From: Pseudomonadota bacterium
Lineage (GTDB): Bacteria > Pseudomonadota > Gammaproteobacteria > Burkholderiales > Methylophilaceae
NCBI GenBank assembly: GCA_029556915.1
Contig: JAKQIT010000015.1
Location: forward strand, 1 to 55,710
Direction: 5' to 3'
Length of the DNA stretch: 55,710 bases
The position numbers were made by a program, and so were the translations under genes. The notes beneath the pieces were generated by a model. It saw nothing but the letters and a program-made list of their open reading frames with translations, did no database searches and was not told the DNA's origin. Within the stretch, counting starts at the first letter, position 1. Each line of letters opens with the position of its first letter. Below, piece by piece: positions 1-55,710 of this stretch.

Positions 1-1
1 C

Positions 2-2803
2 TCCCCCAGCAAGGTAAACCAATTTTTTGGTAAAGCCAGTTATCGGGGTGAGAAGCTAGACCTGAACTTAAGTACCTTATTTGTGAAAACTGACCTTGTG
101 GGTAATGGTTTGTTGCCAAGTGAAGAATATGCCAGAGATCCGACGAGTGTATTTACCAGCCCAGACACCACCAAGAATAGACTCGGACAGTTTCAACTCT
201 CAGGGGCTTTTCAAGCCACCGATAATTTCAGTATCACGGGGCAAGTCTACAGAAGAAACAGCAAGCGCCATCAGATTGGTGCGGATGTGATGACCGATTA
301 CGATGAGGAACTTCGGACTCAACTACCCTCAGTCGAACGTACCTGCCTGTATGCCAGTACAGGGCCGCATCAGGGGGTGCCAAATTATTATGTAATCCCA
401 GTGGCTGCGGATGCCAATGGCCTTGCAGATTATTCAACCTCAGCGTTTTGGACCGATATTGGCAATAACGCCTTTAGTGACCCAAACTTCCCTGATGGTA
501 GAGACTACATCGACCCGGTTGCTTATCAGAACTTCTTCAATACGCCCTTACCAACCGGTCTTGCCACAAATATTCAACAGTGGATAAATTTTGAGAAAAA
601 TGTATATGAATCTTATTACTTCAATCGAGACAATCCTGAGCCTGACTCGGCAGGCCCGCCATTACTTGATGTTAACGGGCTGCCAGTCTTAAATGTTGAT
701 GGGAATACCGTTGATTCATATTCTACTAGCCTATTTTTTTCTGACCCTGGGGGAGCATTCACCACAGCTGGAAGCAATGTTCTAGTGCCAAGTATAGATC
801 AAATTTACTACTACTCTATTGCGGGCAACAATACATTTACTACCGATGGCGTGCAAATTCCACAAGGTACGTTGGTTAAGAACTTAGTCGTATTACAACC
901 GCCCACGAATACTGTTGCCTGCGCTACCGGCCTTGCTGCAATGATTCAATATCGAAATGATTTGGGGCAAAATGCTTTTGTTGATGGTGCAGGTGGAAAT
1001 TCGCCCGGTATTGTTGCAGGCACACCTACCGCTATATTTAATGATAACAATATCAATCAAGTTGTCGATGGTGCATCCGTTCAGTTTAACTGGAACTTTG
1101 AGCAGCATAAATTTATGATTGGCGCATCGATTGATGCGGCGAGTGCCGAATACGGTAATGAGAGCCGATTGGGGTTTTTAGATGCGAATAGAAAAGCCTA
1201 TTTAGACCCTGCGCAAGCACACCCGATGTTTATCGGTGCATTTAGGCCGCTTAGTAATAATAATTTTGAGGGGACTAACACCACTAAAAGTATTTATTTT
1301 AGTGAGACCTGGAGCCCAGTTGAGGCTTGGCATTTTAATGCCTCTGGCCGCTATAACCAAACCCAAACTAAAAATAAAGTTGCAGCACGTTATTCCGGGT
1401 TTGTGTATACGATAGGCGATTTAATTGGTAGACCTCAAATTTTCGATGTATGTAATGGCGATTGCACCATAAATCCGCCACCTACTGGCATCCGTAGCGG
1501 CAATCTGTTTAATACATTGAATAAGCCCGAAACCGAGAAATTTAGCTATTACTCGTTTAATCCATCGCTTGGTGCGACTTGGCAGGCCAAAGAGAATTTG
1601 AATCTATTTGCCAATTGGGCACAAGGCACGCGCACCCCCAGTGTGATTGAGCTAGGGTGCGCATTTGATAAAACGCCAGTTCTAACATCACCAGCTCAAG
1701 ACGCGGATGGTGACGGCATATTTGAAATTCCGCCGGTATATACAGCTAAAAGTATCGCTGAGAACCGCGCCTGTACTTTGCCCACCACACTCTCAGGGGA
1801 CCCGTTTTTGCCACAGATTAAAGCGACGACTTACGATATTGGCATGCGCGGCAGCTTTGCAGGTTTATTAGCAATAGATAACCTTGAGTGGAACTTAGGC
1901 GCTTACCAAACCGATTTAAAAGACGATATTTATTTTGTGACATTAGGTGGTACGGGGGGAGGGTTTTTTGACAGTATCGGCAAAACCCGACGCCGTGGTT
2001 TAGAGGCAGGACTCTCTGGCAAAAAAGACAAATGGGGTTTTGGCGTCAATTATGGTTTGACGGATGCCACATTCCAAGACAATTTTTTGATGAGAAGCGA
2101 TGACAATAGTAGTGCATATTTTCTGAGTGGTTATGACGGCTATGTGATTGATGTAAAAAAGGGTAACCGTATGCCAGGCGTGCCTTTGCATAACCTCAAT
2201 GCTAACGTGAGCTACGAAGTAACACCCAAATGGCAAATTGGCTTAAACGCAGTGGTGCACAGTAAAAGCTTTGTGCGTGGCAATGAAAATAACGCACATA
2301 AAAAAGGAGTCATCCAAAGAACAGTGGATGTTTATAACCCGACAACTGGTTCATTTGATAGATTCCAAACACCACCTACCAATAACCCTGGTAGCGTACC
2401 CGGCTATGCAGTATTCAATTTCCAGACCAGTTATAAATTTAATAGTGAGTGGACAGCTAGAATGGTGATTAATAACGTATTCGATAAGGAATACTTTAGT
2501 GCAGGGCGTTTGGGACGCAACCCTTTCTCACCCAGCATCGCAGGAGCAATTGGCCCTGATGGCTATAACCACAACTCTTTAGATTGGCTAAGCACCAACT
2601 TTATTGCCCCCGGTGCGCCAAGGGGCGTGTGGTTTAGCTTGAATTGGCAGTTTGCACCGGAGAAGAAAAAAGTCAGTGCTGATGATGCCACTATATCCAC
2701 AGAACCTTCTGAAGTGAAACAAGCGAAAGAACTAGAACGCAACTATCAACCATTGCCACCACCGCTGAATCGCTACCAAGGCTTACCGAAGGTGGAGGAG
2801 TAA
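2..2803 (+). CDS. TonB-dependent outer-membrane receptor (5' truncated by window edge)
   Basis: The reading frame is open from base 2, before the first possible GTG at 83, so the gene begins outside the window and the N-terminal plug region is missing. What is visible is a long aromatic-rich beta-strand sequence typical of the receptor barrel. Examples are repeated 'NLFANWAQGTRTPS' and 'FNFQTSYKFNSEWTARM' type strands and the late block 'NNVFDKEYF' that is common near the C-terminus of this family. Such receptors take up ferric chelates, vitamins or sugars across the outer membrane using TonB energy. The C-terminus is a Pro-rich tail after the last strand rather than a terminal aromatic residue, which is unusual. 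The substrate cannot be told. No downstream partner is visible. Confidence 0.85.
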   Translation, partial: SPSKVNQFFGKASYRGEKLDLNLSTLFVKTDLVGNGLLPSEEYARDPTSVFTSPDTTKNRLGQFQLSGAFQATDNFSITGQVYRRNSKRHQIGADVMTDYDEELRTQLPSVERTCLYASTGPHQGVPNYYVIPVAADANGLADYSTSAFWTDIGNNAFSDPNFPDGRDYIDPVAYQNFFNTPLPTGLATNIQQWINFEKNVYESYYFNRDNPEPDSAGPPLLDVNGLPVLNVDGNTVDSYSTSLFFSDPGGAFTTAGSNVLVPSIDQIYYYSIAGNNTFTTDGVQIPQGTLVKNLVVLQPPTNTVACATGLAAMIQYRNDLGQNAFVDGAGGNSPGIVAGTPTAIFNDNNINQVVDGASVQFNWNFEQHKFMIGASIDAASAEYGNESRLGFLDANRKAYLDPAQAHPMFIGAFRPLSNNNFEGTNTTKSIYFSETWSPVEAWHFNASGRYNQTQTKNKVAARYSGFVYTIGDLIGRPQIFDVCNGDCTINPPPTGIRSGNLFNTLNKPETEKFSYYSFNPSLGATWQAKENLNLFANWAQGTRTPSVIELGCAFDKTPVLTSPAQDADGDGIFEIPPVYTAKSIAENRACTLPTTLSGDPFLPQIKATTYDIGMRGSFAGLLAIDNLEWNLGAYQTDLKDDIYFVTLGGTGGGFFDSIGKTRRRGLEAGLSGKKDKWGFGVNYGLTDATFQDNFLMRSDDNSSAYFLSGYDGYVIDVKKGNRMPGVPLHNLNANVSYEVTPKWQIGLNAVVHSKSFVRGNENNAHKKGVIQRTVDVYNPTTGSFDRFQTPPTNNPGSVPGYAVFNFQTSYKFNSEWTARMVINNVFDKEYFSAGRLGRNPFSPSIAGAIGPDGYNHNSLDWLSTNFIAPGAPRGVWFSLNWQFAPEKKKVSADDATISTEPSEVKQAKELERNYQPLPPPLNRYQGLPKVEE

Positions 2804-2975
2804 ATGTTGTTTGGTCATTTTGGGTGTTGAGCTGATATTCAGCATGACAAATGTTTTTGGGAGCATAGCCGCAATTGCCTTGTCCTTACCCCCGTGGCAA
2901 GCAAAACCGCTATCGCACCCATTTCTCTTGGCTTGCTCTATATTTCTCCCAAGCCAAGAGAAGCCTTATTTTAAT

Positions 2976-3017
2976 GTAGGAGCGATATTTATATCGCGAT
3001 TTAAAAATCGCTCCTAC
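2976..3017. repeat. Intergenic inverted repeat with 11-bp perfect arms
   Basis: GTAGGAGCGAT at 2976-2986 is repeated as its exact complement ATCGCTCCTAC at 3007-3017, with a 20-base AT-rich spacer that itself contains a short atatcgcgat palindrome. It lies 172 bases after the receptor stop. There is no T-tract directly after the stem, so it resembles a dispersed intergenic palindrome (REP/MITE-like) more than a simple terminator. Confidence 0.6.
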
Positions 3018-3046
3018 AAAAACGGTGTTAAAACAGGCAATAAAAC

Positions 3047-3104
3047 CCCCGAGAGAAAATCATCGGCCTGTGAGCCACATATAATAAGGCTCACAGAGGT
3101 GGTG
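3047..3104 (+). repeat. Dispersed hairpin repeat, copy A
   Basis: About 57 bases sharing the pattern CCCGAGnGA, roughly 15 variable bases, then a hairpin containing CATAnAATAAGGCT and ending near GTGGT. The stem in this copy is a perfect 9 bp (CTGTGAGCC 3068-3076 with GGCTCACAG 3088-3096). It matches copies at 21633-21689 (+) and 37669-37726 (-). It lies 3' of the TonB receptor gene in the same orientation. The rest of the gene-free stretch 2804-3181 shows only this and the inverted repeat at 2976-3017. Confidence 0.65.
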
Positions 3105-3181
3105 TTTTGATATGTGCTTAATACAAAGTATTTTTAGCTTATTTTTACAGTGAGCTTATTTGCCCAATATGACCTAACAAT

Positions 3182-3421
3182 ATGAAAGCTAAGCCTCACA
3201 CCCAACCACCATCAGCCGAACTTGCGCACATTATGCAAGAGGTAAAACAACATGGCTTTTATGTTACCAAGCTCAACGAGTTTTTACCTGAAATTCAAAC
3301 TACAGAAGAACGGATGTATCTAATCTGCGTCATTGCCAAACAAGCACACCTGAATGCAAGCTTTAATTTGGATAAAAATTTGTGTGTTTTGGAACATACT
3401 AATAAGAACGAGGCGAATTAG
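3182..3421 (+). CDS. Small hypothetical protein (79 aa)
   Basis: I do not recognise this protein. It is a soluble-looking, mixed-charge 79-residue product with no signal peptide or membrane segment, and a predicted helical middle (AELAHIMQEVKQHGF). No convincing Shine-Dalgarno sequence precedes the ATG, so the call rests on the open frame and balanced amino-acid composition only. It stands alone, with unassigned DNA at 3422-3597 after it. Confidence 0.4.
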   Translation: MKAKPHTQPPSAELAHIMQEVKQHGFYVTKLNEFLPEIQTTEERMYLICVIAKQAHLNASFNLDKNLCVLEHTNKNEAN

Positions 3422-3597
3422 AAAAGTTGTATGGCAAATAACTTTGAGTGTCTGCTATACAATAAGTATGTCGTAATCGGGGATTTTTTTGCCAATCGGT
3501 AATTTAATTTCTATATTTTGCTACTAATTATAAGTGAATGTGGCTCACATTACGAAATAGATAGTGGCTAGTTTGACTTTGAAAAGGTGTTGACTTT

Positions 3598-3786
3598 CTA
3601 GTTTTTAAGTTTTAAGTTTTTATATTCTTCATAGCTCATGTTGGCATTTTTAAAGCACTCCTTACTTTCATAACTTTCTGGCATCTTCAAACATTGATTT
3701 CTCTGGCTTTCTTGAACAATTGCATACAATTGTTCAGAGGAACATCCAGAAATAAAGAATACAAATACGATCAACGGTAGTCTCAT
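3598..3786 (-). CDS. Small putative lipoprotein (62 aa)
   Basis: The product starts with a short charged N-terminus, a hydrophobic stretch LPLIVFVFF and the lipobox ISGC, so Cys15 should be lipidated and the mature ~48-residue protein anchored to a membrane. The mature part has two further cysteines (Cys33 and Cys44 region, in NQCLKM and KECFK) that could form a disulfide. A Shine-Dalgarno-like AGGA lies just upstream of the ATG. Function is unknown. It lies next to the start of unassigned DNA and is not obviously in an operon. Confidence 0.6.
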   Translation of the reverse strand: MRLPLIVFVFFISGCSSEQLYAIVQESQRNQCLKMPESYESKECFKNANMSYEEYKNLKLKN

Positions 3787-3886
3787 GTTTATTTGTCCTG
3801 TTTTTTAGTTTCAAGTCTTAATCGATCGAAATTTGTTACCCAAATGTTAGTTTGTGATAAATTTTACTTTTCTTACTTTGGGTTTT

Positions 3887-5005
3887 TTATTGTCGTGGAT
3901 ACTCCATCTGAAGTGCAACAAAGTTTGAAGTCGCTTGCCCATATTTATTGGCAATTTCACTCAGTGATGCTTCTAAGGTGTTAATGGGCTTGATTTCATC
4001 AATTAACTTAGGTGAAATTTTCGATGAATTTGGAATATTAATCACTTTATCAGGGATGACTATTAATCCGTTACGTGACAGTACGCCTTCAGGTGACGAC
4101 GAGATAGAGACTGCATTGGATCGGTAAGTTCTAGAATATGCATCTGCTATTAGCGCAAGCGATATTTCGTTAATCCCATTTGATATGGGTATTTCAATGA
4201 CTTCATGCGTCCAGAATGAAATAGAATTAATGGCTGCTGTAAAAATATGGTGAGTATTTAGCTTGAAGTTGTTACTTGTATGTTCTGCTCGCCAATCATT
4301 TACGCCGATTTGATCTGCTACTGAGGCGGCTTTTCCAGACCCAGCAATTGCTTCTATGATGGCTAAGGAAACAGGAATGGAGGCAGTGACCCCAGTAGTG
4401 GTAACTATGTTACCATCTGCGATATAGCGCTTATTTTTAATCCAAGCAGTATTTGGGAATTTTCTTTCTAGATCTCCGAAAGAGTACCAGTGTCCGACAG
4501 CTTTTCGACCATCCAGAAGACCAGCATTTGCGACCACCCAAACTCCGTCACATATACCTACAATGACTGCGCCTTTCTTGGCCTGACTTAATACCCAGCT
4601 TATCAATTTACTATCCTCAGCTCGATGAACTGCTGGAACGATGATGTAGTCCGCACCTTCAGGAAAACTGGAGTCAAATGCATCAACTGTAGTTTGAGGA
4701 TGAAGTTTTAGTGCAGGGAACATTTGGATAGGGCCGACTTTAGTTGCAAGAGCAAAAACTTCGGCAACACCTGAAGTTTTTAATACTCCATATGGAACAA
4801 CGTAGTCTGTCAACTCAGTAAAACTGTTTTCTCCAACCACTGCAATTATTGGTTTTGAACGTCCAAGCCGCGTTGTATATTGGGGTATCTCAGGAATGAT
4901 CACAGAGTTTGATGTGAAATAGTTTTGCTCAGCTTCGGTCTCAACGATAGTAAGTAGTAATATTGCTATGGCTGAAAGAAGCAGTTTTATTTTTTTAAAA
5001 CACAT
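3887..5005 (-). CDS. Secreted DJ-1/PfpI-family protein
   Basis: A DJ-1/PfpI (class I glutamine-amidotransferase-like) domain fills the first half. The nucleophile-elbow cysteine is in VGICDGVW, followed by the family block ANAGLLDGRKAVGHW. I start it at the ATG at 5005 because a classic signal peptide begins there (MCFKKIKLLLSAIAILLL, cleavage near TEAE). The longer frame from 5047 would overlap the upstream gene by 14 bases and put 14 polar residues before the signal. The second half contains another PfpI-like start (NGINEISLALIADAYSRTYR, then a SPEGVLSRNGLIVIPDK-type strand) without a second cysteine, so it looks like a degenerate second domain. Substrate is unknown. It is encoded directly after the ferritin-like hydrolase gene and is probably co-transcribed. 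Confidence 0.7.
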   Translation of the reverse strand: MCFKKIKLLLSAIAILLLTIVETEAEQNYFTSNSVIIPEIPQYTTRLGRSKPIIAVVGENSFTELTDYVVPYGVLKTSGVAEVFALATKVGPIQMFPALKLHPQTTVDAFDSSFPEGADYIIVPAVHRAEDSKLISWVLSQAKKGAVIVGICDGVWVVANAGLLDGRKAVGHWYSFGDLERKFPNTAWIKNKRYIADGNIVTTTGVTASIPVSLAIIEAIAGSGKAASVADQIGVNDWRAEHTSNNFKLNTHHIFTAAINSISFWTHEVIEIPISNGINEISLALIADAYSRTYRSNAVSISSSPEGVLSRNGLIVIPDKVINIPNSSKISPKLIDEIKPINTLEASLSEIANKYGQATSNFVALQMEYPRQ

Positions 5006-5033
5006 ATTGTGTTCTTTAGAGAAATATAGGGTT

Positions 5034-5909
5034 TTAAGCGAAGTCATTTTTTTGAATCATCTTGCCTGCGATTAATGGATCATTTGTAAGCCTGTAAATC
5101 TTTTTCCAACGGTTATAGCCTGACATATCTCCGAAACTAGTTGGATGAAAATGAGGCCTAAAATAGGCAAAGTAGTGCTTAAGTTGTATACGAGTAAAAC
5201 CATTTTTACCATACATCCACTTTAGACCTCTTCGCCATAGAGCTAGCCTTTGAGTAAATGAAAATCCATCGTGACGAAGTAGTTTTCCCGTTAGCATCGA
5301 CACCTGAACTTGAAATGAAAGAGTAGCAATTACTAGCGCAAATACTCTGAGTGGGTACTTAACCTTTGCGACATTTTGCATCACATCAAAACATACTGAT
5401 TTGTGTTCTATCTCTTCTGCACTATGCCAAGCATATAGTGAAAAAATGTTTGGATCAGCATCCGAAAATAACTCAGGGTGCTCCATAAGAGCATGCGATG
5501 TGATTGTCGTAATGTGTTCATATGCAGTTGTGAGTGCCAAACCCAAGTGTTGAGATATTCTCAAACGAAATCTTTCTGTTTCTTTCTGCTGGTCAGATTC
5601 TAATTTATCGACATCGATACCTTGCGCTTTTAGTCTATTATTTGAAAGGCGGTGTTGTAGTGTGTGTTGCCCCTCTTGGAGAATGAATTTTTCAACTTCT
5701 AAGTTCAACCTTGAATCTCTAATTTGATTTTTATATGCTTTTAAGCAGCGGATAAAAAATCCTTCACCAGCGGGTGTCAACAAAGAATGAGCATCAAAGA
5801 GACGAGTTTTAAATGCATCACCACCAAACCAAAATGTTGGAATTTCATTGCTTAAGCTAAAATCTAACCCAGTTCTGGGAATAATTTGAACATCAGTTTG
5901 AATTGTCAT
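5034..5909 (-). CDS. Predicted metal-dependent hydrolase (COG3687/PF10118 type)
   Basis: The 291-residue protein carries the helical metal-site motifs of the PF10118 family: EGQH at residues 79-82 with a second His at 86 (EGQHTLQHR), and HSAEEIEHKSVCFDV around residue 182. These are E/H pairs suggesting a ferritin-like di-metal centre. A hydrophobic helix (LRVFALVIATLSFQVQV) follows. No substrate is established for the family as far as I know. An AGGAA ribosome site precedes the ATG. It is followed directly by the DJ-1/PfpI gene, so the two probably form a two-gene unit. Confidence 0.75.
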   Translation of the reverse strand: MTIQTDVQIIPRTGLDFSLSNEIPTFWFGGDAFKTRLFDAHSLLTPAGEGFFIRCLKAYKNQIRDSRLNLEVEKFILQEGQHTLQHRLSNNRLKAQGIDVDKLESDQQKETERFRLRISQHLGLALTTAYEHITTITSHALMEHPELFSDADPNIFSLYAWHSAEEIEHKSVCFDVMQNVAKVKYPLRVFALVIATLSFQVQVSMLTGKLLRHDGFSFTQRLALWRRGLKWMYGKNGFTRIQLKHYFAYFRPHFHPTSFGDMSGYNRWKKIYRLTNDPLIAGKMIQKNDFA

Positions 5910-5977
5910 TACAGAAAGTTCCTATATGGTATTTAAATAATTAAAGAGTGCCGTTAGGCTACTTACTTGAATAAGGA

Positions 5978-6406
5978 TTAAGCTTCTTTGCTTGCAACAA
6001 AATACACAATGAGTGACAAAAACAAACAAAAAGGCGAATAAACTAAAGTGTCAAGATGAGCAAAGCGAGTGCCACGCACCCTCTTAAAAAAACCAATATA
6101 ATGAAAATCGCCGATGGCGCGTACAAGTAAGATAAATGCAAGGGCAAAACAGAGCCAAGAAAGTGCACGACCAGATACGAGAACAATAACAAAACCAGAC
6201 TTGGCAGCAACTAGAAAAGCGAAAAATATTAGCGCAAGTCCCACTGCAACAGTAGCTGTAACAGATGGAACAAAGGCAGGATTGTTATTAACTTCGGGAA
6301 TAACAATACCCTTGGCTAGCGAACCACCGATGGCCCAATAAAAATGCCAAAGACCAAGCAATGTGAAAATTAATGAGCCAATATAAGCAAATGTAGTAAT
6401 TGTCAT
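5978..6406 (-). CDS. DUF3995 membrane protein
   Basis: A 142-residue integral membrane protein with four hydrophobic helices. The N-terminal pattern (SLIFTLLGLWHFYWAIGG) and the C-terminal loop GDFHYIGFFKRVRGTRFAHLD fit the DUF3995 family, whose role is unknown. AAGG precedes the ATG at a suitable distance. It is separated from the hydrolase gene downstream by 68 bases and may be transcribed with it. Confidence 0.7.
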   Translation of the reverse strand: MTITTFAYIGSLIFTLLGLWHFYWAIGGSLAKGIVIPEVNNNPAFVPSVTATVAVGLALIFFAFLVAAKSGFVIVLVSGRALSWLCFALAFILLVRAIGDFHYIGFFKRVRGTRFAHLDTLVYSPFCLFLSLIVYFVASKEA

Positions 6407-6525
6407 AAATACCTTATGAAGCTAAGCGATATGTTTGTTAAGGGAGATTGTTGAGGCCACTAAAGTTAAAATATAATAAACTTTCAAACCTGCCATTAAA
6501 TGGCGCATCCTGCTTGGGCAAAATA

Positions 6526-7134
6526 TTAAGCACAGTCAACCTCACATGCTGAAGATGATCGATGCTGGTAGTCAGTGACGAATCCGTCAGACACTTCGAC
6601 ATGGCAACATTCGAGTAACATTTCTTTCAACATTTTCCGTGCTCGACTTGTACGGCTTTTGATTGCAGAAAGTGATAGGCTTTGTTCTTGAGCAAAGGAT
6701 GACATGGTTCGACTACCAAAATCTATCGCAAGCAATGTGTCGCGATATATTGCTGGTAATTGTCTTGCAAGTGGTCTGAGGCAAGTAGCCAATTCTCGAT
6801 GCAGAAGTTCTTCATTGACTTGATTTGATTCTGGTAAATTCTCATCCAACTCAATTACGTCCAGTCGCTTTGATCGGTAGTAATCAGCTACGGTTGTTCG
6901 AGCTACAGCATAAAGCCAACCTGTTATATTGGCTGGGACTCGATTATCATTGATTGTGGTCATCGCCTTCACAAAAATATCTTGAACCATATCTTCCGTT
7001 ATACTTGGATCATCCACTTGCCTGCGCAAATAGTTGCGTAGACCGCTTTTTAATGTAGTGAAAACCGCGCCAATGTCTTCTGAAGTCCTTGGCGCGTCTG
7101 ACATAGTTTCTGATTTAGCCACAACATCTCCCAT
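6526..7134 (-). CDS. sigZ: ECF-type RNA polymerase sigma factor (SigZ-like)
   Basis: The protein has sigma region 2 (DDPSITEDMVQDIFVKAM, then ITGWLYAVARTTVADYYRSKR) and region 4 (LPAIYRDTLLAIDFGSRTMSSFAQEQSLSLSAIKSRTSRARKML), so it should direct core polymerase to alternative promoters. The C-terminal tail is cysteine-rich (ECCHVEV ... SACEVDCA), four to five Cys in about 35 residues. That suggests metal or redox sensing in place of a separate anti-sigma factor; none is encoded nearby. It overlaps the end of the ArsI/CadI-like gene by 20 bases, so the two are translationally coupled. Confidence 0.8.
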   Translation of the reverse strand: MGDVVAKSETMSDAPRTSEDIGAVFTTLKSGLRNYLRRQVDDPSITEDMVQDIFVKAMTTINDNRVPANITGWLYAVARTTVADYYRSKRLDVIELDENLPESNQVNEELLHRELATCLRPLARQLPAIYRDTLLAIDFGSRTMSSFAQEQSLSLSAIKSRTSRARKMLKEMLLECCHVEVSDGFVTDYQHRSSSACEVDCA

Positions 7135-7609
7135 CAGTCACTGACAATCCTTTCGGAATGCAACAAGCGGCTTTAGCGGTTGGTGCATCTAGTTCTGAAC
7201 TATGAACAGGAGTGCAACATGCAGCAGTATCATTGCCAAATTCAGGTGCATCTGCCATGGTATGAAAATGTTCCCAAGCCAGTCCTTGTGGATCAATCGT
7301 CCAGTATTTTTCGCTCCTTGCGTAACAGCACTCTGTTTCTTCTTGATTCAAAACTTTTCCAAGAGAAGCAGCTTCAGCTAACTTCTTCAGCTCGAAAAGC
7401 TCCTCAGCAGAGTCAACTTGGAAACCGAAGTGATTCACCCCTATTGCGTGACCCCTTGCGGAAATTGCGAAGTTTACGCGTGGATCTTCCAGCATCCATT
7501 TTGCATAATCATTTTGTTGACTAGTAGGATTTTGTCCAAATAGTTTGCTGTAAAAGTCGATGCTGGTTTTAATATTATCTACTGCAACATGTGCATGAAA
7601 GCGTTTCAA
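7115..7609 (-). CDS. arsI: ArsI/CadI-family dioxygenase (organoarsenical C-As lyase-like)
   Basis: A vicinal-oxygen-chelate protein with metal ligands as in ArsI: FHAHV at residues 4-8, VNHFGFQ near 59 and WEHFHT near 112, plus the vicinal cysteine pair ECCYA (about residues 94-95) that binds trivalent methylarsenicals in the family. The start is chosen at the TTG at 7607-7609, giving MKRFHAHV. An AGGAG lies six bases before it and homologues begin there; the ATG at 7642 would add 11 residues with no ribosome site. The C-terminus is Cys-rich (AACCTPV, KAACCIPK, GRCCG). No arsR or arsenate reductase is visible; the only partner is the overlapping sigma factor gene. Confidence 0.75.
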   Translation of the reverse strand: MKRFHAHVAVDNIKTSIDFYSKLFGQNPTSQQNDYAKWMLEDPRVNFAISARGHAIGVNHFGFQVDSAEELFELKKLAEAASLGKVLNQEETECCYARSEKYWTIDPQGLAWEHFHTMADAPEFGNDTAACCTPVHSSELDAPTAKAACCIPKGLSVTDGRCCG

Positions 7610-7640
7610 GTTTAACTCCTGTCTATAAAAAGTTACATCC

Positions 7641-7673
7641 AAATAGATGCATATGTATAGACGTAATCTATTT
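7641..7673. promoter_or_regulatory. Inverted repeat upstream of arsI (possible operator)
   Basis: AAATAGAT at 7641-7648 is mirrored by ATCTATTT at 7666-7673 with a 17-base spacer holding a second small palindrome (atgcatatgtat). It lies 30-65 bases upstream of the TTG start. This is a positional guess for an operator or promoter element; no known motif was recognised. Confidence 0.25.
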
Positions 7674-7718
7674 AAAATGGTCGCAACGCAGAATGTTTAT
7701 TTGACTAAGGTAATCATG

Positions 7719-8108
7719 TTAATGATTTGCAACCAACCTAAGAGGTGATTTAAGTAAAGTAAACGAACTAAGCATATAAACTAAATATTTGTTCAGCCAA
7801 TATAAATCTAGGAAAATTAAAAATGTTGAAGGAAGGTTTATGAGACCGCTCATGCTTAATATCGTAGAGATCAGAACAATAAATACATTATTCACAAAGA
7901 TAAATGCCCATGCTAATTGGCTTTTTCGCCAGTTAATATAAGCAAGGAGCAAACTGGAGCCAATGAGGGCAAAATACATTATATTGACTATAAGACTGAA
8001 CCAGTTATTGTTTACAAGAGCTTGGCCATTTGAACTCGCCGCAATTAACAATATGACATTCAACGTAAGAATCGTTATCAACGAAAGGATAATAGATAAC
8101 TTAATCAC
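7719..8108 (-). CDS. Hypothetical four-helix membrane protein
   Basis: About 130 residues with four hydrophobic segments (LSIILSLITILTLNVILLI, SLIVNIMYFALIGSSLLLAY, LAWAFIFVNNVFIVLISTIL, LIFLDLYWLNKYLVYML). I do not recognise the family. The start is taken at the GTG at 8108, which forms a GTGA overlap with the stop of the alpha/beta hydrolase gene and has GGAG eight bases upstream; a TTG one codon earlier is possible. The overlap implies translational coupling with the upstream lipoprotein genes. Confidence 0.55.
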   Translation of the reverse strand: MIKLSIILSLITILTLNVILLIAASSNGQALVNNNWFSLIVNIMYFALIGSSLLLAYINWRKSQLAWAFIFVNNVFIVLISTILSMSGLINLPSTFLIFLDLYWLNKYLVYMLSSFTLLKSPLRLVANH

Positions 8109-8965
8109 CAAGGCTTCTCCAAATTGCTAAATTTAGTTTTTTGATTTGTTGCAAATACAACTTGCTTAATTGCTGAAATAACATCTTCAGAACTTTCTTT
8201 TTGAATGTAATGTCCTGACTCTTTTACCACATCAAGTTTTGGGGCAGTAGTTAACTTTAACCATTGCAACCTTGAATGCTTCATCATATTTTCAAAGTCA
8301 CCTTCTTCACCGAGACCTGTAAACTTCCCGGCCACTAAAATTTTAGTTGGAACATTCAATGGATGGTTAAAATCTAATCGTTCTAGGCATTGCGCCATTT
8401 CATCAAACTCGCGTTTATCAGTGTCACTAAATAAAATAAATTTTGCAATCCTCATTATTCTGGCTGCATCAGAGGCTTCCTTTTGCATTCTTTCCCAATG
8501 GTTGGGAGGTGTTGGATCAACTAAAACTATGCCTGAGACGTCGTTTGGGTATAACTTGGCAAAGGCGAACTGGTATAACCCGCCCATAGAGTGTCCGACT
8601 AAAACATAGGGTGGCTTTAAGTTAAGTGATTCCAATAATGCTCTTTGTTCACTTGCAATTGTGCATGCATCACGCGGTGCATTTGTTGGTGGATTGTCCG
8701 CCCTGCCTGGCCTGTCAAATGCAAAAGTAGTATAGTCATTTGATAAGTTTGGTGTGATTTCACTCCAAACTTCTTTGCCATCTCCAAGCCCGGCCTGTAA
8801 GACGACAACTGGTGACTGTCTGCCCTTTATTATATAAATTGCTTTATTAGTCTCGTCGTTTGCTTTGTTAGAGATGGACTCATTAGTAGCGCACGAAGCT
8901 AGCAGTATTGGTAAAAGCAAACAAGTTAGTGCTGGCCAAAATTGATTTATGCTGATATTCATCAT
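8105..8965 (-). CDS. Alpha/beta-hydrolase lipoprotein
   Basis: A signal peptide with lipobox LLASC (Cys25) indicates a lipid-anchored envelope protein. The rest is an alpha/beta hydrolase: oxyanion region LQAGLGDGKEVW, FDRPGRADN, nucleophile elbow GHSMGG (Ser126), acid strand region VLVDPTPPNHW, and the late catalytic His in ESGHYIQKE. The likely activity is ester or amide hydrolysis; the substrate is unknown. The upstream gene stops in a TAATG junction at this ATG. A second ATG at 8962 has better spacing from AGGAG and may be the true start. Confidence 0.75.
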   Translation of the reverse strand: MMNISINQFWPALTCLLLPILLASCATNESISNKANDETNKAIYIIKGRQSPVVVLQAGLGDGKEVWSEITPNLSNDYTTFAFDRPGRADNPPTNAPRDACTIASEQRALLESLNLKPPYVLVGHSMGGLYQFAFAKLYPNDVSGIVLVDPTPPNHWERMQKEASDAARIMRIAKFILFSDTDKREFDEMAQCLERLDFNHPLNVPTKILVAGKFTGLGEEGDFENMMKHSRLQWLKLTTAPKLDVVKESGHYIQKESSEDVISAIKQVVFATNQKTKFSNLEKPW

Positions 8966-9549
8966 TACTCCTGTCTTGCGGTCTCAGCTTGCTTGAGCAA
9001 CTCCGAAACAGTTCCTGACCATAGCTCATAAAATCCCTCTTGTCCTGAGGTTTGTAACCAGCTTTCCCATCTGGTGTTTGCGAATACTGGATTTTTAACT
9101 GCAACTCCCTCTTGAGCTATTCCAATTGCAATTTTCCCGCCACCATTTTTTGGTGATTTATTTTGAATGGCTTTGAAGTAATTTTGAATGCCCAGCAAAT
9201 CTGCTTGAGATTCAGAAGGTAAATTGTAGATTAACCACTTCCTATCTAAAGAAGGAGGCTTCAAACCTAATGCATTAGCTGAAACAACGATAAAGTGCAT
9301 TGGAATTTTTCTCTCAATGACTTCAAAAGCACCTGCTTTATTAGGGCTAATTTTCAAGATCAGCAATGGCGCGGTATTTGGTGGAGGAACCATATGATTA
9401 TCCACCTGAATAGCGACCATGAACTCTGCTGGATTTGCAGTCAGTAGATTATTCTCAAGTTTCATTAATTTAGGTAATGAGCGAATTGGAATACCTCCAC
9501 AGCCAACTAAAAAACAAATTGCGATGACTAAAAAGTAGAATTTTCTCAT
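8965..9549 (-). CDS. Putative lipoprotein of unknown function
   Basis: The N-terminus MRKFYFLVIAICFLVGCGG is a lipoprotein signal (Cys17). The remaining ~177 residues are soluble and unrecognised, with PLLILKISPNKAGAFEVIER and a GGGKIAIGIAQEGVAV segment that look like beta structure. No strong ribosome site precedes the ATG. It is the first gene of a three-gene minus-strand unit with the hydrolase and the small membrane protein, joined by overlapping stop and start codons. Confidence 0.6.
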   Translation of the reverse strand: MRKFYFLVIAICFLVGCGGIPIRSLPKLMKLENNLLTANPAEFMVAIQVDNHMVPPPNTAPLLILKISPNKAGAFEVIERKIPMHFIVVSANALGLKPPSLDRKWLIYNLPSESQADLLGIQNYFKAIQNKSPKNGGGKIAIGIAQEGVAVKNPVFANTRWESWLQTSGQEGFYELWSGTVSELLKQAETARQE

Positions 9550-9744
9550 GGAAAAAAATAATGTATTGACGACATAAACATTATTGTATTACGATAATAA
9601 ATATCTGTAAAGCAGATAATTATTTGGAATAATTAATGGTTTGCAATAACGACTTACTATGTTTTAAATATACTTTTGCTCTTGGATAAATGACATCCTC
9701 ATTAATAGGACTGAAGTACCATTTCTAAAAGGATTGAGGGTAAA

Positions 9745-10371
9745 ATGGATGCATATAAGAACGTTAAAAATTCCCTCACGACACTGCTCAATCTAACTAA
9801 TTGTGAAACCAATCAAATGAATATACAAAACAACAAACAGCATCCTCAACATATATATCGCCTTAGTCAATTTATGTCGACTTTCTGTTTGATGCTTATT
9901 ATAGTTTTACCTGTTGCAGTTGCTGTATTTTGGACTTTTGCAGAAACTGAAACTTTAGCCATACGAGTAAATCTGCCGTTAGAAGCTGTTCAAGGCTCAT
10001 TGCGTTCTTGGCAACGCACTTTAGGATGCGTGTTAAGTGAAATCCCCCTTGCGCTGCTACTAATCGGTGTATGGGAAGCAAGGAAGTGCTTTCGACTATT
10101 TACAAGAGGAACTGTTTTTACACCCGAAGCAGTATATTACTTAAAAAGTTTTTCAGGATGGTCAATGGCATCAGTTATAGCTGAGTTCATTTGTGGTACG
10201 GCTATTTCTACGATACTCACTCTGGAAAATCCAAATGGTGCACGATCTCTAATTTTAAATCTTGATTCCGACCAAGTATTGTTATTGTTTTTTGCTGGCT
10301 TAGTTTGGCTGATGGCAGATGTGATTAGCCAAGGTCAAACAATTGCTGAAGAAAACTCTAAATTCATTTGA
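9745..10371 (+). CDS. DUF2975 membrane protein
   Basis: A 208-residue membrane protein with four hydrophobic helices. The pattern CFRLFTRGTVFTPEAVYYLKSFSGW between helices 2 and 3 (typically 'lF..G.vFt.e....lr..g') is characteristic of DUF2975. A good GAGG ribosome site precedes the ATG at 9745. In many bacteria DUF2975 genes are followed by a small YozG-type Cro/CI regulator, exactly as here 10 bases downstream, so the two probably act as a pair. Its biochemical role is unknown. Confidence 0.75.
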   Translation: MDAYKNVKNSLTTLLNLTNCETNQMNIQNNKQHPQHIYRLSQFMSTFCLMLIIVLPVAVAVFWTFAETETLAIRVNLPLEAVQGSLRSWQRTLGCVLSEIPLALLLIGVWEARKCFRLFTRGTVFTPEAVYYLKSFSGWSMASVIAEFICGTAISTILTLENPNGARSLILNLDSDQVLLLFFAGLVWLMADVISQGQTIAEENSKFI

Positions 10372-10381
10372 AGTTAATTTT

Positions 10382-10594
10382 ATGCCAATAGTTGTCCAAC
10401 TAGACGTCATGCTAGCCCGCCGCAAAGTTAAATCAAAAGACCTTGCAGAGCATGTGGGAATAACAGAAGCCAACCTGTCTTTACTTAAACAGGGAAAGGT
10501 TAAAGGAGTCCGTTTTGAGACATTGGAAATGATTTGTAATTTTCTGAATTGTCAGCCTGGCGATATATTGGTGTATGAGCCGACTCAAGATTGA
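10382..10594 (+). CDS. Cro/CI-family HTH regulator (YozG-like)
   Basis: A ~70-residue protein that is essentially one helix-turn-helix domain: LDVMLARRKVKSKDLAEHVGITEANLSLLKQGK, then VRFETLEMICNFLNCQPGDILVYE, the signature of the YozG/Xre-like group. The start at the ATG at 10382 (MPIVVQLD) is chosen over 10343 because the latter would add 13 residues that overlap the DUF2975 gene and are absent from the usual domain. It presumably controls its own two-gene unit. Confidence 0.75.
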   Translation: MPIVVQLDVMLARRKVKSKDLAEHVGITEANLSLLKQGKVKGVRFETLEMICNFLNCQPGDILVYEPTQD

Positions 10595-10738
10595 TCACAC
10601 TTGCTTCTTCGGCTATATGACAACAAAAATTATAAATGACATCTAAATTACAAATGGCGCATAACCCCATGAAAAATTTACAAGTTATAGATATTTAAAC
10701 TTCACTTTCTTAAGCTTAACTTTATTTGGAGCACCATC

Positions 10739-11092
10739 TTGATAGATAAATCTTTCGCAAATCGCTTCGCAACTGAGTGGATAGAGTCATGGAACATGCA
10801 TGATCTTAATCGCGTTCTTTCACATTACTCTGATGATTTTGAGCTCACGTCACCTTATATTATTAAAATTGCAGGTGAGATTTCTGGTACTTTAAAAGGT
10901 AAAGATGCAGTTGCTTCTTATTGGGCTAAGGCTCTTCAATATGTTCCGAACCTTCATTTTGAATTGATTGACACTCTTATAGGGGTAGATAGTATTACTC
11001 TTTACTACAGGGGAGTAACCGGTTCAGTTTCGGAAGTTTTTCACTTCAACAAATCTAAAAAAGTTATACAAGCATTTGTACACTATTGCTAA
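10739..11092 (+). CDS. SnoaL-like/NTF2-fold protein
   Basis: A 117-residue protein with the SnoaL-like pattern: FATEWIESWNMHDLNRVLSHYSDDFELTSP at the start, GKDAVASYWAKAL in the middle and FHFNKSKKVIQAFVHY at the end. It should form a small alpha+beta barrel used by many enzymes and stress proteins; the ligand is unknown. The start is a TTG at 10739 preceded by GGAG seven bases upstream. It stands alone, followed by IS21 debris. Confidence 0.65.
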   Translation: MIDKSFANRFATEWIESWNMHDLNRVLSHYSDDFELTSPYIIKIAGEISGTLKGKDAVASYWAKALQYVPNLHFELIDTLIGVDSITLYYRGVTGSVSEVFHFNKSKKVIQAFVHYC

Positions 11093-11183
11093 TTACTCCT
11101 TGAAGTCGTCATAGCAGGACAAGTTTTGGATTTTTTATAATGGTTAAATTATTATTTCAATTTATATTAGTAAGGCAAGTGGA

Positions 11184-11384
11184 GTCTCGGAATGGAGCAA
11201 TGTCTTTGGTGATGCCAAATTAACTACTGCCTTATTAGATCGATTAACGCATCATTGCCATATTGTAGAAACAGGCAATGACTCTTACCGCTTCAAGTAC
11301 AGTAGTACGCAAGCCAAAGGCAAGATTAAAACCAGAGAGGAGATACGCAATTCATTCAAGCTGCCAGAACAGGCAGACTTTTAA
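11184..11384 (+). pseudogene. istB: istB fragment (IS21-family ATPase, C-terminal remnant)
   Basis: Translation from 11184 gives VSEWSNVFGDAKLTTALLDR then LTHHCHIVETGNDSYRFKYS and ends at the TAA at 11382-11384. This is the C-terminal segment of IstB helper ATPases (FGD..LTTALLDRLTHHC.I.ETGN.S.RF). Everything upstream, including the Walker motifs and all of istA, is missing, so the gene is dead. Confidence 0.8.
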
Positions 11385-11522
11385 CTTAACAAAACATAAA
11401 AAGGAACATTAGACCTCTTCAGTTTGGTCGACTTATCCACAACGGTGTAGTAATCTACACCCTAAATTCGCCTGGTCAAAATTCAACGCGCACACCTGGT
11501 CAATTTTAAATGCGCGCCAACA
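11184..11522 (+). mobile_element. IS21-family insertion sequence remnant (right end)
   Basis: After the istB fragment come two related end-proximal repeats, CCTGGTCAAAATTCAACGCG (from 11471) and CCTGGTCAATTTTAAATGCG (from 11495), finishing in GCGCGCCAACA at 11522. The complement of the end reads TGTTGGCGCGC, a terminus starting with TG and followed by multiple transposase-binding repeats, as in IS21 elements. The left end and istA are absent. It explains most of the gene-free stretch 11093-11604; I see nothing else certain there before the abiE promoter. Confidence 0.75.
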
Positions 11523-11623
11523 GTACCAGGCTGTGATTAAATTTTAAGCACATCATTTTGTTTATAATTTACTTCATTAGTTAATCAATAGTTTATTTAT
11601 AATAATGTTTTTAAACTACTTTA

Positions 11624-11658
11624 TTGACGTGGATTACTTTTTTGTATATAAATACACT
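11624..11658 (+). promoter_or_regulatory. Sigma-70-type promoter of abiEi (leaderless)
   Basis: TTGACG at 11624-11629, a 17-base spacer and TATAAA at 11647-11652 form a near-consensus promoter. Transcription should begin about 7 bases on, which is at the ATG at 11659. There is no ribosome site between, so the transcript would be leaderless. This also argues against the longer frame beginning at 11605, which would contain the promoter. Confidence 0.6.
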
Positions 11659-12420
11659 ATGCGTTTAGAAAATAAAAGTAAAATAAACCGTCTAATAGCT
11701 GATTGGCCGGTTGGCGCAATCTATGTCACCTCATGGCTAAAAAATGCTGGAATCTCAAATCAGTTATTAAATCGATATAAAAAAAGTAACTGGCTATCCC
11801 CTGTCGCACCTGGCGCATTAAAACGATTTCAAGATGAAGTCACCTATCAAGGTGCTATCTATGCGCTACAAAAACAACTAGACTCCTCGATACATATAGG
11901 TGCAAAAACCGCACTGGAACTTCAAGGAAAAGCGCATTACTTACAACTAGGAAACGCAACAGCGACGTTATTTGGCGGAAGTGAAGATAAGTTGCCTACG
12001 TGGTTTAATAAGGCTGACTGGAAAGTAAAAACTGAATACTACAGCACGTCTTTTTTACCACCAGAACTAGGGTTGGTGGATTTCGAGCTAGAAACATTTT
12101 CAGTAAAGATATCAAACCCAGCGCGGGCTATCATGGAGTGTTTATATCTGGCTCCTAAAAAGCAAGAGTTGATGGAGTGTTATGAACTGCTTGAGGGACT
12201 TGGCAATTTAAGGCCGCAGCAAGTACAAGCTTTATTGGAAGCTTGCACCTCGGTGAAAGTAAAACGTTTGTTTTTATTTTTATCAGAAAAGGCCAATCAT
12301 AGTTGGTTTGAATACTTGGATATCAGTAAAATAGATCTTGGCTCAGGTAAGCGTAGTATCGTGCCTAATGGTGTATTCAACGCCAAATATCAAATCACTG
12401 TTCCTATTGAGTTAGCTTAA
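11659..12420 (+). CDS. abiEi: AbiEi-family antitoxin (type IV toxin-antitoxin)
   Basis: A 253-residue protein with an N-terminal winged-helix part (INRLIADWPVGAIYVTSWLKNAGISNQLLNRYKKSNWLSPVAPGALKR) and the following AbiEi_3-type domain (GAIYALQKQLDSSIHIGAKTALELQGKAHY ... FSVKISNPARAIMECLYLAPKKQELMECYELLEGL). AbiEi antitoxins repress their own promoter and neutralise AbiEii. The ATG at 11659 is chosen from domain start and promoter position. The toxin gene begins one base after its stop. It lies inside the putative integrated element, next to IS21 debris. Confidence 0.85.
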   Translation: MRLENKSKINRLIADWPVGAIYVTSWLKNAGISNQLLNRYKKSNWLSPVAPGALKRFQDEVTYQGAIYALQKQLDSSIHIGAKTALELQGKAHYLQLGNATATLFGGSEDKLPTWFNKADWKVKTEYYSTSFLPPELGLVDFELETFSVKISNPARAIMECLYLAPKKQELMECYELLEGLGNLRPQQVQALLEACTSVKVKRLFLFLSEKANHSWFEYLDISKIDLGSGKRSIVPNGVFNAKYQITVPIELA

Positions 12421-12421
12421 T

Positions 12422-13324
12422 ATGCAAAACTATCAAAATCAGGTGAGACTATTATTGGATGTTTTGCCAACCGTAGCAAGGGAAAAAGTCTTTGCCTTGC
12501 ATGGGGGAACAGCAATCAACTTGTTTGTACGCAACATGCCACGCTTATCTGTCGATATTGATCTCACATATTTACCATTAGATGAAGGTAATCGAGAAAT
12601 AGCACTGAAAGACATTTATGACGCGTTAGAAAGAATTAAAACTGATCTTGAAAAAAAGGGATTAAGAGTCGTTCACCAATCTGACAAGTATAAACTGCAA
12701 GTTTCTTCACAAAATGCACAAATCAAAGTTGAGGTAAATTCAACAGGACGTGGCACTTTGCCTGCTCCACAAAAGATGATTTTGTGCAATCGCGCACAAG
12801 ATGAGTTTGATGCCTTTGTCGAGATGAACGTCGTTCCATTTGGACAACTATACGGTGGCAAAATATGCGCCGCATTAGATCGTCAACATCCTAGGGACTT
12901 GTTTGATGTGAAATATCTTTTAGAAAATGAAGGCTTTTCAGAAGATGTGAAGCAAGGATTTATTCTATGCCTTGCTGGAAGCGGGCGCCCAATTCACGAA
13001 CTTGTTCAACCCAACAGACAAGATCAGCGTCAGGTTATGGAGAATCAGTTCGACGGAATGACGATCGATGCTTTTTGTTATGAAGATTTCGAGCGCGTGC
13101 GTGAGCAGCTTATTGAAGCCATTCACGCACGCTTAACTGACCTAGATAAAGAATTTATTATGAGCGTTGAGTCAGGCAATCCTCGCTGGGATATATATAA
13201 TTTTGCTGATTTTCCAGCGGTGCGCTGGAAGCTACAGAACATTGAAAAACTGATTGCTAATGATGCTTACAAGCATCTGTCTCAACTAAAAGAGTTAGAA
13301 GAAAAGTTACGTCTGCAAAGGTAA
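12422..13324 (+). CDS. abiEii: AbiEii-family toxin nucleotidyltransferase
   Basis: A 300-residue DNA-polymerase-beta-like nucleotidyltransferase. The catalytic start HGGTAINLF (residues 27-35) is followed by the metal-binding pair in VDIDLTY (Asp45, Asp47), and the family block KICAALDRQHPRDLFDVKYLL comes later. AbiEii toxins stop growth when the antitoxin is lost and can act in phage abortive infection. All motifs needed for activity appear intact. It is cotranscribed with abiEi (one-base gap). The region 13325-13518 after it is very AT-rich and holds nothing I can identify. Confidence 0.87.
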   Translation: MQNYQNQVRLLLDVLPTVAREKVFALHGGTAINLFVRNMPRLSVDIDLTYLPLDEGNREIALKDIYDALERIKTDLEKKGLRVVHQSDKYKLQVSSQNAQIKVEVNSTGRGTLPAPQKMILCNRAQDEFDAFVEMNVVPFGQLYGGKICAALDRQHPRDLFDVKYLLENEGFSEDVKQGFILCLAGSGRPIHELVQPNRQDQRQVMENQFDGMTIDAFCYEDFERVREQLIEAIHARLTDLDKEFIMSVESGNPRWDIYNFADFPAVRWKLQNIEKLIANDAYKHLSQLKELEEKLRLQR

Positions 13325-13518
13325 AAATGTTCACCAACACTCATTTATGCAGTATTTAATTTTTTTATTTAACCACATTTTTAAAATTAAATTGCTTGTA
13401 AATACTTTAAATGACAAATAATACAACTTGAAAATATTATAATTATTTGTTTATATTCAATGCATTATAGTTTAAAGTGATTTAATATTAAGTTACCTAA
13501 ATAAGTTTCCGATGCTGA

Positions 13519-13551
13519 AGGTCACAGGTTCGACTCCTGTCGGGCGCGCCA
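13519..13551 (+). other. 3' fragment of tRNA-Arg (probable attachment site, attR-type)
   Basis: The 33 bases comprise the end of the variable loop, a complete T arm (ACAGG-TTCGACT-CCTGT), the 3' acceptor strand CGGGCGC, discriminator G and CCA. This matches the end of a tRNA-Arg (probably UCU anticodon, from memory of that gene). No 5' half (GCGCCCG ... D arm, anticodon arm) exists upstream; the sequence diverges before AGGTCAC. Such displaced tRNA ends mark the far boundary of an element integrated in the 3' end of a tRNA gene. Because the fragment keeps the native downstream terminator, the element should lie to the left, with the intact tRNA beyond the window start. Confidence 0.75.
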
Positions 13552-13558
13552 CATAATA

Positions 13559-13595
13559 AAAAGGCTGATTCCGTTGGGATTAGCCTTTTCTATCT
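13559..13595 (+). terminator. Rho-independent terminator (former tRNA-Arg terminator)
   Basis: AAAAGGCTGATTCC pairs with GGGATTAGCCTTTT with a short loop (GTT) and runs into a TTTTC tract. It sits 7 bases after the tRNA fragment's CCA, as tRNA terminators do, so it was probably inherited from the original tRNA gene. Confidence 0.75.
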
Positions 13596-13647
13596 GACAG
13601 CATAAGTGATAAATCTGGGCGTTGTTGTGAATTTCTTTATAGAAGGC

Positions 13648-13684
13648 GCACTACAAAATAGTGCACTTGCACTATGTATGTGCA
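13648..13684 (+). promoter_or_regulatory. NtrC-like enhancer sites upstream of nasT
   Basis: TGCACTATGTATGTGCA at 13668-13684 fits the 17-base NtrC dyad (TGCAC-N7-GTGCA). A second dyad just before it, GCACTACAAAATAGTGC at 13648-13664, has the same arms but two extra central bases. Both lie about 100-135 bases upstream of the sigma-54 -24 element, the normal distance for an enhancer. Confidence 0.6.
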
Positions 13685-13780
13685 TAAAAATCACTTATTT
13701 CCAAAATTACTTTTTTATTTAACAACATGCTTAGACAAATATCTATAACCAATTCAACAAGATATTAAAAGCTATGTTGT

Positions 13781-13798
13781 TTGGCACGGCGCTTGCTT
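13781..13798 (+). promoter_or_regulatory. Sigma-54 promoter of the nasT-nrt-nir-nas operon
   Basis: TTGGCACGGCGCTTGCTT matches the -24/-12 consensus TGGCACG-N4-TTGCW with the invariant GG (13783-13784) and GC (13795-13796) ten bases apart. The start of transcription should fall near 13808, 36 bases before the nasT ATG. An alternative sigma-70 promoter is not obvious. Confidence 0.85.
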
Positions 13799-13843
13799 TA
13801 CTAACTTTCAAGAGTACAAGGATTTAATTTATTTAAAGTTAAC

Positions 13844-14422
13844 ATGTTAAAAATAATGATTGTCGATAGTGACATAAAACGAAGCAAACCACTAAAGCAA
13901 TCATTACTTGATAGCGGGTTTGAAGTTATTGCGCATGTAAAAAATGACTTAACTTTAGATGCAAAGTGTAGAGAACTAAAACCTGATGTGGTGATTATGG
14001 ATGTAGATTCACCAAGTCGTGACACATTAGAGAACATTTGTGTGATGAGTATGCATGAAGCAAGACCAGTTGTAATGTTTTCGCACGATGGTGATAAAGA
14101 TAAAATAAAAGCAGCTACTCGCGCTGGGGTAAGTGCTTACGTTGTTGGAACAATCCCAACGGAGAGGTTGACCCCAGTGATTGATGCTGCAATTGCAAGG
14201 TTTGAAGAAGTTAAAAGCCTTAAAGAAGAGTTACATTTAGCTAACTTGAAGTTAGATGAGCGTAAAGTGATCGAGCGTGCTAAAGGTTTATTGATGAAGC
14301 AGCGCAATTTGGGGGAAGATGAAGCATATACAATGCTGCGATCAATGGCGATGCAAAGAAAAGTTAAATTAGCCGATTTGGCAAATCAATTGGTAGAGGC
14401 AGCAAAAATGTTAATTGTGTAG
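13844..14422 (+). CDS. nasT: NasT-type response regulator with ANTAR RNA-binding domain
   Basis: A 192-residue protein with a receiver-like domain (acidic Asp8/Asp10 and Asp53 in VVIMDVDSP) and a C-terminal ANTAR domain (about 130-190: IERAKGLLMKQRNLGEDEAYTMLRSMAM ... LADLANQLVEAAKML). ANTAR proteins bind paired hexaloop hairpins in nascent RNA and prevent termination. The usual receiver Lys is replaced (AYVVGTIP), in line with NasT/AmiR proteins that are controlled by partner binding rather than phosphorylation. Its usual inhibitor NasS, a cytoplasmic NrtA-like nitrate sensor, is not encoded next to it. The matching leader RNA lies directly downstream at 14436-14567. Confidence 0.9.
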   Translation: MLKIMIVDSDIKRSKPLKQSLLDSGFEVIAHVKNDLTLDAKCRELKPDVVIMDVDSPSRDTLENICVMSMHEARPVVMFSHDGDKDKIKAATRAGVSAYVVGTIPTERLTPVIDAAIARFEEVKSLKEELHLANLKLDERKVIERAKGLLMKQRNLGEDEAYTMLRSMAMQRKVKLADLANQLVEAAKMLIV

Positions 14423-14435
14423 ATTTAAAAGTGTT

Positions 14436-14567
14436 ATTTGGGTACTCAACGGCGAGTAAACCAAATCTAGTAATCAGATAAGTACCAACGGTGGTACTTA
14501 TCAAGTTTCAAGACAAAGGCGTCTTAAATATGTGAGCGAAAGCGCGCATGTTAAGACGCCTTTTTTT
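14436..14567 (+). promoter_or_regulatory. ANTAR-type antitermination leader (two hexaloop hairpins plus terminator)
   Basis: Hairpin P1 spans 14436-14466 (ATTTGG ... CCAAAT outer stem, TACTC/GAGTA inner stem) with loop AACGGC. Hairpin P2 spans 14477-14502 with a perfect 10-bp stem and loop AACGGT. Both six-base loops have A at position 1 and G at position 4, the known ANTAR recognition rule. The terminator at 14515-14567 follows within 12 bases. NasT binding should free transcription into nrtA. Confidence 0.88.
14515..14567 (+). terminator. Regulated intrinsic terminator before nrtA
   Basis: AAAGGCGTCTTAA (14515-14527) pairs perfectly with TTAAGACGCCTTT (14551-14563), followed by a run of seven T (14561-14567). 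The loop contains a small extra hairpin (GCGAAAGCGC). It stands between the P2 hexaloop and the nrtA start, 41 bases before the ATG. Confidence 0.9.
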
Positions 14568-14608
14568 ATGCCAATTTTTGATAGTTTTTAAAATGTTAGG
14601 GGTTAAAA

Positions 14609-15913
14609 ATGCGTGATAAAAAACAATTCTATGAAGTATTAGATAGCAATAAAAATGAAGTTGATACGCCAAATGCAAGCCGCCGAGGTTTCTTTAAAAG
14701 CACTATTGCGAGCGCACTCGGTGCTGCAGCAATGTTTAATATCTTGCCAGAAGAATTAAAGAGTATGGCTTATGCAGCAGGTTCTGATGCCCCAGAAATG
14801 ACTGAGGTAAAAGTTGGATTTATACCGCTCACTGATTGTGCACCAATTATCGTTGCAGCTGAAATGGGTTTTGATAAAAAGTATGGTATCAAAATCATTC
14901 CTAGTAAAGAAGCCTCATGGGCTGGTGTGCGTGACAAAGTGGTGAATGGTGAACTACACGCAGCGCATGTGCTATATGGGTTGATGTATGGTGTACAAAT
15001 GGGGATTGGCGGCAAACAAAAAGACATGGCTGTAATGATGACGCTTAACCATAATGGACAAGGCATTACACTTTCAAATCAGTTAAAAGATAAAGGCGTT
15101 ACAGATGGTAAATCACTCAAACGTGTGATGCAAAATGAAAATCGCGACTTTACTTTTGCACAAACCTTCCCAACTGGCACACACGCGATGTGGCTTAACT
15201 ACTGGTTAGCTGCAAATAACATTAACCCTGTTAAAGATGTTAAAAACATTGTCGTACCTCCACCGCAAATGGTGGCCAATATGCGCATCGGCAATATGGA
15301 TGGTTACTGTGTTGGTGAGCCGTGGAATGCCCGTGCCATACACGACAAAGTAGGTTACACAGTAGCAACTAGCCAAGACATTTGGCCAAATCATCCAGAA
15401 AAAGTATTGGGTACAACCGCTGAATTTATATCTAAAAATCCTAATACTGCGCGAGCCTTAATGATGGCAATACTTGAAGCAAGCAAATACATTGACGCCA
15501 CAGCAAACCGTGCAAAAGTGGCTGAATTAATTTCTGGTAAAGCTTATGTAAACGCACCTAAAGACGTCATTTTAGGTCGCTTTTTAGGTGATTACGATAA
15601 CGGCAATGGCAAAAAATGGAAAGATCCAAACTTCATGAAGTTTTATGACGACGGTAAGGTGCCTTTCCCATACTTATCAGATGGCATGTGGTTCTTAACC
15701 CAACATAAACGTTGGGGGATGTTGAAATCTGACCCTGATTACTTAGCCGTTGCAAAAAAAGTAAATCAAATTGATTTATATAGCCAAGCAGCTAGCCAAG
15801 TGGGTGTAAGCGTTCCTAAAGATGTTTTGCGCAGTAGCAAACTCATGGACGGCGTAGTTTGGGATGGTAGCAACCCTGCTGCGTATGCGTCAGGTTTTAA
15901 GATTAAGGCATAA
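14609..15913 (+). CDS. nrtA: Nitrate ABC transporter substrate-binding protein
   Basis: The 434-residue product has a twin-arginine signal (SRRGFFKS at 24-31, then a hydrophobic segment ASALGAAAMF), so it should be exported folded. The mature part is the NrtA/CmpA type: VKVGFIPLTDCAPIIVAAEMGFDKKYGIKI, FAQTFPTGTHAMWLNYWLAANNINP and GYCVGEPWNARAI. It delivers nitrate (perhaps nitrite) to NrtB/NrtC. A TAGGGG ribosome site precedes the ATG. It is the first gene after the ANTAR-controlled terminator. The export signal separates it from NasS, the cytoplasmic sensor of the same fold. Confidence 0.9.
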   Translation: MRDKKQFYEVLDSNKNEVDTPNASRRGFFKSTIASALGAAAMFNILPEELKSMAYAAGSDAPEMTEVKVGFIPLTDCAPIIVAAEMGFDKKYGIKIIPSKEASWAGVRDKVVNGELHAAHVLYGLMYGVQMGIGGKQKDMAVMMTLNHNGQGITLSNQLKDKGVTDGKSLKRVMQNENRDFTFAQTFPTGTHAMWLNYWLAANNINPVKDVKNIVVPPPQMVANMRIGNMDGYCVGEPWNARAIHDKVGYTVATSQDIWPNHPEKVLGTTAEFISKNPNTARALMMAILEASKYIDATANRAKVAELISGKAYVNAPKDVILGRFLGDYDNGNGKKWKDPNFMKFYDDGKVPFPYLSDGMWFLTQHKRWGMLKSDPDYLAVAKKVNQIDLYSQAASQVGVSVPKDVLRSSKLMDGVVWDGSNPAAYASGFKIKA

Positions 15914-15975
15914 ACCCGTAATTTGTATAAGCGCATTACGTTGCGCTACTACAAAACCAAAATAAGGAGCACAGC

Positions 15976-16908
15976 ATGAGTGCGGTTAGTGTAAATGAAG
16001 AAAGTTTGAAAGAGATGATGCAAAAAGCTACCTCAACTGACGAAAAAACAAAAAAAGTAATAGAAATAGTAACAAAGGATACTGATATAACTAAAGTTAC
16101 TCAGAAGCCAGTGGCGGGATCCCCCAGCAAATTTTCTATACAAAGTAAGGCCTTTTTTCAATGGCTCATTCCACCTGTTTTAGGCATTTTACTATTAGTG
16201 GTGATTTGGGCTGCGATTGCACAATTTACTAAGGGATTACCAGGGCCAATTTCTACCTTCAAAGAAGCCACTGTATTATTTAGCGACCCATTTTATTCCA
16301 ATGGCCCGAATGACCAAGGCATAGGCTGGAACATAATAGCTTCACTAAAGAGAGTTGGCCTTGGTTTTGGTATGGCAGCGCTAGTGGGCATTCCGCTAGG
16401 CTTTATGATTGGTCGTTTTGAATTTTTATCACGGATGACCGCACCTGTGATTAGCTTACTTCGGCCAGTATCCCCTTTGGCTTGGTTGCCAATTGGTTTG
16501 TTGGTATTTAAAGCGGCCGACCCAGCTTCAATTTGGGTGATTTTTATCTCGGCTATTTGGCCAATGATTATCAATACTGCAGTAGGTGTGAGTAAAGTGC
16601 CGCAAGATTATATGAATGTTGCCAAGGTGCTTAATTTGAGCGAGTGGAAAATTATTACTAAGATTTTATTTCCCAGTGTGTTGCCCTACATGATGACTGG
16701 GGTGCGCCTATCAATCGGAACTGCATGGTTAGTGATTGTTGCTGCTGAAATGCTCACAGGTGGCGTGGGTATTGGTTTTTGGGTGTGGGATGAATGGAAT
16801 AATCTCAATGTAGAACACATTATTATTGCGATTTTTGTAGTGGGTATTGTGGGCTTATTACTTGAGCAAGCTTTAATTTTAATCGCTAAAAAATTCTCTT
16901 ACGAATAA
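15976..16908 (+). CDS. nrtB: Nitrate ABC transporter permease
   Basis: A 310-residue inner-membrane permease with about six helices after a ~50-residue polar N-terminus. The cytoplasmic EAA loop that contacts the ATPase is visible around NVAKVLNLSEWKIITKILFPSVLPYMMTGVRLSIGTAWLVIVAAEM, and the NrtB-type ending GVGIGFWVWDEWNN follows. AAGGAG lies before the ATG. It is nine bases ahead of the ATPase gene and 62 after nrtA. Confidence 0.92.
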   Translation: MSAVSVNEESLKEMMQKATSTDEKTKKVIEIVTKDTDITKVTQKPVAGSPSKFSIQSKAFFQWLIPPVLGILLLVVIWAAIAQFTKGLPGPISTFKEATVLFSDPFYSNGPNDQGIGWNIIASLKRVGLGFGMAALVGIPLGFMIGRFEFLSRMTAPVISLLRPVSPLAWLPIGLLVFKAADPASIWVIFISAIWPMIINTAVGVSKVPQDYMNVAKVLNLSEWKIITKILFPSVLPYMMTGVRLSIGTAWLVIVAAEMLTGGVGIGFWVWDEWNNLNVEHIIIAIFVVGIVGLLLEQALILIAKKFSYE

Positions 16909-16917
16909 GGACTCATC

Positions 16918-17721
16918 ATGGAAAAAAATCTACAAGAAAGATACGTGCAGCTAGAAAACGTGAATATGTCATTCACCACGAAAAAAGGGGTTTTTAACGC
17001 GCTCAATAATATTAACTTGAACATTAGAGAAGGTGAGTTCATTTCAATCATTGGTCATTCAGGTTGTGGAAAATCTACCGTGCTGAACTTAATTGCAGGT
17101 CTATTAACGCCCACAACAGGCAATTTGTTTTGCGCTGGCAGAGAAATTCATAAGCCAGGGCCAGAACGTGCCGTTGTTTTTCAAAATCACTCACTTTTAC
17201 CATGGCTCACCTGTTTTGAAAATGTGCTATTAGCGGTAGAGCGTGTGTTTGCCAATGAAACTAAGCAGCAACATGCTGACCGTACTAAAGCAGCGCTAGA
17301 GTTAGTTGGCCTCAGTCACGCGAGCGAAAAGCGCCCTAATGAGATTTCGGGCGGTATGAAGCAGCGTGTAGGCATCGCTCGTGCGCTAGCGATGGAACCA
17401 AAAGTGTTATTACTAGATGAGCCTTTTGGTGCATTAGATGCACTCACACGTGCCACATTACAAGATGAATTGATGAAAATTATGGCGAAATCTGGCTCTA
17501 CTGCGGTGATGGTGACGCACGATGTGGATGAAGCAGTATTACTGTCTGACCGTATCGTAATGATGACTAATGGACCAAGTGCTGAGATAGGCGAGATTTT
17601 AGCAGTTGATTTAGCTAAACCGCGTAATCGTTTAGAACTGGCAGAAGACAAAAATTACAACCACCTACGTAGCGAGGTATTGCGCTTTTTATATGAGCGC
17701 CATGCCAAAAAAGCCGCTTAG
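16918..17721 (+). CDS. nrtC: Nitrate ABC transporter ATPase
   Basis: A 267-residue ATPase with Walker A GHSGCGKST (46-54), Q-loop VFQNHSLLPWLT, ABC signature [16 protein letters not shown], Walker [13 protein letters not shown] and the switch His in MVTHDVDEAV. It lacks the NrtA-like C-terminal regulatory domain of cyanobacterial NrtC, so it corresponds to the NrtD-like short form and one gene serves as homodimer. It powers NrtB. Transcription continues into the porin gene 28 bases on. Confidence 0.92.
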   Translation: MEKNLQERYVQLENVNMSFTTKKGVFNALNNINLNIREGEFISIIGHSGCGKSTVLNLIAGLLTPTTGNLFCAGREIHKPGPERAVVFQNHSLLPWLTCFENVLLAVERVFANETKQQHADRTKAALELVGLSHASEKRPNEISGGMKQRVGIARALAMEPKVLLLDEPFGALDALTRATLQDELMKIMAKSGSTAVMVTHDVDEAVLLSDRIVMMTNGPSAEIGEILAVDLAKPRNRLELAEDKNYNHLRSEVLRFLYERHAKKAA

Positions 17722-17749
17722 TTATTTAATAGTTAAAAGGGACATTGTG

Positions 17750-19147
17750 ATGAAAACAAATTATAAATTGAAGCTTGCAATATATTCTACTTTACTCACC
17801 TTATCTGGAGGGGCTTTTAGCGCTGTTGCAGAAGAGGCTTCTACTGTTGAAGATGAATATACTTTTATGGATTCAGTAAAAGGAGGAAAAAACTTAACCA
17901 GTTTTAGGTTGCGCTATGAAAATGTGCGCCAAGATGGCTTGGCCGTTGCACCAGTTGCAAATAACGAACTTAAAGATGGTGAAGCTCTCACACTTCGCAG
18001 TTTGGTTGGCTGGCAAACCGCGCCATATCATAACTTCAGCTTTGCAGGGCAGTTAATCGGTGTAACCAAGTTCATGGATGACTACAACGATCGAAAAGGT
18101 AACGCCACAGAACTGGATAAAGCAGGTTATGCCATTATTGTAGACCCAAATCATTTTGATATTAACCAACTTTACGTGGACTGGACGGGCATTAAAAACA
18201 CGAGAGTTCGTTTAGGTCGTCAACAACTTAATCTAGATAATGTGCGCTTTATTGGTGATATTGGCTTTAGGCAAGTAATGCAAGTGTTTGATGGGGTTAC
18301 TTTACTCAATAAAAGCTTGCCAGATACAGAAGTGTTTTTAGCGCATTTTGAGCAAGTGACACAAATTACCACCAAACAACGTGATGGTGATTTAGAAATT
18401 GCCAACATTCGCTATCGAATCTCACCTACAGAGTTTTTAATAGGCTACGGATATTTTTCTAATATGGATGATTTAGGTTTTGGTAATGCTTGGTTTGGTG
18501 CAGGCACGCTCAACAATGCTGGCAAACCTAATTTAACAGCCGACCAATCGAACAAAATTTTCGGTATGCGTTTAGATGGTACGCATCCCTTTAACCCCAA
18601 TTTTAGAGCGCACTACACGGCAGAATACGCCAAGCAAAGTGACTACGCCGATGGCGACAAACGTATCGACGCGCATTATTACAAACTGGGCGGTGGTTTG
18701 GGCTTTGATAACTTCAATATGCGTATCGACCAAGAATTACTCTCCAGCAACGATAATAAATATGCGTTTCAAACACCATTTGGCACGAATCATTTGTTCC
18801 AAGGCTGGGTGGACAAATTTTTAGTCACACCAAGATCCGGCATTCAAGATACTTTTGTCACTGCAACATATAAGTATGATGATTTTCTATTTTTTGCAGA
18901 TTACCACATCTTCAAATCGGATGAGGATTTCAACACAGTTGGCGGTGGCACACGCACCAATGGTGATAAATATGGCACAGAATGGAACGTGGCCGCCACT
19001 TGGAATATCGACAAAAACTGGATGACCAAACTGGAATATGGCAAATATAGTGAGAGCGACAAGTATCAAGCGACTGCGACCACGTCGCAAGCTGGACGTA
19101 TTCGGGATACTGACAAACTGTGGTTAACCGGAATGTATACGTTTTAA
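17750..19147 (+). CDS. Alginate-export-type outer-membrane porin, assimilatory copy
   Basis: The start at 17750 (MKTNYKLKLAIYSTLLTLSGGAFSAVAEE) gives a normal signal peptide and has AAGGGA upstream; the longer frame from 17693 overlaps nrtC. The rest is a beta-barrel of about 440 residues ending in the C-terminal aromatic strand WLTGMYTF. It belongs to the alginate_exp-like porins (LRYENV, GRQQLNLDNVRFIGDIGFRQ, TPFGTNHLFQGW). By position between nrtC and nirB it probably lets nitrate or nitrite cross the outer membrane. A close paralogue sits in the nar cluster at 42421-43809. Confidence 0.85.
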   Translation: MKTNYKLKLAIYSTLLTLSGGAFSAVAEEASTVEDEYTFMDSVKGGKNLTSFRLRYENVRQDGLAVAPVANNELKDGEALTLRSLVGWQTAPYHNFSFAGQLIGVTKFMDDYNDRKGNATELDKAGYAIIVDPNHFDINQLYVDWTGIKNTRVRLGRQQLNLDNVRFIGDIGFRQVMQVFDGVTLLNKSLPDTEVFLAHFEQVTQITTKQRDGDLEIANIRYRISPTEFLIGYGYFSNMDDLGFGNAWFGAGTLNNAGKPNLTADQSNKIFGMRLDGTHPFNPNFRAHYTAEYAKQSDYADGDKRIDAHYYKLGGGLGFDNFNMRIDQELLSSNDNKYAFQTPFGTNHLFQGWVDKFLVTPRSGIQDTFVTATYKYDDFLFFADYHIFKSDEDFNTVGGGTRTNGDKYGTEWNVAATWNIDKNWMTKLEYGKYSESDKYQATATTSQAGRIRDTDKLWLTGMYTF

Positions 19148-19194
19148 ATAACATATCATCCCTTAGTTTACTAAATTATTTAAAGTTAAATAAT

Positions 19195-21627
19195 ATGCAA
19201 AGAATGAAGTTAGTTGTTGTTGGTAATGGCATGGCAGGAATGCGAGTTGTAGAAGAGTTACTCAAAATATCTCCAGATTTATACGATATTACTGTTTTTG
19301 GGGATGAGCCTTACCCTAACTACAATCGCATTATGCTTTCTCCTGTCTTGGCGAACGAGCAGACCATTGAGGATATTATTCTCAATTCACGCGAGTGGTA
19401 CAGCGAAAAGAATATCAAGCTCTATACCAGTGCCCGTATCAATAAAATAGACCGCAAAAATCGCATGGTGTACGCTGAAGATGGCACGACGGCAGAATAT
19501 GACCGCTTGCTACTGGCGACCGGCTCTAAGCCTTTTATGTTGCCAGTTGCTGGAGCAGATTTGCAAGGTGTAATTGGTTATCGTGATATTAAAGATACCA
19601 ATGAAATGATAGAAGCCGCCAAAAATTACAAAAAGGCGGTGGTGATTGGTGGCGGACTGCTTGGGCTAGAAGCTGCAAATGGCTTGGCAATTCAAGGGAT
19701 GGATGTGACGGTGATACACCGTAATGAGTGGTTGCTTGAGCGCCAGCTAGACAAAACCGCTGGCAAAATGCTGCAAAAATCGCTCGAAGCAAAAGGCCTA
19801 AAATTTCTGCTCAATCAAAACACCAAAGCATTAACTGGCGAGAATGGTCGCGTAACAACCATCCACTTTGCTGATGGCACTAACTTACCAGCTAATTTGG
19901 TAGTGATGGCAGTAGGTATTCGCCCCAACTATGCTTTAGCAGAGTCTGCCGGCATCTATTGTGACAAGGGCATTGTGGTGAATGACACTATGCAAACCTA
20001 TGATCCTCGTATTTATGCGGTGGGCGAATGTGTTTCACATCGCGGTATTTCTTATGGATTAGTCGCGCCCTTATTTGAAATGGCTAAGGTTTGTGCCACA
20101 CACTTGGCCAACTTTGGTATTGGCTTATACAAAGGATCTGTAACCTCTACAAAATTAAAAGTAACGGGAATCGATTTATTTAGTGCTGGCGATTTTGCAC
20201 CAAATAATGAGGATGGCCGCGAAGAAATAGTTTTGCACGATGCTGTGGGCGGGGTTTACAAAAAACTCGTCATCAAAAATGACAAAATCATTGGTAGCGT
20301 GCTTTATGGGGATACCACGGATGGTTCATGGTATTTTCAAATGCTTAGAGATGGAAAACCCATTCATGAGATTCGCGACCATCTCATGTTTGGGCAAGAC
20401 AGTTTAGGCAATACTGGCCACCAAGGTAACGATAAAGCCGCCGCTATGACCAATGAGATGGAAGTGTGCGGCTGTAACGGCGTCTGCAAAGGCACTATTG
20501 TTAAAGCCATTCAAGACCAAGGCTTGTTCACCATTGATGATGTAAAAAAGCAAACCAAAGCAGGGTCAAGTTGCGGCAGTTGCGTTGGTCTAGTTGAACA
20601 AATTTTAGCTTCTACTTTAGGTGGCGGTTATGCACCACCGTCAACGAGCAAAGCGGTCTGCGGCTGTACGGATAAAAATCATGAGGAAGTCCGCGCAGAA
20701 ATTCGCACACGCAAATACTTGAATATTCCTGATGCCATGCGTGGGTTGGGTTGGCGCACACCTAATGGTTGTGCCACTTGCCGCCCTGCACTTAATTACT
20801 ACTTACTTTCAACATGGCCTCATGAGGCTGTGGATGATCCGCAATCAAGGTTTATTAATGAGCGTGTGCATGCCAATATTCAAAAAGATGGTACTTACTC
20901 AGTGATTCCACGTATGTACGGTGGTGTCACAAGCGCTAACCAGTTACGCAAAATTGCCGATGTCGCAGACAAATACGCCGTGCCAATGGTAAAAGTCACG
21001 GGCGGTCAACGCATCGACTTACTCGGCGTAAAAAAAGAAGACCTCACCAGCATGTGGGCAGATTTGGATATGCCCTCTGGGTATGCTTACGGAAAATCTA
21101 TCCGCACCGTCAAAACTTGCGTGGGCTCTGAGTTTTGTCGTTTTGGCACGCAAAACTCTACACAGTTAGGCATTGATATTGAGAAAGCTTTCGACCACAT
21201 GTGGGCACCGCATAAAGTGAAGTTTGCCGTATCCGGCTGCCCCAGAAACTGTGCGGAATCTGGCATAAAAGATGTCGGCATTATCGGAGTTGATTCTGGC
21301 TGGGAGATTTATGTGGGCGGTAATGGGGGAATTAAAACTGAGGCGGCGCAATTTTTGTGCAAAGTCAAAACCGCGGATGAGGTGATGGAATACTCAGGGG
21401 CTTTCATTCAAATATACCGTGAAGAAGCGCGCTATTTAGATAGAACAGTGCATTGGATAGCGCGTGTTGGGCTGGAGTATGTCAAGCGTCGTGTCTTAGA
21501 AGATGCAGAAGGTCGTAAAGCTGCTTATGAACGTTTGTTATACGCACTGCAAGGCGCAACAGACCCTTGGGCAGAGCGTGTACAAAAGCGCGACCAACAT
21601 AAAGAATTTGAGACGATAACCGTTTAA
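19195..21627 (+). CDS. nirB: NAD(P)H nitrite reductase large subunit
   Basis: An ~810-residue cytoplasmic enzyme reducing nitrite to ammonium. Domains in order: an FAD/NAD(P)-binding module (VVVGNGMAGMRVVEELL; VVIGGGLLGLEAANGLAIQGMDVTVIH), BFD-like [2Fe-2S] segments (CGCNGVCKGTIV ... CGSCVGLVEQIL and a second Cys cluster CGCTDKNHEE/NGCATCRPAL), and a sirohaem/[4Fe-4S] domain with TCVGSEFCRFG and SGCPRNCAES. The ATG at 19195 is chosen because the frame from 19120 overlaps the porin gene and adds 25 unrelated residues. The partner NirD follows after the repeat copy B. Confidence 0.93.
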   Translation: MQRMKLVVVGNGMAGMRVVEELLKISPDLYDITVFGDEPYPNYNRIMLSPVLANEQTIEDIILNSREWYSEKNIKLYTSARINKIDRKNRMVYAEDGTTAEYDRLLLATGSKPFMLPVAGADLQGVIGYRDIKDTNEMIEAAKNYKKAVVIGGGLLGLEAANGLAIQGMDVTVIHRNEWLLERQLDKTAGKMLQKSLEAKGLKFLLNQNTKALTGENGRVTTIHFADGTNLPANLVVMAVGIRPNYALAESAGIYCDKGIVVNDTMQTYDPRIYAVGECVSHRGISYGLVAPLFEMAKVCATHLANFGIGLYKGSVTSTKLKVTGIDLFSAGDFAPNNEDGREEIVLHDAVGGVYKKLVIKNDKIIGSVLYGDTTDGSWYFQMLRDGKPIHEIRDHLMFGQDSLGNTGHQGNDKAAAMTNEMEVCGCNGVCKGTIVKAIQDQGLFTIDDVKKQTKAGSSCGSCVGLVEQILASTLGGGYAPPSTSKAVCGCTDKNHEEVRAEIRTRKYLNIPDAMRGLGWRTPNGCATCRPALNYYLLSTWPHEAVDDPQSRFINERVHANIQKDGTYSVIPRMYGGVTSANQLRKIADVADKYAVPMVKVTGGQRIDLLGVKKEDLTSMWADLDMPSGYAYGKSIRTVKTCVGSEFCRFGTQNSTQLGIDIEKAFDHMWAPHKVKFAVSGCPRNCAESGIKDVGIIGVDSGWEIYVGGNGGIKTEAAQFLCKVKTADEVMEYSGAFIQIYREEARYLDRTVHWIARVGLEYVKRRVLEDAEGRKAAYERLLYALQGATDPWAERVQKRDQHKEFETITV

Positions 21628-21632
21628 TTTAC

Positions 21633-21689
21633 GCCCGAGAGATTTTTGCACCTCTGGAAGCCCCATAGAATAAGGCTTGCAGAAGTGGT
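21633..21689 (+). repeat. Dispersed hairpin repeat, copy B
   Basis: GCCCGAGAGA followed by a weaker hairpin (CTCTGGAAGCC ... GGCTTGCAGAAG) around CATAGAATAAGGCT and ending AGTGGT. It lies 6 bases after the nirB stop, between nirB and nirD, in the same orientation as the operon. It aligns over its full length with copies A and C. Confidence 0.65.
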
Positions 21690-21770
21690 CAAATGAAGAT
21701 GGGTAAAATCACTTGAAATAAACACCATAAGAATGGTTGTTTTTATGATTAGTTTCTTGAAAGAAAAAGT

Positions 21771-22085
21771 ATGTCTAATTGGGTAAAAATAGCGCCGCTT
21801 AACGAAATTCCAAAACTAGGCGCCCGCGTAGTTCGATGCAAAGATGGCGACATTGGCGTATTTCGCACCGAAGATGACCGCGTATTTGCCATTAATAATA
21901 GTTGCCCGCACAAAGGCGGCCCACTCTCGCAAGGCATAGTATATGGTGACAAAGTTGCTTGCCCATTGCATAGCTGGAAAATTAGCTTGGTAGATGGTAA
22001 GGCAGAAGAGCCTGATGTGGGACAAACAGCTTGCTTTAAGACTAAAGTTGAAGATGGTGTAGTGTATTTGGAATTAAAAGATTGA
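21771..22085 (+). CDS. nirD: Nitrite reductase small subunit with Rieske cluster
   Basis: A 104-residue Rieske-fold protein. Unlike some NirD proteins that have lost the cluster, both ligand boxes are present (CPHKGGPLSQG and CPLHSW, that is C-x-H ... C-x2-H), so it should bind a [2Fe-2S] centre and take part in electron flow to NirB. It is preceded by 143 bases after nirB that hold repeat copy B. The stop codon overlaps the TTG start of nasA. Confidence 0.9.
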   Translation: MSNWVKIAPLNEIPKLGARVVRCKDGDIGVFRTEDDRVFAINNSCPHKGGPLSQGIVYGDKVACPLHSWKISLVDGKAEEPDVGQTACFKTKVEDGVVYLELKD

Positions 22086-24829
22086 GCGATTTAATCAAAC
22101 AGACAAAATCCACTTGCTGCTATTGCGGCGTGGGTTGTGGCGTAATTATTCACTCGCAAAATGACGTGATAGTGGATGTTAAAGGTGACCCTGACCACCC
22201 GGCAAATTTTGGTCGTTTATGCACCAAAGGTGCAACATTACATTTATCGGCAAAGTTAGAAAATCGCGCACTTTATCCAGAAATGCGCTTAAGTCGCGAT
22301 GAGCAGCGTAAGCGTGTAACTTGGGATGAATCACTAGATTATCTGACAGAGCAATTTACCCAAAAAATCGAAAAATATGGCCCAGATTCTGTGGCTTTCT
22401 ACGTTTCAGGACAATTGCTTACTGAAGATTACTACGTGTTTAACAAGCTTGCCAAAGGCTTGATTGGCACCAATAATATTGATACAAACTCGCGTCTGTG
22501 TATGAGTTCTGCCGTGGCTGGCTACAAAGCCACGTTGGGTGCAGATGCGCCACCAGCGTGCTATGAAGACATTGATCACGCTGATTGCTTGTTTATAGCT
22601 GGCAGCAACACCGCTTTTGCACACCCAGTTATTTTTAGGCGTATAGAAGTTGCGAAAGCGAAAAATCCAAACTTAAAAATTATTGTGGTTGATCCACGCA
22701 AAACCGATACCTCGCAAGCGGCTGATTTGCATTTGGCAATTTTACCTGGTACTGATGTTGCCCTTTTTAACGGCATGCTACATGTTATGCTTTGGGAGGG
22801 CTTGCTGGATATGGCCTTCATAGAAGCGCATACCAATGGTTTTGCTTCACTTAAAGAGACTGTAAGAGAATACACACCAAAAATGGTGGCCGATATTTGT
22901 GGTATTAAAGAAAGCGACCTTATTACTGCTGCAAAATGGTTTGGCAAAGGTCCAACTTTAAGTATGTATTGTATGGGCTTAAACCAAAGCGTGCATGGCA
23001 CTAATAAGAATGCGTCCTTGATTAACCTACATTTAGCAACTGGACAAATCGGAAAGCCTGGTGCGGGTCCATTTTCATTGACTGGCCAACCCAATGCGAT
23101 GGGTGGCCGTGAAGTAGGTGGCATGGCTAATTTGTTGTCAGGTCATCGTGACTTATCTAACCCAGAACACCGTGCAGAAATCGCAACACTTTGGGGAGTA
23201 AAAGCTGTGCCAGCTACCGCAGGTAAAACTGCTGTAGAAATGTTTGATGCGGTTAAAAACGGAGAAATTAAAGCCATTTGGGTTGCTTGCACCAACCCTG
23301 CGCACTCCATGCCAGACCTTAACAACGTGCTAGATGCGCTACAAGTTGCTGAGCTTGTAGTGGTTCAGGATGCTTTCAACAATACAAGCACTATTCCCTA
23401 TGCAGATGTTTTATTGCCTGCCAGCACTTGGGGTGAAAAAGAAGGAACTGTTACCAACTCTGAGCGCCGCATTACATTGGTAAGCCAAGCGGTGAAGCCG
23501 CCAACTGAGGCCAAACATGACTGGCAAATTATGGTGGATTTTGCGCAGCGTCTTGAAAAGCGTCTTGGGCGCAATTCTAAGCTATTTAATTACGCTAATA
23601 CTGAATCTATTTTCAATGAACATCGCGAAACAACAGGTGGGCGTGACTTAGATATTTCTGGCTTGAGCTATGCACTACTTAAAGCAAAAGGCCCACAACA
23701 ATGGCCTTTCGTGAAGGGAGACACTACTGGTAAGGCACGTTTGTACACAGATGCAAACTTTCAAATGCCGGATGGTAAAGCGCAATTCGTTAATACCGTT
23801 TATAAGGGTACAGCTGATAAAACAGATGCGCGTTATCCACTACATTTACTGACTGGACGCTTGCGCGATCAATGGCATGGTATGAGTCGAACGGGTAATG
23901 TTGCTCAACTATACAATCACGCTGAAGAGGCTGTGATTCAATTAAATGTTGATGACATGTCACGACGTCAGTTAAAAAATGGCGATATAGTAAAAGTAGA
24001 AAATAAAAGGGGTAGTTTAGTGCTGCCAGTAATGTCATCTGAAGAGGTCCAGCCAGCACAAACTTTTATTGCTATGCACTGGGGAAATCAGGTGATAAAC
24101 GGATTGGGCGTGAATGCCCTAATGCCCCCAATGTTCGACAAAGTCTCTAAACAACCTGAGCTAAAACATACGGCGATTAGAATTAAAAAACTTGATTTAC
24201 CATGGCACATGACGATGATGGGTATATGTCGAGATTTGTCGTTACTAGAAAAAATTCGCGGCGAACTTAAACATTTTACCTATGCAAGCTGTGGGTTATT
24301 TGGCCGTGAGACTGAGTCTGGTCGAGTCGGCATGCTGTTACTACGTGCCGCACATGAAACCGCACCTGACATCAGTTTAATTTCAAAACTTGATGCAATG
24401 TTAAACATGACGGATGATTCGCCTTGCCTTAATTATAATGACTTGAAACATGGAGTTTCTAAAAGAATTTTAGTGTTAAAAAATGCAACTACGGGCAACC
24501 CTGAGGTTGCAGGCGTCCGTCTAGTGGGTGAAACTTTAGCTACAGATTGGCTTAAAGACATCATGACAAAAGGTCAGTTTATCGATGAAGCACAATACAA
24601 GGAATTTAGTCGTTGGGCTTTAGCGCCAATATCGGCAGCACCTTCAAGCAAACAAGGCCGTGGCAAAGTTATTTGTAGCTGCTTAGATGTTTCTCAAAGT
24701 GAGATTATAGAAAATATAACCCTAGGGGCAGATCTAATTACCCTCCAGAGTAAACTTAAATGCGGCACCCAGTGTGGGTCTTGTGTCCCAGAGCTAAAAA
24801 GGCTTGTTTTTTCATATAGCCTCCATTGA
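22082..24829 (+). CDS. nasA: Assimilatory nitrate reductase catalytic subunit
   Basis: A 915-residue Mo-bis-MGD enzyme that reduces nitrate to nitrite in the cytoplasm. The N-terminal [4Fe-4S] ligands are Cys12, Cys15, Cys19 and Cys47 (CCYCGVGC, RLCTKG). The molybdopterin domain follows (NSRLCMSSAVAGYKATLGADAPPACYED; LTGQPNAMGGREVGGMANLLSGHR). The C-terminus carries a BFD-like [2Fe-2S] module (CSCLDVSQSEI ... with Cys894, 898 and 901), as in Klebsiella-type NasA, which receives electrons. The start is a TTG overlapping the nirD stop, implying coupled translation. No separate NasB/NasC reductase is visible, so the electron donor is not in the window. Confidence 0.92.
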   Translation: MSDLIKQTKSTCCYCGVGCGVIIHSQNDVIVDVKGDPDHPANFGRLCTKGATLHLSAKLENRALYPEMRLSRDEQRKRVTWDESLDYLTEQFTQKIEKYGPDSVAFYVSGQLLTEDYYVFNKLAKGLIGTNNIDTNSRLCMSSAVAGYKATLGADAPPACYEDIDHADCLFIAGSNTAFAHPVIFRRIEVAKAKNPNLKIIVVDPRKTDTSQAADLHLAILPGTDVALFNGMLHVMLWEGLLDMAFIEAHTNGFASLKETVREYTPKMVADICGIKESDLITAAKWFGKGPTLSMYCMGLNQSVHGTNKNASLINLHLATGQIGKPGAGPFSLTGQPNAMGGREVGGMANLLSGHRDLSNPEHRAEIATLWGVKAVPATAGKTAVEMFDAVKNGEIKAIWVACTNPAHSMPDLNNVLDALQVAELVVVQDAFNNTSTIPYADVLLPASTWGEKEGTVTNSERRITLVSQAVKPPTEAKHDWQIMVDFAQRLEKRLGRNSKLFNYANTESIFNEHRETTGGRDLDISGLSYALLKAKGPQQWPFVKGDTTGKARLYTDANFQMPDGKAQFVNTVYKGTADKTDARYPLHLLTGRLRDQWHGMSRTGNVAQLYNHAEEAVIQLNVDDMSRRQLKNGDIVKVENKRGSLVLPVMSSEEVQPAQTFIAMHWGNQVINGLGVNALMPPMFDKVSKQPELKHTAIRIKKLDLPWHMTMMGICRDLSLLEKIRGELKHFTYASCGLFGRETESGRVGMLLLRAAHETAPDISLISKLDAMLNMTDDSPCLNYNDLKHGVSKRILVLKNATTGNPEVAGVRLVGETLATDWLKDIMTKGQFIDEAQYKEFSRWALAPISAAPSSKQGRGKVICSCLDVSQSEIIENITLGADLITLQSKLKCGTQCGSCVPELKRLVFSYSLH

Positions 24830-24922
24830 AAGGACTTATTCAATAAGGCTTTATTCAATTCAGTGCAGTAAGCTATTTCTAGTGCCCAGATTTATCGCCT
24901 CTGGCGCAAAGTTTATCGGTCT

Positions 24923-24955
24923 AGCCAAGATAAAGGTTACTAACTTGGCTTTTTT
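24923..24955 (+). terminator. Terminator of the assimilatory operon
   Basis: AGCCAAG (24923-24929) pairs with CTTGGCT (24944-24950) and is followed directly by TTTTTT. It sits about 95 bases after the nasA stop and faces the converging guanidine operon. Confidence 0.7.
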
Positions 24956-24978
24956 GTACCAATTTTTAACATCAAATT

Positions 24979-25024
24979 TGTAGGTTGGGGATTTAGCAAC
25001 CCTATTGAAATGACACCCCCTACA
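24979..25024. repeat. Intergenic imperfect inverted repeat
   Basis: TGTAGG at 24979-24984 and CCTACA at 25019-25024 bracket further complementary runs (GGGG and CCCC) with a GGGGATTTAGCAACCC core. It lies between two converging operons. The outer arms recall the GTAGG arms of the repeat at 2976-3017, so both may belong to one family of intergenic palindromes. Confidence 0.4.
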
Positions 25025-25036
25025 GGGACTTATGGT

Positions 25037-25441
25037 CTAAGCTATTTCTTTCAGATAGCTTCGCCAACCCCCTAAATGAGAAATGTCGATTGCGTTTAGT
25101 GTTGCATAGTGCTCACACAAAAATCCATTCACCGAGCGACCATCTGCCAGCGTTAACGTACCAAAACCTAGTGGTGCTGGTACGCCTAATACAAATGTGC
25201 CGTAATTTTCAATTGGTAGTTGCCATACTTCTAGTTTTATTGCAGCACCTTCATCGGCAACACGTAGCAGGCCTGGGCGCGCTGGTGTAAAGCCATTTAA
25301 TTTAAATAATTTGTATTCAGGTGCGGTGGTAGTTTCTTCGAGAAACGTACCACCTAAACTTGTTAATTGCGAGTTTAATGGCAACCCTTTCATATGTGCG
25401 CCACAGACTGCCACTTGGATAAACTTTTCGTTATTCGTCAT
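25037..25441 (-). CDS. Allophanate hydrolase C-terminal domain as a separate protein
   Basis: The 134 residues match the C-terminal domain that normally follows the amidase domain in allophanate hydrolase (VAVCGAHMKGLPLNSQLTSLGGTF ... TAPEYKLFKL ... PARPGLLRVA ... GRSVNGFLCEHYA ... GGWRSYL). In fused enzymes this domain handles the second step, loss of CO2 from N-carboxycarbamate. Here it has its own ATG, is in a different frame from the amidase gene and is separated by a 34-base gap with in-frame stops, so it is a genuine split rather than one missing base. It is the last gene of the operon. Confidence 0.8.
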   Translation of the reverse strand: MTNNEKFIQVAVCGAHMKGLPLNSQLTSLGGTFLEETTTAPEYKLFKLNGFTPARPGLLRVADEGAAIKLEVWQLPIENYGTFVLGVPAPLGFGTLTLADGRSVNGFLCEHYATLNAIDISHLGGWRSYLKEIA

Positions 25442-25475
25442 AATTGCTCGATTTTATTCTAGTGATTGATTGGTA

Positions 25476-26849
25476 TTACTTGATGTACGGCAAACCAGTT
25501 GCGCCTAATGTTTTTGCTGTTAAGTTTTGTACTTTTCCAGCTAATGCTAGCAGCTGGTTATCTTTAAAAGCTGGCGCACAAATAGTCACACCAAATGGTA
25601 ATCCATCGCATTGAAATCCTGTGGGCACAGCAGTTGCTGATAAATCAAGCAAGTTCATAAAGTTGGTGTAATAACCTAAATTTGAATTACAGCGTATCGG
25701 ATCTGCATTTACTTCATCAATGGTATAAATAGTACCTGTGGTTGGTGTAACGATAATATCTACATTATTCCAGACTGCTTCTGCCTTGCGTTGCAAGGCT
25801 TTTAGCTTGTATTGTGAAACATAGGTGTCAGCCGCACTAAACTTCGTGGCACCGCCAATAACTTGTTTGGTAACAGGAAAAATAGCTTCGGGCTTGGCTT
25901 CAAAAAAGTCTCGAATCGCCGCATACCGCTCCGCAAGCCATGGACCTTCATAAAGCAAACGAGCGGTTTCTAAAAATGGCTCAAAATCTATTTCTACAGC
26001 TTTACCGCCTAAAGACTCTAATTGTTGAATCGCTTGCTTAAATAATGCAGGGGTTTCGGCATTATCAAAAAATGCTAATTGTTCTGGCTTAGGTACGCCA
26101 AAGGTAAAGTTCTTATCCGAAATTGTTTGAACTTCGGCACTAGCTTTACGTGAATATGCATCTTCTTCATCAAAGCCCTGCGCGCTTTCTAGCACTTGAG
26201 CGGCATCTTCCGCTGTTAACGCAAAGATGGATACGCAATCAAGTGTCCGGCAGGCTGGAACGACTCCACGAGTACTCAACAAGCCACAGCTAGGCTTATG
26301 CCCTACCAAGTTATTAAACGAGGCTGGCACGCGGCCAGAACCCGCTGTATCTGTACCTAAACTAAAACTTGCCAACCCTAGCGCTACTGAAACGGCAGAC
26401 CCTGCGCTTGAGCCGCCTGAAATGTATTTGGTATTAAAGCTGTTTTGGCATGCGCCATAGGGAGAGCGCGTGCCAACTAGGCCTGTCGCAAATTGGTCTA
26501 GATTTGTTTTGCCAATAGGAATTGCACCAGCATCAATCAGCTTTTGCACAACAGTAGCGTTTGTTGTAGGCGTATATGCATATTCTGGACAAGCTGCGGT
26601 GGTTGGTATGCCAGCCAAATCGATATTGTCTTTAATGGCAAACGGTACGCCATACAAGGGCAAATCGGTAATACTTTTACCCGCTAGATCTTTAGCGTAA
26701 ACCATCATTTCATCCAGCGTTAAGCGTCTAATCCAAATATTGCGGCTGTCTTCATTACCAATTTCTGCATCCAATTGCTTCACTAAATCTGCTGGTGTGA
26801 GCGCGCCTGAAAGATACAGGTGCCGTAAGTGTGAGATTTGTAAGTTCAT
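25476..26849 (-). CDS. atzF: Allophanate hydrolase, amidase domain
   Basis: A 457-residue amidase-signature protein: the catalytic Lys is in YGVPFAIKDNIDLAGIP, the cis-Ser in GGSSAGSAVSVALG and the nucleophile Ser in LGTDTAGSGRVPA. Conserved allophanate-hydrolase features include SRNIWIRR near the N-terminus and GHKPSCGLLSTRGVVPACRTLDCVSIFA. It splits allophanate (N-carboxyurea) towards two ammonia and two CO2. The start at 26849 has an AGGAA site; the frame from 26915 would run inside the carboxylase gene. It lacks the usual C-terminal domain, which is encoded next door. Confidence 0.9.
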   Translation of the reverse strand: MNLQISHLRHLYLSGALTPADLVKQLDAEIGNEDSRNIWIRRLTLDEMMVYAKDLAGKSITDLPLYGVPFAIKDNIDLAGIPTTAACPEYAYTPTTNATVVQKLIDAGAIPIGKTNLDQFATGLVGTRSPYGACQNSFNTKYISGGSSAGSAVSVALGLASFSLGTDTAGSGRVPASFNNLVGHKPSCGLLSTRGVVPACRTLDCVSIFALTAEDAAQVLESAQGFDEEDAYSRKASAEVQTISDKNFTFGVPKPEQLAFFDNAETPALFKQAIQQLESLGGKAVEIDFEPFLETARLLYEGPWLAERYAAIRDFFEAKPEAIFPVTKQVIGGATKFSAADTYVSQYKLKALQRKAEAVWNNVDIIVTPTTGTIYTIDEVNADPIRCNSNLGYYTNFMNLLDLSATAVPTGFQCDGLPFGVTICAPAFKDNQLLALAGKVQNLTAKTLGATGLPYIK

Positions 26850-26854
26850 TTTCT

Positions 26855-29800
26855 TTATTCCTCTGCAATTACGATTAGGTTTTGACCGGCGGAGACTGAC
26901 ATGCCCGCACTGCATAATATTTTTGTGACTTTTCCAGTAGCATTTGCCATGACGGAAATTTCCATCTTCATTGACTCAACAACAGCGACTTCATCGCCTT
27001 CTTGAATCAAATCACCTTCTTTTAATTTAATCTGCCATAAATTTCCCGCAACATGTGAGGCAATGGCTCGGCTACCGGCTGGGATTTCTAATGTATCAAC
27101 TGAACTTTTTGACTCCGCCTCGTTACTGTAATTGGCTTGTCCTGAAGCAATCCAGCGCTCGCGTTCTGCATCAAAAGCATTTTGCTGCTTGGTTTTGAAT
27201 GCATTAATCGTTTCAGCTTCATTACTTAGAAACTGGTTGTAGTCTTTTAAACGGAATGTTTGTTCTTCAATGTTGAGTTTGAATTTTCCGTGCAGAAAGT
27301 CCTCACGCATTTGTAATAACTCATCTGCTTCTACTGGATAAAAGCGAATTTGGTCAAAGAATCGTAGTAACCACGGCTTACCATCGACAAAGTCCTTGGT
27401 TTGGTTCCACCTATTCCACATTTGTATGGTTCGACCCACAAACTGGTAACCTCCTGGGCCCTCCATGCCATAAACGCACATATAAGCGCCGCCTATACCC
27501 ACCGCATTTTCAGGCGTCCAAGTACGTGCAGGGTTATATTTAGTCGTTACTAAGCGATGACGTGGATCCACTGGTGTGGCAACTGGTGCACCTAGATAAA
27601 CATCTCCTAGGCCGAGCGCTAAGTAACTAGCATTAAACACAATATCTTTCACTTGTTGAATAGTGTCCAAACCGTTAATGCGGCGGATAAACTCAATATT
27701 GCTCGCATGTCCATCGACCATTTCGCACCAAGGTGCATCATTGCGCACCGACTGCATATACTTCTCAATCGCTAATTGGGTGGCGACATCATCCCAAGAG
27801 AGGGGCAAATGTACGATACGAGTCGGTACTTCCATTTCATCTACACTAGGTAACTCTGATTCAGCTTGTTGCAGAGTTTGAATGAGCTGTTTTACTGGTA
27901 ATATCAAGCTTTCAAAGTGTACTTGCAGAGAGCGTATGCCCGGTGTGAGGTCAATAATGCCTTTGATTTTATGCGCTTCAAGCCATTGCATGAGTGCATG
28001 CACACGGAATCTTAAATTCAAATTCAGCACCAATTCACCGTACTCGATTAAAAGATACTTGTCGCCTGATTGCCTGTAAACCACTTTGATTTGATCTGCT
28101 GTTTCAGCAATTTCAGCCAGAATTGGGCTATATTGGATAGCTGCATTCACAATCAATTGCGTTTGCTCACCGTTGAGATTATCAATTAAGCAGTTTTGCG
28201 CTAACTCATAGCTTGCGGCATCCTCTTGAGTCACCTTGATAAAGCGCACTTTATCGCCTGCTTTAAGCTGCCCCATTTTCCATAGTTCAGCCTGAATAAT
28301 CGTTGCAGGGCAAACAAAGCCACCTAGGCTAGGGCCATCTGGCCCTAAAATCACAGGCATATCACCCGTAAAGTCGACTGCACCAATCGCGTAAGCATTG
28401 TCATGGATATTGGATGGATGCAACCCAGCCTCGCCACCATCTTTACGTGCCCATTGCGGTTTGGGGCCAATCAAGCGGATGCCGGTTGTATTAGAGTTGT
28501 AATGTACTTCCCAATCGGTCGAGAAGAACATCGTGATGTCATCATCTGTAAAGAAATCTGGGGCACCATGCGGACCGTACAACACACCGATTTCCCAATA
28601 ATTACTATAACTAGGTTGTAATTCGCGCGGCAAGATTTTCGCATTATATTCAGTGGCCAATGGTGGAATATGTAATACATCGCCCACACGCAAAGTTCTG
28701 CCACCATGGCCGCCGAATTGTCCTAAGGTAAAGGTAGATTTACTACCTAAATAATCAGGCACATCAAAGCCGCCTTGTACAGCTAAATAAGTTCGGCAAC
28801 CAGCATCAAGTACTTTGCCTAGCTTTAATACGCTGCCTGCTTTAATGTGATGCGACTGCCACATCAATATCGGTTCGCCATCTAATGAGGCATCAATTGG
28901 CGCGCCAGTAATGGCGATAACAGAATCGGTATTAAATTTAAGTTTTGGGCCAATGAGGGTTATTTCTAATGCAGCAATACCTTCTGAATTGTTTACTAAT
29001 TTATTTGCAAATCTAAATGCCAAATGATCCATTGGTCCAGAAGGCGGCACGCCCACTGCCCAATAGCCAATACGGCCTGGGTAATCCTGAATGGTCGTCA
29101 TTACGCCACCATCTTGCACGTCAATGGTGTGTGGTTTATAGGTGAAACTATTTAAATAGCGGGTTATTTGTTTGCCAGCAGGAAAAACGCTATCCATCAA
29201 TACTTGGCGTAGATATTCCAAATTGGTTTCGATGCCATATAAAGAAGTTTCATTTAAGGCTGTGCGCATTTTTTCAACAGCGGTATCTCTATCGGAAGCA
29301 TGCACTAACACTTTGGCAATCAGTGGGTCATAAAATGGCGAAACGTCACTGCCAGTTTCTACCCAAGTATCGTTGCGTGCTGCGGATGAGAACTTAACCT
29401 CAGTTAATACGCCACTTGATGGCTGAAAGTTTTTGTTAGGATCTTCGGCATATAAGCGCACTTGAATGGCATGACCAGACGGGCTATGTGAATAAGCATC
29501 TAGAGTATTTGTTTCACCTGCGGCAATTCGTATCATCCACTCAACCAAATCTACGCCTGTGACCAGTTCTGTCACGCCATGCTCCACTTGCAAGCGCGTG
29601 TTCACCTCTAAAAAGTAAAACAGCCCTGAATCGTTATCGTAAACAAATTCAACTGTACCTGCAGAGCGGTAATTTAAAGCACTGCCTAGCTTAACAGCTG
29701 TAACAGATAGCGCTTTCCTAACCTCGTCTGTGATGTGTGGTGCAGGGGTTTCTTCAATCACCTTTTGATTACGGCGCTGTACTGAGCAATCACGCTCGCC

Positions 29801-30469
29801 AAGCGCAATTACTTTACCCAAGCCATTGCCAAATATCTGTACTTCGATATGGCGTGCGGCTTGTACATACTTTTCTAAATAGATACCAGACTCTTTAAAA
29901 TTAGCGCGTGATAGTCGTTGCACCGATTCAAAGGCAGCATTCAGTTCATCTGCGCTCCAAATCAACTGCATGCCAATACCGCCGCCGCCAGCAGTGCTTT
30001 TGAGCATGACGGGGTAGCCAATTTTTTCAGCGTTAAGATGCGCTTCATCAACACTTGCTAATAAACCTGTACCCGGTAATAAAGGCACACCATTTTTCTC
30101 AGCTAATGCACGTGCGGTATGTTTTAAGCCGAAATCACGCATTTGTTCAGGCGTTGGACCAATAAAGGCAATGCCTTTGGCTTCACATTTTTCAGCAAAG
30201 CCAGCATTTTCTGAGAGAAATCCATAGCCAGGATGAATTGCTTCTGCCCCTGTTTCGATAGCCGCTTGCAGTATTTTCTCAGCATTCAAATAGCTTTCTG
30301 CTGCTGGTGCTAGGCCTATGCAAACAGCTTCATCTGCATCAAGCACATGACGTGCCCCCGAGTCAGGCTGTGAATAAACCGCCACAGATTGAATGCCCAT
30401 TTTTTTAAGAGTGCGAATCACGCGGCAAGCAATCTCTCCGCGATTTGCAATTAGGACTTTTTTAAACAT
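26855..30469 (-). CDS. Biotin-dependent guanidine/urea carboxylase
   Basis: A 1204-residue multidomain enzyme: biotin carboxylase ([26 protein letters not shown]-grasp block [12 protein letters not shown], the HIEVQIFG and [15 protein letters not shown] segments), then KipA/KipI-type carboxyltransferase domains ([58 protein letters not shown]), and a biotinyl domain with VESMKMEI (biotin Lys about 1168). The family is annotated as urea carboxylase, but enzymes beside DUF1989 pairs and under a guanidine-I riboswitch carboxylate guanidine. I therefore infer guanidine as the substrate. The start is chosen at 30469 (GAGAAG upstream). Five bases separate it from the amidase gene. Confidence 0.9.
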
Positions 30470-30550
30470 ATTGTTCTTCTCACTGCATTGCGAGCCGTCT
30501 CGCATTTTTCATTCCGTATCAGGTCGTCCAGCTACGGTTGCCTTATTGGG

Positions 30551-31198
30551 TTAATTCCAAATCAACAATTGAATGGGAGTTGGGTTGTAGGCGTTACATG
30601 GATTATTCAATTGCGGACAATTGGAAATAAGCACTAACACATCCATCTCAGCACGCATTTCCACGTACTTACCTGGCGCTGAAATGCCATCGGCAAAGCT
30701 TAATCCGCCATCAGACGTGACAGGCACATTCATGAAAAAGTTGATGTTGGCCGTGATGTCACGTTTGCTGATATTTCTCTCAATCACACGGGCCGAGTGG
30801 GTAATGGCATGCATAAAACTATCACGGCAACTATGCATAGGGCGTTTGGACAAGGCATAACGCGTGGTATTACTTTCAGCAGAGCAGGCGCCGCCAATAG
30901 TGTCATGGCGACCACATGTATCTGCTGTAATCGTTAGCATAGGGTTGCCTTCGCTGGAATAAAGCACCGAGCCTGTGGTAAGATAAATCTGACCTTGGCG
31001 TTGGATAGTATCAACCGCGCTGTAACGCTCAGTTGCATCAATGGCGTTATAGAAAAGTGTATCAACCGCTTGATTACCTTCTAAATCTAGAATGCGGAAA
31101 GTTTGACCTTTTTTGACAATGCCAGTCCATGGATCACCTGCATTACAGGTTTCACTCAGCACAGCATCCTCTGGTAGAAATTTACTTTCAGTTAACAT
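30551..31198 (-). CDS. DUF1989 protein, probable carboxyguanidine deiminase subunit (UAAP1 type)
   Basis: A 215-residue DUF1989 protein ('urea carboxylase-associated protein 1'). Visible family blocks: [52 protein letters not shown] (likely metal-binding Cys/His) and [16 protein letters not shown]. Work on such pairs showed that they deiminate carboxyguanidine to allophanate and ammonia (CgdAB). Together with the 31207-31935 product it should form the enzyme between the carboxylase and allophanate hydrolase. The genes are eight bases apart. Confidence 0.85.
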
Positions 31199-31206
31199 AT
31201 CAAATC

Positions 31207-31935
31207 CTATTGAGCGTAAAAGCGTTCTGTATTAATAAAGCCGCGTTGATTTTGCTCACATGCGTTGCGACAAACATCATCCTCTGCAGCATTGCCTGCA
31301 TGCCATGCGGTCAATAACACATCGGATGGTTGATAAGTCATTGCCGTATCCAATGGATGTGGCGCAGTTGATAATACGGCCAGCACGTTCATATCAAAGC
31401 GCAAATCAACCACATCGCCCGCTTTGCTATTGCCTGCATTGAAAACCAAACCGCCACTATCGTTAGCACTGACTTTGCTGAATAAATTTACATTGGCGAC
31501 CAAATCACGCTGATCTAATCCGTGCTTGGCAAGCTCGATTAACAAGCCATCTTTTGCGCTTCGATACATCTCGTTTCGGTGTGTTTGATAATTGGCAACG
31601 CCATACTTTTGCTCAATGAGTTTTGCATCAGAAATGCCGCACATGGTGTCGTGCCAGCCTATCGTGTCATGAATAAATGAGCACATCACGCGTCCCATAT
31701 CGGAATAACAGACATTACCCGTGGTTAAAAAAGCCGTATGTTGCGCTTTTAAACTATCAGGCATGTTGTAGCGCTCTAGCTTTTCTTCCATGTTGTAAAA
31801 AAGAATAGAAACATTAGCGCCACCTTGCATGTCAGTAAATCTAAGTGCAGTGCCACGACGCATGAGACCTGACCAGTGATTGCCACCAGGTACTGTCTCT
31901 TCCCACAGTATTTCTTTTTGATTAAAAGTGCTCAT
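31207..31935 (-). CDS. DUF1989 protein, probable carboxyguanidine deiminase subunit (UAAP2 type)
   Basis: A 242-residue paralogue of the neighbouring DUF1989 protein ('urea carboxylase-associated protein 2'). Shared blocks are [50 protein letters not shown] and [20 protein letters not shown]. The metal-site stretch has fewer cysteines than the partner (WHDTMCG against [11 protein letters not shown]), so the two subunits are not equivalent. Predicted role: carboxyguanidine deiminase with its neighbour. Confidence 0.85.
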
Positions 31936-31988
31936 ATCTTCAACTTAATATAAAGGATGAATCGTTCATTACCATGTAAGATGTTTAT

Positions 31989-33350
31989 CTAAAACAGATA
32001 ACTGTATCGCTCGACTTCCCATTGGCTGACGGTCAAGTGGTACGTTTCCCACTCTTCAGTTTTGTATTTTATAAACTCATCGCGTAGCTCTTTACCTAAT
32101 GTTTTTTCAACCAAGGGGTCTGCGGCAAATGCGGCAACTGCCTCTATCAGCGTTTGTGGTAAAAAACCGATTCCACGTGCTTGGCGTTGTTCTTCGTTCA
32201 TGTCGTAAAGGTTATCTTCATTCGGTTTGCCTGGATCTAAACCTTCTCGAATACCTTCGAGCCCAGCGGCTAAGGCCAATGTTGCAGCAAGGTAAGGATT
32301 TACCGCACCATCAGCATTGCGCGATTCGCAGCGCCCGCCGCCCATGGGCACACGTACAGAGTTAGTGCGGTTATTTGAGCCATATGAATTGAACACTGGC
32401 GCCCAACTGAAATAACTCATGGCACCACGGCGAACTAATCGTTTATAACTGTTAACCGTAGGTGCAAATGCAGCGCACAAGGCTGGGCCATGTTTTAAAA
32501 TGCCGGCAATAAATTGATAACCAAGCGTTGTTAAGCCAAGTCCACGCGGGTCATCTTTTGGATCACAAGCGAACAGATTCTTGCCTGTTTTTAGGTCATA
32601 AAGTGACATGTTGAAATGCGCACCGGTGCCCGTTTTATCGGCAAATGGTTTTGGCATCATGGTTGCTATCATTCCATCTTCTTTAGCGTAATGCTTAGCC
32701 ATATATCTAAAGAAAATCAAGCGGTCACAAGTGGTTAATGCATCGCTGTAATTGAAGTCAAATTCAAATTGGCTATTGGCGTCTTCATGGTCAAATGAAT
32801 ATAAATCCCAGCCCAAGCTATTTATTGCCGTGGCCATTTTATCTAGCCAGCTAAAGTTATCCATAAAGCCACGCACGTCATAGCAAGCCTTTTCAAGCTT
32901 ATCGTCTGGATTAGGGATGCTTAAATGACCATCAGCATTTTGTTTTAACAAATAAATCTCGCACTCAATACCAAGATTCATGCCGAAGCCCATTTGAGCT
33001 GCTTGTGTTAAAACATTCTTAAGCGCTACGCGCGTATTTAATGCATAAGGTTTACCTTGAAAGTGATTATCTGCTGGCATCCAAGCAACTTTAGGCTCCC
33101 AAGGCAATTGAATGATATGGTCTAAATCTGGCACAGAATTTAACTCATCATCACTTGGCGCTTGCCCCAAGCCATCCAGCGCATAGCCTGTATAGCGCTC
33201 AGATCCCGCGGCCATTTGTGGTAAATGGTCTATCGGAACCACTTTAGCTTTAGGAATGCCGTGAATATCGACATAAGCACCGATGCAATATTTAACACCT
33301 TGGTCTTGCAGTTTTTGTTGTATTGCTGAAACTTCTTTTGCTGATTTCAT
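31989..33350 (-). CDS. glnT: GlnT-like type III glutamate-ammonia ligase family enzyme
   Basis: A 453-residue glutamine-synthetase-fold protein. Metal and glutamate-site motifs are visible: [46 protein letters not shown] and [31 protein letters not shown]. It fits the GlnT/'type III' group that also contains gamma-glutamylmethylamide synthetase of methylotrophs. In this operon it may capture released ammonia as glutamine, or glutamylate another amine; sequence alone cannot decide. It lies between the hydrolase and DUF1989 genes with short gaps, so it is part of the same transcript. Confidence 0.8.
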
Positions 33351-33362
33351 GAATAGCTCTTT

Positions 33363-34139
33363 CTAATGCGTATGATTGGAAAAATAAGAATTTTCTAAAG
33401 GTGGTGTTTCTTTTAAACCCTGTTGAATCAGCTTGCTGAGGTCTTCGACCATCCACTGAAACCATGCATCGCCTTTTTCAGCACTTGAAATACTGGGCGT
33501 GCCAGTGACACCATTGGTACTAGTGCGGTTTACAGGGTGAGAGAAAACCAAGCCTTCGGTACGATCTGGATCATCTGCAATATTTAATAACTCACTACGT
33601 ACCATATGAGGGGCTGTGGCAAGCATCAGCGAAGTTTCCGCATCATTTGCATGCCAATCGTCGCCATCTGCATGATGAAACTGTCTCACGCGTTCGCTAA
33701 TGTGAGCGGAATTAATCAAGCTCACCATCATGTCGTCGTGTTCTGCACGTAACATTTCCAAAGCACAGCGCAGTGGTGCTGCATTGGTGACATGGGTGTT
33801 CACAATAAATAGACGGCGAATACCACTGTGATAAGCCCAGTCTCCAATATCCCTCATCATATTTATCAAGGTAATTGGTTGAAGTGCCAAAGTACCTGGC
33901 CAGCGTTGACTATGCCCAATAGAGCAGCCGTAAGGCATGGTTGGCAGCATAGGTACGTTACATGACTTTGATACAGCACTACATAAAATATCCGCTAATA
34001 CATAGTCCATACCACAGCCCATGTGCGGCCCATGCTGTTCGGTAGCCCCAATCGGCAAAATGGCGGCTTGATGAGCATCTGCAATTTTTGCGGGCAATTC
34101 CGCCCAAGTGAGTTGAGACCAAAACATGTTATCTATCAC
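33363..34139 (-). CDS. Creatininase-family amidohydrolase
   Basis: A 258-residue member of the creatininase (creatinine amidohydrolase) family. EQHGPH at 34-39 and Asp45 give the first metal ligands, and HANDAETS near 163-170 is the family's late motif. The usual N-G-H-x-x-N box is NTHVTN (114-119), with the His kept but Thr where true creatininase has a Glu ligand, so creatinine itself is an unsafe guess. It could open a cyclic or amide guanidine compound to feed the pathway. The GTG start overlaps the ATPase stop by four bases (GTGA). An ATG four codons later is an alternative. Confidence 0.75.
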
Positions 34140-35056
34140 TCCACATTGTCTTCAACGTTAACAAAACGAATCATTCGCTGAGTAATGGCTTCATCTTCAG
34201 CATCTTTCTCAGCAGTTGTTTTGGGTGGGTGGATAAGCGACTCTAGCCGTGCTTTAGTGGCTAGAAATTCTTGGCTTGTAAAGTCTTTAACACTTCGTGG
34301 GCGCGGCACTGGCACTTCAATTAACTCCTGCACTTCGCCTGGGTGGGCTTTTAGTACAAGAATTCTATCTGCCAGAAAAATAGCTTCATCTAAGTCGTGG
34401 GTAATAAACAAAATAGTTACATCTACATTTCGCCAAATTTCAAGTAAATGTGTTTGCATCTTGGCGCGAGATTGCGCATCCAAGGCACCAAAAGGCTCAT
34501 CCATTAATAAAATTCGTGGTTGATTAACTAATGCACGCGCGATGGCAACACGTTGTTTCATGCCTCCAGAAAGTTCATGCGGATATGCGTTTGCGAATTT
34601 CTCTAAGCCAACTAACTCCAGCCACAAATCTGCCTCTTTCGCGGCTTCATTAGCACTGGCATTGTTCATTTCCAGTCCAAACATGACGTTCTTTTTAACG
34701 CTTAACCACGGAAACAAGGTGTAGCCTTGGAACACCATCCCTCGGTCGCGCCCTGGCCCTGTCACTGGTTTATCATCAAGCAAAACATCACCTGACGTGT
34801 GAGATTCCAAGCCAGCCAGAATACGAATTAACGTTGATTTACCACAGCCAGATGGACCAATCACGCACACAAATTCGCGTCTGTGCGTTTTAAAGTTAAT
34901 GTTTTTAAGTGCGGTGACCTCACCTTTTGCAGTCTTATAAACTTTACCTAACTGCTTCACTTCTAAAATAACTTCACGCTGTTTCAGTCTGTCAAAGCGA
35001 CTCTTAACGGCCTCTGACTGGTCTAAGTAACTGGGAAGATTTGTATTCATGTCCAT
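34136..35056 (-). CDS. ABC transporter ATPase (nitrate/taurine family, predicted guanidine uptake)
   Basis: A 306-residue ATPase: Walker [11 protein letters not shown]-loop [13 protein letters not shown], signature [16 protein letters not shown], Walker [13 protein letters not shown] and switch [10 protein letters not shown]. An N-terminal ~28-residue extension and a charged C-terminal tail ([16 protein letters not shown]) flank the core. It pairs with the permease 8 bases upstream. The riboswitch and the catabolic genes downstream point to guanidine or a guanidino compound as cargo. Confidence 0.88.
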
Positions 35057-35064
35057 TTGCGCCC

Positions 35065-36030
35065 TTACTCTTTATTTGCAGGTCTGTCCCAAGGGAACAA
35101 GTGTTTGCCTAGCCAACCTAGCATTAAATCTCCGCCTAGACCAATTACACCGATGATGATGATAGCGGCATAAACATTATCAAAATGCTGATAACGTGCT
35201 TGCTGGGTGATAAACCAGGTGATGCCTGAGGATGTACCAATCAGTTCTGCCACTATTAGATAAGTCCAAGCCCAACCTAGTAGAATGCGCTGGTCACGAT
35301 ATAGCTCTGGCAATATGCCGGGAATAATTACATGCATCATGAGTTTAAATTTACTGGTGCCTAGTGTTAGCGCAGCTTCTAGCAATGAGTAATCAAGCTT
35401 ACGTGTGGTATTGGCAACTATCAGAATTTGCTGAAACAAAGTACCAATCACGATAATCGCGATTTTTGGCCCGTCATAAATTCCTAAAATAGCAACGGCC
35501 AGTGCACCAAATGCTGGCGCAGGCAAATACCTGAAAAACTCTATGAAGGGCTCATTAATGCGTGATATGGCACTGTAAGTTCCACATAAAATTCCGAGTG
35601 GAACACCAATTAAAGATGAGATAAAAAATCCCCAAAATATAATTTGAATGCTGTGCCAAAGACTTTCATGTAGCCATTTACCATCTCGTTGCTCTGGTGC
35701 TGTTGTGAAGCCTGTATATAATGCTCTTGCCACCTCGTGAGGAGCAGGTAAATAGATTGGGTTGGCTGGCTTACCTTCAGGAATCGCCTTCCCCGCAGCA
35801 AGCATATTGGCGCTTTCATCGTTAAACACTGCTTTATCAACTAGCATGTCCACTTGAAAATAATCGACCTCACCAGGATGACTTACCAATACCATTGGAT
35901 GCCATATAAACGGTACATAACTTACCGCACACCAAATTAGCAAAGGCAACAGAAACGAGCCTAAACCCAATATTTTTTGTCTACGCGGCGACAACTCTCT
36001 GCGCACCGCAAACCAAGACGCTAGACTCAT
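35065..36030 (-). CDS. ABC transporter permease (SsuC/TauC/NrtB family)
   Basis: A 321-residue permease with about six helices. A ~90-residue periplasmic loop lies between helices 1 and 2 ([31 protein letters not shown] ...), longer than usual. The EAA loop is around [51 protein letters not shown]. It forms the membrane part of the predicted guanidine importer between the binding protein and ATPase genes. Confidence 0.88.
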
Positions 36031-36087
36031 TCTGCAACCAATCTATTTAACTTTGGACAATCGATATTAAAAAACTAAACAGCCAGC

Positions 36088-37089
36088 TTATTTAGCAAGC
36101 AATGATGGGTCGATTGCTTTCTCAATATCCATTGGCTTTTTATATACACCGTACTTGACATTGAAGTCATCAGAGATTTTTGAAGAGCCGTATAAAGATT
36201 TAAAGCCAGGCGCTTTAACAAATACTTTTCTACCATCCTCAAGACTCAATAATTTAGTGCCTTTCAATAGGGGTAAATAAGCTTCAGGCTTGATTCCCAC
36301 GCGGGCTGCCATGATTTTGACTGCATCTGGTTGAGTTTTAGGGTCATTGATGTACATCACAACTTTGTCCCAAACTTTAACCACTTTTTTCCAGTCTGCT
36401 TTGCGGCTAGATAAACTTGTTGGGCTTACCGTTAATACATCATAAATAAGACCTGGCTCATCGGCAGAAGTGTAGATTGGTTTAGCACCAGGAACACGGC
36501 TCATGGCTTCACCTGAATTAGGTTGCCAAGCACCAATAGCAACTAAATCACCAGAAGCTAATGCTTGCGGGGTTTCATTGGTTTTGGTGTTAACAATGAT
36601 GACATCAGATTCTTTCATGCCAACCTTTTCTAACCCATTGAGCAGTAGCAGATGCTCAACAAAGCCAGTTTCTAAACCAATTTTCTTGCCTTTTAAATCC
36701 TTCAGATTTTTGATGCCTTGCTTAGCCACAATCATATCGTTGCCATTGGAGTAATCAGTCAAAAGAATCATGACGTTTTTTGCCCCTCCTGAACCCGTCA
36801 CAAGCGCATCGCCATTGGTGACAGTGACACCATCAATTTTTCCTGCGGCAAACGCGTCCATAGAGGCAACGTAATCAAACCACTCAAACTGAACATCAAC
36901 ACCTGCTTCTTTAAACCAGCCTTTTTCAATAGCCACTTGCCATGCGACCCAGCCTGGCCAATCGCTATAACCAATTTTCAATGGCGTGGCGGCATTTGAT
37001 AAATTTGTAAACAGCAATGATGCAGTGAGTGTAGTAGCAGTTAAAACGGTACGTAAAGAAAATCGCTTGAAAAAATTTGAAGTATGCAT
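36088..37089 (-). CDS. ABC transporter periplasmic binding protein (predicted guanidine-type substrate)
   Basis: A 333-residue NMT1/SsuA-like protein. A Sec signal ([23 protein letters not shown]) is followed by [52 protein letters not shown], the usual family opening. AGGAG precedes the ATG. It is the first gene after the guanidine-I riboswitch, so its expression should rise with intracellular guanidine. The family name often says nitrate, sulfonate or taurine; regulation and neighbours argue otherwise. Confidence 0.88.
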
Positions 37090-37140
37090 GGCTAGCTCCT
37101 AGATTGATTAAAAGTCGAGAAGGCGGCATGAATATACGCA

Positions 37141-37240
37141 TCCTCCCGGGCTTTTATCCCTCCGTGTAGCCATGTATAAATTGGCCGACAACTCTTGGAC
37201 CAGACACTTAATATGTTAAAAAGCCGGAACCCTAGTCATC
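37141..37240 (-). promoter_or_regulatory. Guanidine-I (ykkC class) riboswitch
   Basis: Read on the minus strand, the three conserved blocks occur in order: GACTAGGGTTCCGGC, then GTCTGGTCCAAGAGT, then ACACGGAGGGATAAAAGCCC followed by GGGAGG. These match the ykkC/guanidine-I consensus almost base for base. The aptamer ends about 50 bases before the binding-protein ATG. A terminator after it is not clear (no T-tract), so control may be at translation or through a structure I cannot resolve by eye. Confidence 0.93.
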
Positions 37241-37297
37241 TTTTGAAACTGTTAGCGGATAGTTACTCAATTCACCGCTTTCTCGCTAATTTATACC

Positions 37298-37315
37298 TAG
37301 CAAATTTAATGCCAG
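37298..37315 (-). promoter_or_regulatory. Sigma-54 promoter of the guanidine operon
   Basis: The minus strand reads CTGGCATTAAATTTGCTA, with the invariant GG (37313-37312) and GC (37301-37300) ten bases apart and TTGC at -12. It differs from consensus at one position of the -24 box (TGGCAT for TGGCAC). The expected start, near 37288, is about 50 bases upstream of the riboswitch. Confidence 0.65.
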
Positions 37316-37400
37316 CCACAAAAGTTAAAAATTAAAACATTAAATCATATAGTTACAATTAAAATTCATTATATTTTAAACATTGCTCATTGTATTTTTA

Positions 37401-37417
37401 TGCACTAATATAGTGCT
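37401..37417 (-). promoter_or_regulatory. NtrC-like binding site upstream of the guanidine operon
   Basis: TGCACTAATATAGTGCT is a 17-base dyad fitting TGCACY-N5-RGTGCA with one mismatch. It lies about 90 bases upstream of the -24 element, and a half-site TGCACCA follows at 37431-37437. The rest of 37250-37871 is AT-rich and holds the repeat copy C and nothing else I can name. Confidence 0.6.
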
Positions 37418-37668
37418 GACTAAGAACAATTGCACCATTTGAATGTTGCGCTTGAGAGCTTAAATTTAATAGATAGCAGACAAACATAGCCTATCACTAG
37501 ATAGTTACCGCACACTTGCAGTGCGGATTAATGCGATATTTATATATTCAATGGGTGTTTTTAAATCGGCGCGATTTCTGATTTGCGCCTGTGAAATGGT
37601 TTTTATCCATTGCCTAGATTATCGTTTTTAGTGGGTCTTCAATATGAATTATGCGGTTATCATCATTC

Positions 37669-37726
37669 GCACACCGCTGCGAGCCTTATTCTATGCGGCT
37701 TGCAGGGCAGCGTTTTTCGCTCGGGG
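37669..37726 (-). repeat. Dispersed hairpin repeat, copy C
   Basis: On the minus strand it reads CCCCGAGCGAAAAACGC, then the hairpin CTGCAAGCC ... GGCTCGCAG (one G-T pair) around GCATAGAATAA, ending GCGGTG. It lies 146 bases 3' of the antiporter gene and in its orientation, and aligns with copies A and B. Confidence 0.65.
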
Positions 37727-37871
37727 ATTATTTGAGCATTTTTGGGTGGGTTTTATTGTTCGATTTGGTGTTCTTGGTGAGCTGTTTTTTACTAGCTATT
37801 TTTAGCTTGCCACTTTTCCATCATGCATGACACAAACTAGGACTACCAAGTGTGAAATCGCTGAAAAAACA

Positions 37872-39560
37872 CTATTTAATATATTTTTCAACGATAAATT
37901 TACACATGCTATTTGCCAACTCTTCTTTTCCATAAAATATTTTGCCAATATGCTCAGACTTTAATAGCTGAGATTCACTTTCACTATTGACCCTGACGAC
38001 AATTTGAATTTTAGGTTGAAGTATTTTTGCAGTTTCTACAATTTTTCTCACATCAAGTGTATCTGGAGTTGCAATAACTAGCATAGATGCATTTGTAATA
38101 TGTGCCTGAATCAAAACTGCTGGCTCAGTAGCGTTTCCAAACACGGCAGGGATTCCTTTACTCCGCAGGCCCTCAACAATCTCTCTATTTTCATCGGCAA
38201 CCACATAAGGAATATTATTATCGCTAAGTGTCATAGCGATTCTCTTTCCGACTTTTCCGTACCCTATAAGCACGACTTGTCCTTCCAAATATTTTCGCTC
38301 TGTATTGATTGGCAATTCAGAAAATTGGTCAATACGTAATTCATATTGATGAGCAATCTTGGAAGTGGTGATAATCCATTTTTTTAATGGATTAATAATG
38401 GTGAACAGTAGCGAATTAATGGCAATTGAAATTAACGCCCCTGCCAAAATTAAGCTCATTCCTTCAACTGGCAGGAGACCTAAAGTAACGCCGAGCCCAG
38501 CTAAAATAAAAGAAAACTCCCCAATTTGAGCTAAGCTAGCAGCAACAGTTAGTGCGGTATTGAGTGGGTAACGAAATGCTAAAGTGATGACCAGAGCTGC
38601 TATCGATTTACCAAAAACGATAACGGCCACCACCGCTAAAACACTTAGTGGCTTTTCCACTAAAATAGCTGGTTCAAATAACATCCCTACCGATACAAAA
38701 AATAGCACAGCAAAAGCATCACGAAGTGGTAATGACTCTTCTGCAGCCCGATGGCTGAATTCAGACTCACGCATAACCATTCCTGCAAAAAAAGCACCTA
38801 ACGCAAATGACACACTAAACAAAGCTGCCGCACCGTATGCAATGCCTATCGCCGCAGAAATAACAGATAGCGTAAAAAGTTCTCTAGAGCCTGTTTTAGC
38901 AACATGCCAAAGAATCCAGGGTAAAAGCCGCCTACCAAGAACTAACATAAAGACTATAAAACCTGTAACGTGTAAGAGCGTATAAAAAATCATTTGCCAA
39001 ATCGGCGTCGAACCACTCTCGGCACTTACGCCACCTAAAATATTAGCAAGCGCAGGCATTAAAACAAGAACCAACACCGTGATTAGATCTTCAACAACCA
39101 ACCATCCCACAGCGATTTTACCGTTCATACTTTCAAGTATGTTTCGAGACTCTAACGCCTTTAATAAAACTACTGTACTCGCACACGAAAGGGCTAAGCC
39201 AAATATCAACCCTGCACCAAATGACCACTCCCACCAGCGCGCAAGCAGCATGCCAAGCGCAGTTGCAATAGTCATTTGTATCAGAGCCCCTGGCAAGGCA
39301 ATTTTTTTTACCGACATTAAGTCATTAATTGAAAAGTGTAAGCCAACACCAAACATGAGTAACATGACACCGATTTCAGATAACTGATATGCAATACCTA
39401 TATCCGCGACAAAGCCTGGCGTAGCTGGCCCAATTAAAATCCCCGCGAATAAATAACCTACCAGGGCTGGAATTTTGCAACGCTCAGCAATAAATCCAAA
39501 AATAAGCGCAAGGCCGAATCCAGAAACAAGCGTTGTAATAAGTGTTAAGTCATGATCCAT
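37872..39560 (-). CDS. CPA2-type monovalent cation:proton antiporter with TrkA-N domain (YbaL/KefB-like)
   Basis: A 562-residue inner-membrane transporter. About 12 helices of the Na+/H+ exchanger fold fill the first ~390 residues (GYLFAGILIGPATPGF, LLMFGVGLHFS, SCASTVVLLKALE, FFAGMVMRESEFSHRAAEESLPLRDAFAVLFFVSVGMLFEP, SLAQIGEFSFILAGLG). A cytoplasmic NAD-binding RCK domain follows (VVLIGYGKVGKRIAMTLSDNNIPYVVADENREIVEGLRSKG). It resembles E. coli YbaL more than KefB/KefC. The likely role is K+ efflux or pH balance. It is monocistronic as far as visible; the 215 bases upstream to 39775 show no clear element. Confidence 0.85.
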   Translation of the reverse strand: MDHDLTLITTLVSGFGLALIFGFIAERCKIPALVGYLFAGILIGPATPGFVADIGIAYQLSEIGVMLLMFGVGLHFSINDLMSVKKIALPGALIQMTIATALGMLLARWWEWSFGAGLIFGLALSCASTVVLLKALESRNILESMNGKIAVGWLVVEDLITVLVLVLMPALANILGGVSAESGSTPIWQMIFYTLLHVTGFIVFMLVLGRRLLPWILWHVAKTGSRELFTLSVISAAIGIAYGAAALFSVSFALGAFFAGMVMRESEFSHRAAEESLPLRDAFAVLFFVSVGMLFEPAILVEKPLSVLAVVAVIVFGKSIAALVITLAFRYPLNTALTVAASLAQIGEFSFILAGLGVTLGLLPVEGMSLILAGALISIAINSLLFTIINPLKKWIITTSKIAHQYELRIDQFSELPINTERKYLEGQVVLIGYGKVGKRIAMTLSDNNIPYVVADENREIVEGLRSKGIPAVFGNATEPAVLIQAHITNASMLVIATPDTLDVRKIVETAKILQPKIQIVVRVNSESESQLLKSEHIGKIFYGKEELANSMCKFIVEKYIK

Positions 39561-39775
39561 ATTTCACCTTTAATGGATAAGAATATCATTATTCATTCAG
39601 TAGGTCATTTTAAGGCTACGTTTGTATTTAAACATCTTAACCTAGCGCTGAGTAAATACATTTTTGTTGTTAATTTACCTGTAAATCTAGTCTTCAATTA
39701 CAATTGGCTTAATATAAGCACTTTCCATACATCCAGTTAATATTGCCCAAGTAAGGGGCATGTGAGAGGGTATAT

Positions 39776-40960
39776 ATGTCTGATACGATTTTACTAGGTA
39801 CTCGTAAGGGCACGATAATATTTGATCGTATAAACTCCAAATGGTGCCCTCGCCCTATCGCGCATGCTGGCATTCCCGTTTGTTACGCGGCACGTGACCC
39901 TCGTGATGGCACCTTGTGGGCGTCTCTAGATCATGGGCACTGGGGGCCAAAGTTATCCCGTTCTCGTGATGGGGGTGCAAGCTGGGTCGACATCACCTCG
40001 CTAAAATATCCAAAAGGCGCACGCTATATCGTCAAATATCTACCTACCCCTGATTTCAATCCAGAGTCCCCCTCCGCGCTGCCAGAATATGCTGATGCAA
40101 CCGTGCTAAAAATATGGAATATTACGTTTGGAAATGCAACTCAGCCTAACAGGCTGTATGCAGGCACTATTCCGGGGGGGGTGTTTGTAAGTGATGATGG
40201 CGGTGATAGCTGGGAACTCAACCGACCACTATGGAACCATGATAGCCGCGGTGGTGATTTGTTTGCAGGTGATGCGACAACTGAAAACCGCTGGTTCGGC
40301 ACACCTGCAAGCATCGATTATGGCGTATTTGAACCGGGCATTCATTCCATCATTGTTGATCCGCGAGATTCAGAGCATATCTATGTTGCGGTATCCGCAG
40401 CAGGCGTAATTGAAACAACTAATGGTGGCCAAAGTTGGCATAGCAGTAGCAAAGGTATGCTGAATGATTACTTGCCAAATCCTGAATCAGAGTGGGGTCA
40501 CGACCCCCACTTTGTGACGAGTTGCTCTAGCCAGCCCAAGCATCTGTGGCAGCAAAATCACTGCGGTGTCTTTTATAGTGATAACGGAGCGCAGAACTGG
40601 AAAAAGGTCAGCATACCAGATATCGGCGTTAATTTTGGTTTCCCAATTGCGGCTGACGCGAATGACGGACGCACCGCATGGGTAGTGCCGGCGCGCGCAG
40701 ACTCAGAACGAATGGCGATTGATGGTAGTTTATTGGTGGCACGAACAACGGATGGCGGACAAAGCTGGCAAACTTTCCGAAAAGGACTACCGCAAGACAA
40801 TGCTTATGACATCGTACTGCGGCATGGCCTTGATGTATCGGGAGATTGTTTATGCTTTGGAAGTACGTCTGGAAATCTTTATTTGTCAGAAGACCGTGGT
40901 GAAACATGGCAATGCTTAGGCAATAATTTTCCACCGATTTACTCTGTAAGATTTGGCTAA
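39776..40960 (+). CDS. BNR/sialidase-like beta-propeller protein
   Basis: A 394-residue cytoplasmic protein (no signal peptide) built of BNR/Asp-box repeats: SRDGGASW, SDDGGDSW, TTNGGQSW, YSDNGAQNW, TTDGGQSW and SEDRGETW, six repeats spaced along the chain, consistent with a six-bladed propeller. Asp boxes are structural, so sialidase activity is not implied; no arginine triad was recognised. GAGAGGG precedes the ATG. The stop overlaps the start region of a MoaD/ThiS-like gene, which suggests that the two products work together. Function unknown. Confidence 0.8.
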   Translation: MSDTILLGTRKGTIIFDRINSKWCPRPIAHAGIPVCYAARDPRDGTLWASLDHGHWGPKLSRSRDGGASWVDITSLKYPKGARYIVKYLPTPDFNPESPSALPEYADATVLKIWNITFGNATQPNRLYAGTIPGGVFVSDDGGDSWELNRPLWNHDSRGGDLFAGDATTENRWFGTPASIDYGVFEPGIHSIIVDPRDSEHIYVAVSAAGVIETTNGGQSWHSSSKGMLNDYLPNPESEWGHDPHFVTSCSSQPKHLWQQNHCGVFYSDNGAQNWKKVSIPDIGVNFGFPIAADANDGRTAWVVPARADSERMAIDGSLLVARTTDGGQSWQTFRKGLPQDNAYDIVLRHGLDVSGDCLCFGSTSGNLYLSEDRGETWQCLGNNFPPIYSVRFG

Positions 40961-40964
40961 TGCC

Positions 40965-41243
40965 ATGCCACGTGTTGAAATGACACAGCATCTTTATCGG
41001 TTTTTTCCACAATTAAAGAACCGCATCATTACTGTACCAGCTAGCTCGGTAGCAGAAGCTTTACTTACAATCAACAACATTGCGCCAGGCTTTACTGATT
41101 ACGTGCTGGATGAACATGGTGCGTTACGTAAACATGTAAACATCAGCATCAATAACTCCATAGTAGTTGATAAAATACACCTTTCAGATCGCATACCAAA
41201 TGATGGCACTGTTTACATTTTTCAGTCACTCAGTGGAGGATAA
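40965..41243 (+). CDS. MoaD/ThiS-family ubiquitin-like protein
   Basis: A 92-residue beta-grasp protein ending in the exposed di-glycine SLSGG, as in MoaD and ThiS, where the C-terminus is adenylated and thiolated by an E1-like enzyme. The domain body reads VPASSVAEALLTINNIAPGFTDYVLDEHGALRKHVNISINNSIV. I start at the ATG at 40965, five bases after the propeller stop; the TTG at 40953 is also possible. No E1-like gene is adjacent. moaA lies next on the opposite strand, but the propeller partner argues for a role outside molybdopterin synthesis. Confidence 0.8.
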   Translation: MPRVEMTQHLYRFFPQLKNRIITVPASSVAEALLTINNIAPGFTDYVLDEHGALRKHVNISINNSIVVDKIHLSDRIPNDGTVYIFQSLSGG

Positions 41244-41402
41244 AACACTCAAAATGCTATTTTTTGCAAAGAATTTGAAATAGTTCACCATTTTTTAGCG
41301 TGCGCTTATATGCGAGTGTACAAGCTTCTAATCCTTGTAAATGGACAATCACTCTGATTTTTAGCATGTTTTTGCTGAAAGAACCGAAGCCAATAGTGGA
41401 AA

Positions 41403-42413
41403 TTAACCACCTGTATAAGACATAAACCGTACTACTGACGGTGATGCGCGTTTTAGGTCAAAGTCATGTCCTTTAGGCCTGATTTTCATACTATTGATAA
41501 TTGCTTGCTTTAGCGGTTGGTCGGTATCGGGAAAATCTCTTAACAATGGCCTTAAATCTACTTTGTTTTCTTGTCCTAAGCATAAATATAACTCGCCTTT
41601 ACAACTGATACGCACGCGATTGCATGACTCGCAGAAGTTATGGCTATTGGGAGAAATAAATCCAATTTTTGTGGCAGAGTTGGGAATTGACCAGTATCGT
41701 GCCGGCCCCCCTGTGGTTTCAGAGCTACTGATTAAATCGTAACGTGCTCTAAGCAAACTTAAAGTTTCATCATTACTTACATAGCTAGCACTTCGGGTGT
41801 GGCTCACACTACCTAACGGCATTTCTTCTATAAAGGAGATGTCCAATTCTTGTTCTATAGCAAACGCAGTTAATGGCAAAGCTTCATCATCGTTAATACC
41901 TCGCAAAAGCAAAGCATTCAGCTTAATGCTTTTAAAGCCAGCTTGTTTAGCTACGGCAATTCCGCGCAACACTTTATCCAATTCACCAACACGTGTAATT
42001 TGATGAAATCGTGATGCATCCAAGCTATCCAAACTGATATTAATGCGTTGTACGCCAGCTCTTTTCAAGGCGTGGGCGTGGTGCTCTAATTGTGAGCCAT
42101 TCGTGGTTAACACAAGTTCACGTAAGCCTTGCAATTGACCAATTTTTTCAAATAATTGAATCGCATTTTTACGTACTAGTGGCTCGCCTCCGGTGATACG
42201 CACTTTGCTTACACCCAAAGATACAAAAACCTTTACTAAACGTGCGCATTCTTCTAGCGATAGCACATCATCACGTGGCAAAAACTTCATATCTTCAGCC
42301 ATGCAATAAACGCAACGAAAGTCACACCTGTCCGTGATGGATAAGCGAATATAATCAATTTTGCGACCAAATCGGTCTATCAGCATTGATGGATGTTGAT
42401 CATTTTTTTTCAT
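41403..42413 (-). CDS. moaA: GTP 3',8-cyclase, molybdenum cofactor biosynthesis
   Basis: A 336-residue radical-SAM enzyme making the first step of molybdopterin synthesis. The N-terminal cluster is CDFRCVYC (Cys30, Cys34, Cys37). The C-terminal cluster is CESCNRVRISCKGELYLC with the third Cys 14 residues on. The C-terminus is GG, as in active MoaA. It lies 7 bases after the porin in the nar cluster, so cofactor supply is tied to the nitrate reductases NarG and NasA. Confidence 0.95.
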   Translation of the reverse strand: MKKNDQHPSMLIDRFGRKIDYIRLSITDRCDFRCVYCMAEDMKFLPRDDVLSLEECARLVKVFVSLGVSKVRITGGEPLVRKNAIQLFEKIGQLQGLRELVLTTNGSQLEHHAHALKRAGVQRINISLDSLDASRFHQITRVGELDKVLRGIAVAKQAGFKSIKLNALLLRGINDDEALPLTAFAIEQELDISFIEEMPLGSVSHTRSASYVSNDETLSLLRARYDLISSSETTGGPARYWSIPNSATKIGFISPNSHNFCESCNRVRISCKGELYLCLGQENKVDLRPLLRDFPDTDQPLKQAIINSMKIRPKGHDFDLKRASPSVVRFMSYTGG

Positions 42414-42420
42414 TATTTAA

Positions 42421-43809
42421 TTAAAATGTGTACATACCAGTTAGCCAGAATATTTCTTTATCACCCTTACGGGCGGCATTGGTTAATGAACCATAAACAT
42501 CGCTTTCGTTAAATTTTGCGTACTCTAATTTACCCATGATTTTTGATGTGAATGGGTATGCCACACTCACATCAAATTCGGTACCGTATTTATCACCCAA
42601 TTTCCCATTGATAGACTGATATTTCTCATCTGCTTTGAAGATGTGATATTCAGCATACAGCTTAGCCTTTTCAATACTGCCCGCCATGGTAATGAACGTA
42701 TCTTCCATGCCTTGACGCGGTGTAGCAAGAAACACATCAGCCCAGCCTTGGAATAAGTGGTTTGTACCCAGAGGCGTTTGGAATGCGTATTTACCGTCGT
42801 TGCTGGAGAGTTTCTCGTGATCAATGCGTAATGACCAATTGCCATAACCCGCACCGCCGCCCAGTTTGAAATAATGGGCATCAATCAACGAACTGCCTCC
42901 GCGATAATCCGTTTGTTTTGCATATTCGGCCGTGTAGAGTGCTCTCCAAGCATCATTGATTTTATGTGTACCATCTAAACGCACTCCGAAAGTTTTTGAA
43001 CTGGCATCTGTGGTTGCAGTTGGTGTTGTATCTTGGCTAGCACCTAAACCATTTCCCCCTTGTGCCGCCGTACTTATTGCGGCAGGGTTGCCGTTATTCT
43101 GCCCTAGGTTGGCAACATCAATAAAATATCCGTAGCCGATTAAACTTTCTGTAGGGGATATTTTGTATTTTGCATTAAATATATCAATATTGCCATCACG
43201 TAGCTTAGTCGTAATTTGTCGAACTTTGCCAAAGTGCGCAGCGAATATTTCAGTGTTCGGGATGCTGCTATTGAATACTGAAATTCCGTCGAACACTTGC
43301 ATATTTTGCCTAAAGCCTATGTCGCCAATAAAACGCACATTGTCTAAATTCAACTGCTGGCGCCCGAAACGCAATCTAGTACTATTGATACCAGTCCAAT
43401 CTACAAACAATTGGTTAATGTCCGTGTAACTTGGGTCAACTACATTAGGATAATTTGCTTTACCAGTCTCACTTATATTATCGCGCCTATCGTTAAAGCT
43501 ATGGTTGAATTCATGTACATCTGTAAGTTGGGCAGCAAAACTGAAACCATGAAAAGGAGCCGTTTGCCAACCAATTAAGCTACGCAAGGTAAGTGCACTG
43601 GCGGTATCCAATTTTTTGGATGCATTGGGAGCAGGTTGAAATGCTTCCTGATCCACATTTTCATAGCGCAAACGAAAGTTTGTCATTGGTTTACCATGGC
43701 TAATAGCGTCTAACAATGTTTCAGGTGCACTAGGTTGAGTTTCTTCAGCAATGACAGGTAGCGTATACGCAGCCGCTAGCAAAATAACCGTATTTAATAG
43801 GTGTTTCAT
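42421..43809 (-). CDS. Alginate-export-type outer-membrane porin, respiratory copy
   Basis: A 462-residue beta-barrel starting at MKHLLNTVILLAAAYTLPVIAEE (GGAG upstream; the frame from 43833 overlaps narI). It is plainly a paralogue of the 17750-19147 product: GRQQLNLDNVRFIGDIGFRQ is identical, and LTLRSL.GWQTAP, DINQL.VDWTGI, QTPLGTNHLFQGW and the terminal WLTGMYTF are nearly so. A Gly/Ser/Thr-rich insertion around AAQGGNGLGASQDTTPTATT is special to this copy. By place between narI and moaA it probably passes nitrate or nitrite for respiration. Confidence 0.85.
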   Translation of the reverse strand: MKHLLNTVILLAAAYTLPVIAEETQPSAPETLLDAISHGKPMTNFRLRYENVDQEAFQPAPNASKKLDTASALTLRSLIGWQTAPFHGFSFAAQLTDVHEFNHSFNDRRDNISETGKANYPNVVDPSYTDINQLFVDWTGINSTRLRFGRQQLNLDNVRFIGDIGFRQNMQVFDGISVFNSSIPNTEIFAAHFGKVRQITTKLRDGNIDIFNAKYKISPTESLIGYGYFIDVANLGQNNGNPAAISTAAQGGNGLGASQDTTPTATTDASSKTFGVRLDGTHKINDAWRALYTAEYAKQTDYRGGSSLIDAHYFKLGGGAGYGNWSLRIDHEKLSSNDGKYAFQTPLGTNHLFQGWADVFLATPRQGMEDTFITMAGSIEKAKLYAEYHIFKADEKYQSINGKLGDKYGTEFDVSVAYPFTSKIMGKLEYAKFNESDVYGSLTNAARKGDKEIFWLTGMYTF

Positions 43810-43829
43810 ACTGGTCTCCAATAAATTTC

Positions 43830-44519
43830 TCAAAAATGACGTTTACTACGCACAATTTGATAAGGGCGATTAACATAGCCAAATGGTGCGCTCCAAACGT
43901 GTACCATGCGGGTAAATGGGAAAACCAAGAACACGGTCATACCAAAAAACAGGTGTACTTTGAAAATGGTATCCACCCCATCAAGCAGAGCAGGATTTGG
44001 ATGTAAATAAATAATGCTTTGCACCCACTCAGCCAACGCAATCATGACGCTTGGGTTGCCGTGGTTTGCATGACCTATAGAAACGGGAATAGTGGACAAG
44101 CCCAAGATGAGAGTAATAAGTAGCCAAGTGAGTATAAATTTATCTGAGCCACGGCTGGTAGCCGAAACGCGGGCATTGACCATACGGCGCAACCAGAGAA
44201 TAACACCTCCCGCTAGGCACATCACTCCAAAAATGGAGCCTGCCCAGATAGCGACCATCTGATGCGCCATATCCGACACGCCGACGGCTTGAAACCAGCT
44301 ATGCGGCGTGAGTAAGCCGACAAAGTGACCACCAAAAATCGCAAGAATACCAGCATGGAATAAATTACTTCCCAGCCGCAAGTTAGCCTTCGACAACAAT
44401 TGGCTTGAATCGCTTTTCCAAGTGTACTGCTCACGGTCAAAGCGTAACAAACTACCTAGCAAAAATACACTAAGCGCAATATAAGGATATACTCCATATA
44501 GGAAATTGTGTAGGTTCAT
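43830..44519 (-). CDS. narI: Respiratory nitrate reductase gamma subunit (cytochrome b)
   Basis: A 229-residue membrane protein with five hydrophobic helices, holding haem-ligand histidines in NLFHAGILAIFGGHFVGLL and VHLFFGMTVFLVFPFTRMVHVWSAP. It oxidises quinol and passes electrons through NarH to NarG. Length and motifs are normal. It is preceded by narJ with a 22-base gap. Confidence 0.95.
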   Translation of the reverse strand: MNLHNFLYGVYPYIALSVFLLGSLLRFDREQYTWKSDSSQLLSKANLRLGSNLFHAGILAIFGGHFVGLLTPHSWFQAVGVSDMAHQMVAIWAGSIFGVMCLAGGVILWLRRMVNARVSATSRGSDKFILTWLLITLILGLSTIPVSIGHANHGNPSVMIALAEWVQSIIYLHPNPALLDGVDTIFKVHLFFGMTVFLVFPFTRMVHVWSAPFGYVNRPYQIVRSKRHF

Positions 44520-44541
44520 TTTGTTCTCCTTTTAGACTAAC

Positions 44542-45060
44542 TTAGGCCGCTAATTTATTTAGTGTTGCCCGATTTTCAACAATAGAAAGCAATGCCGCAT
44601 ACGGACTTTCAGCTTTTTGTAAATTCTCAGTCAGTACAACTAATACTTTTTTTGCATCAGATAAAAACACCGTCGCCTCGTTGTCTTCCATATAGGCGGC
44701 AAACTCAAGTACGAGCGGTAAATAGTCGGGTAATTCATTAGTCACCACCTCGACACCGTAATCTTTATAAAGCTCACCTAAGTCAATCAACGCTGGACCA
44801 CGATTTTTATCATCGCCAAAAAGATGATGCGTGAGATGAAGGCTATGCTCCGCTGTCATATCAAACGTTTTCACATAATCCGCTTGTAGTTCAGTCAAAG
44901 AAACACACTGCAGATGGTTGAGAAAGCCTTGCAATGCTTCACGCTCGGCACCATCAATTTCTTGGTTTTGCTTAACAAAATCTTGCAATTCAGACAGATG
45001 TTCAACCAACTCTTGATTTGGATAATCGAGTAAAGCAGAAAGTAATTTATAGATTTGCAT
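44542..45060 (-). CDS. narJ: Nitrate reductase assembly chaperone
   Basis: A 172-residue helical protein of the NarJ/TorD family (LLDYPNQELVEHLSELQDF ... DYVKTFDMTAEHSLHLTHHLFGDDKNRGPALIDLGELYKDYG). It helps to load the molybdenum cofactor into NarG before the complex docks to NarI. It is shorter than some homologues, which have a longer C-terminal tail. It sits between narH and narI as usual. Confidence 0.94.
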   Translation of the reverse strand: MQIYKLLSALLDYPNQELVEHLSELQDFVKQNQEIDGAEREALQGFLNHLQCVSLTELQADYVKTFDMTAEHSLHLTHHLFGDDKNRGPALIDLGELYKDYGVEVVTNELPDYLPLVLEFAAYMEDNEATVFLSDAKKVLVVLTENLQKAESPYAALLSIVENRATLNKLAA

Positions 45061-45070
45061 GATGTCTTCC

Positions 45071-46609
45071 TTAGCTGTTAGGTGCTTCTTCTTTAGGCTC
45101 TACAGTATCTTTACGGCGGCGAGGAAATAGTGTGATTTTAGAAACGCCACGTGAGCTATCGTTGCCGAATGTGAATCCATTTTGTCCTTGAAAACCGAAA
45201 GAATCGTCTAGTGTTTCTTCCGTGTGTCCGGTTGGAATCACAAAGCGGTCTTCATAGTTGGCAATCGCTAAATAGCGATACATTTCTTTAGCTTGATCTT
45301 CCGTGATACCTGCTGCGTCAATTGCACGCGTATCCACTTTACCTTCAACATGAATCGAGCGTTGGTAACTACGCATCGCAATCAGCTTATTCAGCGCCTT
45401 CAAAATGGGCTCTTCTTTTCCAGCAGTGAGTAAATTAGCAAGGTATTGCACGGGCAGACGCATAGTGCCAGCTATCGGTATTGCGCCATCTGGACCAACT
45501 GGTAGGTTACCTTGGTCAATTTGTGATTGCACGGGTGAAAGTGGCGGTACATACCAAACCATTGGCAAGGTGCGGAACTCTGGGTGCATGGGGAAGGCTA
45601 TTTTCCAATCCATTGCCATTTTCCAAATGGGTGATTTACGTGCCGCATCTAGCCAGTCTTCGTTAATGCCTTCTGCGCGGGAAGCTTTAATGACTTCTGG
45701 GTCATTTGGATTCAAAAAGATACGACGTTGCGCTTCGTATAAATCCTGCTCGTTTTCCATACTTGCAAGCTCTTCTATGCGGTCTGCGTCATACAGCATA
45801 ATGCCGTTGTAACGAATACGACCGACACAAGACTCTGAACACACGGTTGGCATTCCAGACTCAACACGTGGATAGCAGCCGATACATTTTTCCGCCTTAC
45901 CTGACTCCCAGTTGTAGAACACTTTTTTGTAAGGGCATGAACTGATGCACATGCGCCAACCACGACATTTGTCTTGGTCTACTAACACAATGCCATCTTC
46001 TTCACGTTTATAGATTGAACCTGATGGGCAAGCGGCAACACAGGAAGCATTTAAACAATGGTTACAAATACGAGGCAAATACATGTGAAAAGTATTTTCA
46101 AATTGCCCATACATCTCTTTTTGAATGTTATCTAAGTTTTTGTCTTTACTACGTTTGTGATACTCGCCAGCTAAGTCATCTTCCCAATTTGGACCCCAAG
46201 TGATTTTCTCCATACTTTCACCTGTGATTTGCGAGATTGGACGGGCAGTAGGGGTGGCTTCTGACAAGGGTGCATTTTTTAAATGCGCATAATTGTAAGT
46301 GAACGGCTCGTAGTAGTCGTCAATCTCTGGCATGTCTGGGTTAGCAAAAATATTGAGCAGTTTGCTAGTGCGGCTACCAGATTTTAATTCGAGCTTGCCA
46401 TTTTTAAGCTCCCATCCACCTTTCCAAACCTCTTGATTTTCCCACTGTTTTGGGTAACCAACACCAGGTTTAGATTCCACATTATTGAACCAAGCGTATT
46501 CAACGCCTTTTCGGTTCGTCCAAACATTTTTGCAGGTGACCGAACAAGTGTGACAGCCGATGCATTTATCTAAATTAAAGACAAAGGCAAATTGTGCGCG
46601 TACTTTCAT
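45071..46609 (-). CDS. narH: Respiratory nitrate reductase beta subunit
   Basis: A 512-residue iron-sulfur protein. The first cluster motif is CIGCHTCSVTCKN (Cys16, 19, 22, 26). Later boxes are CNHCLNASCVAACP, CRGWRMCISSCP and CIGCYPRVESGMPTVCSESCVGRIRY. The Trp in CRGWRMC replaces a Cys and marks the [3Fe-4S] cluster, as in E. coli NarH. It links NarI to NarG. The C-terminal ~30 residues are charged and variable. Confidence 0.96.
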   Translation of the reverse strand: MKVRAQFAFVFNLDKCIGCHTCSVTCKNVWTNRKGVEYAWFNNVESKPGVGYPKQWENQEVWKGGWELKNGKLELKSGSRTSKLLNIFANPDMPEIDDYYEPFTYNYAHLKNAPLSEATPTARPISQITGESMEKITWGPNWEDDLAGEYHKRSKDKNLDNIQKEMYGQFENTFHMYLPRICNHCLNASCVAACPSGSIYKREEDGIVLVDQDKCRGWRMCISSCPYKKVFYNWESGKAEKCIGCYPRVESGMPTVCSESCVGRIRYNGIMLYDADRIEELASMENEQDLYEAQRRIFLNPNDPEVIKASRAEGINEDWLDAARKSPIWKMAMDWKIAFPMHPEFRTLPMVWYVPPLSPVQSQIDQGNLPVGPDGAIPIAGTMRLPVQYLANLLTAGKEEPILKALNKLIAMRSYQRSIHVEGKVDTRAIDAAGITEDQAKEMYRYLAIANYEDRFVIPTGHTEETLDDSFGFQGQNGFTFGNDSSRGVSKITLFPRRRKDTVEPKEEAPNS

Positions 46610-46629
46610 GATGTTCTCCTTTTATCTTT

Positions 46630-49600
46630 TTATTTGGCACCAATGCCAACTGGGTTTAACTGAGCTTCACGTTCTGGGGTGAGCGGACGTTCTAACCAAT
46701 CCACATCTTTATCCGCAATTTTGTGTAAAGCCACCATGGTGTCGCGCTGGCAACCTACCGTGCCGTAGTAATTAAAACCATAAGATAACTGCGCATAGCC
46801 GCCTATCATATTGGTAGGTTTCATAATCACACGTGTAACAGAGTTCAAAATGCCCCCTCGTTTATTAGTGGATGGTGAACCTGGTACATTCACGTTCTTC
46901 TCTTGTGCGTGATACATCATTGCCATGCCGCGAGGTACGCGTTGCGAAACGACAGCACGTGCAACTGTTGCACCATTGTGATTCACGGCTTCTACCCAGT
47001 CGTTGTCCTCAATGCCCACAGTTTTGGCGTCGTCCTCTGATAGCCACACATAAGGCCCGCCACGGAACAAAGTCAACATACGCAAGTTGTCTTGGTAAGA
47101 GGAGTGGATTCCCCATTTAGAGTGCGGTGTAATCCAATTAAGTGATAAATAAGGTTTGTCTGTGACGGTTTTAGGTAATGAATTTAATTCGCCTAAATCC
47201 ACCATCGGTTTGTAGGTACAAAACCCCTCGCCGAAATCCAGCATCCACTCATGGTCTTGATAAAAATGCGCCCGACCTGTAAGCGTACGGAACGGAATAT
47301 GTTCGTGGATATTGGTATAGCCTGCGGTGTAAGACACCTTCTCTGATTCAATGCCAGACCAGGTAGGCGCGGTAATAATTTTGCGCGGTTGTGCTTGAAT
47401 ATCCTTGAAAGTGAACTTATCTTCATGACGACCAGCATACAAGTGGTGGTAATCCATACCAGTCTTTTTAGAAAGTGCTGACCATGATTTATGTGCCACT
47501 TCACCATTTGTTTCAGGTGCCATGCGCATCACAGAGTCACACACTTCAATGTCTTCTGCCAACGAGGGCATGCCAAATGAAACACCAGCCTCTTTTACAG
47601 TACTGTTATGTTTTTTAAGTTCTTCGTACTCTTGATCAGTATTCCAATCAATCCCCTTGATGTTATTCCCAAGCTTCGTCATCAATGGGCCGAGAGCGAT
47701 AAATTTACGATATGTATCGCCAAAATTGCGCTCAACCAGCTTAATAATTGCCATCGTTTTACCAGGAATTGGTTCGCAGTCACCTTCTTTCCAGTTTTTC
47801 ACTTCGCCAAAAGGTTGTGCTAATTCTGCTGCAGAATCATGTTGCATGGGCAACGCGACCACTTCTTTTTTTGTGCCCAAGTGTTTTTCAGCGAGTGGTG
47901 AGAAAGTTTTAGCTAGATTTTTGAAAATCTGCCAGTCAGATTTAGATTCCCACCCCGGTGATACTGCTTCAGAAAGTGGATGAATAAACGGATGCATATC
48001 CGTTGTGTTCAGGTCATTTTTTTCATACCAAGTGGCAGTAGGCAGAATAATGTCAGAGTAAGCACCTGTGGAATTAAGGCGGAAGTTAATGTCCACCATT
48101 AAATCCAGCTTGCCAATGGGCGCATTTTCATGCCATTTCACTTCTTTATTATTGTTGCCAGCACCGCCTTCTTGTAACACGCCATTTTGCGCACCAAGTA
48201 AATGTTTAAGGAAGTATTCATGACCTTTAGCTGAAGTGCCGATTAAATTGGCACGCCATACAAACAAATTACGTGGCCAATTTTCTGGAGCATCTGGATC
48301 GGCATAAGCAACATCTAAATTCCCAGATTTCAATTGCCCAGCTACATATTTGGCCACGGAAGCTTCGTCTGTTGCACCATTTTTAAAAGCATCTTCGGCC
48401 AATTCAATAGAACTGCGATTAAAGTTCGGCATAGATGGCAACCAACCCATACGTGCTGCTTTGACGTTGTAATCCGCAATTGAATTACCTTTGTTCTTAC
48501 CTTTACCCGCTGGGCTTAACAAGCTATCTGCATCAAGCGTTTCATAACGCCATTGGTCCGTATGAAAGTACCAGTAAGATGTAGAGTTGGTGTGACGTGG
48601 TGGACGCATCCAATCCAGCGCAAAGGCAATTGGTGCCCAGCCGGCTTGAGGCCTTAGTTTTTCTTGTCCAACATAATGTGCCCAACCGCCCCCCGTTTGT
48701 CCCACACAGCCACACATGTGTAGTAGATTCATAATGGCACGGTAAGATAAGTCATTGTGATACCAATGGTTAATCGCAGCACCCATAATCACCATGGACT
48801 TACCTTTGGTTTTTGAAGCGTTGTAGGCAAACTCGCGTCCTGTACGCTCAATATCGGCTGCTTTTACACCAGTGACTTTTTCTGCCCATGCAGGCGTATA
48901 GGCAATGCTGGCATCGTTATAGTCATTAGTCACGTTACCGCCGCCTAAACCCCGATCAATGCCGTATTGGGCAACTTGCAAGTCAAATACTGAAGCTACA
49001 AAAGCTTCCTGATTGCTGGCAAGCTTCACTCTGCGAACTGGCACATTACGGAATAACAAATCCGCTTCATCATGGTTAAAGTGTGGAAAACCTACTGACA
49101 CTACCTCATCACGATCATCGATGCAGGTCAGTTCAGCTTTAATTTCTTGCGCGTTGGATTTTTCAAGCAAATTCCACTCGCCCTCTTCGCCCCAGCGAAA
49201 ACCAATGCTGCCGTTGGGCGCAACAAAAAATCCTGATTTTCGGTCAAAAACAATTGTTTTCCATTCAGGATTATTTTCCTCTCCTAAGCCATTATTAAAA
49301 TCTGAGGCGCGTAAGAAGCGGTCTGTCACATAGGCATCGCCTTGTTTACGCAAGATAACCTGCATCGGTAAGTCCGTATATTTACGTGCATACTCTTGAA
49401 AGTACGTATCTTGGTTTTTAATATAAAACTCATTTAAAGCAACATGCCCCATCGCTAAGAACGCTGCAGAGTCTGTGCCTTGGCGTATTGGCATCCACAA
49501 ATCAGAGAATTTGCAGAACTCGGCATAATCTGGTGCCATAGCTACAATTTTTGCGCCTTTGTAACGTACTTCAGAGGCAAAGTGCGCATCTGGTGTTCGT

Positions 49601-50379
49601 GTCATTGGCAAATTCGCACCTGTAATAATAATGTAGGTGGAGTTGTACCAGTCAGCCGCTTCTGGCACATCGGTTTGTTCGCCCCATGTTTGTGGACTGG
49701 CCGCAGGCAAGTCACAGTACCAGTCGTAAAAAGAGCCGCAAGCCGCACCGATTAGGGAGAGGTATCGGGAGCCTGCGGCGTAAGAAATCATCGACATAGC
49801 AGGAATAGGTGAAAAACCAAATATACGATCGGGGCCCCATTTTTTTATCGTGTAAACATTGGCTGCCGCCATGATTTCGTTCACTTCATCCCAAGAGGTA
49901 CGAACAAAACCGCCCAAGCCACGCACTGCGGTGTAGGATTTACGTTTTGCTTCATCGGACTGTATGGTTGCCCAAGCTTCTACAGGATCTTTGCCTGTCA
50001 TGCGTTCAGTGCGATATAAATCCAGCAGGCGACCACGAATGAGTGGATGTTTAATTCGATGTGGGCTATACAAATACCAAGAAAATGAAGCACCGCGTTG
50101 ACAACCACGCGGTTCATGGTCTGGTAAATCGTCACGTGTACGCGGATAGTCGGTTTGCTGCATTTCAAACGACACTAAGCCATTTTTAACAAAGATTTTC
50201 CATGAACAGCCGCCAGTACAGTTCACTCCGTGAGTAGAACGCACCACTTTATCGTGCTGCCAACGGTGCCGATAAACGTCTTCCCATTGGCGATCTTCAT
50301 TGGTAACAATGCCATGATTATCTGAAAAAGTTGCTTTAACTTTATCAAAAAATTTTAATCTATCCAGAAAGTGACTCAT
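46630..50379 (-). CDS. narG: Respiratory nitrate reductase alpha subunit
   Basis: A 1249-residue molybdenum enzyme of normal length. The FS0 cluster ligands are His50, Cys54, Cys58 and Cys93 (HGVNCTGGC, RGCQRG). The Mo-domain segment DLPAASPQTWGEQTDVPEAADWYNS is fully conserved. There is no twin-arginine signal in the ordinary sense, so the active site faces the cytoplasm with NarI as anchor. It reduces nitrate to nitrite with quinol electrons. It is followed by narH 20 bases on and preceded by narK2. Confidence 0.97.
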   Translation of the reverse strand: MSHFLDRLKFFDKVKATFSDNHGIVTNEDRQWEDVYRHRWQHDKVVRSTHGVNCTGGCSWKIFVKNGLVSFEMQQTDYPRTRDDLPDHEPRGCQRGASFSWYLYSPHRIKHPLIRGRLLDLYRTERMTGKDPVEAWATIQSDEAKRKSYTAVRGLGGFVRTSWDEVNEIMAAANVYTIKKWGPDRIFGFSPIPAMSMISYAAGSRYLSLIGAACGSFYDWYCDLPAASPQTWGEQTDVPEAADWYNSTYIIITGANLPMTRTPDAHFASEVRYKGAKIVAMAPDYAEFCKFSDLWMPIRQGTDSAAFLAMGHVALNEFYIKNQDTYFQEYARKYTDLPMQVILRKQGDAYVTDRFLRASDFNNGLGEENNPEWKTIVFDRKSGFFVAPNGSIGFRWGEEGEWNLLEKSNAQEIKAELTCIDDRDEVVSVGFPHFNHDEADLLFRNVPVRRVKLASNQEAFVASVFDLQVAQYGIDRGLGGGNVTNDYNDASIAYTPAWAEKVTGVKAADIERTGREFAYNASKTKGKSMVIMGAAINHWYHNDLSYRAIMNLLHMCGCVGQTGGGWAHYVGQEKLRPQAGWAPIAFALDWMRPPRHTNSTSYWYFHTDQWRYETLDADSLLSPAGKGKNKGNSIADYNVKAARMGWLPSMPNFNRSSIELAEDAFKNGATDEASVAKYVAGQLKSGNLDVAYADPDAPENWPRNLFVWRANLIGTSAKGHEYFLKHLLGAQNGVLQEGGAGNNNKEVKWHENAPIGKLDLMVDINFRLNSTGAYSDIILPTATWYEKNDLNTTDMHPFIHPLSEAVSPGWESKSDWQIFKNLAKTFSPLAEKHLGTKKEVVALPMQHDSAAELAQPFGEVKNWKEGDCEPIPGKTMAIIKLVERNFGDTYRKFIALGPLMTKLGNNIKGIDWNTDQEYEELKKHNSTVKEAGVSFGMPSLAEDIEVCDSVMRMAPETNGEVAHKSWSALSKKTGMDYHHLYAGRHEDKFTFKDIQAQPRKIITAPTWSGIESEKVSYTAGYTNIHEHIPFRTLTGRAHFYQDHEWMLDFGEGFCTYKPMVDLGELNSLPKTVTDKPYLSLNWITPHSKWGIHSSYQDNLRMLTLFRGGPYVWLSEDDAKTVGIEDNDWVEAVNHNGATVARAVVSQRVPRGMAMMYHAQEKNVNVPGSPSTNKRGGILNSVTRVIMKPTNMIGGYAQLSYGFNYYGTVGCQRDTMVALHKIADKDVDWLERPLTPEREAQLNPVGIGAK

Positions 50380-50441
50380 TGTTTTCTCCTTGCAAATTTA
50401 TCTTGAAGTGCAAACCCAGCTTTAATCTAATTCAATTCAGG

Positions 50442-52049
50442 CTAGGGTTTTTTAATCTCACTTGCTGAACGTAAATAAAACCACCAGTTCAATATCAAGC
50501 AAAGGGCATAAAATATTGCGAACCCGTACATTGCATTTTCTGGTGTTCCAGCTTTAATTTGGCCTTTAATTACCTCTGGCGCAATGAAAGAACCATAAGC
50601 TGCAACGGCTGATGTCCAGCCCAACACGGGACCAGCTTGCACGCGGTCAAAAATCACACCAACAGTTCTAAACGTTGAGCCATTACCCAACCCAGTGGCG
50701 GCAAATAGCACCACAAAGATGATTAAGAACTGAGTAAAAAATATTTCTGGGGTGGCAGAATGATAGGCTTGCATCATGATGTAACCAGCGTACGCGGAAG
50801 CAATGACCATCACCGCTGAAATCAATTGCGTGACAATGGAGCCGCCCACTTTGTCTGAAATCCACCCACCCACTGGACGAATCAGCGCACCTACAAAAGG
50901 CCCAATCCAAGCGTAAGTGAGTGCGGAAGGCGCGGCTGGATTTTTTACATGTGCCCATACACCTGCTGCATCAACCAAATGCTTGTCGCCAAAAATTACA
51001 GTGATTGATAACGGTAATGCCATGGAAAAACCAATGAATGAGCCAAACGTCACTAGGTACAATGCTGTCATTGACCAAGTATGTTTGTTTTTAAAAATGG
51101 CGAATTGTTTAGCGATGTTTTCTTTCATCGTGCCAAATGCAGCTAACTTCATTACCAATAAAGTTGAGCCAATAATTAGCGGCATTGCCACCCACATATT
51201 GAGCAACCCTAAACCAGTTGGTGCAGGTAGATATAGGTAAAGTCCGAGAATGGCAGGAATAAACGCTAGCGTGTAAAGCCACGTGATTTTAATAAAGGCA
51301 GCAATCGTGCCCTCGCTATCAGGTGAAATCGTTTTTAAATTGTTCATACCGAAGAAGCAGACAATAGACAGCGGTACGAGCGATAACACCCAAGTAAATC
51401 CTGCATTTTGAATAAATGTAGGTGTACCAGCAGGAATTTTTCCAAATATCCAACCGCTATCTTTTACCAAGTTAGTCGGCTCGCCACCTAATGCGCCGAA
51501 CACACTCGCCGTCATCACTAGTGGAATCAAAATCTGCATGGTGGTTACACCAAAGTTACCAATACCCGCATTGATTCCTAGTGCGGTACCTTGCAACCGT
51601 TTTGGAAAAAATGTATTGATATTAGACATAGAGCTGGCGAAATTTCCGCCACCTACACCTGACCATAGCGCCATTAGTTGAAACGCCCACAGCGGCCACT
51701 CTGGGTGCTGCAAAGCAATACCCGTACCGATTGCTGGCGTGAGCAGCATTGCCGTAGTGAGAAATATGGTATTGCGCCCACCTGCCAAGCGAATAAAAAA
51801 CGATGCTGGAATACGCATGGTTGCGCCGGCCAGCCCTGAAATCGCAGTAAGTGTAAAAAGCTCATCCTTACTAAATGGAAATCCAAGATTGCTCATTTGT
51901 ACGGTGATAATGCCCCACATCAGCCACACCGCAAACCCACACAACAAAGCTGGTACCGAAATCCACAAATTACGATAAGCAATTTTTTTAGCTTCGGTTT
52001 CCCAAAATTTATTGTCTTCTACATCCCATTTATCAATATTGATAGTCAT
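50442..52049 (-). CDS. narK: Nitrate/nitrite transporter, NarK2 type
   Basis: A 535-residue major-facilitator protein with about 12-14 helices and the NarK family signatures GVGGGNFASSMSNINTFFPKRLQGTALGINAGIGNFGV and GPFVGALIRPVGGWISDKVGG. It carries an insertion between helices that makes it ~100 residues longer than the other NarK. Proteins of this type usually exchange nitrate for nitrite during respiration. It is placed directly before narG and 18 bases after the other narK gene. Confidence 0.9.
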   Translation of the reverse strand: MTINIDKWDVEDNKFWETEAKKIAYRNLWISVPALLCGFAVWLMWGIITVQMSNLGFPFSKDELFTLTAISGLAGATMRIPASFFIRLAGGRNTIFLTTAMLLTPAIGTGIALQHPEWPLWAFQLMALWSGVGGGNFASSMSNINTFFPKRLQGTALGINAGIGNFGVTTMQILIPLVMTASVFGALGGEPTNLVKDSGWIFGKIPAGTPTFIQNAGFTWVLSLVPLSIVCFFGMNNLKTISPDSEGTIAAFIKITWLYTLAFIPAILGLYLYLPAPTGLGLLNMWVAMPLIIGSTLLVMKLAAFGTMKENIAKQFAIFKNKHTWSMTALYLVTFGSFIGFSMALPLSITVIFGDKHLVDAAGVWAHVKNPAAPSALTYAWIGPFVGALIRPVGGWISDKVGGSIVTQLISAVMVIASAYAGYIMMQAYHSATPEIFFTQFLIIFVVLFAATGLGNGSTFRTVGVIFDRVQAGPVLGWTSAVAAYGSFIAPEVIKGQIKAGTPENAMYGFAIFYALCLILNWWFYLRSASEIKKP

Positions 52050-52067
52050 CTGATTTCTCCCAGAAAT

Positions 52068-53327
52068 TTATGCAGTAAGTTTTGCTTGGCGCTCATGATG
52101 ACGGCCGATTTTGACTGGACGCACTTCTGTCCAGTACATCCAAATGAGTGATACCCAAATAATGCCGAACATCAACATAAAGGCTGAAGTTCGCACGCCC
52201 GTTAAATCTAATAATGCGCCAAACATGATAGGCATTAAGAATCCGCCCAATCCGCCCGCCAATCCAACAACACCTGAAATGACGCCAATGTTATGAGGGT
52301 AATCGTCAGAAATATATTTAAAGACTGAAGCCTTGCCGATGGCAAAGGCAATGCCCATGGTAAACATAATGACCGTGAACCATACTGCGCTTAACCCTAC
52401 ATGAAATGTTTGTGGTCCTTTTACAGTCACTATTGAGATGTCGGTTTGTGGATAGGATAAAAAGAATAAACAAACGAGAGACACCCAAAGTACCCACCAT
52501 GTGACAGTGTGTGCGCCAAATTTATCTGAAAAGTAACCACCCACTGCACGTAACACACCGCCTGGAATACTAAACGCTGCCGCCATAAGCGCTGCGGTCT
52601 TGAGGTCGAATCCATATTCGCCGATGTAGTATTTGGTCATCCATAAGGCGAGCGCTACATAGCCACCAAATACGATTGAATAATATTGGCTGTACTTCCA
52701 CACCTTTGGATCTTTAAGCACAGCCAATTGCGCACGCATACTGACAGTTTTACCTACTTTGTGATCTGGGTCAGAATAGGTAAAAAACCAAAATAAAATT
52801 GCGGTAATCAGCATTAATACCGCATACGCTTGCGGCACCATCGTCCATCCATATGCCACTACGATAAGCGGGGCAACTAATTTTGTGACAGCAGCACCTG
52901 TATTGCCCGCCCCGAATATCCCCATCGCCAAGCCTTGGCGATTTTTAGGAAACCAGCGTGCGCAGTAGGCAATACCTACCGTAAACGCACCGCCTGCAAT
53001 ACCGACAAACAGACCTGTGACCAAAAACTGCCAGTACTGAGTACAGTATGAAATAAAGTAAATGGGGATAACTGTCGAAAGCATCAAAATAACAAACACA
53101 ACACGTCCACCAAACTTGTCAGTCCACATGCCGAGTGGTAAACGAATAAGCGAACCTGTTAGAACTGGGGTTGCAATGAGAATGCCGAACTCAGTTTCGT
53201 TAAGCCCTAAACTTTCTTTAATTGGGATGCCAATCACAGCAAACATCATCCAAATCATGAAGCATACGGTGAATGCGATGGTGCTGGCGATTACAACTGA
53301 CCAAGCTTTGTATTGTTGCGTTGCCAT
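52068..53327 (-). CDS. narK: Nitrate transporter, NarK1 type
   Basis: A 419-residue major-facilitator protein with 12 helices. Signatures: TPVLTGSLIRLPLGMWTDKFGGR, GIAGGAFTVGIAYCARWFPKNRQGLAMGIFGAGNTGAA and GVVGLAGGLGGFLMPI. The short NarK1 type usually imports nitrate with protons, so the pair provides start-up import plus exchange. A GGGAGAG ribosome site precedes the ATG. It is the first gene after a 140-base gap that holds a 20-base palindrome. Confidence 0.9.
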   Translation of the reverse strand: MATQQYKAWSVVIASTIAFTVCFMIWMMFAVIGIPIKESLGLNETEFGILIATPVLTGSLIRLPLGMWTDKFGGRVVFVILMLSTVIPIYFISYCTQYWQFLVTGLFVGIAGGAFTVGIAYCARWFPKNRQGLAMGIFGAGNTGAAVTKLVAPLIVVAYGWTMVPQAYAVLMLITAILFWFFTYSDPDHKVGKTVSMRAQLAVLKDPKVWKYSQYYSIVFGGYVALALWMTKYYIGEYGFDLKTAALMAAAFSIPGGVLRAVGGYFSDKFGAHTVTWWVLWVSLVCLFFLSYPQTDISIVTVKGPQTFHVGLSAVWFTVIMFTMGIAFAIGKASVFKYISDDYPHNIGVISGVVGLAGGLGGFLMPIMFGALLDLTGVRTSAFMLMFGIIWVSLIWMYWTEVRPVKIGRHHERQAKLTA

Positions 53328-53407
53328 GCTATCTCTCCCAATTTGTTACATAGAGAGAGATTAGGCTTAAAATTGCACAGAGACTATTCGTCTAAAGGAT
53401 AATTTTT

Positions 53408-53432
53408 TGATGCATAAGAACTAGTTCTTATG
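53408..53432. promoter_or_regulatory. Perfect 20-bp palindrome and degenerate FNR-like site before narK1
   Basis: CATAAGAACTAGTTCTTATG at 53413-53432 is a perfect palindrome centred about 95 bases upstream of the narK1 ATG. Overlapping it, the minus strand reads TTCTTATGCATCAA (53408-53421), which matches the FNR/ANR dyad TTGAT-N4-ATCAA fully in one half and in three of five bases in the other. No T-tract follows, so it is more likely an operator than the nnrS terminator. Confidence 0.35.
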
Positions 53433-53467
53433 GCTAGGTTTCTTTTTGTTTCAAACCATATTTGAAT

Positions 53468-54670
53468 TTAACCAAACATGCCATCCACTCTTGACCTTAG
53501 TAAAATCGGTGTGTAAATCCAAACAAAAATGGCAAAACCCAGTACCCATAAAACAGCCGCCACCAGCATCCAGTGCATATAATATTGGGGCAGAAGCATC
53601 GGCACTAAGGCGCGAAATAATACACTGGCAATTAAGCTGACAAACGTTGCTTTTATCCAAGGCGAGGGGTTCCGAATATCGCGCCCAGTATGCCCCAAAG
53701 CCACGCGTGACATCATACTGAGTGACATTAGTCCAATTCCACCGATAGCAAAGATATGCAAGGTTAAAATGGATAAATTAGAATATTGCGCCTGCAAACC
53801 ATAAAAGAAAAAACCGAGGTTAATCAACCAAGCTGAAAGGTATAAGCTCCATAACAATGGTACTTGCCATAGACCACTAGTATGCCAATTCATTAACCGA
53901 AGACCATTTAAAATAAATAACACCCACGCAAACATCATCGTTAGAGAAAGAATTTTTAGAAAGATCACATTGATAAATAAGGCAGCAAACATAACCAATA
54001 TACTTATATCAAGCCATTTGTATTGCTTTAATTGCACCTTAGTAGCCACGCCGCGCTCAATAAAGAACGGTATTACACGGCGACCTATCATTAGAATCAG
54101 GCTGATAAATAACAAAATTGCACCATTAATCGCATAATTTAGCCCATCGGCAAAAAAGCCAAAGCAAGCGAAGTAAAAAATGATGTTGCCTATCCACAAC
54201 AACACAACTTTACTAAGTACAGCCAGTTGTTTCCACTGCTTGACCTTAACGATGGGCATGGTGATAGCTACCATCAGCATTAATCCAAACAAAATATCAG
54301 CCAAGGCTACCCACACAATAAAGGAAGTGCCACACAGGAACAACACTCTCCCGATACTCCATAACATCACCAGAACCATGAGAGGCTTGCCGGACAATGT
54401 TGGTATGCCCGTCCAGTTTTTAACGGCGGTCAGTAAGAAACCCGCAACCACCGCCATGCTATAGCCATACAACATCTCATGGGCATGCCACTGACTTATG
54501 GAAATATTTGTCATGGTAATGGTGCCGTAAGAGAAATAGACCAGCATCCACGCCGTAATTGAAGCTATTGCGAAAATGCCTGCCCCTAAAAAGAAAGGTC
54601 TAAAGCCTAAATTAAAGAGTGCAAATTGATTGGTATTGGGTGGAGTAGAATTCTTTATTTGAATGAGCAT
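53468..54670 (-). CDS. nnrS: NnrS-family haem/copper membrane protein
   Basis: A 400-residue membrane protein with about 12 helices. Family features: FNLGFRPFFLGAGIFAI at the start, WHAHEMLYGYSMAVVAGFLLTAVKNWTG, and HIFAIGGIGLMSLSMMSRVALGHTGR near the end. NnrS proteins protect against nitric oxide and nitrosative stress in nitrate and nitrite reducers. It lies between narL and the narK genes with a 15-base gap from narL, which places NO defence in the same unit. Confidence 0.92.
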   Translation of the reverse strand: MLIQIKNSTPPNTNQFALFNLGFRPFFLGAGIFAIASITAWMLVYFSYGTITMTNISISQWHAHEMLYGYSMAVVAGFLLTAVKNWTGIPTLSGKPLMVLVMLWSIGRVLFLCGTSFIVWVALADILFGLMLMVAITMPIVKVKQWKQLAVLSKVVLLWIGNIIFYFACFGFFADGLNYAINGAILLFISLILMIGRRVIPFFIERGVATKVQLKQYKWLDISILVMFAALFINVIFLKILSLTMMFAWVLFILNGLRLMNWHTSGLWQVPLLWSLYLSAWLINLGFFFYGLQAQYSNLSILTLHIFAIGGIGLMSLSMMSRVALGHTGRDIRNPSPWIKATFVSLIASVLFRALVPMLLPQYYMHWMLVAAVLWVLGFAIFVWIYTPILLRSRVDGMFG

Positions 54671-54685
54671 AGTCGTTTATATTAT

Positions 54686-55354
54686 TTAAGATAATTTTTC
54701 TTGTTCTACAACCATCCCATGCTCTACAGCATAAACAGCGGCTTGTACGCGACTTGCCAAGTTGAGCTTGCGCAATATGCCTTGTACGTGAATTTTTACG
54801 GTAGATTCGGCCAAATCTAAATTGCGGGCAATCTCTTTGTTGCTTGCACCGCTCGCCAACATCCCAATAATCTCGCGCTCACGAGGAGTTAATTTTTCTG
54901 GGGCTGCGTCATGTTGTTTTACTTTTTGCGGTGTTCGCATGGTATCAGCCAGCTTGCCAGCCATTTGAGGCGACATAACAGACTCACCAGCCGCTGCACG
55001 ACGAATTGCTTCGAGTAAAAATTCTGTTTCGATATTTTTAAGTAAATAGCCTCGTGCGCCCGCACGCAAGGCTTCGAGCAAATCTTCCGCATCTTCAGAC
55101 ACTGTCAGCATAATAATTTCGGTTTGAGGTACTTCTTCTCTCAGCAACGGAATGGCAGCCAGCCCACTTGTGGTAGGCATGTGTAAATCAAGTAACACAA
55201 CATCAGGTTTAAATTGTTTAGCTCGCTTCACGCCTTCCAAGCCGTCACTCGCCTCTCCGACCACTTCAAATCCGGTCTGCCGCTCTAACAATAACTTGAT
55301 ACCACTACGAAATAACGTGTGGTCATCAACGATTAAAACGCGTATAGGATTCAT
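54686..55354 (-). CDS. narL: NarL-family response regulator
   Basis: A 222-residue two-domain regulator. The receiver domain has Asp10/Asp11, the phosphorylation site Asp56 (VVLLDLHMP) and the Lys in GYLLKN. The LuxR-type DNA-binding domain is LTPREREIIGMLASGASNKEIARNLDLAESTVKIHVQGILRKLN. It should be phosphorylated by the NarX-like kinase encoded 17 bases upstream and activate the nar genes when nitrate is present. Confidence 0.9.
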   Translation of the reverse strand: MNPIRVLIVDDHTLFRSGIKLLLERQTGFEVVGEASDGLEGVKRAKQFKPDVVLLDLHMPTTSGLAAIPLLREEVPQTEIIMLTVSEDAEDLLEALRAGARGYLLKNIETEFLLEAIRRAAAGESVMSPQMAGKLADTMRTPQKVKQHDAAPEKLTPREREIIGMLASGASNKEIARNLDLAESTVKIHVQGILRKLNLASRVQAAVYAVEHGMVVEQEKLS

Positions 55355-55371
55355 TTTGTTATATAGTCACT

Positions 55372-55710
55372 TTAAGTTTCATGTAGTGTAAGTCTGATAT
55401 GCGTACCAGCACCTTGCGCTGAATCAAATGAAAGCTCAGCTCCTATGCGATGCGCACGTTCACGCATAATTCGCAATCCAACATGGCTATCTCCAGCATC
55501 TTTTTCCATATCAAAACCTACGCCGTTATCATTAATATTTATTGTGCATGGTGTTGAACAGTTAAGGGTAATCTCAATTGCACTCGCTTTGGCGTGTTTA
55601 CGTACATTTGAAAGTGACTCTTGCACTATGTGCATGATTTGTAATACTTGCTCAGGCGGCAGGCTGGGTGCACTTCCAAAACAATTAAATATTGTTTTAA
55701 TACCCGTTTG
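55372..55710 (-). CDS. narX: NarX-family sensor histidine kinase (C-terminal part, cut by window edge)
   Basis: The frame is open to the end of the window, so only the last ~113 residues are seen. They form the HATPase domain of a NarX/DesK-type kinase: N box HIVQESLSNVRKHAKAS, G1 DNGVGFD and G2 VGLRIMRERAHRIGAELSFDS. The spacing and order kinase-narL fit a NarXL pair that senses nitrate/nitrite. The sensor part is outside. Confidence 0.85.
   Translation of the reverse strand, partial: QTGIKTIFNCFGSAPSLPPEQVLQIMHIVQESLSNVRKHAKASAIEITLNCSTPCTININDNGVGFDMEKDAGDSHVGLRIMRERAHRIGAELSFDSAQGAGTHIRLTLHET

Follow-up and report, generated by a model that had tools for sequence, protein, structure and literature searches.

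Gene content of the locus

We analysed a stretch of DNA of 55,710 nucleotides (the window) from a member of the Methylophilaceae, a family of methanol-eating bacteria (methylotrophs). The assembly to which it belongs comprises 3.27 Mb in 165 contigs (completeness 99.99, contamination 5.65%), and the nearest named organisms among the best 80 of 525 relatives listed are Methylotenera. On the minus strand, the window carries a guanidine-I (ykkC) riboswitch aptamer followed by an operon of ten close-packed genes, spaced at -4 to 57 nt (Table 1). The original prediction had described this operon as encoding an ABC importer, two DUF1989 proteins, a biotin carboxylase and allophanate hydrolase. All of these are indeed present, but three features were absent from its list: a creatininase-family amidohydrolase (CRN), a GmaS-type amine:glutamate ligase (GSL), and the division of allophanate hydrolase (AtzF) over two ORFs. 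The start of CRN overlaps the stop of the ATPase gene by 4 nt (the gap of -4), and the ORF for the amidase domain of AtzF, whose start we set at Met22 of the listed ORF, begins 2 nt after the carboxylase stop.

Table 1. Features of the guanidine-I riboswitch and its operon in the window
Feature	Position	Strand	Basis
Guanidine-I (ykkC) aptamer	37141..37246	-	RF00442, 83.0 bits, E 2.3e-13
Terminator-like hairpin, probable expression platform (ligand ON switch)	37110..37148	-	folds; relatives
Ribosome-binding site AGGAG of SBP gene	37100-37096	-	sequence
Binding protein (SBP) of ABC importer, NMT1 family	36088..37089	-	PF09084/PF13379
ABC permease	35065..36030	-	PF00528
ABC ATPase	34136..35056	-	PF00005
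CRN, creatininase-family amidohydrolase	33363..34139	-	PF02633, 226.5 bits
GSL, GmaS-type amine:glutamate ligase	31989..33350	-	TIGR03105, 658.1 bits (cut-off 469.6)
CgdA, predicted carboxyguanidine deiminase subunit (DUF1989, UAAP1)	31207..31935	-	TIGR03425, 346.5 bits (cut-off 205.95)
CgdB, predicted carboxyguanidine deiminase subunit (DUF1989, UAAP2)	30551..31198	-	TIGR03424, 344.3 bits (cut-off 284.7)
Predicted guanidine carboxylase (model name urea carboxylase)	26855..30505	-	TIGR02712, 1921.7 bits (cut-off 1303.85); D711, D968
Allophanate hydrolase, amidase domain	25476..26852	-	TIGR02713, 620.4 bits (cut-off 511.05)
Allophanate hydrolase, C-terminal domain, separate ORF	25037..25441	-	PF21986, 169.5 bits

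The operon is flanked by look-alikes of nitrate transport and nitrite/nitrate reductase genes (13844-24829 (+)) and, on its other side, by respiratory nitrate reductase, narK-like and moaA-like genes (41403-53327 (-)), all named by reading the sequences. Elsewhere in the window, two adjoining ORFs (11605-13324 (+)) presumably resemble an AbiEi/AbiEii-type pair. A 394-aa BNR-repeat protein (39776-40960 (+)), encoded between a YbaL-like antiporter gene and a moaA-like gene, weakly matches a glycosylhydrolase model (56.3 bits, with a cut-off of 175).

A guanidine-I riboswitch and its probable expression platform

We compared the whole window with 4227 Rfam families using cmscan at the gathering threshold, and RF00442 was the sole match. 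The original prediction had named a search with this covariance model as one check, and the outcome was significant: the match covers the model at full length (positions 1-107 of 107) and scores 83 bits, compared with a gathering score of 63. The prediction of all three conserved ykkC/guanidine-I blocks on the minus strand ahead of the operon's first gene is likewise borne out (CTAGGGTTCCG, CTGGTCC.AGAG and ACACGGAGGGATAAAAGCCCGGGAG). The aptamer had been placed at 37141-37240, which is the right location, but its 5′ limit was drawn too short, as the true start lies 6 nt further upstream (37246). Our own model R1, which was built partly from this same sequence, gives the aptamer 115.7 bits. 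There are three guanidine-I aptamers in the assembly, of which the two others both lie on contig C9, and no guanidine-II riboswitch was detected in the window by cmscan at the gathering threshold.

The aptamer ends 51 nt before the first ATG of the operon (37089). A hairpin (37148-37116) overlaps the 3′ end of the aptamer, and is followed by an ACUUUU tail, then by AGGAG and then by the ATG. This overlap between aptamer end and hairpin is likewise readable in relatives. The hairpin folds reach only modest z-scores (-1.18 and -1.49 in the window, and -2.05 and -2.38 in the relatives L012 and L045), and a simple consensus scan for terminators detected none. The arrangement is consistent with a probable ON switch responding to guanidinium, where we infer both the ligand and the direction of switching. 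Guanidine bound to the aptamer would keep the aptamer's 3′ strand out of the terminator-like hairpin, and the ten-gene transcript would then be made.

The operon core and probable guanidine assimilation

Under standard annotation, the locus would be a urea-degradation operon with a urea carboxylase and an allophanate hydrolase. The names of TIGR02712 and TIGR02713, and the scores that the window's proteins reach on them, agree with this reading, and the genome has no match to urease alpha (PF00449), hence a urea route would be useful. However, the 1216-aa carboxylase has an aspartate (D711) opposite Asn1330 of the Kluyveromyces lactis enzyme in the printed alignment to urea amidolyase 5i8i, and a second aspartate (D968) opposite Asp1584 in the alignment to 3va7 (offset 593); both positions are our own count, with the letters checked. 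Guanidine carboxylases have been defined by aspartate at both K. lactis positions 1330 and 1584 (PMC11410670), and are described as having aspartate where urea carboxylases have asparagine (PMC12186494). Both aspartates are found in 57/57 readable loci (95 loci were searched, some of which share one genome). Aspartate instead of asparagine at position 1330 and the guanidine-I riboswitch led us to reject the urea route, and with the CgdAB pair also pointing away from urea, we regard this reading as hardly probable at all.

The two DUF1989 proteins score above the cut-offs of the UAAP1 and UAAP2 models (Table 1), which we take to represent CgdA and CgdB, in agreement with the earlier proposal that such a pair acts as carboxyguanidine deiminase. 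This assignment is by model scores, whereas the printed definition is based on a tree (PMC11410670). For AtzF, we found both the amidase and the C-terminal domain, split over two ORFs (25037-26852 (-)). Separate C-terminal ORFs of AtzF cluster in 10 further loci.

With a full-length aptamer, both carboxylase aspartates, and CgdA and CgdB above their cut-offs, the sequence evidence supports the original prediction of guanidine assimilation. We estimate a probability of about 0.9 that the operon assimilates guanidine by the gca-cgdAB-atzF pathway already known, a figure that applies to this core and excludes the acyl-guanidine idea for CRN and GSL discussed below. Riboswitch-controlled gca operons have already been published (PMC12186494, PMC12508155, PMC11410670). 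According to the published chemistry, guanidine carboxylase, whose membership we tested by sequence, would convert guanidine to carboxyguanidine with ATP; CgdAB would remove one NH3 from carboxyguanidine to leave allophanate; and the split AtzF would hydrolyse allophanate to two NH3 and CO2. The nearest protein to a guanidinase in the genome is only a ureohydrolase of 30% identity.

The gca-cgdAB-atzF operons described from Vreelandella boliviensis and Pseudomonas syringae (PMC12508155, PMC11410670) share with the window the four-step route and an ABC importer, and the V. boliviensis operon also has a guanidine-I riboswitch (PMC12508155). Compared with these operons as described, the window adds CRN and GSL between the importer and cgdA, has AtzF in two ORFs and an SBP under the TIGR03427 cut-off, and shows no guanidine-II riboswitch at the gathering threshold. 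TIGR03427 is a model for the SBP of 'urea' ABC transporters, on which the window's SBP scores 152.4 bits (cut-off 333.9). No protein in the genome exceeds this cut-off, and the two weak matches are the SBPs of the two guanidine operons. In our best explanation, the importer would take up guanidine or a close derivative. Points that weigh against this explanation are the SBP score so far under the cut-off, the modest hairpin folds, the relatives whose gca operon has importer genes of its own, the genomes with the CRN block and no carboxylase (both described below), and the contamination of the assembly.

It could also be supposed that the operon chiefly detoxifies guanidine instead of supplying nitrogen, as other genes under guanidine riboswitches are reported to encode guanidine exporters (PMC12186494). 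However, this operon encodes a complete route to NH3 as well as an importer that includes a binding protein, and adjoins the nitrate-use look-alike genes (named by reading), so we consider detoxification as its chief purpose very unlikely.

A GmaS-type ligase and an altered creatininase-family protein

GSL exceeds the cut-off of TIGR03105, a model named type III glutamate-ammonia ligase, and PDB entry 7cql, which is a GmaS, is also titled 'Type III glutamate--ammonia ligase'. The best PDB matches of GSL are glutamate-methylamine ligases, at 387 (9qur) and 323 bits, compared with 235 bits for the best glutamine synthetase. In GmaS, Trp300 replaces the flap glutamate (Glu304) of glutamine synthetase and alanine replaces the ammonium-binding aspartate, and catalysis by RhGmaS is ascribed to Asp177, Glu186 and Arg312 (PMC7948447). 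Mapped by hand on alignments, GSL matches the RhGmaS pattern, with W316 at the flap-glutamate position, T54 at the ammonium-aspartate position, and D187, E196 and R328, each of these five residues being present in 70/70 sequences. The 70 are the window and 69 of the 76 loci L012-L087, taken at no less than 70% identity and 90% coverage and with no stop, a selection that excludes divergent GSLs; four Hyphomicrobium-type GSLs, read separately, likewise have the flap tryptophan.

GSL also differs from GmaS itself. A distinct GmaS that is much nearer to 9qur (844 bits) is encoded on contig C23 of the assembly, so we set aside the idea that GSL is the cell's methylamine enzyme. GSL forms a clade apart from this GmaS with support 98/97, although the GmaS row is long-branched and flagged as unsure. 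A Tyr313-Phe314 pair, present in 68/70 and 69/70 GSLs respectively, is absent from the genome's own GmaS. Since the flap glutamate and ammonium aspartate are missing, the PDB matches are GmaS-like and the clade is its own, we expect GSL to glutamylate some amine different from ammonia. The sequence evidence therefore supports a GmaS-type ligase, and we set aside a glutamine synthetase that uses ammonia, given the two missing residues.

Nevertheless, GSL might merely re-assimilate the freed ammonia as a dedicated glutamine synthetase, with CRN doing an unrelated job. Its score above the cut-off of the TIGR03105 equivalog model fits this possibility, as do the three NH3 reported to be freed per guanidine (PMC11410670). 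Against it stand the replacement of the flap glutamate by tryptophan and of the ammonium aspartate by threonine in 70/70 sequences, and the kinetics published for RhGmaS, which has the same tryptophan and a Km of 8.7 mM for NH4Cl vs 27 uM for methylamine. Furthermore, four more genes of the GS family are present in the assembly in addition to GmaS and both copies of GSL, and GSL adjoins CRN in nearly all loci compared (see below). We thus consider ammonia re-assimilation unlikely.

CRN belongs to the creatininase family (PF02633), and like creatininase it retains E34, H36, D45 and H116, which are invariant in 73/73 sequences (the window and 72 of the 76 loci L012-L087, with identity of at least 70%, 90% coverage and no stop in the match). 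In contrast to creatininase, it has Thr118 (72/73) at the position of Glu122 and serine or threonine at position 144 in place of Trp154, and Trp174 has no aligned counterpart. We take Glu122 to be a second-metal residue of creatininase, and also assume the roles of Trp154 and Trp174. On the creatininase equivalog model TIGR04448, CRN scores 116.9 bits, below the cut-off of 235. CRN is thus a creatininase-family amidohydrolase whose metal and substrate site is, judging by these residues, altered. With the score under the cut-off and Glu122, Trp154 and Trp174 not kept, we think creatinine an unlikely substrate.

Genomic company of the importer-CRN-GSL block

A scan of species genomes with the CRN pair gave 594 pattern matches and 525 relatives, of which we took the best 80. 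Three of these (L088, L090 and L091) were excluded at 34, 29 and 32% identity, and the remaining 77, at 58-92% identity, were used. Among the 77 loci from the best 80 of 525 relatives, GSL stands beside CRN in 75 (within 300 nt in 74, and at 463 nt in one), and the two loci without GSL are contig-end fragments; the three importer genes are complete in 69/77, and a carboxylase lies in the CRN locus itself in 44/77.

We searched 24 genomes whole, namely those of 23 of the 33 loci without a carboxylase and that of L034; the other ten loci include many short contigs. The guanidine-I riboswitch is found in 21/24 of these genomes. A carboxylase is found in 20/24, including that of L034: in 18 it scores above the cut-off, and in two it is in pieces across two contigs each, which we read as contig breaks. 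Four of the 24 genomes (L035, L054, L063 and L064) have the CRN block and no carboxylase, and only that of L054 has a guanidine-I riboswitch. In 150 Methylophilaceae genomes, we found CRN in 25, the carboxylase in 35 and both in 23. The carboxylase is thus present in 23/25 genomes with CRN vs 12/125 without it (Fisher p 2.8e-16, with kinship ignored).

The gene order in L054 is riboswitch, SBP, MgdL-like gene, 2-oxoglutarate (2OG) dioxygenase, permease, ATPase, CRN, GSL and ureohydrolase. The ureohydrolase scores 539 bits to 7esr and 529 bits to 9fek (both 'agmatinase 2' entries), compared with 169 to guanidinobutyrase, and we take 7esr to be the Synechocystis guanidinase. This guanidinase-like gene is followed by an ORF for a His-rich protein of 157 aa (L054:12204-13893 (+)), in a genome without a carboxylase above the cut-off. 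The co-occurrence with the carboxylase across the family and the guanidinase-like gene of L054 together suggest that CRN-GSL goes with guanidine use. From these gene associations, the pair is apparently linked to guanidine use by either chemistry, that of the carboxylase or that of a guanidinase-like enzyme.

Of the 20 CRN genomes that have a carboxylase, we inspected the gca region in 14, comprising 11 in which the CRN block has the NikR form (see below) and three of Hyphomicrobium type, whose block has neither form of control. A guanidine-I riboswitch is present in 14/14 of these regions. The gca operon has no importer like that of the window in 5/14 (L208, L214, L216, L217 and L218), and in L218 the CRN block lies directly upstream of the gca operon. 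The other 9/14 regions have importer genes inside the gca operon, 27-46% identical to those of the window. The importer of the CRN block may therefore carry guanidine or a derivative, depending on the genome, and where the gca operon has its own importer, that of the block may import something else.

A riboswitch-headed CRN-GSL-gca operon is also seen in L062, from a metagenome-assembled genome titled Klebsiella pneumoniae. This label is possibly wrong, since its GSL groups with Thiotrichaceae-labelled and Gammaproteobacteria rows (100/98).

A NikR-like protein as a possible substitute for the riboswitch

Two forms of putative control accompany the block, tallied by a 900-nt rule. Among the 77 loci from the best 80 of 525 relatives, a guanidine-I riboswitch stands directly before the block in 16, and in 49 a NikR-like protein of the ribbon-helix-helix type is encoded next to it, mostly just after GSL. 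Only one of these loci (L017) has both and 13/77 have neither, so the two are nearly exclusive (p 1.4e-7, with kinship ignored; 77 loci from the best 80 of 525). L025 was tallied under 'neither' because its riboswitch precedes an MgdL-like gene ahead of the SBP gene, outside the 900-nt rule.

The four nickel-ligand positions, taken as those of E. coli NikR, are badly conserved across an alignment of 37 NikR-like proteins: the three histidines are found in 5, 21 and 21 of 37, and the cysteine in 0/37. The NikR-like neighbour in other genomes could point to a block concerned with nickel, but with the ligands so degraded we think this unlikely. The counter-evidence is the NikR-like protein of L017 (12138-12602 (+)), which reaches 114.3 bits (cut-off 105) and 93.2 bits (cut-off 83) on two NCBIfam NikR models and falls short on the remaining three listed. 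As part of the speculative acyl-guanidine reading given below, the NikR-like protein, encoded beside the block in most of the carriers, may sense guanidine or its conjugate and stand in for the riboswitch.

A second operon and possible methylguanidine genes

The assembly contains a paralogous operon (L004, C9:1-16000) with two guanidine-I riboswitches, at 1013-1116 and 5244-5346. The first heads fatty-acid-desaturase-like, MBL-lactonase-like, 2OG-dioxygenase and EamA genes, and the second heads an MgdL-like gene, the importer, CRN, GSL, CgdA, CgdB and the carboxylase. Contig C9 is possibly from a co-binned relative, given two near-identical glnA-like genes and the contamination of 5.65%.

The MgdL-like protein of L004 (5574-6266 (+)) has no Pfam or NCBIfam match. 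Its D42-x-R44 motif is invariant in 7/7 such proteins (L004, L016, L023, L025, L026, L054 and L061), and the N-(hydroxymethyl)guanidine lyase MgdL has an Asp49/Arg51 pair (PMC12508155). The 2OG dioxygenase of L004 (2989-4047) has its best PDB match in 9ovh, an entry for an ethylene/succinate-forming enzyme, with 198 bits. The likeness to MgdL consists of the D-x-R motif; together, the MgdL-like and dioxygenase genes suggest methylguanidine demethylation.

Similar genes were seen in two further regions. In L209 (G158:C14:187000-206000), desaturase-like, EamA, creatininase-family (29%), MBL and MgdL-like genes lie beside the gca operon (10386-18871 (-)), and another guanidine-I aptamer (C14:207027-207129 (-)) is found about 1.2 kb upstream of the cluster. 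In L213 (G151:C12:70000-86000), a 2OG-dioxygenase-like (50%) and an MgdL-like protein (32%) are encoded upstream of the genes for the importer and the gca route (14336-15999 (-)).

Possible roles of CRN and GSL

The pathway core is known, and what is new is the CRN-GSL block within the operon. Among the publications listed by a literature search, with most subscription papers outside its reach, none links a guanidine riboswitch to a creatininase.

The substrate of creatininase, creatinine, is an acyl-guanidine in cyclic form, which the enzyme cleaves at the acyl-N bond. If GSL used guanidine as its amine, the product would be gamma-glutamylguanidine, an open-chain acyl-guanidine, whose acyl-guanidine bond CRN could hydrolyse to release guanidine to the carboxylase or guanidinase. 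GSL and CRN might then be a guanidine-specific pair, in which a glutamyl conjugate traps or detoxifies incoming guanidine and CRN cleaves that conjugate. The handling of an acyl-guanidine is our leading guess for the two enzymes, although we regard the proposal as speculative and rather improbable. A comparable logic is known from AtdA1/AtdA2 (a gamma-glutamylanilide synthase and a GAT-like hydrolase), where a GS-like amine glutamylase is encoded with an amidase that reverses its reaction, and where this ligase-hydrolase pair is described as setting the level of the glutamyl amine beside the degradation route in aniline use (PMC11335346). However, the hydrolase family and the substrate class differ, so the likeness is one of logic, not of kinship.

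The block could instead handle a guanidine derivative, such as methylguanidine, a creatinine-like compound or another acyl- or alkylguanidine, and feed guanidine to the carboxylase. In favour of a derivative are the other importer found in 9/14 gca regions, the MgdL-like and 2OG-dioxygenase genes that L004 and L054 carry within the block or adjoining it, and the acyl-guanidine bond that creatininase itself cuts. On the other hand, in the 5/14 gca operons without a window-like importer, the block may carry guanidine, and the window's operon has no MgdH- or MgdL-like gene. The guanidine-I riboswitch of V. boliviensis is moreover reported to show no binding of methylguanidine in the range tested (PMC12508155). 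We consider a derivative a real if tentative possibility.

For the organism, guanidine assimilation as the function of the operon core corrects an annotation as urea, nitrate and taurine genes, and adds guanidine to the likely nitrogen diet of a methylotroph. Across its relatives, a conserved five-gene block, consisting of three importer genes, a creatininase-like gene and a GmaS-like gene, tracks guanidine carboxylase and, once, a guanidinase-like gene. If true, the acyl-guanidine idea would add a new step between the uptake and the breakdown of guanidine, now labelled 'glutamine synthetase' and 'creatininase', and would also add a protein regulator that replaces a riboswitch.
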